Shown here one piece after another: positions 1 to 64,000 of a stretch of 64,000 nucleotides of DNA. The DNA comes from Salvia splendens (lineage: Eukaryota; Streptophyta; Magnoliopsida; Lamiales; Lamiaceae), in the NCBI RefSeq assembly GCF_004379255.2, contig NC_056037.1, positions 38,351,012-38,415,011 on the forward strand, in the 5' to 3' direction. A model generated the notes under the pieces. That model made no database searches and was not told the origin of the DNA. It saw only the letters and a program-made list of their open reading frames with translations. Made by a program: the position numbers and the translations under genes. The number at the start of each line of letters is the position of its first letter. Within the stretch, counting starts at the first letter, position 1.

Positions 1-899
1 AGAGGTTTTTTGCCTTTTCGGAGTCCTCTCGGCATCAGACGCCGAGCTGGTGGTTTTCGGCCTCTCCGGCTCCTTGGACTCCGAAGATTTGCGGCTAGCC
101 TTACTCAGCATGTACACTGCCAAAAAGCAAGAAAGCAAAGTCAGATTTTCTTCGTTAAAGCAGTAGAGCATAAAGATAAAGAGAAATCCTCACCCTCGGC
201 CTCTTCGTCCGAAGACGAAATGTCGAACACGACGTCGCCCTTGACGAGCTCAGACTCCGTGTATTGTTTCCTAACTATGGGAATCTTGTTGAGCTCGCCA
301 TCGAGCTCGTCCAACGGTTCAGGCCGAGGATGACGGATAACGGACTCCGGCCCTCTCCAGGGAAAACTAGGAGCCGCGGTCCTATCATAGTAGAAGAAGC
401 GATTTTGCCACTTCGGCCACTTCGTTTTACAAAAGGCCCTAAAGGGCTGTAAAGGGATCAAGTAAAACCAAGACCCCTTCCTCTTAAATTGAAAGAATTT
501 AAGGATCGCCTTCAAAGACAAATCCCTTCCTAACCTACGGAGTTCGGCAGCGAAGGCCGACAAGTGCCTCCAAGAGTTCGGAGTCACTTGGCCTAAAGGA
601 AGCTGAAAAAAATCTAGTAAATCTATAAAGGCGGAAGGGAGGGGGAAACGAAGCCCGCATTCTAAGCAGGCCTCGTACACGGTGGCGTACCCCTCCGGCG
701 GGGAGTCAGCCCTATGATCACCGTCAGGTACCACCGCCTTCCCCCCAGGAAAAAAGTATTTTTCGGGTAGGGATATCACAGTATCCTTACTCAAAATACT
801 ATGGAAATACTCTACGGTCTTCTCCCCGGACTCTTTCCGGCCAGAAGACCCCTTATCCCCTTTCCTACCGCTACCCGACTCCGAAGAAGAAGAAGACAT
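1..899 (-). CDS. Antisense extra ORF of a Tat-type Ty3/gypsy retrotransposon (partial)
   Basis: The ORF reads right to left and runs off the left edge of the window. The likely start is the internal Met at 899, which opens a Ser/Lys/Gly-rich segment. The next in-frame ATG upstream, at 1007, adds a less typical leader. The middle, about residues 30-200, resembles the 'putative gypsy type transposase' domain (Pfam PF04195) of plant retrotransposon extra ORFs, with the block LPLGQVTPNSWRHLSAF. An intron at 117-193 has a GTGAG donor and GCAG acceptor. Splicing it joins the acidic segment to a basic, NLS-like tail ending TPKRQK. The ORF lies antisense between the expected pol region and the 3' LTR, the reported place for extra ORFs in Tat elements. 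Its function is unknown. The family call rests on remembered similarity. Confidence 0.7.
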
Positions 900-1220
900 T
901 TTTCTTACTTTTTGAAGGTGAAGAAAGTCTGAAGAAGCTCGTGAAAGCGGAAGAAAATTTCTCGAGAAAGAGAGAGTATAGAAGACGCAACAGCAAAAGT
1001 GCTTCAATGATGAAGAAAGGAGGTACTTATCAGATTCGGCGAAGATTTCAAAATCGTCGCACCGTTTCGAATCCCACCTTTTCAGGATTCAACGGCCGGA
1101 TTTTACTGTCGCATTTAATGCGGCCACGCGCAAGGCACGTCCCCTGACGTCAGCCTCCCCCGTACCTTTATCAAAATGCCGAAGTGTCTCGCTTCGCCGA
1201 AGTGATTCACTTCGCTTTTC

Positions 1221-1231
1221 GGGGGGGGTAG
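1221..1231 (+). other. Polypurine tract before the 3' LTR
   Basis: An uninterrupted run of eight G followed by TAG lies immediately before the LTR start at TG (1232). This is where a polypurine tract primes plus-strand DNA synthesis in LTR retrotransposons, and it fixes the element as plus-oriented with its body to the left. Confidence 0.6.
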
Positions 1232-1808
1232 TGATGGGGTACGAACTAAACCCTAATGGCAAGCCCAATAACAGTGACGGCCCATCAGCCCAGAGCCCAA
1301 GAAAGAGTATCTGTTCGGCACCAACGAGTTCGGCACGACCAAAGAGTTCGGACTCAGCCTACAGCTCGGTAAAAGCCGACCAGTCAAGCTCTCCTCTCAG
1401 ATCGGCAAGAGCTGATCGGTAAAGTCCAGCAGTTCGGTCTCAGCATTCGACCGAACTAGGAGTTAGTGGACTCATGAAAGGCCTCCACGACCTCCGCTAT
1501 ACCCACGATCTATTTAGTGGTACGAAGCAGTTATTGAGCAGTTATTGCTCACCCACGATCTTGTTAGTGGGGCTGCAAACCACGACCTTAGTTCATTGTA
1601 TAAATAGAACTTAGATCAGATAGAAAAGGGTTAAGCTCTCTAGAGATAAAATCATATAGCAAGTCTGTGTTGTAAGCTGTAATCCCAGATCAAGCAATAC
1701 AATCTTGCCCTCCCTTCTTCCCGTGGACGTAGATTTACTTCAGTAAATCGAACCACGTAAATTCTTTGTGTCGTAGTTTTCATTCTCTACCAGCATTTAC
1801 TAACATCA
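1232..1808 (+). repeat. 3' LTR of the Tat-type retrotransposon
   Basis: The segment starts TG and ends CA. It has a U3 with tandem 'agttcgg' motifs, a TATA box (TATAAATAG, about 1600) and a U5 with the run of 'caatacaatcttgccctccc' type found in plant Tat/Ogre LTRs. The 5' LTR, primer binding site and pol genes are outside the window, so LTR identity and insertion age cannot be measured. The flank after 1808 is another transposon fragment, so the target-site duplication is not verifiable here. Confidence 0.65.
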
Positions 1809-2951
1809 GAAATTCGCGGATCCATCAATAACAATTATCTTGGGTTAAATTAATTAATCCTTGGGCGGCCGCCGAATAATCGAAAACCGAGAAAACGAGA
1901 TAAACAACTTTAATTAGGAAGCATGCATTTTATTTATTTATTTGAAAAGTGTGTTGATTTATGTATTATCTAAATGTTAAAGGTTAATTATCGCAAGTGA
2001 AACGTGATATCAAGGGAAAGAAAGTACTTGAGAATTAAGCGGTCGAGGTGGGCTTTATTTCCTAAACTCTTATATATTTGAAATTTATGATTACGGCGTT
2101 ATAAGGGTGGTTTAAAATGTTATGTCATGCATGTGATTGTTTTGATGATGTTGTGTGCCTGATGCCTAGTTTGTGAGTTCGCTCCATTAGGCTATAAGGC
2201 TATGTTGTCTGATGCTTAGATTGTGAGTTTGCTCCATTAGGCTATAGGACTATATAAACGAATTCGGGTCTGAGTAGGGCCGCAAACCCTATCAGGCTAG
2301 TGTACACAGTTGGGATCGAGAACCGTCCTTGCTAGTCGGCCAGTCTCATGGGCGAATAGTGTGGCCACACTTTCGTCGCACTATGGAAATGTTGTGATTG
2401 ATGGATTGTTGAGAAAGTGTGGAGATTGTTTGACTAGCCAGTATATGAAATTATTTTGTGATACTCGATGATATTCTTTTCTAAATGTAAAACTCGAGTT
2501 CACTATGGTATGAATGACATAACTATTAAAATGTTTTCAGCATGAGTTCACTGAGTGCATTAAGTACTTAGCCCTGCATGTGTTTTTCCTATATGCAGGT
2601 TGACCGGCGATGAGAACATGGTGGTGTTGAGCAAGTTAATTGGAGAACTAATTGGTTATCTTGAATTATGAGTGTCGTTGTGTCTTCACACATGACGTTG
2701 CTCTTTCTCTTGGTCTTGGTCGTTTCCGCTGTGACATTCCTTTTACTTATCATTTATTGGGCCTGCAACTTGAATTGTTTGGATATTGGATATTTGAGAT
2801 TTTGTTGGATAAGGTCAAACTCTTTGTCGTTTTCTTTGAATATTGATTGTTGGTCAAACTCGTTATTGAAACCCTAGTTCTCTTCGTCTGTTTATTAAAT
2901 CCTTTTTAATCACGATTGCCCGTATTTATTAACCCTAAAGGGCGGTCGTGA
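1809..2951 (+). repeat. Chromovirus-type Ty3/gypsy LTR, probably a solo or truncated LTR
   Basis: The segment ends GGTCGTGACA directly against LRR coding sequence. It contains the motif set of plant chromovirus LTRs: a duplicated U3 unit of about 50 bp (2156-2255), a TATATAAA box near 2249, and 'tgagtgcattaagtacttagccctgcatg' followed by 'tatgcaggttga' (about 2553-2602). The expected TGTCACGACC left terminus is not visible, so the left end is lost or was cut by the Tat element. No gag-pol lies inside. It separates the receptor-kinase relic from its own 5' half. Confidence 0.55.
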
Positions 2952-5020
2952 CAATTCCGGCTGCTGTTGGGAAGTTGGAAAAGCTTCAAGCGCTCGACCT
3001 ATCCATTAATAGACTAACTGGTGAAATTCCCAGTTCTATGGGGGATCTGAAGAACTTGAACTATCTGTGAGTTAAAGAATTATACAATTAACTAGTAGTA
3101 TTTCTTTAGATTGACTCTCATGCCTGCTATTCTTCTGGCAAGACAGGCGGCTTAACAATAACAGCCTTACTGGACCTATTCCTGACTCTCTGACCAAAGT
3201 CGAGAGCCTCACTCTCGTGTATGTCATCCTTCATTTTGTAAAATGGCCGTAATATCTTCCTTCATTCATCAACTGTAGGCTTATTGTATTATCAATTCTT
3301 GCAGAGACATTTCCTTCAACAATTTCAGTGGCTCGTTGCCGAAAATTCATGCTAGAACGTTTAAGTGAGTTATCTTTCTAGTTACATGGACTAATATGCA
3401 TCTTACATTATACTTGCTGTTAATTTGAAGTATCCTCATTGCTCGAATTGGTTTTTAGAGTGGTCGGGAACCCTCTAATCTGTGGACAGAATTCTCAAAA
3501 CAACTGTTCTGTTGTCTATCCAGAGCCCTTGTCTTTCCCACCAGACGCTGTTAAAGGCAAGTACCATCTCATCTTCTTCCATCGCCTGTGCCTCTTGATC
3601 GAGAAAAATATATTATCTGATATCTGTTTCCTACGCAGATCAATCAGACTCTGGAACAAAACATCATGTTGCAGTTGCTTTTGGAGCAAGCTTTGGTGGT
3701 GCCTTTTTAATCGTTGTTGGTGGCGATACAGGCGGAATCAGCAGATATTTTTTTTATATTAACGGTGAGTTTACAATTTCATTGCTAGAGCACAAATGAA
3801 TGTATGAACTGATTTATATTGATAACTAGATGTGTCTCATCTGGTTATTGAAAGTTTATGAATATAGGGGTTTAGATGGTAACCACTGAACCCGAAAAGT
3901 AGTTTCTTTTTATAGCTCGTAGAACTGGTCCTCAACATGCCTCTGCTCGCCTGTTCATTGTAGAATTACAGCAAAATTGCAGCATCCCTTGCAACATCAA
4001 TAATAGAGATTGAAAACTTAAGTTGACTCGTTGTTCTTCGTTGATCCCTTTACCTGGGAGAAGCTTTGTTTGCTCCTCATTACATCGTCTACGAATACTA
4101 TGTTTATTTTGTATGTGCTAATTAATGCACTTGATAGAAACTTGACTTCCATTGCTATCATTCTTAACAGAGCAATACGACCCTGAGGTACGCCTAGGGC
4201 ATTTGAGAAGGTATACTTTCAAGGAACTTAGAGACGCAACTGATCATTTCAACGCGAAGAATATATTGGGGAAGGGAGGGTTCGGTGTTGTATACAAGGG
4301 TCGCTTGAACAACGGGACTGCAGTGGCCGTGAAAAGGATTAAGGATTGCAATGCTGTTGGTGGAGAGATACAGTTCCAGACAGAGGTAGAGTTGATCAGT
4401 TTGGCTGTTCACAGAAATCTCCTCCGACTATGGGGGTTCTGCTCAACTGAAAGCGAGCGACCCAATCTATCCGTACATGCCAAATGGCTGTGTCGCATCG
4501 AGACTGAAAGGTATGCAACAGCCAACAATCAATCATCATTATGTAAAGGTATCCATAATTTTATTTTTTGGCAGACCACGCCCATGGGAAGCCGGTACTG
4601 GACTGGTCAAGGCGGAAGAGAATAGCACTGGGCACTGCACGGGGTCTGGTGTATCTGCACGAGCAGTGTGACCCCAGAGTCATCCATCGCGACGTCAAAG
4701 CAGCCAACATTCTGCTGTATTAAGACTTTGAGGCGGTGGTTGGCGACTTTGGATTGGCAGACAAAGACCTGAAGAGAGACTATGACGAAACAGAGCTCAA
4801 GGAAATGGTTGAGGTGGCATTGCTGTGCCCGCAGTTCAATCCGTTGCATCGGCCTAAAATGTCAGAGGTTTTGAGAATGCTGGAAGGCGATGGCCTAGCA
4901 GAGAAGTGGGAGGAGCAATCACAGAACGAGACCCCTAGGTACCCCGTTCAAAGATATTCGGACTTGATAGACGAATCCTCCCTCGTAGTCGAGGCTATGG
5001 AGCTAACCGGGCCAAGGTAG
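2952..5020 (+). pseudogene. LRR receptor kinase, NIK (NSP-interacting kinase) type, decayed
   Basis: The exons follow the NIK pattern. Two LRR exons (2952-3066, 3147-3218) and 3305-3364 are followed by a juxtamembrane exon with GNPLICG (3459-3561), a membrane-segment exon (about 3639-3762), and kinase exons 4171-4510 and 4575-5020. Kinase landmarks are [38 protein letters not shown] and the NIK-like C-terminus AMEL(T)GPR. Five lesions break it. The N-terminal half is replaced by the LTR. The transmembrane segment has a deletion and frameshift. A 2-nt deletion near 4462 shifts the kinase frame. A TAA follows NILLY. A large internal deletion fuses GDFGLA to DKDLK, removing the activation segment. 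Intact NIKs are plasma-membrane kinases in antiviral and immune signalling. This copy cannot encode a working kinase. Confidence 0.85.
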
Positions 5021-6557
5021 CATCTTTCCACAAGGTTAGTTTATGTATCGATTGTTAAGGTAAAATATTTGAAGATTTGGCTTTCACTGCTGTCTGTCTA
5101 TAGTGTTTGTTTGGAGCTATCTGTGTATTTGAAATCACCTGTATAAAAAAAGAAAGAAAGAAGGAAAGAATCATGTGCATTTGAGTTGTTTGGTGGAAGT
5201 ATTAGATTCATTGCAATATTTGGAAGGGAATGTATGGATTAATAGGAGTATGAAATTTGGGAGAAAAAAAATCATAAGAGCCATACAATATAGCATGCAT
5301 ACACACGCACTAAATCACTAACCTTTTCTTAGAAATGATTAGGAGTATCAAAATATGGGGAGCATGTAAATTTTTTATTCAGTCGTAAACTAAAATCACA
5401 AATAACATGTAGGAGTAAGGATACTTTTTTAAATATTAGTAATATATGGAGTATTTAATATGAGCAAAAAGACGAAGAGGCCATGACGAACACATTGAGC
5501 GTCCGCAGACGAAGGAGTCGATCGTGCAACTGGGCATACGATAAGATCATGGACAGCGTGAAGGCAAGCACCATATGAGTTGAGTTCGGCCTCTCTGTTT
5601 GACGCCGAGATGCATAAGCTGAGCCCCACACTGTTGGCAATCGCCGAGAAAGAAGCCGTGATCCGAGAGGGTTTGCTCATAATTGTAGACAGAGTTAGAG
5701 GTCATATACATCTAACATATTTCTATTGCTCTGGGCCATAATCCAAAAATATGGACTACCTATATACTTCACATACTGGGCCTGAACTATATAACTTATA
5801 ATTGAGCATGGTAATGCCAACTCTAGCAAATATATACTCCCTTCGTCCATAAAAAATAAATCACAGTTATTTATGGTATGTTTTCTAGAAAATAATAACC
5901 CTACCCATCATTTTATTTACCACTCATGCCATTAAACACTATTAATAATATGGACATCACATTCCATTAACACTACTTCTCTCTTACTTTACAAATTCTA
6001 CATTAAAACCCGTATCATACACAAAGTGATCTATTTTTTTGGACGGAGGGAGTAGTATTTAATTCAAAGTCATACTAGTATAAATTATAAAGTATGCCTT
6101 TACTTAATTTAGCTCAACACAGGGTAAAGCGCCTGGGATTGCTTCAGTTGTAAGACTAATGTCTTGGGCAAGATCAAAGATGTGACATTTAATATCGAAA
6201 ACGAGCACCATGTGACTGTGAGATCCTATGCGGAGTTATGAATTAATAATCATGTGATGATGCAATTAATAAGCCTCAAATCAATCGGATTCTGGACGGT
6301 ACACAAATATTTGTCATAATCCATAAATTATATGACTAGCAAATTGTGTGAATCGAATTATTTTTGTTTAACTTCATAATCCATAAATATAAAAAATTAT
6401 TTCTAACTTATTAAATTCATATTTATTTTTATGGTGTCGAGAATTATCAATCAAATCGTAATTGGAAATTTCCATTAAAATATCTAGTAATGAAAAATAT
6501 CCAATCACAAGCCAACAAAGCAGCCGCGAGTCATGGACCCCACGCCTATGCTCCGGG
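5021..6557. other. Intergenic, AT-rich, with one MITE
   Basis: There is no convincing gene. Short ORFs on the minus strand near 5430-5680 have no recognisable domain or splice context. The only structured item is the Stowaway-like element listed separately. Confidence 0.6.
5835..6054. mobile_element. Stowaway-type MITE
   Basis: The terminal inverted repeats are TACTCCCTTCGTCC on the left and GGACGGAGGGAGTA on the right, bounded by TA. The element is 220 bp, AT-rich and non-coding. These features are those of Tc1/mariner-derived Stowaway MITEs. Confidence 0.8.
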
Positions 6558-6616
6558 CACGTGATTAATCTCCAAAGCCCTTTATTTTTGGTATACCTCT
6601 CTCATGTTGCCACGTG
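6558..6616. promoter_or_regulatory. Two G-boxes upstream of GWD1
   Basis: CACGTG occurs at 6558-6563 and 6611-6616, 53 bp apart. The second is in the context GCCACGTGTC, an ABRE-like G-box core bound by bZIP and bHLH (PIF) factors. They lie roughly 100-160 bp upstream of the probable transcribed region, which would suit light-, clock- or ABA-dependent expression of a starch-degradation gene. The regulatory role is inferred from position only. Confidence 0.5.
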
Positions 6617-6773
6617 TCCCCCTTTCTCATGATAATAATATTATTATCAGTTACGTATTAGCAACGTTCTTCCTTTTACTAAATCTCGCCACTTTCCAAT
6701 TTCCATTTTCCATTTTCCATTTTCAGTCATCGCTTCACTCTCTTCTCCGTAGATTTCATTCCGTCTGCTTCAG

Positions 6774-7221
6774 GTGAAGTTTGATTGCTGAATTGCTGTT
6801 GTTGGTTGCAATGTTGCGCTTTTTTGTTGTCAAACTGTGTAATTTCGAATTTGTTGTACTGCAGTATTTTGCACTTGAAACGATGATGATTCTGTTGAGT
6901 AGTTTATTTGATTGCGCACGAACTGTTTGTCTAAATGATTGACCTATTTTGTAATGAATCGTTAGTTCATTCCATGATCTGTGTGGAGTTAAGAGCTTTT
7001 GTATCGCATTAATGCCTAATGGTGTTCAAATTTAGTGGTGTGATGTTTGTTTCGTAACTCGTTGCGGCAATGCTCGCTCACCAATAGTGATTTAAGAGTT
7101 TGTATCTTTGTTTTGCTACCAATAGTTTTTGTGTGTGTATATGATTGTGTTTATACTCGTATATCCGTATACCATGGTGGTCAGTGATAATGATTCGGCA
7201 CTTTGTTTCTTTTTTTGACAG
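6774..7221 (+). other. Intron in the GWD1 5'UTR
   Basis: A donor (CTTCAG|GTGAAG) at 6774 and an acceptor (TTTTGACAG) ending at 7221 bracket T-rich sequence. Together they leave a leader exon of about 50-60 bp and a second leader piece, 7222-7278, that ends at the GWD1 ATG. Leader introns are common in plant housekeeping genes. Confidence 0.6.
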
Positions 7222-7278
7222 CATAAATATTGAGGTTGAAGTTGTGATTTTTGGAGTTAATCATACGATTGAGAAAAC

Positions 7279-10200
7279 ATGAGCAACACGATTGGGAATA
7301 ACTTGCTGCATCAGAGTTTGCTTTCTCCGACGGTTTTAGAGCATCAGAGTAGAAGCAATACTTCTACCTCGGTTAGGGGGAATACCTTTCTCCAGCCTCA
7401 AGCATATTCACTAACACACCGAACTCCTATATCTACCGACTTCTGGGGTAGAAGGGTCTCACTGCAGAAAAATAGGTTACAGATGGGAAAAATGTATACT
7501 ATTTTAAGATCCGTGAAGGCTGTCTTGGCTGCTGATCCATCTTCTATGGTAACATTGCAAAATTCTTGATGAAAATTTAACATTATTAGTTTCTATGTGC
7601 ATGTTTCACTGTTTCTTCTAGTGTATTGCATATATTCAAAGGTGGTAGAGAAAGATTGACAAAACGGTAATAAACACACAGAATCATGTTGTTTACTAAC
7701 TTCCTTTAGCTATGTCCACGGACTGAAGAGAGGATTATATTATTGATCACAGATTTGATCTAGACGAATATCTTATTGGAACCCTTCAATTTGATTAATA
7801 TGGGGTTTTCTCCTCATCTGATGATTTACTAGTATATTTTCTTCACTTGGTAATGGTCATTTCTGTTTTCCGAAGTCTCTTGTTTCTAAAGCTGTAAGAA
7901 TTGGAAAGAACACCCTCATTTGTACTGCAAGGCTTCATTTGTGGCAATACCATGGCTAGTTTTTTTAAAGATATTTCCCTACTCCTGTTGTGAATGCATT
8001 GTCTTCACTGTTTTTATTCTCTAGCAGCAGATGGAGAAATTCAGACTCGACGAGAAGGTTGAATTACAGGTATAGTGATCTTTATTTTTAGGATGCAAAC
8101 TATATCCCACTGTGCATATAGGATGACACTTGGATGAAACGTGCAAGCCAATCTATTGACGTTAGAATATTGGATGTAAATAAACAGGTTGATGTTGGGC
8201 TTCCGACATCTGGTTCTGGTTCAGTGGTAAATATTCAAGTTACAAGCAGCAGTGACAGCATACTTTTACACTGGGGAGCGATAAAAAAACGACAAGAGTA
8301 AGTGCGATTGAAGTATATAAGTATTCATATACTGTAAAATGGGATCTTGTTTTGAGTTTAAATATTTCTTGTCTCTTGGTTGGTCAGTACATGGAGTCTT
8401 CCACGATGTCGTCCAGTTGGAACTATGGTGTACAAAAACAAAGCACTTAGGAGTCCTTTTGTGAAAGTAAGCTCAGAATGCCACTTGAACTAAATGTGTC
8501 TTATGAGTTGTTATACTAAGCAGAACTGCATCATTTCTGGTTGATGACATGTTTTTCATGTGATGTATCTTCTTAGTCTGGTGCTAATGCTTCACTGAGC
8601 ATAGAGATTGATGATCCTGCAATAGAAGCTCTAGAGTTTCTGATATATGACGAAGCCCAGAATAAATGGTAGAGTGATGCTCAATTATTTAATTTAGAGC
8701 ATATGTATCGAACCGTGTCTTTAGCGTTGTATTTCTTATGCTCTCAGGTATAAGTACAATGGTGGCAATTTTCATGTTAATTTGCCAAAGAAAGAATTTA
8801 CAACTCCAAACATTTCGGTGCCTGAGGATCTTGTTCAAATCCAAGCTTATTTGAGGTGGGAGAGGAAAGGGAAGCAGATGTATACCCCAGAACAAGAGAA
8901 GGTTTGTGATTGTTCATTGCTTTAGCTTCAGTTGAAGAATACTGTAGCTACCTTATAATGATGCCCCATTACTCCTTTCGGTTTACAACAATTCTATAAT
9001 CTATATGTTTCTTTTTCTGATTTCACACACAACACTGAGTTCTGCCCTATGATTCTCTACAATGATGAAGAAAATTTAATGTTTTATGTGAATTAATTAT
9101 TTAAATCACTAGATACAAGATCTAGAAATATACTCTAATCAATATGTTCAAACTGTTAAATATATTCTACTACTTGATTGTCTAATCCATTGCATGTCTT
9201 TTGGTTTAGTTACAGTTTATGATCCTTTGTAAGTGCTAGTTGATATTGTGTTTCATACAAATATTGGTCGTATCCCTGTTTGATTTTGTTCTTGCTCATA
9301 TTTTCATGTTCATTAAATAGGAGGAATATGAGGCAGCTCGAATGGAGCTATTGGAAGAAGTAGCTAGGGGTGCTTCCGTACAGGACCTTAGAGAAAAGTT
9401 AACAAGTAAAAATGCTGCAAGTGAAAGTAAAGAGCAATTTGTTTCTGAATCAAAGAACAATATACCTGATAAGGAAAAAGACAACAACAGGAAAAATATA
9501 CAATCCAAGGTTCCCAAGAAACAGGCTCAAAAAACTAATTTCTCCAATGAAAAAGTTCAGCGCAAGAAAAGGGACATAATGTCGCTTCTCACTAAGTTTA
9601 CACCAGAGTCCATCAAAGAAAATATCTCCCCTTCTCCAGAAGTTTTATCTCCTATTAAACAGTTCTCTATGGATAAGGAAGTTCATATCGATGGCCCTAT
9701 AATGAACAAGAAAATTTATAAGCTTGGTGATAAGGAACTCTTGGTATGTCTACAACATCCTATCTCATCTCCATTACAAAAGTTATAAAAATTGAGCATA
9801 TGTTTTATAAAATTCATTTTCTTCTGAAGGTACTTGTAGCAAAGTCCTCAGGCAAGACAAAAGTCTACCTTGCTACAGATCTTCCAGATCCTGTTACTCT
9901 CCACTGGGCTTTGTCCAAAAACGCTGGAGAATGGACAGTACGTCGAAAAACCTATTCATAGTTATTAACTCTTCCAATGTGTATGTTAGTGGAGAAACTA
10001 AGTACTACTATATACTACTTAATTTTCATTTTTTAGTTAGTAATTTCTTAGTATTATTCAGTTGATAATGGCTGATTATGTTCCAGGCACCTCCCTCAAC
10101 TATGATGCCCCCTGATTCAGTTTCTGTAGATAAGGCTGCCCAAACGAATTTCACAACCAGTTCTGTCAATAATCAGTCACACAAGGTACGGAGATGAACT

Positions 10201-13200
10201 TTTGTATGTTTCTCATTTGCCTTGATGCCATAACACTAATATCAACTCAATGAGCTTAAGGAAATAACTTCTTCCTAGACTACTCTTTCAGATTCAATCA
10301 TTGGAAATAGCAGTTGAAGGTGAAAACTTTGTGGGGATGCCATTTGTTCTTTTGTGTGGTGGAAACTGGATAAAAAACAGCGGATCCGACTTTTATGTTG
10401 AGTTCAAAACTAGGCCTGCGAAAGTTAAAAAGGTATGAATAACCTTTCTTGATTTTCATTGTATATCTGTCTCCGTATAACATTGACTATTCCAAATGTT
10501 TATTTTGTGGCAAAAGGATGCAGGAAATGGGGAGGGAACATCAAAGTTTTTGTTAGATAAAATAGCAGAGTTGGAAAGTGAAGCCCAGAAGTCATTTATG
10601 CATAGGTGATAAATCTACTTGCATCTCTAAACTCATGATGAGATTTCTTACTAGCAATTTCATTCTTCATTTCCCTTATATCCGAGCTTCTATTGATATT
10701 TGAATTAATTTTTTATTGATATTTGAATTAATTTTTTTGGCTTAGCGGGGATGATACAGTATGTGGTGTGTAGCATGTAAATCCTACCGATACTAAAATT
10801 CCTGCTTTGAATTTAATATTATTATGACAACTTTGATTCGTGGAAGTCTTGGGCTTTGACTTGTCAACTGGAGCTATGCAAACTGACTAATATAAAAACT
10901 CTTCAAAAACTGTTTCTTTAATTTTGCATCTATACTTTAAATTTGCCTCGTTTTTTTAAAAAAAAAATAAAAAAAATTCTAGAACTTTTCTTAGTTCTTT
11001 AACTATGTCAAGTTTCCACTTCAAATTTAAAACATCACTTGTACATTCAAGATACAGGACAGACGTTGTATTGTAGCCTTTTGTTCTTGAGGAAAAATGG
11101 AAAATAAATTATAAGTGGAGATTCCACTCAATGTACCTTATGCATATTAGTATTAGGATATAATTTACTATGTTACTTGTGTTAACACATGATGTTTCCT
11201 ACAGATTTAATATTGCAGCAGACTTGATGGAACAAGCGACTAGTGCAGGTGAAGTAGGTCTTGCCGGCATTCTTGTGTGGATGAGATATATGGCAACAAG
11301 ACAACTCATTTGGAACAAAAATTACAACGTAAAACCACGGTATGATTCCTAAAACGCAGCTGCAATTGTTTTTATGGGTGGGTTTCTCGTTCATGGAAAT
11401 CTGGGTCCCCTCCTTTCTGTGGTCCTTGGATAGGGTATCCTATGAATTTCCCAAGCTCTTAGGCCCTTCTTGGTATGATGGAATGGAATGGGATTATTCC
11501 TATTTTCATTATACTCATGTTCTTGGCACGATGGAATGCGGGAGGGAATGGAATGAAAATGTAAAGGAAATGCAAAAAAAATGTCATTTCATTTTTATCT
11601 TCATTCCATTCCATCATATCAAGAAGGGCCTTAGTTTCTGAACGTATTTGGTTCTGGGTCATTTGCTCTTTTGAGGAAGTCGAATGAAAGAGCCTCCACA
11701 ATGGATAGTGGGGGATATGTTCTCCACACGTCTGTTTTTCTTCTAACTCTTGTCATTTTTCAGTTTAATTGGAATATAAATTCTTGTCTTGGTGCAGAGA
11801 GATAAGTAAAGCTCAAGACAGACTAACGGATTTGCTCCAGAATGTCTACAAAAGTTATCCTCAGTATCGTGAAATCCTACGCATGATTATGGCAACTGTC
11901 GGTCGTGGAGGTGAAGGGGATGTGGGGCAACGAATTAGGGACGAAATATTAGTCATTCAGGTAGTTTTCATAAGCATGCCCTTACCCACTAATTTTCTTT
12001 TGGTGGATATATGCATTTGATAATGCTTTATAAGTTATTATTTAACTGCAGAGAAAGAATGATTGCAAAGGGGGACTGATGGAAGAATGGCATCAAAAGC
12101 TTCATAATAACACTAGTCCTGATGATGTTGTAATCTGTCAGGTATTCAGGATATATAAGTAGACAATCATTTGGCTGATCAAAATACACACACTCATGTG
12201 CATGTATAGAAGTTTCAACTAATAGTTTTACTCACATGCTCCTTATCACAGGCATTGATGGACTATATCAAGAGTGATTTTGACATTATTGTTTATTGGA
12301 AAACCTTAAATGATAATGGAATTACAAAAGAGCGCCTCCTTAGTTACGACCGTGCAATACGCTCTGAACCTAAGTTTAGGGGGGATCAAAAGGATGGACT
12401 TCTGCGTGATCTTGGACATTACATGCGAACATTGAAGGTTAGAGATTTTGTCACATCTGCATGACCTTATAACTGCTTCTTTGTATGTGTCTGAGTCATT
12501 CAAAGTGAATACATGCAAGTATAAAACTCAAATTGCTTAAACCTTTTCATTCCACTTAAAAAGACTTGGTAAGTTTAGTTCATTTCTTAGCAGTATTGTA
12601 ACAACTCCTTAACTTCCAAAATTCTACTGTACTGCTGTGCAGGCAGTTCATTCAGGTGCAGATCTTGAGGCTGCCATCGCAAATTGCTTGGGATACAAAG
12701 ATGAGGTAATTCCATCATGGTAATTCATTATCAGCTAATGTCATTCCTCCTGCATTTCTTCTAAGTTGTAATTGATGCACATCAGGGACAAGGTTTCATG
12801 GTTGGAGTGCAGATAAATCCTGTCGAAGGCTTGCCAGCAGGATTTCCGGTAGTTCCATTTTTTCAATATGTAACGATCCTTAGCATAGCGAAATTCTGAA
12901 ACGTTTTGCCAAATATTTCTAATTATGATAACAGGAATTACTCCAATTTGTTATGAACCACATTGAAGATAGAAATGTTGAAGCCCTGCTTGAGGTATAC
13001 CCAGTTATGATGATAATTCCCCTTTCAATCTTGGAGAAACAATAATTTGACGACCCTTTTACTGCATTCATGGTAATTATGCTTTTCCACTCAGGGATTG
13101 CTTGAGGCTCGTCAGGAGCTTAGATCATTGCTTTCCCAGTCTAATAGCCGCTTAAAGGATATTTTATTCCTGGATATTGCCCTAGACTCTGCAGTTAGAA

Positions 13201-16200
13201 CGGCTGTAGAACGTGGATATGAGGAGCTAAATAATGCTAGCCCTGAGGTATCATATAAACTTTATTATTGGTCTTCAATAATCCCTTTTCATGCAAACTC
13301 CCTCTTCTTTATTATAATTTGACTTGAGTTGCAACACTTAATGCAAATTCTGCAGAAAATTATGTACTTCATTTCCCTTGTTGCTGAGAACCTAGCACTT
13401 TCCATGAGTGATAATGAAGATCTCCTTTATTGCTTAAAGGTGAGGAGCAATGGAACAAAAGTGCCAGTTGTTTTTTCGTACTTTATATTTATGATCCAAT
13501 TTTTCTTCATAAGCATCATATTTGGGTCCTTATAAACACATGTACATGAATTTGGAGCTTTTTAGTTAATATTGCCCGTGGAACTTTCAGAAGCCCCATA
13601 CCTTTTGTCCTTATGGTTCGCATCTTCAATGTTGGATCTTTCTTTGTTAATGCATTTTCTAGTTGATGGGAGATTTTGTTAAATTTTGCTGATCTTTTTC
13701 TTGTTGATGGGGGATTTTGTTAATTTTGCTGATTTTAATTTTCTTCTCATAATAAGGGGTGGAATTTAAGCCGGAGCATGTTCAAGAGCAGGGATGAGCA
13801 CTGGGCATTGTTTGCCAAATCAGTTCTTGACAGAACTCGGCTTTCACTTGCAAGCAAGGCCGAGGCATACCATCAATTACTGCAACCATCGGCAGAGTAT
13901 CTTGGCACACTGCTTGGGGTGGATCAGGGGGCTGTACGTATACATTGACACTTGTGTAGTCCTTTTGGTGCCTACCCAATTACAACTCATAACTAACATT
14001 GTAAATATTTCATGCAGGTTGATATATTTACTGAAGAAATAATTCGGGCTGGTTCAGCAGCTTCACTGTCCTCCCTTCTCAACCGACTTGATCCAGTTCT
14101 TCGACAAACTGCTAATCTAGGAAGGTCATCAAATTTAGTAGCTCACCAGAACATAAACTTTATAAATCTGCATCTATCCAGTTACAATCATTTTCTCAAG
14201 AACTTTTAAACCAGGGTGACCCTGTAACCTGTTTACTAAGTCAGACGAGGAATGCCATTTCTGACATCTGTTGAAAATGTACAATTATAGTTGTTGAATT
14301 AGAATTAGTAGCTTACTAACGTGTATCCCATATTCTGCTACAGTTGGCAGGTCATCAGTCCAGTTGAAGTTGTTGGATACGTCGTTGTAGTTGATCAATT
14401 GCTTTCTGTTCAGAATAAGTCTTACTCAACACCTACTATATTGGTTGCAAAATCTGTTAAAGGAGAGGAAGAAATTCCTGATGGTGCTGTAGCAGTACTG
14501 ACACCTGACATGCCTGATGTTCTGTCGCATGTTTCTGTTCGAGCCAGGAACAGTAAGGTTGTATTTCTGTTGCTGTTTAGTTGTTCAGTGCGATATTTGG
14601 CTCACAATGTCCCTCTGTAGCTCCACCATGAGTTCTCTTCTTTTTCGTAGGTTTGTTTTGCCACTTGCTTTGATCCCAATATATTGACTGACATCGAGGC
14701 ACGTGAAGGAAAGTTGTTGAGCTTAAAACCTACATCTGCAGATGTGGTATACAGGTAATTCAGGATAATCCAAGTTTACTGTTCATGTTCATTAACATCA
14801 CAGATGTCAGGGACACTTGAGTTATCTTTTGCTTCTTTTCTTTCTTCACATTTGCAAATAATCTTAGACCCAGAAAACTTGCACTTTATGATTTTGTGAA
14901 GACCGAAGTTGATGCCTTCTTAATTTTACGTCTTTACTGTAGTGAGATGAAAGATGATGGGCTAGTAAGTTCCGCTAACTCAAATGAAGCTTCATCTACT
15001 CCTTCTTTGTCGTTGGAGAGAAAGCAATTCTCTGGAAGATATGCAATCTCATCTGAGGAATTTACAAATGAACTGGTCAGCCTTTTACATTTACTTCATT
15101 ATTTCATGTTCTCAATCTATTTAAAGTTCTAGGAGAATTATTATGCCCATTGAATAATCAGCTATAAACTAAACTTATACAAAATGCATGATTTGAATTT
15201 GTCCAGGTTGGGGCCAAATCACGCAATATCGCACACCTAAAAGGGAAAGTTCCATCATGGGTTAACATTCCAACTTCTGTTGCTTTACCATTTGGTACTT
15301 TCGAAGCAGTCCTTTCAGATAATTTAAATCAGGTTATACTCTTTGGTAGATGCACCCTTGCATGCATCTCCATTTTGTACACATTGCCCATCATCTTATA
15401 CTTTAAATTCATTTATCTGTATGTCTGGGGTTGCAATTGTTCCCATTTTCTACATTGTGGCTTGAATTTCTCTTAGGAATAGTTTTTCTGTAGAGATTTA
15501 TTTAGTCAAGAGAAAAATTAGTATTTCTTTTATAGGGTCTCTTTTGACACTTACTGGAATTTAAATTTCTTCAACGAACTATGATCTTACAAGTTGAAAG
15601 TGTTTCGGTGCACTTTAGATGGTAAAAGCTTCGGCGGCATTTACTCTAATAGCTTTGTGGATTAAATCCTGTGAAGAATGATTGGCACTACTATGGTATA
15701 TCCCCTTTTAGTTCAGGGCACATGGGGGGTATACATCTGTGTAGCAGAGTTTCTTATGAACTGAAATCCCTGACGACGACACATTTGATAATGTGAACAT
15801 AACTGCTTAACAATCTCTTGATTTTTTTTATCTGGAACTCTGCAGGTTGTGGTAGAAAAATTGCTAGTCCAGAAAAAAAAGTTATACGAGGGACAGTCCA
15901 GTTTCCTTGGTGAGTTACGGAACACAGTGTTGGAACTTTCAGCACCACCACAGCTGGTAAGTCCCCTTTTAGTGCCACCACTTTTTGCTGACTAGGCATT
16001 TTCCCATTTCTTAAATTGAGCAGATTTACACTTTTCTTTCCAATAGTTTCCATACATAATTTGCCTTATATGTTGATGGTCACGCCTCAAGAGTAGATTA
16101 TAACTAACATATTAAGTTACAACATGAGACTAAGATGAAGAGTATAGCCCGAAATTGGCAGTGTTGAGAAAGTGAATCACTTCAGATGCCCCATAGTTTA

Positions 16201-17844
16201 CTTGAGAAACCTTGTCTCAGATTAAAGAGCTCAAGGAGAAGATGCAAAGTTCTGGTATGCCGTGGCCCGGGGATGAAGGTGCAGAGAGATGGGAACAAGC
16301 ATGGATGGCCATAAAGAAGGTAAGCCTAGAGATAGGCATCCATACTTGCATGTTTTATGGAAACGTTGCCATCTTTTGATGGTCATTGATTAAAGAACAA
16401 CTGATCTTTACATCAGCCAAATGTTTAATTTTCTGCATTTCTAGGTATGGGCCTCAAAGTGGAATGAGAGGGCATACTTCAGTACAAGAAAAGTGAAGCT
16501 TGATCATGACTGTCTTTGCATGGCTGTCCTAGTTCAAGAAATAATAAGTGCTGATTACGCATTTGTTATCCATACTACTAACCCATCTTCTGGGGATTCA
16601 TCAGAAATATATGCTGAGGTAATAATATATGCTGTACTTTGTTTATACTTTATGAACTGTTAAAAAGTTTTGATTAGCGTGGCAAGGGATACTTTGTAAA
16701 CACACAAGAAATATCAACGTACATGAGAGACACCATAGCTGAATAATTATAAAAGAAGGGATTCAATTACTAGATTGCCTCCTGCCTCCCACACCCTCAG
16801 TAAGGCCACAATTATCTCCTCCACCCCCTCCTCCACCCCCAACAAATGCATTCTCCTTATATTTGCATTTGAAAGTAAACTTTTACTGATCAAAGAATTA
16901 TGTGTCAAAAAGCACGGGCACACTCAGGAGTGGCAAGTCTAGTACACCCCAATCTATGTCTATAACCTCAGGTGACAAGCTAGACACGAAACTGGTATAT
17001 CATCACCTACCTAAAATCAAAATCTATAGTTAAACTAAACAACCTATATCTTTTCATATATAATTTTTCTGTGCTGGTCCATTTCTTGGGGTTTAGCTCC
17101 AACTTAAAGAATGAGGAAATAAGAAGGTTTTTCGTGCCTGTTGAAGATCTCCAGACTCATGTAGCTGTGTGGCATTTAATTATCTAATAAGGGTTATCAC
17201 CTTCCTATGCATTTCTCATGAATAGGTTGTCAAGGGGCTTGGGGAGACACTGGTGGGGGCTTATCCAGGTCGTGCACTGAGCTTTATTTGCAAGAAAAAT
17301 GACCTCAAATCTCCTCAGGTAAGTTATGAAACTGAGGAGGCTTGCAGCACATCTGGATGTGTCATGTCCTTTCGACATTAACACATATGTTCCTATTGAC
17401 TGCTGATAAGTTTGTCCTTATGCTTTATCCTTCCAGATATTGGGTTACCCCAGCAAACCTATTGGCCTTTTTATTAGAAGATCTATAATTTTCCGGTCAG
17501 ATTCTAATGGCGAAGATCTAGAAGGTTATGCTGGTGCTGGGCTTTATGACAGGTAAAGTTGTATGAAAGATGCTCTTCTCTAATGTCACAGAATCTTTGG
17601 AATATAACCAAGCCTTGAACTTGATGGTGATTCTTGCAGTGTCCCAATGGACGAAGAGGATCAAGTGGTGCTTGATTACTCGTCTGATGCATTAATGGTT
17701 GATGGCGACTTTCGTCATTCAATTCTCTCTAGCATAGCTATTGCAGGAAATGCCATAGAGGAACTCTATGGATCCCCCCAAGATATTGAAGGCGTTGTCA
17801 AGGATGGAAAAATATACGTAGTCCAAACAAGACCACAGATGTGA
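7279..17844 (+). CDS. GWD1: Alpha-glucan, water dikinase 1 (starch-phosphorylating R1/SEX1)
   Basis: The enzyme transfers the beta-phosphate of ATP to C6 of glucose in amylopectin inside plastids, opening starch granules for degradation. I join 32 coding exons: 7279-7548, 8031-8069, 8188-8297, 8388-8466, 8577-8668, 8748-8901, 9321-9743, 9830-9937, 10087-10185, 10292-10432, 10517-10605, 11205-11339, 11798-11960, 12052-12141, 12252-12437, 12643-12705, 12786-12848, 12935-12994, 13095-13247, 13356-13439, 13757-13933, 14018-14124, 14344-14557, 14651-14754, 14943-15075, 15207-15332, 15846-15956, 16221-16319, 16445-16618, 17226-17318, 17437-17552, 17640-17844. This gives 1419 residues with every phase agreeing. 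Landmarks are a plastid transit peptide, two CBM45-like starch-binding modules (LHWGAIKK; LHWALSK), the phosphohistidine motif LSHVSVRARN (His about 1024) and a C-terminal nucleotide-binding domain ending QTRPQM. It is about 45 residues shorter than potato R1 because one N-terminal repeat is absent. Confidence 0.95.
11462..11630. mobile_element. Tourist-like (PIF/Harbinger) MITE in GWD1 intron 12
   Basis: The termini GGCCCTTCTTGGTATGATGG and the inverted copy ending CAAGAAGGGCC match over about 28 bp. TTA is duplicated on both sides (11459-11461 and 11631-11633). The element is 169 bp long and non-coding. The TTA duplication points to a Harbinger-class transposase. It lies within the intron between exons 12 and 13 and does not touch a splice site. 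Confidence 0.75.
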
Positions 17845-18464
17845 TCACATTTCCTGGATTCCAACTGTTTTCGGGGATGGAAACGACCTAGTACATTAAA
17901 AAAAGACCCGCAACGAGCAACATCTACTATAATGGCAATGAAGAATCAGGTAGCGGTAGTTTATATCAACTGTCAATATATACGTATGCAACAGGTAGTT
18001 CATATTCAAGTTATTCTGCATTCTAAACGTTGTATCAATAATACATACACTCTATTTATAATAATGATAATAATAAGCATTTTATCATTGACAGTGTATA
18101 AATGTTTCATTTTTTCTGGTGAAATACCTCTACTTGCATCAGCATCGTGCTGGGTTTACTGATTTAGTGTGATGGTCGTTTGTAATCTACTTAATTTGGA
18201 AATATCTATTTCAGTTTGTATTTATGTTTAAACAATTTAGCTGACACACTACGACTACGTTGTGCAAGCATGCATTAACTAAAACTGACATAATTATTAT
18301 GTCAACTACGTATCTTAATTACATGTTTGTACATTTGGAATTGGCAGTGGTGATCTAGATTGAACACCTGGATAGGAAAAAAAGTAGAGAATGAACTGCG
18401 GTATCTTCTTAGATAGGCTAATTAATTTCTTGTGTAAATCATGTAATCTAGAGAGAGATTGTTC
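17845..18464. other. GWD1 3' region and convergent intergenic spacer
   Basis: AT-rich sequence after the GWD1 stop, presumably its 3'UTR, with no ORF of interest. Its right part is repeated at about 27230-28050 as part of the segmental duplication. No clear poly(A) signal stands out. Confidence 0.6.
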
Positions 18465-19943
18465 TCATCTGCCACTGAAAACTCCACTGAAAATTTTGCT
18501 GCCCCCTCCAAGTGATGCCTCCCATTCAATTGATGACATTCTGATTCGAGCTAATGCTACGACAACCTCGCGCATCTCTGGCCTGTCTACTGCCTCTTCA
18601 CTTAGACACCATTCTGCAATTTCAGCCATCTGCACCCACCATTTTCTTATACCATCACTCATCGAGTATATATACTTCATTTTCTATATACGCTACCTAC
18701 CTACCTTGTATACGTCTTCTCCAGGATAATTGTCTTTCACATTTCCATCTACCATTACTTGCAACGCCGAAGCTGCATCTTCTTCATTGAACATATTTTT
18801 TACCTGATCACTATAAATAAGTCTTTTTTTAACTGCTCTACTTACTTTTATTCAACAATATATATGCATCATAATTAAACTTACTACTGTGATCAAGGAC
18901 TTCATCTTATTTGGCTCTTGGTTGTCCCGGATGAGTGCACGTTTCCCGGTTATAAGCTCTGCAAGAACTACTCCAAATGCAAACACATTTGTCTTAGTAG
19001 TCACTTGCATCTCTTTCACAGACCTGCAAGAAATCATTTACTTTGATATGCTGCTAATCAGCTAATGTAATGATGATTCACCACAATTGGACTTACTCAG
19101 GTGGAAGGTATCCTGACGTCCCAACAAGCCGGGTTGCTATAAATTCATCTTCATTGCTTCTACCAACAAGCTTTGCTAAACCAAAATCTGCAACCTGCAG
19201 ATATTCTGAATCATGATTGCTCCAAAAATCAATGTCAGATGATCAATTGTAACTAGGTACTCCACATACCTTTGCTCTAAGCCCTTCATCTAGCAGGATA
19301 TTGGTAGTTTTTATATCGCGATGCACATATTGAGATTTTGTGTGGTCATTGGATGCACTCTATACCCCTTGCAGCATCAAGTGCGATCTGGGTTCTTGCA
19401 CTCCACGAGAGAGGCTGATGACCTATGATATAAGCATTTCTTTTCAGTTTATACGCACAAAGAAAGTCTAGTGTTAATATGGCTTTTCTAGTTTTGAATA
19501 CCTTTCAATGGATCATGAAGATGGTAACCAAGAGAGCCATTCGGGATATACACATAAACCAAGTAGAGGTTGTCATCACCAGTGGCATAACCCATCAGCT
19601 CCACCTATATTCTTGATAAATTGTTATGGCCTCTCAATGTTACAGTAATTCTCAGGTGATGGAAAATTTCTCTTACCACATCATTGTGTGTTATTTTGCA
19701 CAACACTTTGATCTCAGCAAGGAATTCCTTGGAGTTGTTGGACCTCATTTTCTTGATTGCAACTTCCTGATTCATGTCAATGATAGTAGTGACTAGTCAA
19801 GATTCTTGATGAATATTTGGGGGACTAAATAGTACTACTACCTTCTCTCCGATCACATCGTGGTATACACTTCCATATCCCCCCCGCCCAATTATTCTAG
19901 TCTCTTCAAAGTCACCTGTGGCCTCTGCAATCTCCTCAATACT
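18465..19943 (-). pseudogene. LysM receptor kinase (LYK3-like), truncated kinase-only copy
   Basis: Eight kinase exons align with those of the intact gene at 28051-30552: 18465-18629, 18705-18803, 18888-19023, 19097-19194, 19270-19422, 19502-19604, 19677-19766 and 19842-19943 (all complement). The catalytic-loop exon is one base longer (153 against 152 nt). The extra T near 19350 shifts the frame just before HRDIK and meets a stop at once. Another exon has lost 3 nt in frame. The extracellular LysM region, transmembrane segment and first part of the kinase are absent: homology ends abruptly at 19943, where a dispersed repeat begins. There is no possible function as a receptor. It is the decayed partner of the intact gene. 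Confidence 0.9.
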
Positions 19944-20035
19944 TGTATTCAACCTCAATCTAAGCCATAAATAAGTACATTAAACGTAATGTCATTTTAA
20001 GTCCAAACGCATTTGTGCCTAACTTTTACTATATA
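19944..20035. repeat. Dispersed repeat at the duplication breakpoint (copy 1)
   Basis: The sequence begins TGTATTCAAC, continues 'ctcaatctaagccataaata' and then 'aagtccaaacgcatttgtgc'. It recurs nearly unchanged at 61146-61255 and in part at 63275-63357. It starts exactly where homology to the LysM receptor kinase ends. I cannot assign it to a named family. Confidence 0.75.
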
Positions 20036-21100
20036 GTGTAACACCAGTGCTATGCACGGTTTTTAATATTCATTTAAAATTTTGAATAATTAAGCAATAT
20101 CTACATTTAATTTCTCATTTTCCATTTTTCTAATACCCATTTATTGAAGAATACACTTTAAAATTTTAAAATATTAAGCAACATCTAAATTAATTTCTCT
20201 AACACTATGTTACATACACGTGCAAGTTAATAAAACATAAAATAATATGAACACTTTGATATATTAAACAATACTACATATAAAAATCATATTAATCATA
20301 ATTATTAGTTGAAATAAAAATATTTGCTGATAAATAAATTTCTACATAAAATTAAAATACTCTGCAAAGTAATCTCTTATAATTTCAAATGATTATTGCT
20401 ATAATGAGTTTATGAAAAATAGTAAAATTCCAATATTTACAAATCTTTATCACCGTAATTATCATGTAATGTCATTATGCATTTATTTAAATATTACAAA
20501 TTTAAGTTTTAATAGTACACAATTAACATGAAAATTGTCAATAAATTATTATTTTTTATATTAAAGAACACTATTTAGAATAGAAATAGAAAATAAAAGA
20601 AAAGTTAAATTCATGAGATAAAGAAATCCTTTCAACTTTCTAATTTATTAGTACTCCTTATCTTCGTATCGAAGATGACCCACTTTCTTTTGATTTGTCC
20701 CAATTAAGATAACTGATTACTAAAAAGAAAACACATTTTTTCTACTTTATTTTCTTTCTTACTTTATTCTCTCCACTTCACATACAAAATAAATTTACAT
20801 AAATTTTCGTGCCGTCCAAGAAACGGATTATCTTCCTTAGGACGGAAGGAGAAGTATTTTTGTTTAAACACTTTTTTATATATATGTCTCATACATTGTT
20901 GATTAAAAAACTAAAAGAAGAAACGACGTACTTCTTAAGCACAACAAATTAATTGGGCGTCAAAGCATTAGTTGGGCTTTGAATATTGGTTTTTAACTCA
21001 ACCATGTTAAGATAAATACTATACAACCCAATAAATATTATACAAACCAAATTTAATTTTCACCGCCACATTTTTATCAGCCGCTGCGCTGCTTCTTCAT
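20036..21100. other. AT-rich intergenic sequence
   Basis: Strongly AT-rich with no coding signal on either strand. It contains one Stowaway-like MITE at 20652-20856 and otherwise nothing I can name. Confidence 0.6.
20652..20856. mobile_element. Stowaway-type MITE (diverged)
   Basis: The left end TACTCCTTATCTTCGTATCG pairs imperfectly with the right end ATCTTCCTTAGGACGGAAGG, followed by AGTA. Length is about 205 bp, AT-rich interior, no ORF. It is more diverged than the other copies in the window. Confidence 0.55.
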
Positions 21101-22311
21101 CCCTCGCACTCTCTTCTCAAATTCTCTAATTCCCATCACTCGTCGGATCTTCGCTAATGATGCATCTTCTTCTTCTTGACAGCGTGGAGTCACCCAGTAG
21201 ACCGCTGTTTCGCCCGGTCTGACTCGATTCTCGGTGAGAAATCTCAATACCTGGATAAAGTTCTTTTCTGTGTTGAGCTTTGCTTTTCCATAATTTTCAC
21301 ATATATATAGAAGATTCTAAGTTGTAACTGTACATATGATAATTTTATGCATTCCACAAACTTTGGTGGAGTATAAAATTATTTCAATTTTTAGCATATG
21401 AACAACCTTCATCCGTTTCACATAGCCCAATTTTTAGCAACTCAATGCTTTGAGTACCTTATATGACTCTAAGCCTATTCTTATTCCATGAGAGTCATTT
21501 TTAAGACATTCAATCAAGTTTATTTTAAGGCATTCAAATTGTTACTATTATGAATTTAGCAGTTATTCTGCACAAGCATATTTGCATTGCATATGTTCTT
21601 ATCTGTTCATCTATCTCTATCTTTCTTTAAATGCTCTTCTTTGGAAACTTGCGTGGATTCATATCCGTACAACACCCTTCTAATTAGTTATGTTTGAAAA
21701 GCTTAAATCTTTGGCTCCAGTCATGTAATATAAGAAACAGCTGCATTGTGAAGGCTCTTGCGATTCGTTGCTTGGGCGTTTTTTCTTGAAAATATTGCAT
21801 TACGGATCCGCAGCTAAAATTCTCTATATGAGGTTTGAGCAAATTTTACAGCTGTTATAACTTCTGTAGTTCAGTCATCTGTAACTAATATTCATTCGTG
21901 TGGTGCACCTAAAGTTTGCTGCGATTATTGGCTTTTGCTAAGAAGATCTAATATAGAGATTGTGCTTCAAGGCTGATGTGTATATATCGTTTGAGTGTTG
22001 AAAATTGTTCTTGTTTTTGTTTTCAGGAATCATATGTTAATAATGACATAATTGTAATTATTTCAGATCAATCGCATCTGTATGCTGAAATATCATTAAA
22101 GGATGTATGCTTCATGATATAATTTGTAATCAAGCAAGCGAGTTTGGTTATCCTAAGATCTTTAACATGTCGGGATCATATTGTGAGGGCATGCAGTTTG
22201 TTCCATATGAGATAATACTTGGGTTGTTAAATATATCTAGCATTACAAGTACATAAATTGTGTTTCAGGTGGTCCTTGTCATTTCCACTGATATAGTACC
22301 AATTTTCAAGA

Positions 22312-23337
22312 ATGACTGATGGTTCCAAAGATAGAATGGCCATTTCAAATACTTATGGTAAATAACTGCAGTGTGATAGTCTAGCACTAAGAAGGTTTTG
22401 ATACTCATCTTAGTATGCTGATTTTGAAATTTAATATGGTTTTTAGTGGCAGATATTGAATTGACTCAGTTTCAAAATTTCTGAGATATTATTGGTGTAA
22501 CTTTGCACTCATATTGAAATCATGTACTCCCTCCGTCCCAACTGAGTTGATTCATTTTTTTTGGCAAAAAGCAAACATCTAATCCCTCTTACTCTATCCC
22601 CTCTCCTACTTTACTCTCTCTTATCTCTCCTACATTATTCTCACTCCTATTTTATTAACCCATTTAACACAATTTCTTAATCTCCGTGCACAAAAGAAAT
22701 GCCTCAACTTAGTTGGGATGGAGGGAGTATTATAATCTAGCTATAAACTTCTGTTTGACATCTATGTTGCTGAATATGATATGAAGATGTATCTCTGTCT
22801 CGTTTGCTAAATATTTACAATCAGTTCTTGTCTACTTAATTATCCACAACATCAACATCTTGATTTGAATAACATATTTTTGTTTCCTGGGCATGCTCTG
22901 ATCAGCAAGCAATTTTTAATTTGGATTTTAACTTGATGCAAGTGGCATTATAATGTTTCACCAGCCTCCACTACTGTGTTTTATGCTTTCCTCTAAATCT
23001 TGGTTCATCATTATGTTTTTTGTCTTTCATGTGCTGTAGGCTGCTTCACGAGATTTTGTGCTAGATTGTCATTGTTAATAGATGAACTGGAATGCTGTGA
23101 TACAGCATGGGGTATTTATTTCGTCTGTGGAGAGCTTAGTGGAGCATTCTCGAAATCTCACTTTTCTCTATGATTCTATTAATTTTTTACTGTGCAACAT
23201 ATGTCTTACAAAGTGAGTGCTGGAGAACTTATGTTAACCAAATTGCAGAAGTGGTACTGCGTACACTTAGTCTCTAACATGCTCTGTTTTGTGATATAGG
23301 CTTGTGGAGACGAAAGTACTGGCAGCTTTTTCATTGA
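22312..23337 (+). CDS. Possible three-exon gene for a 51-residue protein
   Basis: The exons are 22312-22357, 23040-23111 and 23300-23337. Both introns are GT-AG and phase 1, and the joined frame is open to a TGA. The predicted protein is rich in Cys, Leu and Trp, containing CFTRFCARLSLLIDELECC and ending WRRKYWQLFH. Upstream, an acceptor (GTTTCAG ending 22268) and a leader-like exon near 21110-21233 (ending CTCG|GTGAGA) suggest a transcript with at least one 5'UTR intron. I do not recognise the family. The stop is only 164 bp before the PPR start, so this could also be the spliced leader of the PPR transcript with the frame acting as an upstream ORF. Confidence 0.35.
22525..22729. mobile_element. 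Stowaway-type MITE
   Basis: TACTCCCTCCGTCCCAACTG at the left pairs with the right end, which reads CTTAGTTGGGATGGAGGG and then AGTA. The termini are inverted over about 20 bp and the interior is CT- and AT-rich. The element lies in the first intron of the possible small-protein gene. Confidence 0.8.
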
Positions 23338-23501
23338 CTTCTGGAGTTGCACTTTCTGAGGAATAAGTTCTTGAAGACTATCTGGACTTTCTGAGGTTTC
23401 TGCTTCAAGCTTCACTTCTTCACGAGGTTCCTTCTTCAAGCTTCTCCTTCGTTACCGTATTTCTCTTCCCTTGTATATATTCGTAGCTCCTCCCACCCTC
23501 A

Positions 23502-25832
23502 ATGTTTGTATTCACACTCCCGAAGCTCCACAAACATCTCCATTCATCTAACTCGATTGTCGATTCGCTATCGAGTTACCTTACCAAACACATTGACTCT
23601 TTCCTTACTACCGATTACTTGGACCAGAAGACCCTTCTATCTGCCCATGCTGCTATCATAACAACCGGTAACGCACACAATAAATTTATCGCATCAAAGC
23701 TGATAGCATATTATGCGTCCCTCAAACAGTCCCATAATTCAACCAAAGTATTTGATTCCCTCACTTTTACAGACCACTTTCTTTGGAACTCCATCATCAA
23801 AGCCCATTTTTCTAATGGGGACCATGTGCAAGCCATTAACTTCTTCTCCAAGATGAGGTTTGCTGGCATTTTGCCTACACAATTTACCATACCAATGGTT
23901 GTTTCTGCTTGTGCTGAACTTCAATCGCTTTCTATTGGCATGAAATTTCATGGATTAATCTCAAAATTGAATCTTTTCGATGGAAACTCTGCTGTTGGTG
24001 CTTCATTCGTGTATATGTATTCGAAATGTGGAACTATGGACTATGCATCTCTTATGTTTGATGAAACTACTGTTAAAGATGTGGTTGTTTGGACTGCACT
24101 TGTGATAGGGCACGTGCAGAATGGCGAGAGTGAGAAAGGTTTTCACTGTCTTTGTGAGATGCATAGAACTGGTGGCAATAGTGAGAAGCTGAATTTCCGA
24201 ACATTAGAAGGGGGTTTCCAAGCTTGTGGAAACTTGTGTGCTTTGGTTGAAGGTAGGTGCTTGCATGTGCTGGCTCTAAAATCAGGAATTGTATCCTCAA
24301 ATGTGGTTCAGTCTGCCATTTTGTCAATGTATTCCAAGTGTGGTAGTGTTGAGGATGCACGTATGTCTTTTTCTGAAGTTGTAGATAAGGATCTATTATC
24401 ATGGACATCAGTCATGGGTGTCTTTTCAAGGTTGGGGTGCATTGTTGAATGCTTTGATATATTTTTGAGGATGCAAGCTACTGGTTTACATCCTGATGGA
24501 ATGGCAATTAGTTGTTTGGTTTCTGGTTTTGCTAATTCATTGAGAGTCTCTGAAGGAAAGGCACTCCATAGTTTTATTATAAGGAGGAATTATATGATTG
24601 ATGAGAAGGTACACATTTCGTTATTGTCAATGTACTGTAAGTTTGGCCTCGTGGATCTTGCTGAGAAGATTTTTATTCAATGCCGCGATCAGGTAAAAGA
24701 TTCTTGGAGTCTAATGGTGTCTAGCTATGAAAAGGTAGGATTAGATAAGAAATGTATAATGCTCTTTGGACAAATGCAACATCAAGGGATTAAACCTGAT
24801 ATATCCAGTCTATTATCAGTAATTTCTTCCTGCTCAAGATTGGGAGCCATCTGTTTTGCTCGTTCTATACATTGCTGTATGATGAAAACAATGATGCTTG
24901 AGAAGGTCACAATTGTTAATTCACTGATAAACATGTATGGGAAATGTAGTAAGTTGAATGAAGCAGAAAGGTTACTCAATCACACATCACATGACATTAC
25001 TACATGGAACTCTCTTATCTCATCTTACATTGACAATGGTAATTGTCTCAAGGCTATAGCTCTTTTCGATGTAATGATTACGAGAGGCTTAAAGCCTAAC
25101 AAAGCAACACTAGCTGTTTTGTTGTCTGCTTGTGCTCAGATTGCATCTCTTGAAAAGGGGAAAAAAGTTCATGATTATATCATAGAAGCTGGATTTGGCT
25201 GTGAAGTTTCTGTTGCTACATCGTTGGTTGATATGTATGCCAAATGTGGACAAATTGATATGGCAAAAGAAATTTTTAACTCACTAAGTGATAGGGATAT
25301 CATATGTTGGAATGTAATGATTTTCTGTTATGGTATGCATGGATATGGAAAATCTGCAGTTGAGATGTTCCAACGAATGAAAGAATCTGATGTTAGACCA
25401 AATGACCTAACATTTCTAGCAGTACTCTCTGCATGTGTTCATGCTGGATTAGTTGATGAGGGCAAGTCAATCTTCCACAAAATGAAGGAATATTCTATTG
25501 CACCCACACTAAAGCACTATGCATGTATGGTGGATCTTTATGGGCGATCTGGTTATCTGGATGAGGCCGAGGCTCTTGTTTTATCGATGCCGTTTACCCC
25601 TGATGGGGGCATATGGGGTTCTCTGCTAAATTCTTGTAAATTACATAATAATGTTGCAATGGGTATGAAGATAGCAAACCATGCTATTGAAGCTGACCCA
25701 GAAAATGATGGGTATTACATATTGGTCTCAGACTTTTATGGCTCTATGGGCATGTGGGAAGATGTAGGGCAAGTGAGGAAAAAGATGAAGGATAGAGGGG
25801 TAAGAAAAACTGTGGGTTGGAGTGCTGCATAA
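23502..25832 (+). CDS. Pentatricopeptide repeat protein, PLS class, E subgroup
   Basis: A single uninterrupted frame of 776 residues, typical of intronless plant PPR genes. It consists of tandem PPR motifs of 31-36 residues from about residue 50, with recurring signatures such as SALIDMYSKCG-like blocks (ILSMYSKCGSVEDA, LVDMYAKCGQIDMA) and PLS spacing. The C-terminus has an E-type extension (ADPENDGYYILVSDFYGSMG) and ends GVRKTVGWSAA without a DYW deaminase domain. Such proteins bind organellar RNA in a sequence-specific way, often for editing or splicing. The N-terminus could be a mitochondrial presequence. From memory it is closest to Arabidopsis At4g39952, which I offer only as a hint. The start is the first ATG of the frame, after a TATATA-containing stretch. 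Confidence 0.9.
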   Translation: MFVFTLPKLHKHLHSSNSIVDSLSSYLTKHIDSFLTTDYLDQKTLLSAHAAIITTGNAHNKFIASKLIAYYASLKQSHNSTKVFDSLTFTDHFLWNSIIKAHFSNGDHVQAINFFSKMRFAGILPTQFTIPMVVSACAELQSLSIGMKFHGLISKLNLFDGNSAVGASFVYMYSKCGTMDYASLMFDETTVKDVVVWTALVIGHVQNGESEKGFHCLCEMHRTGGNSEKLNFRTLEGGFQACGNLCALVEGRCLHVLALKSGIVSSNVVQSAILSMYSKCGSVEDARMSFSEVVDKDLLSWTSVMGVFSRLGCIVECFDIFLRMQATGLHPDGMAISCLVSGFANSLRVSEGKALHSFIIRRNYMIDEKVHISLLSMYCKFGLVDLAEKIFIQCRDQVKDSWSLMVSSYEKVGLDKKCIMLFGQMQHQGIKPDISSLLSVISSCSRLGAICFARSIHCCMMKTMMLEKVTIVNSLINMYGKCSKLNEAERLLNHTSHDITTWNSLISSYIDNGNCLKAIALFDVMITRGLKPNKATLAVLLSACAQIASLEKGKKVHDYIIEAGFGCEVSVATSLVDMYAKCGQIDMAKEIFNSLSDRDIICWNVMIFCYGMHGYGKSAVEMFQRMKESDVRPNDLTFLAVLSACVHAGLVDEGKSIFHKMKEYSIAPTLKHYACMVDLYGRSGYLDEAEALVLSMPFTPDGGIWGSLLNSCKLHNNVAMGMKIANHAIEADPENDGYYILVSDFYGSMGMWEDVGQVRKKMKDRGVRKTVGWSAA

Positions 25833-26384
25833 ACCGGCAGAATGACCACAACATGTGGTCTGTCAAGTAATCGGACCATAAAGATATTAGAATATCAAGA
25901 AACGAATTAAAGTCTCTCTTTTACATTTTATTTGTAAATGGCAGCCAGCTGTGCTTTGGTTGGATTAAGGAAGGTAATAAGATACACATTTGAATTCCTA
26001 ACTTCACTTCTGGTAGCTGAAGCATGATGCTCATGCTAACTCTATATATTGAGTGGTGTCCTCTCTTTTGACTTAAATTAGCTAATTCCTTTCTCATTAA
26101 GATATTACTTTGTTATGCAGTGATCAGGACAACATTTTTTATGTTGATTGGTGCATCATTTTTCCTTGCAAAGGATGTACCTGTCGTGAAAAGAGTTCCA
26201 GAGAAGGTGATGAGGTCAATGGATAAACCACTATATAACATGACTGTTCCTCGAGAATCAGTACATGACTACTAAGTACTATCTGGAGCAAGTATTGCCT
26301 ATTCTATTGTGGAGACGTGTAAGAGGAGAAGTTTATGCAATAATCAGTCATTAATTTAGAAAAAATGCTGGTGTATGTTTCTAA
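25833..26384. other. Spacer between the PPR gene and the GWD1 fragment
   Basis: It contains an exon-like open stretch. A GT donor near 25975 and an acceptor TTATGCAG at 26120 would join into a frame that ends at 26275. From the internal ATG at 26141 it encodes 44 residues with a hydrophobic start (MLIGASFFLAKDVPVV) and an end PRESVHDY. No family is recognised. It could be PPR 3'UTR sequence or a gene relic. Confidence 0.3.
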
Positions 26385-27215
26385 TCTCTTGATTTTCCAT
26401 TTTTATCTGGAACTCTGCAGGTTGTGGCAGAAAAATTGCTAGTCCTGAAAAAAAAGTTACACGGACACTCCAGTTTCCTTGGTGCGATACGGAACACAGT
26501 TTTGGAACTTTCAGCACCACCACAGCTGGTAAGTCCCCTTTTAGTGCCACCACTTTTTGCTAACTAGGCATTTTCCTCTTTCCAATAGTTTCTGTACATA
26601 ATTGGCGTTATATGTTGATGGCCACACCTCAAGAGTAGATTATAGCTAACATATTAAGTTACTACATGAAACTAAGATTAAAACTATACCCCAAAATTAG
26701 CAGTGTTGAGAAAGTGAATCATTTCAGATGCCCCATAGTTTACTTGAGAAACCTTGTCTCAGATTAAAGCGCTCAAGGAGAAGATGCAAGTTCTGGCATG
26801 CCGTGGCCCGGGGATGAAGGTGCAGAGAGATGGGAACAAGCATGGATGGCCATAAAGAAGGTAAGCCTATAGATAGGCATCCATACTTGCATGTTTTATG
26901 GAAACGTTGCCATCTTTTGATAACCATTGATTCAAGAACAACTGATCTTTACATCAGCCAAATGTTTACTTTTCTGCATTTCTAGGTGTGGGCATCAAAG
27001 TGGAACGAGAGGGCATACTTCAGTACAAGAAAAGTGAAGCTTGATTATGACTGTCTTTGCATGGCTGTCATAGTTCAAGAAATAATAAATGCTGATTATG
27101 CATTCGTTATCCATACTACTAACCCATCTTCTGGGGATTCATCAGAAATATATGCTGAGGTAATAATATATGCTATACTTTGTTTATACTTTATGAACTG
27201 GTAAAAAGTGTTGAT
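26385..27215 (+). pseudogene. GWD1 fragment (exons 27-29), broken
   Basis: Three exons match GWD1 exons 27, 28 and 29: 26421-26528, 26763-26860 and 26986-27159. The first has lost 3 nt in frame (108 against 111 nt). The second has lost one A in 'atgcaag' against 'atgcaaag', which shifts the frame. The third is intact and nearly identical (VWASKWNERAYFSTRKVKLD). Intron sequence is also conserved. Exons 1-26 are absent upstream. Exons 30-32 are missing because the sequence jumps, near 27210, from GWD1 intron 29 to a point matching about 17995 in the left copy. No product is expected. Confidence 0.9.
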
Positions 27216-29545
27216 TAGCGTTGCATGCCACAAGTAGTTCATATTCAAGTTATTCTGTATATGTTTCTTCTAAACGCTGTATCATTAATACATACTTTAT
27301 TTATAATAACTTAATAAGCATTGTTATTATTGACAGAGTGTATAAATGTTTTTTTTTTCTTTTTCTGGTGAAATACCTCTACATTCACATCACATGCCAT
27401 TTATCTTTTCCAATCCTCGTTATTACTTATACACAGTAAATGTTTCGTTTGATTATTTTTGAAGTAGGTATATTATTTAATTAGCATCTGTATTGTTAAT
27501 CATTCAAAAACACCCTGAGATAGAAATGATTAATGTTTCTTTTATTCCGAACTTTATTTCAGTAGTCTTAGTTTCCTACAAATAATATAACTTCACAAAA
27601 ATTAATTGTGACCAATCCCACAAAACTATATATGCTGGTAATACAACAATTGTTTGAAGAAGAAATAAACATTGTTAAATTTGTACATTTTTCTTTCCCA
27701 TTTCGTACAAAGAAAATATTACTAGAAGATAATTAAAGAAAATATTTCTTTCCCAGTTTGTAATCTACTTGCGAAATATGTATTTATCTTTAAACAATTT
27801 ACGCTGACACACTACGTTGTGCAAGCATGCAAGTCTGCATTAACTAAAACTGACATAATGCACTCTTACATGCTTGCTTGTGAAAATAGCTAAATGTTTC
27901 AACTATCTTACATGTTTGTACATTTGGAATTGGCAGTGGATCTCTAGATTCAACACCTGGATAGAAAAAAAGGAAGGACTGCTGCAGTATCTTCTTACAT
28001 AGGCTAATTAATTTCTTGTCTAAATCATGTAATCTAGAGAGAGATTGTTCTCATCTTCCACTGAAAACTCCACTGAAAATTTGGCTGCTCCCTCCAAGTG
28101 ATGCCTCCCATTCAATTGATGACATTCTGATTCGAGCTAATGCTATGACAACCTCGCGCATCTCTGGCCTGTCTACAGCCTCTTCACTTAGACACCATTG
28201 TGCAATTTCACCCATCTGCACCCACCATTCACAACCCTCTTAATCTTATACCATCACTCATATATTTTCTATGTACTCTACCTTGTATACGTCTTCTCGA
28301 GGATAATTGTCTTTCAGATTTCCATCTACCAGTACTTGCAACGCCGAAGCTGCATCTTCTTCATTGAAGATATTATTTACCTGATCAAACTCATCTAACA
28401 CCATAAATAAATATGGTCTTTTTTTACTACTATTCAACAATATGCATCATAAACTTTGTTCACTTACTACTGTGATCAAGGACTTCATCTTATTTGGCTC
28501 TTGGTTGTCTCGGATGAGTGCACGTTGGCCGGTTATAAGCTCTGCAAGAACTACTCCAAATGCAAACACATCAGTCTTAGTAGTCACTTGCATCTCTTTC
28601 ACAGACCTGCAAGAAATCATTTACTTTGATATGCTTCTAATCAGCTAATGTAATGATGGTTCACCACAATTGGACTTACTCAGGTGGAAGGTATCCTGGC
28701 GTTCCAACAAGCCGGGTTGCTATAAATTCATCTTCATTGCTTCTACCAACAAGCTTTGCTAAACCAAAATCTGCAACCTGCAGATATTCTGAATCATGAT
28801 TGCTCCAAAAATCAATATCAGATGATCAATTATAACTAGGTACTCCACATACCTTTGCTCTAAGCCCTTCATCTAGCAGGATATTGGTAGTTTTTATATC
28901 GCGATGCACATATTGAGATTTTGTGTGGTCATGGATGTACTCTATACCCCTTGCAGCATCAAGTGCGATCTGGGTTCTTGCGCTCCACGAGAGAGGCTGA
29001 TGACCTAATTAATTCATAGCCTATGATATAAGCATTTCTTTGCAGTTTATACGCACAAAGTGTAGTGTTTCTTTGAATACCTTTCATCAATGGATCATGA
29101 AGATGGTCACTAAGAGAGCCATTCGGGATATACACATAAACCAAGTAGAGGTGGTCATTACCAGTGGCATAACCCATCAGCTCCACCTATATTCTTGATA
29201 AATTGTAATGGCCTCTCAATATTACAGTAATTCTCAGGTGATGGAAAATTTCTCTTACCACATTATTGTGATGTATTTTGCACAACACTTTGATCTCAGC
29301 AAGGAATTCCTTGGAGTTGTTAGACCTCATTTTCTTGATTGCAACTTCCTGATTCATGTCAATGATAGTAGTGACTAGTCAAGATTCTTGATGAATATTT
29401 GGGGGACTAAATAGTACTACTACCTTCTCTCCTATCACACCGTGGTATACACTTCCATATCCCCCCCGGCCAATTATTCTAGTCTCATCAAAGTCACCTG
29501 TGGCCTCTGCAATCTCCTCAATACTGAAGTAACTTGGTTTCTCTG
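26385..29545. repeat. Right copy of the GWD1-LYK3 segmental duplication
   Basis: Matches 15811-19943 through GWD1 exons 27-29, a deleted interval, the convergent spacer and the kinase exons of the LysM receptor. In this copy the GWD1 part is degenerate and the LYK3 part is functional. About 400 bp of unrelated AT-rich sequence near 27420-27800 is present only here. Confidence 0.9.
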
Positions 29546-30552
29546 ACTCAAAAACTGTGATATCTGTCAGAGATCCAAGCAGATCATTTTAATTTCTCTC
29601 TCTGAGTACTATGTAGAGAAGTGAAATACTCCATCAAATTATAATAGTACTCTGACCTTGTGTTATTTCTTTCTGTGTGTACTGTCTCTGCAAGGAATGT
29701 GCTCTGGCACTTGAGTTTTTGAATGACGATTTTGGATCCTGCCTTCTTTTTCTCCCAACTAGGATTATGGCCAAGGTGCATACTGAGAGTAAGGTTACAG
29801 CTGACAATATCCCAATGAGTAGGATCCATTTGTGTGCCTTTTTTGTCCCTGAAACCAAAAGAATGAGGAATTTATACATGAAATTTCTCAGCTTGTGAAT
29901 GATCATGAAAATGATGCTCACCTTTCTCTGAATTAGGGAGTCCATATTTTTCCATGGGCACATATAAGAGCCAACCTTCTTTTATGAAATCTGGGGTTTT
30001 CAAATATGTGTTTAGTTTCTCAATTCCATCAACTTGAGCAGAAAGTAGATTTGCAATGGAGGAGAGAGTATCAGTTGGCTGAACTGTGTAGGTCACCACA
30101 ACTTGGGACTCAATCTCCACACAGCCACACAAAAGATGCAGAGTTTTATTTTCTCCAACATTTAAACTTGTATTTACTCTGCTACTCCAAACTTGCCCGC
30201 TAAAATTCTGAGTTGATACCTCGTAGAAAATATCACCGTGCTTTGGCTCGTAGACTACATCATAGAAGTATCCTCGAGTTCCATCAACATTCTGGCACAA
30301 GCAGTTTACAGAAACCAAGTAATCTTGCCTATCTGCATATGGTATAGGCTTGATTGCTGATGCATTGACCGAGTATAACGAGGCCACATTATCCACCTGA
30401 TATCCATTGTGCTGGTAAAGAAGAGCACTACATGACTGAATCTTATCTGAACAAGTAAAGGGGTACATCTGTGTTTCAGAAACACAGGTTTTCATGAAGA
30501 AGATTGGGAGGAGGAGGATATGAAAAAGAGGACTACATATCTGAAAATCCAT
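28051..30552 (-). CDS. LysM-domain receptor-like kinase, LYK3 (At1g51940) type
   Basis: Ten exons (complement): 28051-28215, 28282-28380, 28471-28606, 28680-28777, 28853-29004, 29081-29186, 29259-29348, 29424-29563, 29657-29848, 29922-30552. They join to 602 residues with consistent phases. The start at 30552 opens a hydrophobic signal peptide; the frame continues upstream only to a GTG. The ectodomain has the CxC pairs of LysM receptors (CLCQ, CGC) and LysM-like repeats such as [16 protein letters not shown]. One transmembrane segment follows (about 216-240). The kinase has [16 protein letters not shown] (Lys about 325), VHRDIK (Asp about 422) and DFG (about 440), so it looks catalytically competent. 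It ends [11 protein letters not shown]...FSGR like At1g51940. This family senses chitin-like or lipochitin ligands at the plasma membrane or tunes immunity. It converges on the broken GWD1 copy. Confidence 0.93.
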
Positions 30553-32394
30553 GAAAACTTGGCATGCAGGCTTTTGAGAAGAAGATAGCACAAAAGAAAA
30601 GAGTAGTTAAGAGGTATTGGAGATAGCTTTGTTCCTATATGTGAGTATCTATCATTATATACTACTTGTTTGTCTTCTTCATTATGATCAAGTGAATAGT
30701 ATTTTATAGCCTTAGTCTACAGTTGGAGAAGTTGGAAATTTGGTTTTGTTATTACAAATGTATGTCGATTTTCACAAAGACAACATGTCTAGGTAACCTA
30801 TCCTTCTGTCAGTGGACATAGTCTCTAGTTTAGGAGATGAGTTCAATGTTGATAAGGGCAGAATATTAGTAGTCAAAACATTAAAAAAATGTGACTTTGA
30901 CAAGCTAAGTGATTCCTAGTGTATGAAATGCTATGTTTGTTTCAAACATTACACTTTGCTGTAAGTGATGAAGCTCATTGGTCTGTCTAAAGATGCATGC
31001 TTGTCTGATCTCTTACAAATTTGATCCCAGCAGAGGATCTTGAGCTGTGCATATGACTATGAGCTACCAGACGTTGACATCGGCCGGCTGAGTAAACAAT
31101 GATCAGGTCAGGTCAGGTCAGGTATTTCCTGCACATACTATTATAATAATCACTCATTTCTTGATTATTTTACAGTACTATTTTTTATTTTCCTATGAAA
31201 CTTTATATCAAGTCGCTTTAGATTATAGTACTCGTTAATTTGACCCCTTCTCTTTAACGGACTACTAAACCAGACGGCTGATTGATGTATTTAATTTTAC
31301 ATACCAACTTCTTTTCTTCTTATCCCATCATATATATAACTTCGTTTCTCACGAATTCACTTTATGTCATATATAAATCCTTAATTTTCTTATAATCACA
31401 TTCATCGATTCTCATTATATGCACTATAATTAGTTGATGGACTATTAATCAAGGCTTAAAACAGCTTGTTAGTAATGTAATGTCTGGCTAAGAGTAGTGC
31501 AAGTTTGCGAATTGTGAGATTAGATAATGAGATTTATTATGATTAGATTATAGTTCGCCGGCAAAAATATCTTATAAATTTAATAATTTTATCTGACAAT
31601 GATATAGTAGTAGTAGTAGTAGTAGTAGTACATTTTCATCAAAAAGAAAAAAAGGACATGGGCCACTGTTATCCAAATAGTAAAAAACATTATTGCGTGA
31701 TTTTGAACTTGGTCTCTATGGCCCAATACTATAGGCCCGACTCGACTAGTCCAACCACCTACCCACTACAATATTTATTATTTTATCTCTGTATCGAATA
31801 ATTAATTGAAAAGAGTATTTTAACAAGTGGAGTTACTTTAATTATTAGTCACAAAAATTGTGTAGGAGTATATCATAAGCGAGGGAAAGCTAAAAGTAGG
31901 AAGTAGTATTACACAAAAAGGAATAGCTAGTTCAACAAGAATCCCAAATACTACTCCATTTGCCTTTGAGCATCATTTTGAAGATTGATTTCGTGACTGA
32001 TGGTGATGATTGTATGATGAAATTCATATTTTATAAAATTAAATAAGACTTATAATAATGAGCATTAATAAAAAAAAATACAACATGCTTATGTAAAATG
32101 TAAATTATACATGAAAGTAGTAAGAAGTAATACATGTAAGTAACTAGTAAGAACACGACGCAAGTATTTAATATTCACTCAACTTCCCATTTTAAATGAA
32201 GTGGATTCCTAAGATTGATAACTGTCGATCTTTACATTGTAGTTGCCATCAATATACACCAAAAATTCCTCCATACTTGTTCTAAAATGTAGGTTAGAGT
32301 TCACTTCTAACACTTGTCATGCCAGTAAGAATCCTGTACAAAAGTGGTTTCAAAATTTGTCTGGTTGAGTGTGTATCAATATTCACTATATCCT
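30553..32394. other. Intergenic: LYK3 promoter side, AT-rich
   Basis: No coding region is visible. The 150 bp above the LYK3 start contain TATATACT-like boxes. Two microsatellites occur: (AGGTC)n at about 31104-31122 and (TAG)n at 31605-31630. The rest is unremarkable AT-rich sequence. Confidence 0.6.
31605..31630. repeat. (TAG)n microsatellite
   Basis: Uninterrupted TAG triplets over 26 bp in intergenic sequence. Likely length-variable. Confidence 0.85.
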
Positions 32395-33016
32395 TCAATC
32401 TACTGTACACGGCTTTTCGTTTGCTTTCTTGAACTCTTCTCTCAGTAAATTGCGAATTCTCCTTCTCAGACTTGAAGCTTCCTCAGGTCTGAACCATTGC
32501 TTTCCGAACTGATAATGGATAACCAAAAATAAGCATGATGAACCAGAAACATGAAGAAAACTGAAAATATTTGTAAAATGGAAACAAGTACCATATGCAA
32601 GTCCCGCTTTTTCAGGCGCATCACCAATGAATCGTTCTATAAAGAATAGAACAAAAAGACCACAGTCGTATACATTCTGTTGCTGAGGCACCTGTTTCAC
32701 AAGGCAGTTGTGTTAGTTAAATAAACGGGCTTACTGAGAGATGCTGCAATAGCAGGCAGGCCGTCCTACAGTATCTTTGCTTTCATAATTCATATTTGCA
32801 TACATTCAGCAAACTTCACTCTCTTCTCAACGGCTTTAGCTTAACAGTTTTTTTCACATTGGAAAATGATTAAAACACAATTTCTTTCTAAGGAAGAAGT
32901 GTACCTCAATAACTCTGTCTTCAATTCTTCGAGAGAGCTTGTTCCAGATAGGCTCTGCAAAGGGCAGTTGCAGCACTTCTTCTTTTTTCAGAAACTTCCA
33001 CTCTTCTACTAGAAAG
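32395..33016 (-). pseudogene. ULP1/OTS-type SUMO protease, C-terminal fragment
   Basis: Three exons (complement 32905-33016, 32592-32691, 32395-32507) resemble the C-terminal half of the C48 catalytic domain. The blocks are a WxxL...RRIEDRVIE helix, VPQQQNVYDCGLFVLFFIERF with the catalytic Cys in YDCG, and FGKQWFRPEEASSLRRRIR. Between APE and KKRDLH the reading frame jumps, consistent with loss of about 8 nt, so the second and third exons do not join in frame. The upstream exons carrying the catalytic His and Asp (the HLDSL block) are not found before 33300. It is therefore a truncated, frameshifted copy of a desumoylating protease gene, unless an unusual splice rescues it. Confidence 0.75.
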
Positions 33017-36000
33017 CTGTCGGATAACAAAATCATGGTTACATTTGAGGTCAGAAAATTCAGATGAAAAAACCATGTTGAGCATCTGTGATTTAATAGA
33101 ATAGTCAATGCACACCCATATTGAAGGCACAAAGCGATACTTTCCAAGAAAACTGATATGACTAGAGAGGAGAGTGAGAAATTGTTGAAGAATGGAAATG
33201 TTGTGAAACTCGTATAATAAATAGGCAACGGGGCATGACCTCAAGCCCCTCCGGCGGCCCCAGCCACGGCCCAAACCCAGACTCCATCACCTACAATGGA
33301 CACAGCCTGAGTCGTTCCCCAAGTTCAGTCCGGCTCGGAACGCCATGGATGATCTTAAGAACTTTACCCCACTGTATGAGAGAATGCAAAAAAATCAAGA
33401 TCAATTTTTGTAGACTGATAAAAAATGCAAACAAAGTACTCCCTACGCCCCAAGAAAACATACAATGTTTGAAATGGAACAAGTTTTAGTGCACAATTAG
33501 TAAAGTAGAGAAAGATTGAAAGAAGAGTGATTGTAGTATTGTTAGTGGATAATATGACATCCTAAAATGTCAAATGTGATACTCCCTCCGTCCCAAGATA
33601 AGTGAGCACAAACTTTTCGGCACGGGATTTAAGGAAATAGAGTTTTGTTAGTAAAGTGGAAAATGAATAAAGTAAGAGAGTTAATAAAGTAGAGAGAAAA
33701 AGTAAAAGAAAGAATACCAAAAAAGGAAATAGCTCACTTATCTTGAGACGTCCCAAAAAAGAATGTGAGTCGCTTATCTTGGGACGGAGAAGTATATTTT
33801 TAAGGGATGGAGGTAGTACGGAGTTCTACTCGAAGTTATGAAGAAACACAAAAGTTAGGGTTTGTTCAGTATCTTTGCATGTGATGGGCCCACTTAATTA
33901 CAAATTTTCTATCGTGTTTAAAGAGTATATCGATAAAATTGAACAACATTTAAATGCACAGAAATAAATAAGTGAGTTCCATTTAATTACTTATGATTTG
34001 TGTGTCTAATGAACACCCTACACGTAAGCCGGCAGATTAAAAATTTGCTATCTCTGTCCTACAGTATAAGTCATACTATTTTCTATGGACATCGAGTTTT
34101 AAGGAACATAAAAAAATTACAGATCTCACTTATATATACTAGTATTAATCTATACATATATAAATGGGAGTTTTGGGGGTATTTATGGAATAACAATTAG
34201 AGTTTTAGGGGTATTTATAGAATAAGCATTTAGCTTTGTGAAATGAAAAGTTTTTTTGAAGGTTATAAGACATTATAGTTTTTAATAAAATTATGAATGT
34301 GAAAAGTTTTATTTTTATGGGAAGGGACTTGAAAAGACTAGAAGATGAAGAAATATATTATGGGAAGGGATTTTGAAGAAACTGGGAAGCAATCGTCGTT
34401 TCTCAAAGTTATTTTTATTTTTATTTGTTTGTTTTTGTTATTATTAATAATTAAAGAAATGAAAAGGTTTTTATATAGATCAATATGAAACAAATCTTTT
34501 TTACTATAGTAAATAAAAAGAATCTATTTAGCAATACTATTAAAAAATATGGCTTTGATTAATTTAATTTGACATACGTGTGAAGTGTTCCTCTATAAAC
34601 TTTCTTGAATTTCTTGAATATTGTTGGGCATCTAACAAAAGCGTTCAAAGAAATTAATTAAGACAAAAAATTTAAACATGGGACGTGAGTGGGTCATGGG
34701 AAGTCTTTGCCTCTTCACCTCTTTTGTAACTCCCATTCCATTACCATCGTTTTGTGATTTATGGTGTATTAATTTTATGGCCTCCCATGTCTTTGTTTTA
34801 TGGCTATAAAAGATATAGAGTTGTAGATGAATTACACAACAACAAAAGCATACTCGATTTTTGAAGCTTTATCAAGTTTGTCGGTGTCTAGCGGGTTGGA
34901 GATGCTTCAACACACTAGGAGGAAGTCGTTTTATATCTGTGAACAATACATTAATCCGAGAGCACTAGATGCGACGTAATTTTTCTTGCTGATAGAGGGC
35001 TTTTCTCGACTTTACTTATAGTTCGATTTGTCTTAATTGCATTCATTGTAATTTTCATTTCATTTATTGTTCATTTTTCTACTATTATACTATTTGTGCA
35101 TGATTCGGAAATTTTATCTCAATGTTTTATCAGTAAGAGGGCTGAAAATATTGACATCCTAACTCGAAACATGCACAATATATTCTTCATCTTCGTACAA
35201 TTTATTATTTTTATATATATGTACACGTTACACTTATATTAAGTGGTAAAAAAAATAATATTTGATCATTAATATACTATATATGTAATTTCCAATACTT
35301 GAGTATGATATTTTGTAATGGAAGAATTGTCATGTACACATGGAAGTAGGAGATAGCTCTGGAATTTCAATAATTTGCGAAAGCAATAAAGAAGGAAGCC
35401 GACTTTCCTATCATATTTGTGAATAGGTTGTTACTGTCACTTTGTATTTAGAAAAGAAGACGAAGTGAAGATTCTGTAGGAGAAAATTTTTTAATTGAGA
35501 AAAGAGAGTTTTGAGGTGGAAAACAGAGGAAAAAAATCTCGACAATCAAGACATCCGACGGTACATATAATCTGAGGGTCGTAGAACAGAAAACAGAATC
35601 AAGAACGCTTTGTTCTGTTAATGATGTTTTATTTTTATAATAGTTTTAAACTTTTAATAATTGATATACATACTTTATTTAATTTTAGGATTATTGCCAA
35701 ATAATGATAGTGACGGAGTTGTATTATTTGTGAGTTAATTTAATTTGTTATTTAACAAAAATTCCATTATGAATAATTTATTAAATTCAGAAAAATAAAA
35801 CAGTTTTTAATTCATGTAATAATTGACGGAAGTGGATTATAGGAGTTTTATTTGGAGTAGTGGCTATTGCTTACAATTGGAAGTGGACCGGTGGATCTTT
35901 TATTTTAGTGGGAGTAGTGGCTCTTAATTAATTAGTCTTGGAATGTGGTGGGGCGGTTAAACACTTGTCCATAAAATGGACTATAATCTTGATTGGGTCA

Positions 36001-36099
36001 TCCGATGAAGCCTCGTAGAAAATAATCTTTGCAGGTTTCATCTCTTCCTTGAGAAGAATCACCTCAGACACGCAAAAAGACAGATCAGATGAGGCAGCT
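33017..36099. other. Intergenic: one MITE, otherwise featureless
   Basis: AT-rich sequence with short open frames lacking domains. The only structured element is the Stowaway-type MITE at 33580-33794. The stretch 33235-33360 is locally GC-rich (CCTCCGGCGGCCCC) but stays open in no conserved frame I recognise. Confidence 0.55.
33580..33794. mobile_element. Stowaway-type MITE
   Basis: TACTCCCTCCGTCCCAAGAT at the left pairs with ATCTTGGGACGGAGAAGTA at the right. The right arm is partly duplicated, with two 'cttatcttg(a/g)gacg' blocks about 40 bp apart. Length 215 bp; no ORF. Confidence 0.8.
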
Positions 36100-36212
36100 G
36101 GTGAGGTTGCGATCGATGATGGGATCGACATTAGGGGTGGCCGAAGGTGACGACCTCCTTAGCCATGGAGAAGATGATGACACCGATCTCCACTCCGCAG
36201 AAGCTGACTTGG
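36100..36212 (-). pseudogene. Type I MADS-box (AGL62-like) relic
   Basis: Read on the minus strand, 36212-36134 gives QVSF followed by CGVEIGVIIFSMAKEVVTFG. This is the second half of a MADS domain joined to its 'LQVTF' block, with the KRRxGLFKKASEL helix deleted between them. A stop (36131-36133) follows, and a +1 frame then gives NVDPIIDRNLT, matching the GHPNVDxVIDRF stretch of AGL62-type proteins. Deletion plus frameshift mean no DNA-binding product. No other part of the gene is visible nearby. Confidence 0.6.
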
Positions 36213-37935
36213 TGGTGGAGAGCTGGAAATTTGGCTATCATGATTTTTAGTCTTGGTTATTTATTAATGTGTGGATTTTGTTTTTCTGGTGAGTTTGTGT
36301 AATGTTGATTAATTGATCAATCGTTGTTTTGGAATTTGGAGCACAAATCAATCTCATATGTATGTTCCTCCGTTGTATTTTTTAATATCCATTTATAACG
36401 ATTTTAAAAAATAGTATGTAAAATTATTAATATGCAAATCCAATATACTGACAAATACGTGTATAATATTATAGTGAAATAATAAATTAAATATAAAATT
36501 TTATCACAACAAATTGGTGAAACATGTAATGGGATTGAGAAATTTATAAAAGTTACCTATTTTTATAACTTATGAGATGAACCAAAGAGTAATTAAGAAA
36601 TTATGATTTAAATGATAATTATTTTTTATAATTAAACAAAATCAACTAATAATAAGAATTAATTAGAATTTTATTCTGTTTGATTGATAAATCACTTATT
36701 GATGTTATTTTTATGCCATATAGATATTACTTAAATTTTTTAAATTTTAATTAATATAAAAATAAATTAATGTTCATACAAATAATATAAATAAAAGATC
36801 ATTTTTAAAGTTGTGGATTAATTGAATGAAATGAGAACTACGAATCACAAACCACACATTTTTATTAGACAATTAAAATTATAAAAGTAAATAAATTTTG
36901 AATTATATATATCACATTTCATTGAAACGTTTTTACATTTCTATAACAGATAGAGTAGCATATTATTAAAAACACATATACAATTAAATACTAACACACC
37001 ATTAATGTGAATTAACCATGAAAAACTCTTTTATATATGTATAGACTTGCACAATTGTTTTTTTTAAAAAATAGAATGACATCATGTTTTTTTAATTAAA
37101 ATTGCACTTTCTTGATATGAGCATATAATCAGATTTACAGCCAAGATTCAGGTAAAAAAAAACCTCTACTATCAGTAAGGATTATCAAGTAGACTGACCC
37201 ATTGTAAGATATCGAATAAAGATCTAAACCCTCAAAATAGAATAAGTGATCAACAAAGTAAAATTGAACTGGGCGGAGGGAGAATTTTATTGACATTTGA
37301 CTCATTTGTTGGTCATGACGAGTATATTTTAAAGTTGAGGGTTTATGATTTAGGTTTCAAGGTTTGGTTTTTAGTGTATAGGGTCACTATATTGCAATGA
37401 AATGAAGTTCGACTAAGAAGTGTCTCACCAGTACAATCTTAAATTATTGCACCGTAAACTTGCTCCTGCAGTTATAACTAAACGGTTAATTCATATTTTC
37501 ACAGAATTAAAATGCTTTTTTATTTTAAGTCTAATATTTAAATGTCTAACACAAATAAGTGTTGAAATTTTCATGTGATCGTATTAATATTTCAAAGAAA
37601 ATTTAGCATTTAAACGCACTCTTGTGGCCATGTGAGGTTATTTTGATTGAAAAAGTTAAAAGTATAATCCAAAGTAAGAGGACGTCGAATATTTTTTTGT
37701 TTATCATTTCACAAATTTTATTTCGCATAATGAAATAAAGATGAAGAAATTAAAATGATCCGTGCATGGTACAAGGTGATACTAGTTTTATAATAAAATG
37801 TGGGTTAAAATAAATTAGTGGAAATATGATTATTAGAATAGACAAAACCTCGCTCTTACCGCAGCACAAAACCCGACATTAGGGCTCAGTAGAACCTCCG
37901 GAACTGAAAAGACGACAACTTTATCATCTAGTCCA
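36213..37935. other. AT-rich intergenic and RBM25 promoter
   Basis: Very AT-rich with no coding frame. The last 80 bp before the RBM25 ATG are GC-richer and probably 5'UTR. No clear TATA box is placed at a usual distance. Confidence 0.5.
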
Positions 37936-40900
37936 ATGGCGGATTCAACGCCAGCGCCGGAAACAACCGCGGCGGCCGCCAGCCACACTTCCGATGTCCA
38001 TCAGCCTGAACCAGAATCTCGACCCCCCCAACCCGATCCATCTTCCACATCGCTTCCCCCATTTCCAAACCCTACCCCTAGCGGCCCTCTCCCTCCTCCT
38101 CTACCGGCGATGCAGCCTTCCTTCCGCCCTGCTGGCGCTCTATTTCCATTGCCTACCGGCGCCGCTGCCCCGCAATTCTCACATGTTCCGTATCAAGCTC
38201 CTGCCTTTCCACCTCCGGGAGTGGTACCGGCTCCTGCGCCTCCTTACGTCATGGCCGGTCAGCCTATGAGATACGGGCCACCTATGTCGAATGGCTACCC
38301 TGGTATGCCCCACCAAGGTGCAATGCCTCCCGGTGGGTTTTTCTCTCTATTTCCGATTGAATCTGTCTCTCGATATTTGAGTTTTGTGTGTGTCTGCGCC
38401 CTTTGATTCCGCATAGGGATTCACTTTCTTATCGCTTTAATGGTTCTAACGTTTTGGAGGATCTGCCTTTACTTTGTACTAATAAAATTGGGCTATTCGC
38501 TGAATCATCTACCATGATCATATTATGAAGCACTAAGCTTTATTGAAATCGCGGCCTAATTGATTTGATTTTATGGGCCTATAAGTGTGCTACTATGCTT
38601 TATGCATCCTAGGTTGTATTTTACAATCTGTTAAGTGTTAACTGAAAAAACAAACGAGGCATAGGGGATATAGAGGGGTACATGTTAGCCAGATTAGGGG
38701 TATCGATGACGGGATGTTTTCTCTACAGTGTCTCGTGATTGATTACGGTGGGAAAGGTTGGAAGGCTTCATTAGAGACTGAGTGTCCCTCACACTTCAAC
38801 TCCTTTTTGTTGGTATGCACAATTTTTTGTTTATTTGCTCGATTTCTTTGATTTCAACTGCATATATTTCTAATACAATGTATAGTGATACTTGTGAGTC
38901 CAATGCTTTAGAATATAGAATAAGGAAACACATAGGATTTTAAAAAGTTAATGTACAGGCTGAAAAAATTGTTTTTTTAAAAGTTATGGTTTTGCATTGC
39001 TGCTCACTGTATAGGCTGTTATTGTAGTGATAAGACTGTTTAAACCCTTTTACGGGATATTAATTTTTTAATTGCCGACAGCAGACTAGGATAACAGTTG
39101 AGTGCAGCTATGCCTCTCATTCAAGGTATCACAATCTTCCTAACCATACAAGCTTCCTATGTGATTTGTTATGATTTGCGTGATTAAGGCTCTATAAATA
39201 TGTTAGTTTGAGTGAGAATTTGGTTTGGTCATCTCACTTCTCAAATTAAACATTCACCTATAGTGCCTCCAATTGGGTAGTTTTTGTCGTGCCTTCTGTT
39301 TGCAAGTCAATGCTTAAGGTATGCCCTGTTCATGCATTTCCTGTTTCATGAATCCCAATGTTATTTTCTTGATGTTCCTTCAGGTTATATGTTCAGCTGG
39401 TGAGTGTTGTCATGCCTGTGCTGCAATCTCTTATTGCTTTGATATTTTTGGTAACAACAGTTGATTTATATTGTTGGATCTTTTTATGCTTGATTTAATC
39501 TATAATAAGTTGATATGTAATTTTCTTAGCATGCTGCTGACATTCTGCCTAGTTTTTGTGTCTTATTCATGCAGGGGTACCTCATTATCCTTCTCCTTAT
39601 GCACAAATGCTTCGGCCAGCATTTCCTTCGCGTCCTTTGGTTGGTGTTATGCCACCATTGGCACGCCCTCCAGTTATTGGAATTCGTGGTCCAATTGTTC
39701 CTCCTGTTGTTAGACCCATTACACCAAATGCCACATCTGCAGAGGATCCACAGACGACTGTTTATGTTGGGAAGATATCATCAACCGTGGAAAATGATTT
39801 CATGCTGTCTCTCCTGCAGGTTTGATATAGTAGCTTAAATATTGTTCTCTTGTATTCTAATCTCTTGTAGGATTCATTTTGTTTATGTATGATTAGTTTA
39901 TGGAATTTTGTTTGAATGAATAAGATAGCTTGATATTTATATCAACCAAGTCTGACTTCTGACACTTTCTGAAGCTCTGTGGGCCTGTAAAGAATTGGAA
40001 ACGCCCACAAGACCCCACCGGAACTTTAAAAGGTTTTGGATTTTGTGAATTTGAGTCTGCTGAAGGAGTTCTTCGGGCATTGCGACTACTTAATAAGCTA
40101 AGAGTTGATGGACAGGAGTTGTTGGTATGATTGTACTGCCTTCTATTAAAGATCTTCGTCTTCCTCTATTTATTTGTTAATATTTTTTTCTTCAACTTTG
40201 TTGTGTTAGCCTTCACCATTTTCATGCAAGATACTGATGCCCTTCCAAATTGTAAATCTTATGGAGTACTATGATTCATCGACATTTTCTGGGTTTTAGT
40301 TCATGTGCTACTGATGTTTAACTAGTTATTCATATGCTTTTGCGTCTTCTATCCCTCCCAGCTATGAAAGTTGAAAAGGACTTTTGTTCTTCTGCTGATA
40401 TATCATGAACTTGGTGGGTCTGCAGTTAAATGTTAATCAAACAACTCGGAAATATCTTGAGCGTTATGTAGACAAAAAGATCGAAGGTTCTAAGGCCAAG
40501 GAATCTGCAACTGATGGTTCTGACAAAGAGGAAGAAAGAGAGTCGAGCATTGATACTGAAAAAATTGTTAAGTCGACTGAAGAGTCTCTAAAGCCTTCAT
40601 CAGATGAACCAAAAAAGGATAACAGTGAGATGAATAAGGAAAATCCTGATGCTGGCAGTTTTGGCCTTGTAACTGATGAAGACAGGGATGCAGATCGTGA
40701 TGCTTCTGAGAAGCTCACAGGTATGATAGAGGAACGGCTTAAGAACAAACCACTTCCTCCTCCACCCCCATCCCCACAAACACTTATTGATGGACCTGGA
40801 AAGTCAAACTCGGAGCAACCTTCTGGGTCAAAGGATAGGGAATCAGAAGATGGGGTGAAAAACGGTACGTAATTCTGTTAAACCTGATAATCTAGCTGGG

Positions 40901-42963
40901 ATGTTTAATTTACATGTCACATTAGTTGTTCCAGACAATGATGAAATGCTTAAACTTCACTGTGCAGACACAGAAGACAAAAATGAGGATGATAAGACTG
41001 CTGAGAGCAAACCGTCTAGTGAACCTGATAGAGCTGGAACAGGTTCTCCCGATAGGAGCAGAAGACATGATAGGATCAGGGATCGAGACCGTGACCCAAG
41101 ACGAGAAAGAGAAAGGGAACTTGAAAGATACGAGAGAGAGCGGGAGCATGACCGAGCAAAGAGGGAGAAAGATAGAGAAAATAGGAGTCGCGAAGATGAA
41201 CGGAGGTATAAAGCGCGTGAAAAAGAGTGGGAGTCGAGAGAAAAAGAGAAGGAGCATTGGCGGAAGAGAGAGCGAGAAAGAGAGAAAGATAGGGCTTATG
41301 AAAGGAAATGGGAAGTTATGGACCAAGAACGTGATGGTGATGATGGATATGGAAAGAAGAGGAAATACAAGGTAAGTGATGAAGAGAGGAAAAGAAGACA
41401 GAGGGAGAAGGAAGAGGACCTGGCTGACAGAGTGAGAGAGGAGGAAGAAATTGCAGAAGCTAAATTAAGAGCTGAAGAAGAACAGAAGAAACAGCTGGAG
41501 GCTCAGAAAGCAGAAAGTATTCCACCAGCTAATGGATTTGAGAAAGCTATCTTGCCAAATGAAATTGATACTGAAAACCAGGGTAAGGCTGATCAGACCG
41601 TTGAGCTCAAACCAAGTCCCGAGACTTATGAAGGTATTTATTTCTTCTGGCTTAACTGATGATTGCATTTCAATATGGGGCTCTCCACCCTTGAACTTAC
41701 ATATACTTTTCCCAGTTACAGCTGAAGGGATTCTGCAGAATGGCACCAGGGATTTATCTAATTCTGCTTCAGACATTCGGCAAAATAACAATGCGCCAAC
41801 AAAAAAGTTGGGGTTCGGGCTTTCAGGGTCGGGAAAGCGAGCTACTGTACCTTCATTTTTTAACGAGGACGAGGATGAGGATGCACACAAGGAAAAGAAG
41901 ATGAGACCTCTAGTCCCAATTGATTACTCAACTGAGGAACAGGAAGCTATTCAATCTTCCATGTCTGAAGCCCCATCATCTAATATGGCTGCCGCAGCAG
42001 AATTTGTGAAGCGTATTTCAACTGTTAATCCAAGAGAACTTGATGGAGAAAAAGACAAAAGTAGGCGTTCTCATGAGAGATCTGGCCAGCGTGACCGTGA
42101 TAGACATGAGGAAGAGAACAATAGCATCCGTGAGGAGAGCAGAAGAGATCATTTTGAAAGAGAAAGATCAAATAAAACAAAGACCCCAGAAAACCAGAAG
42201 CTTCTGGATGCTAAGCAGTTGATTGACACTATCCCAAAGACCAAAGATGAGCTGTTCTCCTATGAGATCAACTGGGCGATCTATGATCAGGTGATTACCC
42301 TATATGCCTCTTTGATGCCATGGTATATTCCATTTTGCTTAATCATATCCTCTGGGGGTTGGAGGGAAGTAACTCATTATCATTTTATTCGTATTGTTGA
42401 AAACCAGTGAGGCTGTGATAAAATAAATTATAGTATGAGTGTTTAAGGTTTTGTCTGATATTAAATAGCTGATGATGCTTGATTTTTATGTAAATAAGAC
42501 GATACAGTGGGGGTAAAATACAAGGAGGTAAAGGTGGGGTAGTTTCCAAAAGTGGAAAGTGCACTCTTGTGGACGGACTAAAATAGAAAATTGAGCACAC
42601 CTATAAGGGACAGAGGAGGGAGTATTATTTTGGGAACTTATTACGGTTATTGTATGACGCAAGGTTATGTGCATGATAGTTTCTAAGGAAGCCTATATTT
42701 GTACCTTACAGAATGTGCTGCATGAAAGAATGAGACCATGGGTGTCAAAGAAGATAACAGACTTTTTGGGTGAGGAAGAGGTCACACTTGTGGACTATAT
42801 TGTTTCTAGCACTCAGGAGCATGTAGAGGCAGGTGAGATGCTTGAGAGGCTCCAAACTATCTTGGATGATGAAGCTGAAATGTTTGTGCTCAAGATGTGG
42901 AGAATGCTTATTTTTGAGATCAAGAAGGTAGAGACTGGCCTGACTCCAAAGCCCAGGGCCTGA
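37936..42963 (+). CDS. RBM25: RNA-binding protein 25 (U1 snRNP-associated splicing regulator)
   Basis: Seven coding exons: 37936-38332, 39575-39819, 39975-40124, 40426-40864, 40968-41633, 41716-42290, 42712-42963. They join to 907 residues in phase. The N-terminus is Pro-rich. An RRM spans about 195-275, with RNP2 VYVGKI near 196 and RNP1 KGFGFCEF near 233. A long Arg/Glu/Asp-rich charged region follows. A C-terminal PWI domain (about 808-905) has RPWVSKKITDFLG and ends at TGLTPKPRA. This RRM-RE/RD-PWI order defines RBM25, which acts in the nucleus on 5' splice-site choice. The Arabidopsis counterpart is At1g60200. The second exon is separated by a 1.2-kb first intron. Confidence 0.95.
42498..42626. 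mobile_element. MITE fragment in RBM25 intron 6
   Basis: The sequence ends 'gggacagaggagggagta', the Stowaway-type terminus. An inverted partner at the left is weak (CAGTGGGGGTAAAATA). It lies wholly inside the intron before the PWI exon. Confidence 0.35.
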
Positions 42964-44199
42964 GTGAAGACGAATACTATAACCTCATATTAGAGATGGA
43001 ATAATAATTGTGATTTTCAGTATTTTTACCTTTGATGCAGTTTCTTAATAAACCAAAATGGTGTGTAATCAAAGAAAAGGAAAACCATAATTTTACCATT
43101 ATGCCTCTGATTGATGCTTGTTTTGTAGTATTTGTATATTGCCCAACTAGATGTCAAAGCAAGATATTGAAGAAAGAAAGAAAGCAGTTGAGCGAGATGG
43201 AGCAAGCCAAGGGATCAAAACGCAGCCTGGTTTTTGCGTCTAATATAGGAGTAGTATTTTCATTATGATTGGCCTGTTTATGACAGCTGTCCCCTTACTA
43301 GTTTATACAGGGCACCAATTGTTACGCAAAATTTAAAATCCAATTAGACCAAAAGAAAAATTAGGCCTAATTATTTCTACTTGGGCTTCTTTTAAAAACT
43401 TTAAATAGTGGATTTATTTATAGAGTCTCGCATATAACAACCAAATGTTCTAGCATTATTTGCCATTTGACTAAACTTGACAAGATGTGTTGGCTGCTCG
43501 ACCGAGTTTACTGATTAAGGCCGAAAGTCTCCTAGCGGGTGGTGGGGTTTGAACCCGTGACGTCAAGGTCACCATAGCTCCCGGGTGGTGGGGTTTGAAC
43601 CCGTGACGTCAAGGTCACCATAGCTCCGTGCTGCCAACTATTTTACAACTCGGTTGACTAACCTTTTTTAATTGAATGACTTCCATCATTTTTCCATAGG
43701 TCCAATTCAAAACCACAATGAAATAAAATAAATACTTTATAAAAAATTTATGTGTTAAATGTAAAATCAATACTTACTTACTATACTATATTGGTAGTAC
43801 TTGCTATAGTTTAAATCTTTTGTTTTACATGTATGTATGCATCACGAAAACAACACAATTTTGTCTTTGCCGTTGCGTCTGCCGAATATATGATTTCGAC
43901 ATATAATCACAATACTAATTAACTAAGCATCCTTGTTTTCGTAAAACATATATATGACCTTTTGGCTTTAAGAATGTAAAAGAGAGATAAATTACAGAAA
44001 TTGCCAATTTTGCCTTGTTTCAACATTTGTCGTTTGTCACAATAAAAAAAAAGTAGTAATAGAATCCGAATATTAATACCATTTATTCCAGACTAATTCA
44101 AATCTTGTTCCTAAAAAAGGTATTATTATGTAGTATTATAGTATAATCACTCCATTTGTCACTACATAGAAAAACATAGCCTTCCCAACTCAATCTCTA
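42964..44199. other. RBM25 3' region and spacer
   Basis: The first 300 bp are likely RBM25 3'UTR. A frame at 43151-43240 reads MSKQDIEERKKAVERDG but has no recognisable context. The tandem tRNA-like repeat at 43536-43627 is the only structured item. The remainder is AT-rich. Confidence 0.5.
43536..43627 (-). repeat. Perfect 2 x 46-bp tandem repeat, tRNA-like (SINE head?)
   Basis: Two identical 46-bp units (43536-43581, 43582-43627) each contain, on the minus strand, ACGGGTTCAAACCCC, which resembles a Pol III B box. A-box-like TAGTTGGCAGCACGG lies just beyond. This fits the head of a tRNA-derived SINE with its T-arm region duplicated. No poly(A) tail or target duplication was identified, so the SINE call is tentative. 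Confidence 0.45.
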
Positions 44200-46301
44200 T
44201 TGATGATCAGCATTTTGATTATGTCCCTTTTCAAGAAAATGAATCATCTAACATTCATTGGATTAATCTTGTTAATGGATCTCCATATCATGCATCACGC
44301 AGCTCTAGCAGATGAGAATCAATGTGTTGTTGACATGAAAACTCCATCATCATGGAATGATTCAAGAGGAAACTGGGGTGGATTTGTCAACAACAACACA
44401 TGTGCACAAGCACTAGAAACATATTTATACGCGTCGGCAAAGAACGCCAACAAAACTGGGGAAATATTTCTGAACATCACACAGCAAAAGGCCTGTCTGA
44501 GTTCAGCAAACATCTGTGGCATTGAGAGGCTAACTAGTGGAAGAGGAGGGTGCTCGGACTACTCAGTGGAAGACGTTGTGAACGAGCAAGCAACACAGTT
44601 GCAGAGTTTGGATCAAGGCTGCAATGAAGCGTGCAGCTCTTGTTTGAAGAGGTGGGAGCAGATGGACTTTTCGATCGAAGAAGAAGCCGATATCTGTAGG
44701 TTTTCGGTTCTAGTTTCAGTTATTAGTAGAAGGCTTAGTGACATGGAATGGATAGATTCAATCTTCACCTGCCTTGGAGATGGAATTCCATTAGGTAAGT
44801 TGTGCATAGTTTTTGCAATGTGTTTTTTTTACCTAGGGATTAAAATTTGATCATCTTCTGCAGGTGCAGCTGATGAGGGGAAACAAGAAAAGAAGATGTC
44901 CTTCACTAAAGGTATGATACTAAAAAAGAATAAATGGCCTTTTTTTGGTGATTGATGATTGTTGATTACAGATCTTGAAATTGTGGCTGGTGGTGTTGTG
45001 GCCATTGCCATTTTGTGTGTAATCTTCTTCTTCTTCTTCCTAAAGAAAAGGACCAAAACAAGACCTTCGAAAGAGATTTATGGTAGTGATCATCTTGATT
45101 AATTAATCCAATGTGGAGTAGTAATTTAAAGAGTGATTTCATCTCATGTTTTTTTTTTCTAAACTGAGCAGAAGGCGAAAATTCGTGTTGGGAGCAATCC
45201 AGCAGCATGAAGATGACAGTGAGAGAAGTGTATGAAGCGACAGACAATCTGAGTGCAGCAAACTTCATAGGGCAAGGCATAGCAGGGAAAGTATACAAGG
45301 GGATTATGTGGAAGGGGGAGGCTGTGGCGGTTAAGCACATATTAAACGAGGGGCACATGGAGACATTTGTAAGGGAGGTGAGGAGCTTATCGCATGTGAA
45401 GCATCCGAACCTGGTGCAGTTGTTAGGGCATTGCGATGGAGAAGATGAGAGCTTTCTTGTTTACCAACTGTGTCAGAATGGAAATCTGTCTGAGTGGCTC
45501 TTTGGTAGGAGTAGTATATATATAACTCTTAGGGGTGTGTGTGTGTGTGAATGATTAATTGTATCTGTGGTTTGAGTCCAGGGAAGCATAGATTGTTGAG
45601 TTGGATTAGAAGGGTGGAGATTGCTCTAGACTGTGCGAGAGGCCTCTGGTTTCTTCATACCTATCCTCAAGGCTGCATTGTTCACCGTGATATTAAGGTA
45701 CGTATATATAGATAGATAGATTTTAATTTTACATCCACATCCAATAATTTGGATTTGCATGCAGCCAACAAACATCCTTCTAGGCAGCAAGTTTGAAGGG
45801 AAACTGTCGGATTTCGGATTGTCAAAGGTGATCTCGATGGGAGTCTCCCATGTGAGCTCGGAGGTACGAGGAACCTTCGGGTACGTGGACCCCGAGTACC
45901 AGAAGGATCGGCAAGTGCAGTCGTCTACAGATGTTTATAGTTTCGGAGTAGTTCTTTTGCAGTTGGTGTCGGGGCAAAGGGTCATCAATCTCGAAGTCAC
46001 AACACCTGTGGCCTTGAGTAAAAAGGTAGTTGAATATACGGAATGTAGGAGGAGTAACATGTAGTAGTATTATTATTTTATAATCGATCTTTGCCTGCAG
46101 GCTAAAACACTAATTAGGAAAGGCGGAGGGGATATAACAGAATTTGCTGATCCTAAACTTAATGGTGACTATTGTTTAGATGCTTTTCACATGATTTTGA
46201 AGCTAGCATTATCTTGTATTGGGGTTAAGCACCAACGCCCTTCCATGGAAACTGTCGTCACATTGCTACAGGAAGCCCGTCGCATTTCTCTCCACACATA
46301 A
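44200..46301 (+). CDS. SPARK-type receptor-like kinase
   Basis: Seven exons: 44200-44794, 44864-44911, 44972-45082, 45172-45504, 45582-45697, 45765-46025, 46101-46301. They give 554 residues in phase. In-frame ATGs at 44200, 44221 and 44239 all precede the signal peptide. The Cys-rich ectodomain (ENQCVVDM...CSSCLKRW) has the spacing of plant SPARK domains. A transmembrane segment (about 216-240) ends in poly-Phe. The kinase follows: GQGIAGKVYKG, VAVKH (Lys about 306), VHRDIK (His about 397) and DFGLSK (Asp about 417), all key residues present. The activation segment reads GTFGYVDPEY. A plasma-membrane receptor of unknown ligand is expected. Relatives with this ectodomain include kinases for arbuscular mycorrhiza, but I cannot assign this one to a named gene. 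Confidence 0.9.
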
Positions 46302-47031
46302 CTACATATACTTATTCACCACTCTCCCTATCTTGGACCATTTTTTGGTCTCAAATATTTATTTGTACCTCATACCCCATTTTCATTATTTCTTCTTTTT
46401 TTTTTGGCTTTTGCTTTTGGAGAATGTGGAACTCCACACCCTACATTTCACTCTTACTATATTGTAAGTAGTGGAGTAGCATTTTTTTATCTACTGTCTG
46501 AAAATTAATATGGGGATTAAATGGTCATTAATATATATAGTACTACTACCATAGAACAAGTTGGTCAACATGGGGTTGCTTTGCTCTCCTAGTCTTACCA
46601 TATCACAGCTGTTTTAGGGCACACAACTGCAGCCTCAATAATGAATTCGAGACTCAACATTTTCACCATTCATTCATGTCACATCAATATCAGATCAAAC
46701 ATAAACATTATAATCAAGTAAATTAGGAATTAATACGCTCAAGATATAGATTATAGGGTCATATTTTATTGTGGAAATAGAGATGTAGATAGGTGATATA
46801 CTACATAAAATGGAAGGCCTATTCCAAAATTTTGAAATTCAACAAAATTGTATCCAAGAAAGCTACACTTGGGAATGGTTCTGTTTACAGTTGTATTGAT
46901 GTTCAATTGATTAGCCTCATTATCAATTTCATTTTCTAATTCATAAGCACTGTATTAGATGTTGAATAAAAATATTATTACGCCTAATATATTTAGTGAA
47001 CCATCAGGTCTCTTTCTTATTTAGTAGTACC

Positions 47032-47443
47032 ACCTTTGTTCCATATCAGTAGAATCATTTTTCCATTTTGAACATTTAATAATAGTAGAGTCATTTTCTT
47101 TTTAATTAAAAAGTAACACATTTTTTCATTCTTATTTTTCCATCTCTCTTACTTTATTCTCTCTACTTTTCCCCTCTTCTACTTTATTACTCCCTCCGTC
47201 CCGCACTACTCGCACTTATTTCCTTTTTGGGTGTCCCAAGTTACTTGCACTCTTTCCATTTTTAGTAAAAAATTTCACCTACAGCCATCATTTTTTACTT
47301 TCCTATACACTCATTCCTTAATCTCCGAGCCGAAAAGGAAATGAGCGAGTAGCCCGGGACGGAGGGAGTACTATATTACACACCTTTTTCTTAATCTTCA
47401 TACCCGAAAAGAAATGTCTCAACTACTATAGAACGGAGAGAGT
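47032..47443. mobile_element. Stowaway-like MITE split by a second insertion
   Basis: The left half starts 'cctttgttccatatcagtag' and the right half ends 'ctactatagaacggagagag'. The two form imperfect inverted ends. They are separated by the complete element at 47188-47370, so the outer copy is older. Confidence 0.6.
47188..47370. mobile_element. Stowaway-type MITE nested in an older one
   Basis: TACTCCCTCCGTCCCGCACT at the left and its inverted form ending CGGGACGGAGGGAGTA at the right. Length 183 bp, with well preserved termini. It is inserted at TA within the outer MITE. Confidence 0.85.
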
Positions 47444-47665
47444 ACTAGTCTATTAGACTATTATAAAATACTACTAGTATTTTTACTAAGAAAGTCGATT
47501 ATATCTTTAAAAAAGGGCAAAAACATCTCGCTAATCTCATATTTCATCGCACATGAAAGTCCTTAATAAGTTGCCTCCATCACATATACCTTCACGTTTT
47601 GAAAAAGAGCCAAAAAAAGTACAGCCAGCTTGCAACAACTAAGCACAAAATCTATGTCCAAAGTC

Positions 47666-47674
47666 TATATAAAT
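47666..47674 (+). promoter_or_regulatory. TATA box of the XTH gene
   Basis: TATATAAAT lies 41-49 bp before the XTH ATG. With a usual TATA-to-start distance of about 30 bp, the 5'UTR would be only 10-20 nt. Confidence 0.55.
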
Positions 47675-47714
47675 ATTTCGACCAACATTAAATCCATTCC
47701 CATATACTGCAAGA

Positions 47715-48936
47715 ATGGCCATTTCCCACAGAAATCTATTACTATCAATTGTTATTCTGTGCAACACAGTCCATGCATACTCCCGTGGACCTGTCTATAG
47801 GCCTCCGGACGTCGAGAGTTTAACTGACAGTTTTATTCGATTAACGGTTAGCCAGAGCTGCAATGTGTTCTTTGGAGGGGTGAACGTGCATGTCACGAGC
47901 AACGGGGCCAATGCTGAGCTGAGTTTGGACAAGTCCTCAGGTAAAATTCAAACCATGTAACTGTGCCAACACTTGTCTGCATCATTTCATCATCTTGTCT
48001 TCCTCTTCTTAGGTTCTGGCTTGTCGTCGAAAAACAAATATTACTATGGATTCTTCAACGCGGCTATGAAGATGCCTTCTGGTTTTACATCAGGGGTTGT
48101 GGTTGCCTATTATGTAAGTCTTCAATAATCTAAAACTTCAATATTTGGCTACTCTCTCTTCCCCTGTTTTTCAAGAATCTCAACCTTCAATCTTGCCTTA
48201 CTCTGTTTTTTCAAAAATCTCAAACTTCATCTTGCCTACTCTGTATTCTCCTGTTATTCCAGCTATCAAATTTTGACGCTTTTCCTCACAACCATGATGA
48301 GATTGATTTCGAACTGCTCGGGCATGAGAAGAGAAGGGAATGGGTGCTGCAGACCAACATGTACGGAAACGGAAGCGTGAAGACAGGAAGGGAAGAGAAG
48401 TTTTACCTGTGGTTCGATCCAACACAGGGTTTCCACGACTACAGCATTCTCTGGAACAATCACCATATAGTGTATGTAGGCTTCTCAATCACTAAAGCTC
48501 CTTGCTTTCCCAAATTGACAGTGAAACATGCAGGTTTCTGGTGGACAACATACCCGTGAGAGAAGTCATTCACAGTAATGCCATATCCCCTGCTTATCCA
48601 TCAAAGCCTATGTCAGTTTATGCGACTATTTGGGATGGCTCGCAGTGGGCAACTCGCGGCGGAAAATATCCTGTTGATTATAAATATGCGCCATATGTGG
48701 CGTCAATGGGAGGGATTCAGATGGAGGGCTGCATCTTGAACACAAAGGATATTGCTCCTGCGTGTTCAAGGAGCAGCCCGTCGAGCTTAGACCCCGTTGA
48801 TGGCGAGCGGTTTGCTAAGCTGTCCAGTCAACAAACCACAGGGTTGGAATGGGCTAGGGGAAAGCACATGTTCTACTCATATTGCCAAGACAAGTCCAGA
48901 TACAAAGTTATGCCACCAGAATGCAATAGCAAATAG
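47715..48936 (+). CDS. Xyloglucan endotransglucosylase/hydrolase, XTH27/28 type
   Basis: Four exons (47715-47940, 48013-48113, 48263-48471, 48534-48936) give 312 residues in phase. A signal peptide leads into a GH16 fold. The catalytic signature [10 protein letters not shown] places the nucleophile Glu at about 122 and the acid/base Glu at about 126. The C-terminal XET extension carries paired Cys and ends [11 protein letters not shown]. The DFELLG variant and the [10 protein letters not shown] and [16 protein letters not shown] blocks match group IIIB (XTH27/28), which remodels xyloglucan cross-links in the cell wall. XTH28 is linked to stamen growth in Arabidopsis. The usual N-glycosylation site right after the catalytic motif is not obvious, as in other group III members. 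Confidence 0.93.
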
Positions 48937-49464
48937 TAGGAAAAAGATTACTAGTTTCATTCTTTTTGAATAACTTGTTGACTATTATCAACTATTATCA
49001 AGATGGAGATGAATAATGACAGCACTATTGAAATATTTCCAAATATAAATCTTCAAATACATCTTCACCCGTATGTAATCATTAAACATCACACATTTTC
49101 TTGCACCAGAATTTGTAGATGATTTAGATTGCAACACGATTGATTGATCATGTTTATTACTGGTTATACAAACGTTAAGCATTCAGGCTAAGACAAAGCC
49201 AAAATAACTACAAAATGCCATCAGATATGACTTTGGTCCCAGATATGAGTACCATATTATGAATCTCGACCAAAAAAGACGGTCCCGTGCCTGTTTTAAG
49301 AAATGCCAAAGATTATAAAGTGTGTTTGAAGCTGCTTCCTCGCAAACGGCTTTTAGATAACAATAGCTAAAAGCTAACAAGGTGAGAGACCACAGCTATT
49401 AACAATCATGTTCTATCTAAACGTGATACATGGCTGAAACTGAAACTATATAGGGTAAAGGTCG
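48937..49464. other. Convergent 3' spacer, XTH and ICMT
   Basis: Holds the 3'UTRs of two convergent genes. No other feature is recognised. Confidence 0.6.
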
Positions 49465-50058
49465 TTACTTTATAAATGGGATACCGGAGGACGTTCGTCT
49501 AGCATACGCCTCATACTGAGAACCAAAATACTGCCTCAGGAAAAACTCTTCATATGGTATTCTCATATGGAAAAATTTCCAAACCACTAGCGCAAATGCA
49601 AGCGTACATAGGGGATTGCAAAGCATTATTTGAGTACCAATGGACCAGAGAAAGAAGCCACAGTAACTTGGATGCCGGACATACTTGTAGAGCCCATGAG
49701 TGATCAATACATGATCATCATCAATATATTTCTTTATTAGATGAGTGAAGGACCTACCAGCAGTTATTATAGCCAACTTTCGTATGATTTCACCAACTAC
49801 TAACAAGGCAAGACCCATGTTGCTTATTGCCCACTGTTCCTTCATCTCTGGAAAGAAATGTATTTCAACCAAATACTCGACCAGGGAGAAGATCATTGCC
49901 ATAACATATTCAATGCTGAGTAAAAGGGTATTCGGAGTTACTTTCTGAATCCCGTGAAAGTAAACTGCTAGAAGAAACTCAGAACTGTGAAAGAAGAATA
50001 TCGCAAACAGCATTTGCGATATTTGTCTGAAAGCTGTGAAGCTGAAGATATCCCACAT
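49465..50058 (-). CDS. STE14: Isoprenylcysteine O-methyltransferase (ICMT/STE14)
   Basis: A single coding exon of 197 residues, the same length as Arabidopsis STE14A and STE14B. Several hydrophobic membrane spans precede the conserved C-terminal catalytic core, with LITHGLYKYVRHPSYCGFF followed by WSIGTQ, and the RIPYEEFFLRQYFG stretch. The C-terminus ends SSGIPFIK. The enzyme uses S-adenosylmethionine to methylate the C-terminal prenylcysteine of CaaX proteins (ROP GTPases and others) in the ER membrane; in plants this affects ABA signalling. A 5'UTR intron is likely: an acceptor (CATTTCAG, minus strand) lies near 50172 and a donor (CGTCAG|GTGATT) near 50837. Confidence 0.95.
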   Translation of the reverse strand: MWDIFSFTAFRQISQMLFAIFFFHSSEFLLAVYFHGIQKVTPNTLLLSIEYVMAMIFSLVEYLVEIHFFPEMKEQWAISNMGLALLVVGEIIRKLAIITAGRSFTHLIKKYIDDDHVLITHGLYKYVRHPSYCGFFLWSIGTQIMLCNPLCTLAFALVVWKFFHMRIPYEEFFLRQYFGSQYEAYARRTSSGIPFIK

Positions 50059-51671
50059 TTTTCAAAAGAAGACTGAAAAGCCTATCCCCAGGGGGAAATA
50101 ATCAAGTCTTGTACTCCGAATCATCCCAAACAAGAAAATTTGGATAAGTTACTCATGTTTTTTTGTCCAGACCTGAAATGGTTATACAGAAGTAAGATAT
50201 TAGAGATGAAAACGCACAAAACGTTCATCGGTGTCTAGCATAACAACAACATTAGATCAATTTAAATTACATCTACAGTTCAAACACAATGGTCTTCATT
50301 TATATTGGGAAAACATTACTTTGAGGACCCTAATCAACCAGGCTATCACATTACTAAATTAAAGCTGAAGGAGCTGCTAGCTCTCCATACCTAGTTACGG
50401 GTGCACAAGCTTTGCTTTCCTGCTTAAATATTTACATGCCTACCAGTGTTTTATGAAAAATCTGAGATGATTTAATTTTGAAGCTATGCAATCAACAAAT
50501 GCACTACCTATGGTAGTCAATCCCCCCCATGTCAAATCACATTTCTTCAGTTCAACCCCGTGTTCAATTTTGTATATTTAACAATGTTTGCAACATAATT
50601 CACAGAGCAATCAATACCATGTGCAAGTTTTTACAGAAGTCATATCCACATACTGAGAAATCAAAACCCCAAGCAAAATTGCACCAGCTGTTTCCATATT
50701 CAAACAGAAGCAATCAAAATCTTAACAAAATTCAGAGAAACACATAGACATACAGCATTGTATTTACGAGATTTGCAGCTATATTTCGACATTTTGCAGC
50801 CAAATCGAAACCGATTCCGCTGAAACATTAAATCACCTGACGTGGGCAGATCGACACCGCGTACTGGGGTTTCTCTGCAAACACTTAAAGCAAGTCAGAA
50901 TTTTCCAAGATATAGGTTGTATTCCCTCTGTATTTTGAATCGTCGAGAGATTGAAGAAGATTTTATTTGTTGGGACCGATTTTCTTTTTCGGATTTCATC
51001 AAAAAGCGGCGATCCATAAGTAGTGTAGTTACATATTTTATTTTACGATTGCAATTTGAAACTTCCCCAAATTTTAAAAGAAATTATGCTTGGTGGTAAA
51101 AATATTGCATCTTTTTAATTTTTTGTGCTGGAGTGTTTCGGACATTTTGAACATTTTTCAAACAGCACTGTAATTCTTAACTGCCACATATTCATATGAA
51201 TTTTACTATTGAAAATTATACAACACAATTGCTAGAGAAGCAAATCCAATGCATACTATCAATAATAATTATTTTTGTTACTAAATCACAATTAAATCAA
51301 AACGTAGATACTTTTTAAAATCAGTAGAAGTAGAACAAAAAGGCATGTAAATTATATTGCTTCAATTCCCAGCAAATATGAACAAAGGCTTACATAACCA
51401 GAGATCTTAATAAGATCAGTAGTTTCCCAATGGCTACTAACCAACCATAAACACTAGCATTAATATCTAGCAACTAACGCCTCTCTCTTAGTATTTTGAA
51501 TATCCAATCAACGGAATCATCACCATCACAGCATTGCCTCAGCGTCTCGTGTTTGAGCAAGCGGCAGCATGCTGACAGATCGGCGACGAATTCGTTCCAA
51601 CATTGGAAAGATGGCAGATTATGACAAAGTCCCATTGCTGGGGCTGTTTTTGCTATCGAAGGTGGTGCGTA
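50059..51671. other. ICMT leader intron and promoter; FSD3 3' end
   Basis: The left 800 bp hold the inferred ICMT 5'UTR intron and first exon (about 50838-50960). The rest is AT-rich and ends in the FeSOD 3'UTR. No additional gene is seen. Confidence 0.5.
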
Positions 51672-51995
51672 TCACGCAACTGGGATTTTGGGTTCGCCTA
51701 GATTTACAAAAGACTGTGCACGAGCCATACGTGCTGCTGCTGCTTCCCATGATATGAGGTGATCCATAAATGTGTTGATGTATTTGGCTCTATCATTCTA
51801 TTATCAAAGATTGCAGGAAGGAATCAGTAAGAAGCTTGTTTTTTGGATAATGTAAGAACGGAATTGTGAAGATCAACGCACCTTGAAATCCAAATAATAC
51901 GCGTGCTGCAAAACAAAGGAATGAAGGATCAGTATAGCTTAATTAAATAATGTTACCGTGTCTATTGTTCATATGCCTTTGTCGACATAATTTGT

Positions 51996-52041
<46 letters not shown>

Positions 52042-53969
52042 GGTAAAGTGCATACCTCCCACACATCCAACCCAGTTATTGGCTGCAACATTTAACAGAT
52101 CATTAACATGCTGAAAGAAAATCAGAGTCTAGGCAATTGCATTTATAAACATGATTGAAACTCCTTACTATGTCATTCCAGACCAGAGGATTAATTGCAT
52201 TGGATGTTTTAACTATTGCAAGACATCTTTTCTCCCTTTTCACTGCAACAATTTAACAAGGAATCAGTGCTGCCGTAGCATAATGAAACCAGAGAGTTCA
52301 TTTCTGTTTACTGAAAAGAATTTGTAGTCATGAAAACTACTGATACAACAGCGTAGTTAGCAACAAAATATCATTCATCAACAACAGATCAAATGTTGAT
52401 CGCACAATTTCTGACCTAGGCAAGATATCATTCACACAATTGAGAACTGTGCGAATCATCTGCACATCAGAAATAAATTTTTCTCACCTTAATTCTTGAT
52501 TCGTACAAAAGATAACTTCCAAGTAGCAGTAATTGGCAAGAGCTAAAATGACATCATGTAAAACTTAGACAACAATATAATACTAGAAACTGTTGTGTAG
52601 CTACTGATCCTAGTCAACTTTAGAGGCTGTAATTGGCTACATCATTGAGCACTTCGTGTTGGTGAATATCCAAGAGCATGAACCAACCATTGCACATCAA
52701 GATCTTGTTCAGATTTCAAATAGTACTACTTAATAAACGTATTCAACATAGACAAAACATTCATATAACACTTACAAACCAACCACACCCAGCAAGATCC
52801 GAAGGATGTAAGGGCTGCTTCTACGAACTTTTCTCTGAAATTGATAAATGAACCAAAGTCCTTTTCTATCTGCTGCAGTAGGCCCAGTGTGGGCATTTCA
52901 CCTCCTCCAGGTTGCATTGATTCCCAAAAGAAGTCATGATTCCAGACCTTAAATTGATGACCACATAAGATGTCAGAAGCACTGGATGCTACACTAACAA
53001 AACCCCAAAAGGTCAGTGGAAAAAAGTGAAACGCGAGGCTTATATAAGATCAGTGGTTAGACTCGCCACTAACCAAGTAAGTAGAAGTGGCTGTCTGGTT
53101 GGTGAATGGTGAAAGCATTTAAAAGATTGCTCTCATCTATATTGAAGTTTAAAGTGCTTACTGAAACAGCAAAGCATACAAGACAAAACTAGTCAGCAAA
53201 AATTACCTGAGCTGCAGAGTTGAACTCAGGCCACGGGTTGCCATTGTTATATGTCACTTTGATCAGCTCATCCATTGTATATCCATACAGTACATCATTT
53301 TTTGCAAGATGCTTGTTAAGAGCTTCAACATAACCACGATGGTGAGCTCCCCAGTGTACCTCGAGCGTTTTCTGGCTCATATATGGTTCCAGAGCATCCT
53401 ACAACGAATGAAAAATAATGATTATATCTCGACAAAGCGCACAAGCAAACTAAACAGACAGTACTTCAGGACAGAAGTCCGTCTCGCCTGGATTTAAGAT
53501 GCTACCATATCCCCAAACCCTCATACCGTGCATAAAATCTATACCAGCGGAGGCAAACAAACCAAACGAAAACTTTGCATCATCATAAGCCAAAAAAAAG
53601 CTTGTGCGTATAGTTCAAAGGGACCTCTATCTCTATGAATGCGAGAATGGCAAAGTAAATGAGGAATTTTCAATCTTTTTATGTTACTTTGATATTTGAT
53701 ACTCAAATAAGAAAAAGAAAGAAGCAAACTCACTAGTTTGTAAGGTGGGCTTTTTAAACCATAATACGCAGTGATGCAGCGACTCTTTCTGGATTTATCT
53801 CTTCTCTGTGTTCCTCCCTGCATCCAACAGAATCCAATATTTCATTCTCCATGACACATTTGACATATCAAACGCGACATACCAGCTGGGGAACGGCGCC
53901 CAATTTGTTTGAAGACCCAAAATTGGAGCCCAGAGGGCACTGATTACTAATGCAATTAAACAAACTCAT
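51672..53969 (-). CDS. FSD3: Plastid iron superoxide dismutase, FSD3 type
   Basis: Eight exons (complement): 51672-51797, 51882-51905, 52056-52082, 52169-52242, 52776-52947, 53207-53398, 53734-53817, 53883-53969. They give 261 residues in phase, including 24- and 27-nt micro-exons. A Ser/Asn-rich plastid transit peptide precedes [15 protein letters not shown]. The metal ligands are His72 (EVHWGAHH), His125 (WNHDFFW), Asp209 and His213 (GLDVWEHAYY). The long C-terminal tail [17 protein letters not shown] is the FSD3-type ending, not that of FSD1 or FSD2. FSD3 works in chloroplast nucleoids with FSD2, converting superoxide to hydrogen peroxide, and is linked to plastid transcription (PEP). A Cys replaces the usual Gly in GSCWVWL. 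Confidence 0.93.
51992..52042. repeat. Compound (TG)n(AG)n microsatellite in an FSD3 intron
   Basis: TG dinucleotides (51992-52020) run straight into AG dinucleotides (52021-52042). On the gene's strand the tract is (CT)n(CA)n beginning about 13 bp after the donor of the 27-nt micro-exon. Confidence 0.9.
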
Positions 53970-55977
53970 TTCCTGCTACGCTAACCGCAACCTCGAACAA
54001 GTATGTCCACACTGAAAATTCTGCAAGCCAAAATAAACAAGACAACGTATTAAATATTGAGAAAAAATCGTTCAAGCATTTCATCGAACATGTGCAGAGC
54101 TCCTTCGACGAAGTAGGTAGCATACCTCAGTTAAAGATAAAACAGCACTTCGTATTCCAACGTAGTACTTACTTCAGTATATTGTATTTGAACAAATTTT
54201 TTTGGGCTTTGGCCATGTTGTGGCCAGCTGCCTTCAGATGGGCCTGTGGGCCGACCCATTCCAACAACGATAGCTGATGAATCACAACTTAATTAGTACT
54301 ACTACAGTTAATTAGTTAAGCGATATAAAATGGAAAATAAAATAAGAGATGAAAAATGTTTTTTTTTTCCCAATAAAAAATGAAACAAATCAGTTATCTT
54401 CCAATTTGTAAATCTTAAGAAAATAGTAGTATTATTAATTTAAAAAATACGGTCTGAATTTTGGGGGAAATGGTGGTGTTTGAAATCTACTCCACTTCTT
54501 AATCTAAAGAATGTTACTACTACACTAAAAAGAGCAATATACGAATAAATAAATTTACATCATTATTGTGCTAAAAATCTAAAAGTGGAGTCTGCATTTA
54601 CACTAGGAATATATACTTCAAAAATAAAATCAACCATCATCAATTGTATGAAGAAATCAGTATATCAACCAGCAAAACGCAGAGCCTATGGAGTGTGTTT
54701 CAAGTTGTCCGAAAAGCTTCCAGTCTCTGAAAAATAACTACTCACAGTTCCTCCAAACTGGTTCGCTTGAGGATTTAAATGCTCCATCTCCTGAAAAAGC
54801 ATGCCAAGCCTTTCAAGTTAGCAACTGATAAAAGGTCAAGCTAAGCTATAATCCCCAAGGCTTATATAAACAAAACCAATGTCACGAGGAAGTATCAAAC
54901 CTGCATGGGTATGAAAGCCAGACTTGAGCAGAGAAATTTATGACAATGCATTCCTTAATAATGTGATAAAAATAGGAGAACAAACTACATTGGTCAAAAG
55001 CAAAGAAATCATACTTCTTCGCTACTTTAGCAGCAAGTCTGCTCTGTCCAAAAGATACACGAAGCCTTCCGCTACCCTAGTAAAGGGAGCAACATCAGAT
55101 GGATTAACTAATCAATAGTCACAAAAGCATAATAAAATGGATATTGGCTACATAGATAGATAGCTAGTAGTCTAAAACAAACCAACCTTCATGATTGCAA
55201 TAAATCCATACCAGTACCTATCGATCTTCCAATAGCAACTCTCAACAACTACCGTAGAAAATTATCAATAAGCATGAATTGAACGCACCATCTCATCAAA
55301 ACAGAACACCAATCAATAAAACAACACCCACATTATTGAATTTAATCACGACTCGGATAAAAATCCAGGCACGTATAAAAACATAGGAGTAATACTTACA
55401 ATGCATAACCTCTAATATAACTGCAATTCGCAACACAAATTCAAGACTATTAGCAGAACTAAAAAAGCAATGAGAGATTATAATCGAATTACCATTTTTC
55501 GCTGATACGCGCGTGTACGTGATATCGGACTGAAGAATATGGAAGAGGCAGCGGTTAAATAAAAATTAATGTTTATAATATGTGGATCAAAATAAGTTAA
55601 ATCAAATCAAATCGTAATCATCGATGAAAATACATAATATTGATAACATTGAAATTATATTACTTAGATTTATGCAATATAATCTTAATTATTTATACAA
55701 ACAAATGAATAATGTTCTCTACATAACAGATTCATGCAATAATTTATAAGTATACTTTTATCTATAAGGAATGTAATAGTTTTAATAATTTATTGGTCAA
55801 GCATATATCTTTGTTATAAATTAAAATATGGGCTTATACCCATCCCTTTTTAATTAAAATTCATATCATCAAATTCATATCAAGTATACTTATAAATTAA
55901 AGTCCTCTCAAATATTTCTTCAATCACATCATCAATTCTCTCATAGTTCTCTAATAGCCCTCCAACAACCCTCCCAT
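53970..55977. other. FSD3 promoter side and low-gene region
   Basis: AT-rich. It contains the tentative small multi-exon frame at 54836-55406 and nothing else I can support. Confidence 0.5.
54836..55406 (-). CDS. Possible four-exon gene for a 73-residue protein
   Basis: Exons at 55400-55406, 55187-55248, 54989-55076 and 54836-54900 (complement) have GT-AG borders with agreeing phases and stay open to a TGA. The predicted protein includes ESCYWKIDRYWYGFIAIMK and RLAAKVAKKYDFFAFDQC, both protein-like but unrecognised. Each exon also has another open frame, so chance cannot be excluded. These could be leader exons of a longer FSD3 transcript. Confidence 0.22.
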
Positions 55978-56396
55978 TTAATTCGTTTTAATTGTTAGTG
56001 TTTTATCAATGTTGCTAATGCCGAAGGAAGAGAACCCGCCGCCTTCGCCTCGGAACTCGTCGTATGGCCAAGGGCCCGGAATGAAGCCGTCGAGAGACTC
56101 CCCATGGAATTGGTTTCCGCCTTGGAACCCGCCAAAACCTCCACTGTTGCCTCCCATGTCAAACCCGTCTCTGGCTTCCCTTCCTTTGTAACTGTCGCCG
56201 GCATTTTCGCCCATGTCGTACCTGCCGCTGCTGCCGCTAATGTCATACCCACCGACGTTCCCCCCGTATCGCCACCGGCGTTTCCTCCTCTGTCGATGCC
56301 GCCGGTGTTTCCCCCGTAACCGCTGCTAGGGAACTGCGTCCTGCACGGGGGATATTGTGATTCGCTAGTGTTTGGGGAATCACTATCATGATTCAT
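55978..56396 (-). pseudogene. Gly-rich frameshifted ORF, Harbinger ORF1-like
   Basis: An N-terminal frame starts at 56396 (MNHDSDSPNTSESQYPP) and becomes Gly-rich. At a run of C's near 56258 the coherent frame switches, continuing as Gly/Asp-rich sequence (YDMGENAGDSYKG, GGNSGGFGGFQGG) to the stop at 55978. A one-base indel in the homopolymer is the simplest reading. The opening resembles the N-termini of plant Harbinger ORF1 or SANT-like proteins, and a GAGCATTCACAATAAG-like terminus lies 3' at about 56616-56633 on the plus strand. Function unknown. Confidence 0.4.
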
Positions 56397-56724
56397 TATA
56401 TCTAGAGAAAATGAGAGGTGTGAATAAAATTTATATTTGAGAGAACGAGATGTGTGAATAATGAAGTGCAATGAGTTGTATATATTTGGTTGAAATAATG
56501 AATAAATAAATAAAAATTAAAAACCGCTCGGCAGTCGCTCGACGCCCTCTAATCGCCGCATATTGATGCACAATAGGCGCCGTCACAACCGCCAACCCAC
56601 TTGGCGGCCGGATGAGCACTTATTGTGAATGCTCTAGCTAAAGAAGTACATGACCATAATTGTTTGTTTTTAGCATCACTTACCATAATTAAAATAATAC
56701 TATAAGCTAAGCCAAAAAAAAGAT

Positions 56725-57056
56725 AGATTTCGGAATATGGGTCTTAATTCGCTGACCTTTTGAAATTAGGGATTAAATTCGCTGACCTTTCGGAATATGA
56801 GTTCGAGTCATGCAAATTTTCCAGAATAAGAGTTTTTCACTTTTTTATATTTTCTCTCTTCTTTTTTATTATTATTTTCCTTCTAATAATTATAACTTGA
56901 CCAAACTACCCCTCACTAATTTCTCAAAAGATCAATCGAACCCATATTCTAAAAGGTCAACGAATTTAATTGACTCGAACTCATATTCTAAAAGGTCAGC
57001 GAATTTAATCCATAATTTCGAGAGGTCAGCGAATTGAGACCTATATTCCGAAATCT
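56725..57056. mobile_element. MITE with ~86-bp inverted repeats (Mutator-like?)
   Basis: Left arm 56725-56812 and right arm 56969-57056 are imperfect inverted copies over about 86 bp. The outermost bases are AGATTTCGGAATAT and ATATTCCGAAATCT. Within each arm the unit 'aattcgctgacctt' occurs twice. The centre is AT-rich and non-coding. No transposase or clear target duplication is seen, so the superfamily is uncertain. Confidence 0.7.
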
Positions 57057-57460
57057 CTCAAAAAAACAAACAAACTGTACCATAAACCATTAAACCCTAA
57101 TCACAGCCGCAATCATATTTATCTTCCCAATCCTAAACCCTATAAATAAATAAATTAAATGTAAATATATCAAATTCGTGTCTGACAATAATAATAACAC
57201 AATCATTATTGCAGTCACCCACAAAATACACCACTTTTGGTAATATTAGTGTATTTACGTACTCCAATATTTGCATATTTGATTAAATTCAATAATTTAA
57301 TTTTGATTTTGTCTGTGTGACAGGATAAAACAAATTAGAAAGATAAAAAAAAATGAAAATTAGGCAAATTATATTAGCAGAAAACAAAGGAGATTCTGGC
57401 GAATCAATTCCCCTGCAGTCGCACATACACACTCCATAGTCCATATCCTCTACTACTCCC

Positions 57461-59974
<2,514 letters not shown>

Positions 59975-60010
59975 ACTCTGGAGCCAGCGGAGACGCAAAT
60001 CGAGGAATTA

Positions 60011-60718
60011 GAGCATCCACAACCGTGCTTTTGCAAGCGGCACGGTTGTGGGCCCGGCCCCACTTTTTCTGTCTGCTCTCTGGCAAGAGCACAACACCCA
60101 CAGCTGTGCCCTTCCGCTAGGACGAGCACAATTCAATTTAAAATTCAATTAAACAAAAACATTTCCATAATATTAAAATTCATTAAAAAACCACAATAAA
60201 TAATACAAATTACAAATAAAATAAAAAAGACATAATTAAAATCCTAAAAATTAAAAATTACATAATTAAAATACTAAAAATTAAAAATTACATAATTAAA
60301 CTCCTAAAAATTTAAAATTATATAATTAAAATCCTAAAAATTGAGATTGAGAGAGTTGTTTAGTATAGTGTCATTTTTTGTGTTTGAAATGAGAGTATTT
60401 ATAGATGAAAGTATGAATTTTGGGGTAAAAATGATGGAAAAAAAAATTAAAAGTGTGAAAAAAATGGATATATTTTATTAGGAAGTGAGACAATATTTTT
60501 TTAATTAATTTTGAAATTTTCAGATTTTTTTCAATTTTTTAATCAACGGGCCAATCAGAGCATGCCACGTCGACGCCTTGTGCTCTTGTCGCTGGCACGG
60601 CCGTGCTCTTAGCTAAGAGCACGTCCGTGCCAGCGGCAAGAGCGCAGCGGCGGCGGAGCGCGTCCTTGCCAGTGGCAAGGACGGACGAGCAGCATTCCAC
60701 CACCGTTGGGGATGCTCT
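60011..60718. mobile_element. Non-autonomous PIF/Harbinger element in the SPDS 3' flank
   Basis: The left terminus GAGCATCCACAACCGTGC is preceded by TTA. The right terminus CCGTTGGGGATGCTC is followed by TGA. Interior sequence 60130-60350 is the inverted counterpart of 62995-63150, beyond the transposase stop. Its right part matches, inverted, the leader of the same transposase. It is thus a deletion derivative of that element in opposite orientation, without a coding region. Confidence 0.65.
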
Positions 60719-60976
60719 GAGGCTGTTGTTTGGTTCCTAATTTATAGTAGTGCTAATATATTTAAACGCATGACAGAAAGTAGTCGTTTATAAATGTGGC
60801 AGGGAGTTAGGACACCATGTTGAAGTAGCTAAGAGCACGTCCGTGCCAGCGGCAAGAGCGCAGCGGCGGCGGAGCGCGTCCTTGCCAGCAGCAAGGACGG
60901 ACGAGCAGCATTTCACCACCGTTGGGGATGCTCTGAGGCTGTTGTTTGGTTCCTAATTTATAGTAGTGCTAATATA
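60611..60976. repeat. Tandem duplication of a Harbinger terminus
   Basis: A 150-bp GC-rich block (60611-60760) recurs at 60827-60976 with few changes, at an offset of 216 bp. Each copy ends with the GGGGATGCTC terminus and part of the flank, so the unit spans an element end and neighbouring DNA. Confidence 0.8.
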
Positions 60977-61145
60977 ATCTTAGGGATTACACCATGTGGA
61001 AAATGATTAGGCAACTTTGGAGAACTCTCTCTCACACACACACACACACTTATCTCAAATAATGTTTCAATTATTTTCATTCCTATCTCATCTTCCACTC
61101 ACAATTAATGGCAGTATCTAAAAGGGCACACACAAGATTTGTTAT

Positions 61146-61255
61146 TTGTATTCAACGTCAATCTAAGCCATAAATAAATACATCATCATTTTTAAGTCCA
61201 AACGCATTTGTGCCTTATTTTTACTCCCTACATTCCTTGTTCATGTTCCTTGTTA
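61146..61255. repeat. Dispersed repeat (copy 2)
   Basis: Repeats the sequence found at 19944-20035, including TGTATTCAAC, 'aatctaagccataaata' and 'aagtccaaacgcatttgtgc'. Its second half recurs at 63275-63357, so the Harbinger element lies between two direct copies. Confidence 0.75.
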
Positions 61256-61701
61256 CTTACAGCATGCATGCCGGCCCCGCGTCCGTTCGTGCCAACAGCA
61301 AGGACGAGGCTCGTCGCCGCTGGCGCGGCGCTGCTCGATTACAGCATGCACAACGGTGGACGCCGGCCCCGCGTCCGTCCGTGCCAGCGAGCAGACGTGG
61401 CGGCACGCAATTGGGCAACAACATAGCCGTTGCCTTTGAATATTTTTTTTATTTAAAATTCGTTATTTAATTTTAAATAATGATAAAAAATAAAAAAATA
61501 TTTTCCAAATCCCAAAAATATGGCTGTTTTTTTGCTTGTTTTTCTGAATTTTTTTGAATTTTTTTTTATTTTTTCCCCAAAATCATCTATAAATACACAC
61601 ATTCATCATCCATTTATCACATCAAATCATCTCTCATTCATCTCTCATTCATAATTCTCATACAAACTATCAACACATTCATCCCTCAATCAAAACCTCA
61701 A

Positions 61702-62990
61702 ATGGATTTCACCCATCTTATGGCGGAAGCGGAGCGCGAAGAACAAGCATACTACGAACAACATCGTGCCGCTTACGAAGCATATGTCGCGGCTAATACC
61801 CCCGCTCCTCCTCCTCACCGACCTAGATCAACTCGCCGCTACATCCATTGTGACCGGGAGGGAGCCCACGAAAGGCTCGTTGCCGACCAGCGGCGGTTTC
61901 CGGCAGATTACTTCAGGCGCCGTTTTCGCATGTCAAAGCGCTTGTTTATGCGAATTGTCAGCACATTGTCCGCACGTGTTGAATTCTTCCAAACAGGTCT
62001 AGATACAGCCGGCCGGCAAAGTATCACGCCGTTGCAGAAGTGTACGTGTGCCATCTGACAACTCGCTACTGAGCAAACGGCCGACATCTTCGACGAGTAT
62101 TTGCATATCGGTGAGTCCACTGGAATCCTTTGTCTAAAGAATTTTTGCAAGGGCGTTCGTTCAGCTTTCGGGGATGAATTCCTTCGGGTACCCACCACCG
62201 ATGATTGCCAACGGTTGCTTCGTCTTCACGAATCAGTCCAGGCTTTCCCGGAATGCTTGGCAGCATTGACTGCATGCATTGGAGGTGGAAGAATTGCCCG
62301 ACTGCTTGGAGGTGGAAGAATTGCCCGACTGCTTGGAGGTGGAAGAATTGCCCGACTGCTTGGAGGGGGCATCACTTAAGCGGTCACAAAGGCGGCGGCC
62401 CAACACTTATCCTTGAGGCGGTCGCCGACTACCGCCTATGGATTTGGCATGCATATTTCGACGTTGTCGGATCCAACAACGACTTGAACGGTGTAGCACC
62501 GGCGATCGACTTCACCGTCAACGGAACTACATACCACATGGGTTACTATCTCGCCGATGGTATCTACCCAAGGTGGTCGACTTTCGTGAAGACGCTCAGC
62601 AACCCGCACGACCCGAGACGGGTTCTTTTTGCGCAGCGTCAAGAGTACGCGCGGAAAGACGTCGAAAGAGCCTTCGGGGTCCTTCAAGCCCGATTCAACA
62701 TTGTGAAGGCCCCGGCTCGGCCGTGGTACATGAATAATATAGCCGACATCATGTTCACGTGTATTATCTTACACAACATGATTATAGCCGACGAAGGGCC
62801 AAGGGCGGCTAGCTTCTACAACGAGGATGAAGCCGAAAGCTCAATAGCGAGGTCTCCCCCACGCCGAGGTGAGCATACAACGGTTGGCCAGAGGATCGAG
62901 ACAAGGCACACAATGCGCGATACCCGAACCCACATTCAGCTACAAGAAGACCTAATCAAACACATGTGGGCGAAATTCGGCAACGAGTAG
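61702..62990 (+). pseudogene. PIF/Harbinger DDE transposase, broken
   Basis: The frame starts at 61702 and matches plant Harbinger transposases (HARBI1/DDE_Tnp_4 family): RFRMSKRLFMRIV, then LHIGESTGILCLKNFCKGV, then GMLGSIDCMHW with the first catalytic Asp, WIWHAYF..GSNND with the second, and DVERAFGVLQARFNI with the catalytic Glu. Damage includes a TGA at 62056-62058 where CGA is expected (a CpG transition), a frameshift near 62243, a perfect 27-bp unit present three times (62281-62361) directly after the first catalytic Asp, and loss of about a dozen residues after GSNNDLN. It cannot make an active transposase. Confidence 0.85.
62281..62361. repeat. Perfect 3 x 27-bp tandem repeat inside the transposase
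   Basis: Three identical 27-bp units (62281-62307, 62308-62334, 62335-62361), in frame, repeat the nine residues WRWKNCPTA. Related transposases have one copy as I recall them. Confidence 0.95.
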
Positions 62991-63274
62991 TGGTTTTTTA
63001 AATTTTTAGTATTTTAATTATGCAATTTTTAATTTTTAGGATTTTAATTATGTCGTTTTTATTTTATTTATCATTTGTAATATTATTTATGTTTTTTTAA
63101 TGAATTTTAGTATTATGGAAATGTTTTTGTTTAATTAAATTTTAAATTAATTGTGCTCGTCCCTGCGGAAGAGCACATCTGTGGGTGTTGTGCTCTTGCC
63201 AGAGAGCAGACAGAAAAAGTGGGCCCAGGCCCACAACCGTGCCGCTGGCAAGAGCACGGTTGTGGATGCTCTTA

Positions 63275-63357
63275 ATGTCATTTTTAAGTCCAAACGCATT
63301 TGTGCCTAACTTTTACTCCATACATTCCTTGTTCATGTTCCTTGTTAATTGAAGCAT
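63275..63357. repeat. Dispersed repeat (copy 3, partial)
   Basis: Matches the second half of the repeats at 19944 and 61146, from 'atgtcattttt' through 'cattccttgttcatgttcc'. It begins directly after the TTA at the right end of the Harbinger element. Confidence 0.75.
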
Positions 63358-64000
63358 TTCTTTTCAGCACGAAGATAAAGAGATAATTACTTTTTGATAA
63401 AAATAAAAATGACTCAATAGCTTTGAACATCTCAAAATAAAAAAAAATTAACTAAATTAACATAGAACGGAGAAAAGTACTATGTTAAAAGTATATTTAC
63501 GACATGTAACATCAGTTGTATCTAACAACAAAAGGTATTTTTTAAAAACGGACATTATATGTGCTAGTCATCATAGCGTCCACAATAGACCAGCCGCGGC
63601 GGAGGTGGAACAGCTGGGTATACGGCGGAGACGAGTGGGAGGGCGGCGGTCACACGGCTGTGCCGCGGCGGTTTACTGCGAGCCGCGCAACCGTCGCGGC
63701 CGCTGTGTTAAATTTATTTTATTTTTTATTAATTTTTAAATTTTATCTATAAAATATCTATTACCAATTCATTTTTTTCATACCATTCCATTCTATTTAT
63801 TTTTGTCCAATTAATTTTATTCCCATCCAACTAAAATATATCAACAATTAAAAAAATGTGAGGCGTGGTTATGACGTGGTTGTGACATGACTGGACAAGT
63901 TTTATGTAGCTGGGCCATAATTGTGATTACTAGGCGGACAAATTTTTTTATGGCTAAAACGTGGCTGTTCCATTATTGTAGATACTCGTTATCACTATTA
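63358..64000. other. Window end: possible GC-rich Harbinger-like MITE
   Basis: From 63576 (GCGTCCACAATAGACCAGCC) a GC-rich block precedes AT-rich sequence and a loosely inverted end near 63962-63986 (GGCTGTTCCATTATTGTAGA). The pattern suits another Harbinger-type MITE of about 410 bp. Target duplication was not resolved. No gene is seen. Confidence 0.4.

Follow-up and report, generated by a model that had tools for sequence, protein, structure and literature searches.

A partial GWD1-LYK3 duplication in Salvia splendens and its possible origin from the homoeologous chromosome

On chromosome C6 of tetraploid Salvia splendens, parts of the convergent genes GWD1 and LYK3 lie twice in direct order, and each of the two units holds one of the genes complete and the other as a fragment. 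How did this arrangement arise, and is it a local duplication at all?

Architecture of the duplication

We analyzed a window of 64 kb (C6:38351012-38415011), in which the count of N is zero, against itself and against a searched genome of 806 Mb in 1,162 contigs. The available text on the published tetraploid assembly gives 22 chromosome-scale pseudomolecules and 807 Mb (PMC8408255). The self-comparison proposed in an earlier note on this DNA confirmed that the duplication is real. Self-BLAST recovered it as three direct, colinear blocks spanning 15812-19943 and 26383-29525: block 1 (15812-16684/26383-27225, 90.7%, E 0), block 2 (17986-18133/27225-27382, 79.9%, E 2.7e-33) and block 3 (18217-19943/27779-29525, 87.7%, E 0). 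Ungapped differences between the left and the right copies were 0.052, 0.077 and 0.041, respectively. The two units and the gene between them comprise the following features.

7279-17844, plus strand: complete GWD1, 32 exons in the splice model, with Pfam domains PF22973, PF23166 and PF01326
15812-16684, plus strand: left copy of the duplicated GWD1 3' piece (block 1)
17986-18133, unstranded: left copy of the duplicated DNA downstream of GWD1 (block 2)
18465-19943, minus strand: LYK3 kinase fragment, a pseudogene, whose homology stops inside the equivalent of exon 3
23502-25832, plus strand: intact PPR gene of At4g39952 type, 776 aa (open frame, Pfam, relatives)
26383-27225, plus strand: right GWD1 fragment of three exons, a pseudogene with a 1-bp deletion (self-BLAST)
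27779-29525, minus strand: right copy of the duplicated LYK3 3' part, 29525 being the end of the left-copy homology
28051-30552, minus strand: complete LYK3, 10 exons, 603 aa (splice model, Pfam, protein relatives)

In the left unit, GWD1 is complete and LYK3 is reduced to its kinase part; in the right unit, GWD1 is a three-exon fragment and LYK3 is complete. The left GWD1 model encodes 1,444 aa with no internal stop and carries the phosphohistidine and dikinase domains expected of GWD1; its acceptor at 14874 or 14943 is uncertain, and the predicted protein may therefore be about 1,421 aa long. The right LYK3 combines LysM (PF01476) and kinase (PF00069) domains, as in LYK3-type LysM receptor kinases, and matches best, at 95%, the Salvia divinorum lysM domain receptor-like kinase 3. 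Splice models, domains and relatives agree with the gene identities and the convergent order given in the earlier note, and its two frameshifted fragments and its PPR gene between the copies were likewise recovered. Exons 1-2 and the 5' side of exon 3 are absent from the left LYK3 fragment, which carries a 1-bp insertion and other small indels. The right GWD1 fragment has no equivalent of 16685-17985 and shows a single clean junction at 27225.

Only parts of GWD1 and LYK3 are present twice, and neither gene is duplicated in full. The left-right homology ends inside LYK3 exon 3 on one side and in a GWD1 intron on the other, the latter end being clearest on the homoeologous chromosome C5. The structure is a direct colinear repeat with both ends inside genes, as in a partial tandem duplication. 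The duplicated segment comprises the GWD1 3' end, the intergenic DNA and the LYK3 3' part, and about 6.4 kb of composite DNA lies between the copies. Besides the PPR gene, this composite DNA contains four pieces.

19940-20030, unstranded: repeat piece at the left join, matching 61143-61225 and 63273-63317
20040-21432, unstranded: dispersed repeat with a nested short repeat (47 matches listed; the best 40 of 1,359 candidates scored)
21429-23386, plus strand: TPS leader (first intron and start of the next exon), also present on C5 (alignments)
25994-26357, plus strand: 3' end of a further gene, matching C3:32.24 Mb and C68 at 82% and a part on C4:29.20 Mb at 83%

TPS denotes trehalose-phosphate-synthase. 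The segment 21429-23386 matches the leader of a TPS gene that lies some 48 kb further downstream, at C6:38.42 Mb, and from 23393 on the sequence matches a second PPR copy at C6:38.50 Mb. With these two matches, we rejected the idea that the PPR gene is an unrelated insertion. We also rejected 21050-21240 as the PPR gene's own first exon, as this stretch sits in the dispersed repeat. The PPR frame is open over 23502-25829; its assignment to the At4g39952 type follows the names of relatives, which include Salvia miltiorrhiza and Perilla proteins of equal length (776 aa). An LTR retrotransposon whose long terminal repeats are almost identical splits the second C6 copy, which is also broken, and the frame on C5 is disrupted into three. 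Of the three copies found, only that of the window is intact. All five inverted pairs of at least 60 nt in the window lie at 56.7-63.3 kb, and we discarded transposon capture with terminal inverted repeats as a candidate.

Relationship of the copies to C5

The GWD1 fragment has six matches in the genome (6/6 candidates scored): the right unit itself, C5 (95%), the left unit (91%), and C3 and, twice, C4 (80%). GWD1 5' DNA was present once on C6, on C3 and at two places on C4, with none on C5 (5/5 candidates scored). Both C4 copies share the same 20-bp and 1-bp exon deletions, and the C3 copy would have no disabling change if one of its exons starts at the equivalent of 14943. No LYK3 or PPR gene was detectable in the 40 kb around each of the C3 and C4 copies. 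A neighbouring flank gene, GWD1 and TPS share regions on C3, C4 and C6. The dS between the GWD1 genes of the window and C3 was 0.28, close to the WGD-2 peak of 0.26 that the available text of PMC8408255 gives beside a WGD-1 peak of about 0.08.

The order on C5 is GWD1 promoter, TPS leader, PPR, GWD1 3' fragment and LYK3; the GWD1 5' part was not found. In 60 kb of C5 read in window orientation, the upstream flank runs to the equivalent of 6653 and is followed by 21429-26113 (TPS leader and PPR). Next come a GWD1 fragment that corresponds to 15451-17131 and 17506-18133 of the window, then LYK3 and finally the downstream flank. C5 LYK3 retains all exons, with 2-bp and 12-bp deletions in the last one. 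The joint at the upstream flank is marked by one further feature.

6535-6653, plus strand: GWD1 promoter stretch, joined on C5 to the TPS intron (alignment of C6, C3, C4a and C5)

Additionally, the equivalent of 26114-26383 is missing on C5 and that of 15451-15811 is missing in the right unit of the window, so later deletions on both sides are needed. The alignment places the start of the window block 32 bp within the TPS segment of C5, an offset for which no model accounts.

At sites rooted with outgroups, the right unit and C5 share the most derived states. In GWD1 (742 columns), eight shared derived sites group right with C5, two left with C5 and none left with right. The corresponding counts were 8 versus 1 and 1 in the TPS leader (468 columns) and 5 versus 1 and 1 for PPR residues (741 columns); PPR nucleotide triples, which conflict between the two halves of the gene, were left out. 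This sister grouping fits both leading models considered below, repair from a C5-type template and an older duplication.

Distances were counted on BLAST-aligned columns, because MAFFT gave larger values over indel-rich noncoding DNA (0.19 for 17845-18420). Noncoding differences between the right unit and C5 amounted to 146/4357 (0.034) over the tract 21429-29525, compared with 200/2663 (0.075) in the upstream flank 2951-6653 and 145/1701 (0.085) over 29526-33146. The tract is thus closer to the homoeologue than its flanks are. The flank 37860-45996 differs by 414/7204 (0.057), coding sites included. On the GWD1 side, noncoding DNA differs by 125/1796 (0.070) between left and C5 and by 54/775 (0.070) between left and right, so that left and right are here about as distant as homoeologues, with right-C5 at about half that value. 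The left-C5 difference is indistinguishable from that of the upstream flank (p 0.53) and distinct from that of the tract (p 5.5e-10). The description of the event as fairly recent in the earlier note therefore calls for qualification, since left-right divergence on the GWD1 side equals that of homoeologous flanks and right-C5 divergence is about half of it.

29607-29886, unstranded: interval for the best-fitting shift in noncoding difference from C5, with its optimum at 29640

This change, the best within 21429-33146, was reached in 0/500 shuffles and lies about 0.1 kb from the LYK3 break at 29525. The right border of the tract is near the end of the left-copy homology, and the left border shows the 32-bp TPS offset. 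The switch at 29.6 kb may in part be a contrast between gene body and promoter. In introns of GWD1 compared between C3 and C4b, the mean difference was 0.050 (312/6242), with 400-column windows ranging from 0.033 to 0.095. The tract lies below this mean (p 5e-5), but single windows reach its value, so it is low without being unique.

At synonymous sites, the right-C5 comparison pointed the same way. The right-C5 dS was 0.082 for LYK3 5' of the break and 0.040 for both the kinase exons and PPR, a contrast across the break that is marginal (p 0.051). The value of 0.082 can be set beside the WGD-1 peak of about 0.08 in the text of PMC8408255. For the kinase, dS was 0.052 for left-right, 0.043 for left-C5 and 0.040 for right-C5; synonymous counts alone leave the models unseparated. 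Over all sites of the LYK3 part, left-right was 0.035 and left-C5 0.046. In 819 noncoding LYK3 columns, 38 differences were specific to left, 23 to C5 and 2 to right, and 15 of the 23 C5-specific ones fall in 28613-28836. This cluster perhaps reflects left-to-right conversion or a local change on C5.

Repair from a homoeologous template and its alternatives

We favor, with a probability of roughly 0.55, that about 8 kb of DNA, copied from a C5-type block, patched a break in the native LYK3. The left unit would be the native GWD1-LYK3 pair of C6. In the C5 lineage, a rearrangement would have replaced the GWD1 5' part by the TPS leader and PPR. Later, the native C6 LYK3 would have broken in exon 3, and its 5'-side end would have invaded a C5-type LYK3 and copied leftwards for about 8 kb, taking in the LYK3 3' part, the GWD1 fragment, PPR and the TPS leader. 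The far end would then have been joined to the other broken end, now occupied by repeats. This would have rebuilt LYK3 as a mosaic of C6 and C5 sequence and left its former 3' part behind as a pseudogene, and C6 would have gained an intact PPR copy while the copy on C5 decayed. We infer the breaking, copying and joining steps from sequence. The right end is seamless and the left end abrupt, but the dispersed repeat covers the left join. Whether the apparent tandem duplication as a whole is a homoeologue-templated repair, with a LYK3 drawn from two subgenomes and a PPR gene carried to C6 as a passenger, we regard as evenly poised. No TPS coding match above 68% was found on C5 (20/20 candidates scored) and no PPR copy elsewhere on C5 (9/9 candidates scored). 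This is what would be seen if C5 had relocated its own TPS and PPR and C6 had subsequently received copies of them. The low right-C5 difference of the tract relative to the flanks and the left unit, the rate change near the LYK3 break, the direction of the dS contrast and the rooted sites also favor the repair history. Less well in line with it are the C3-C4 intron windows as low as the tract, the flank value of 0.057, the small left-right and left-C5 differences over the LYK3 part, the similar kinase dS values, the C5-specific cluster in LYK3, the 32-bp offset and the need for later deletions.

The strongest alternative, which we consider a good deal less probable, is a partial tandem duplication from the GWD1 intron to LYK3 exon 3 that preceded the split of C5 and C6. 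Copies of the TPS leader and PPR would have come to lie at its junction, and C5 would subsequently have lost the left unit by a deletion between the GWD1 promoter and the TPS leader. The grouping of right with C5 at rooted sites and the C3-C4 intron windows that reach 0.034 are in line with such a history, and the join of GWD1 promoter and TPS intron on C5 resembles the end of a deletion. However, the flanks and the left unit should then not show an equal, larger difference from C5, and the change in rate at the LYK3 break is given no reason. C5 would, moreover, also have to have lost its native TPS and its native PPR.

Transfer in the opposite direction, in which the tandem structure arose on C6 and its right block was copied to C5 in place of GWD1, appears unlikely. 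It would equally make right and C5 sisters that are closer than the flanks, but the TPS segment extends 32 bp further on C5 than on C6, and the duplication on C6 would by chance have to date to the split of the homoeologues (left-right 0.070, TPS-window 0.059).

The earlier note had read the locus as two complete GWD1-LYK3 pairs, each of which lost one partner. One complete and one fragmentary gene per unit is what such a history would leave, but remnants are missing at the expected places: LYK3 exons 1-2 as query found none at the left unit (8/8 candidates scored), and no 5' exons of GWD1 accompany its right fragment, the GWD1 5' DNA occurring once on C6 and not on C5. A single event with ends inside both genes requires fewer steps than two pairs each losing one gene, and truncation at the break ends suffices. 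Reciprocal loss is thus not supported, and we judge two complete pairs very improbable. Least probable of all is an assembly chimera of homoeologous sequence, for which the mean read length of 7.4 kb stated in the text of PMC8408255, below the length of the tract, and the absence of a visible scar at the right end could be cited, but the window is free of N, and a right block that departs from C5 by 0.02-0.04 is not C5 sequence put in the wrong place.

Relation to known processes and consequences

We found the locus undescribed in literature searched by S. splendens tetraploidy, homoeologous exchange and break repair, rather than by the name of the gene pair. Homoeologous exchanges are frequent in allopolyploids, and S. 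splendens is counted among those without known progenitors in the accessible text of PMC10772947. The patched LYK3 would resemble homoeologous exchange or gene conversion in allopolyploid plants in that DNA of one subgenome was probably replaced or supplemented on the other; here, however, native DNA would be kept beside the copied tract, which mimics a tandem duplication. One-sided invasion followed by end joining, in which one end copies a homologous template and the other is joined without homology, was reportedly described for break repair by Puchta in 1998. It would differ here in that the template was the homoeologue, the course of events being read from the sequence. Gene movement in plants by filler DNA at repaired breaks, as available text of PMC3445842 presents it, likewise places gene fragments from elsewhere into a break, whereas the right end at this locus is seamless inside LYK3. 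Finally, a tandem duplication with its ends in two genes likewise yields the order A-B-B-C, each edge gene having one copy cut short, but here the composite DNA separates the copies.

If the repair history is true, some apparent tandem duplications in polyploids would be insertions copied from the homoeologue, and it would be misleading to date them from the divergence of left and right or to take gene order as a record of local events. The locus would also allow a single repair event to be followed that harmed genes and rescued genes: GWD1 is complete on C6, no 5' part of it was found on C5, and of the three PPR copies found only the one here is intact. In annotation, 18465-19943 and 26383-27225 should preferably be handled as pseudogene fragments. 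Additionally, we observed a C3-like tract in the C4a copy that differs by 0.009, compared with 0.03-0.06 around it; this is probably another exchange between homoeologues and also favors the repair history.

GWD1 copies on chromosomes C4 and C3

Two copies of GWD1 are found on C4, at C4:6747153-6760863 and near 6.83-6.85 Mb (loci L017-L024), which lie in opposite orientations and differ by 0.4%. The trehalose-phosphate-synthase (TPS) gene and one flank gene are likewise present twice in these regions. Such doubling may reflect an inverted duplication of large size, or else one introduced by the assembly. Directly beyond GWD1, the first C4 copy (C4:6759509-6761655) differs from C3 (C3:8650886-8653035) by 0.009 over ~2.1 kb (loci L015, L018, and L019), and the adjacent GWD1 DNA of the same pair differs by 0.03-0.06. 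Similarity to C3 at the 0.009 level just beyond GWD1 is absent from the second C4 copy. Judging from these sequence differences, the tract looks like the result of a recent exchange between homoeologues.

Further PPR copies and the GWD1 promoter on C5

A second PPR copy on C6 (C6:38496501-38506500, locus L033) is interrupted by an LTR retrotransposon, the 2.5-kb repeats of which differ by 0.1%. On C5, the equivalent of the GWD1 promoter (window 6535-6653) is now located ahead of the TPS leader and a broken PPR copy.

Repeats related to the window

The 5' end of LYK3 exon 1 together with upstream DNA (window 30145-30760) has ~72-74% matches at six loci on six chromosomes (L036-L041), which share 92-97% mutual similarity across 2-3 kb. 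The underlying repeat seems to have captured this exon end and upstream DNA. Another element of the window (60010-63272) has terminal inverted repeats of 278 bp (92%), along with frames that resemble a transposase; a motif suggests that it may belong to PIF/Harbinger.
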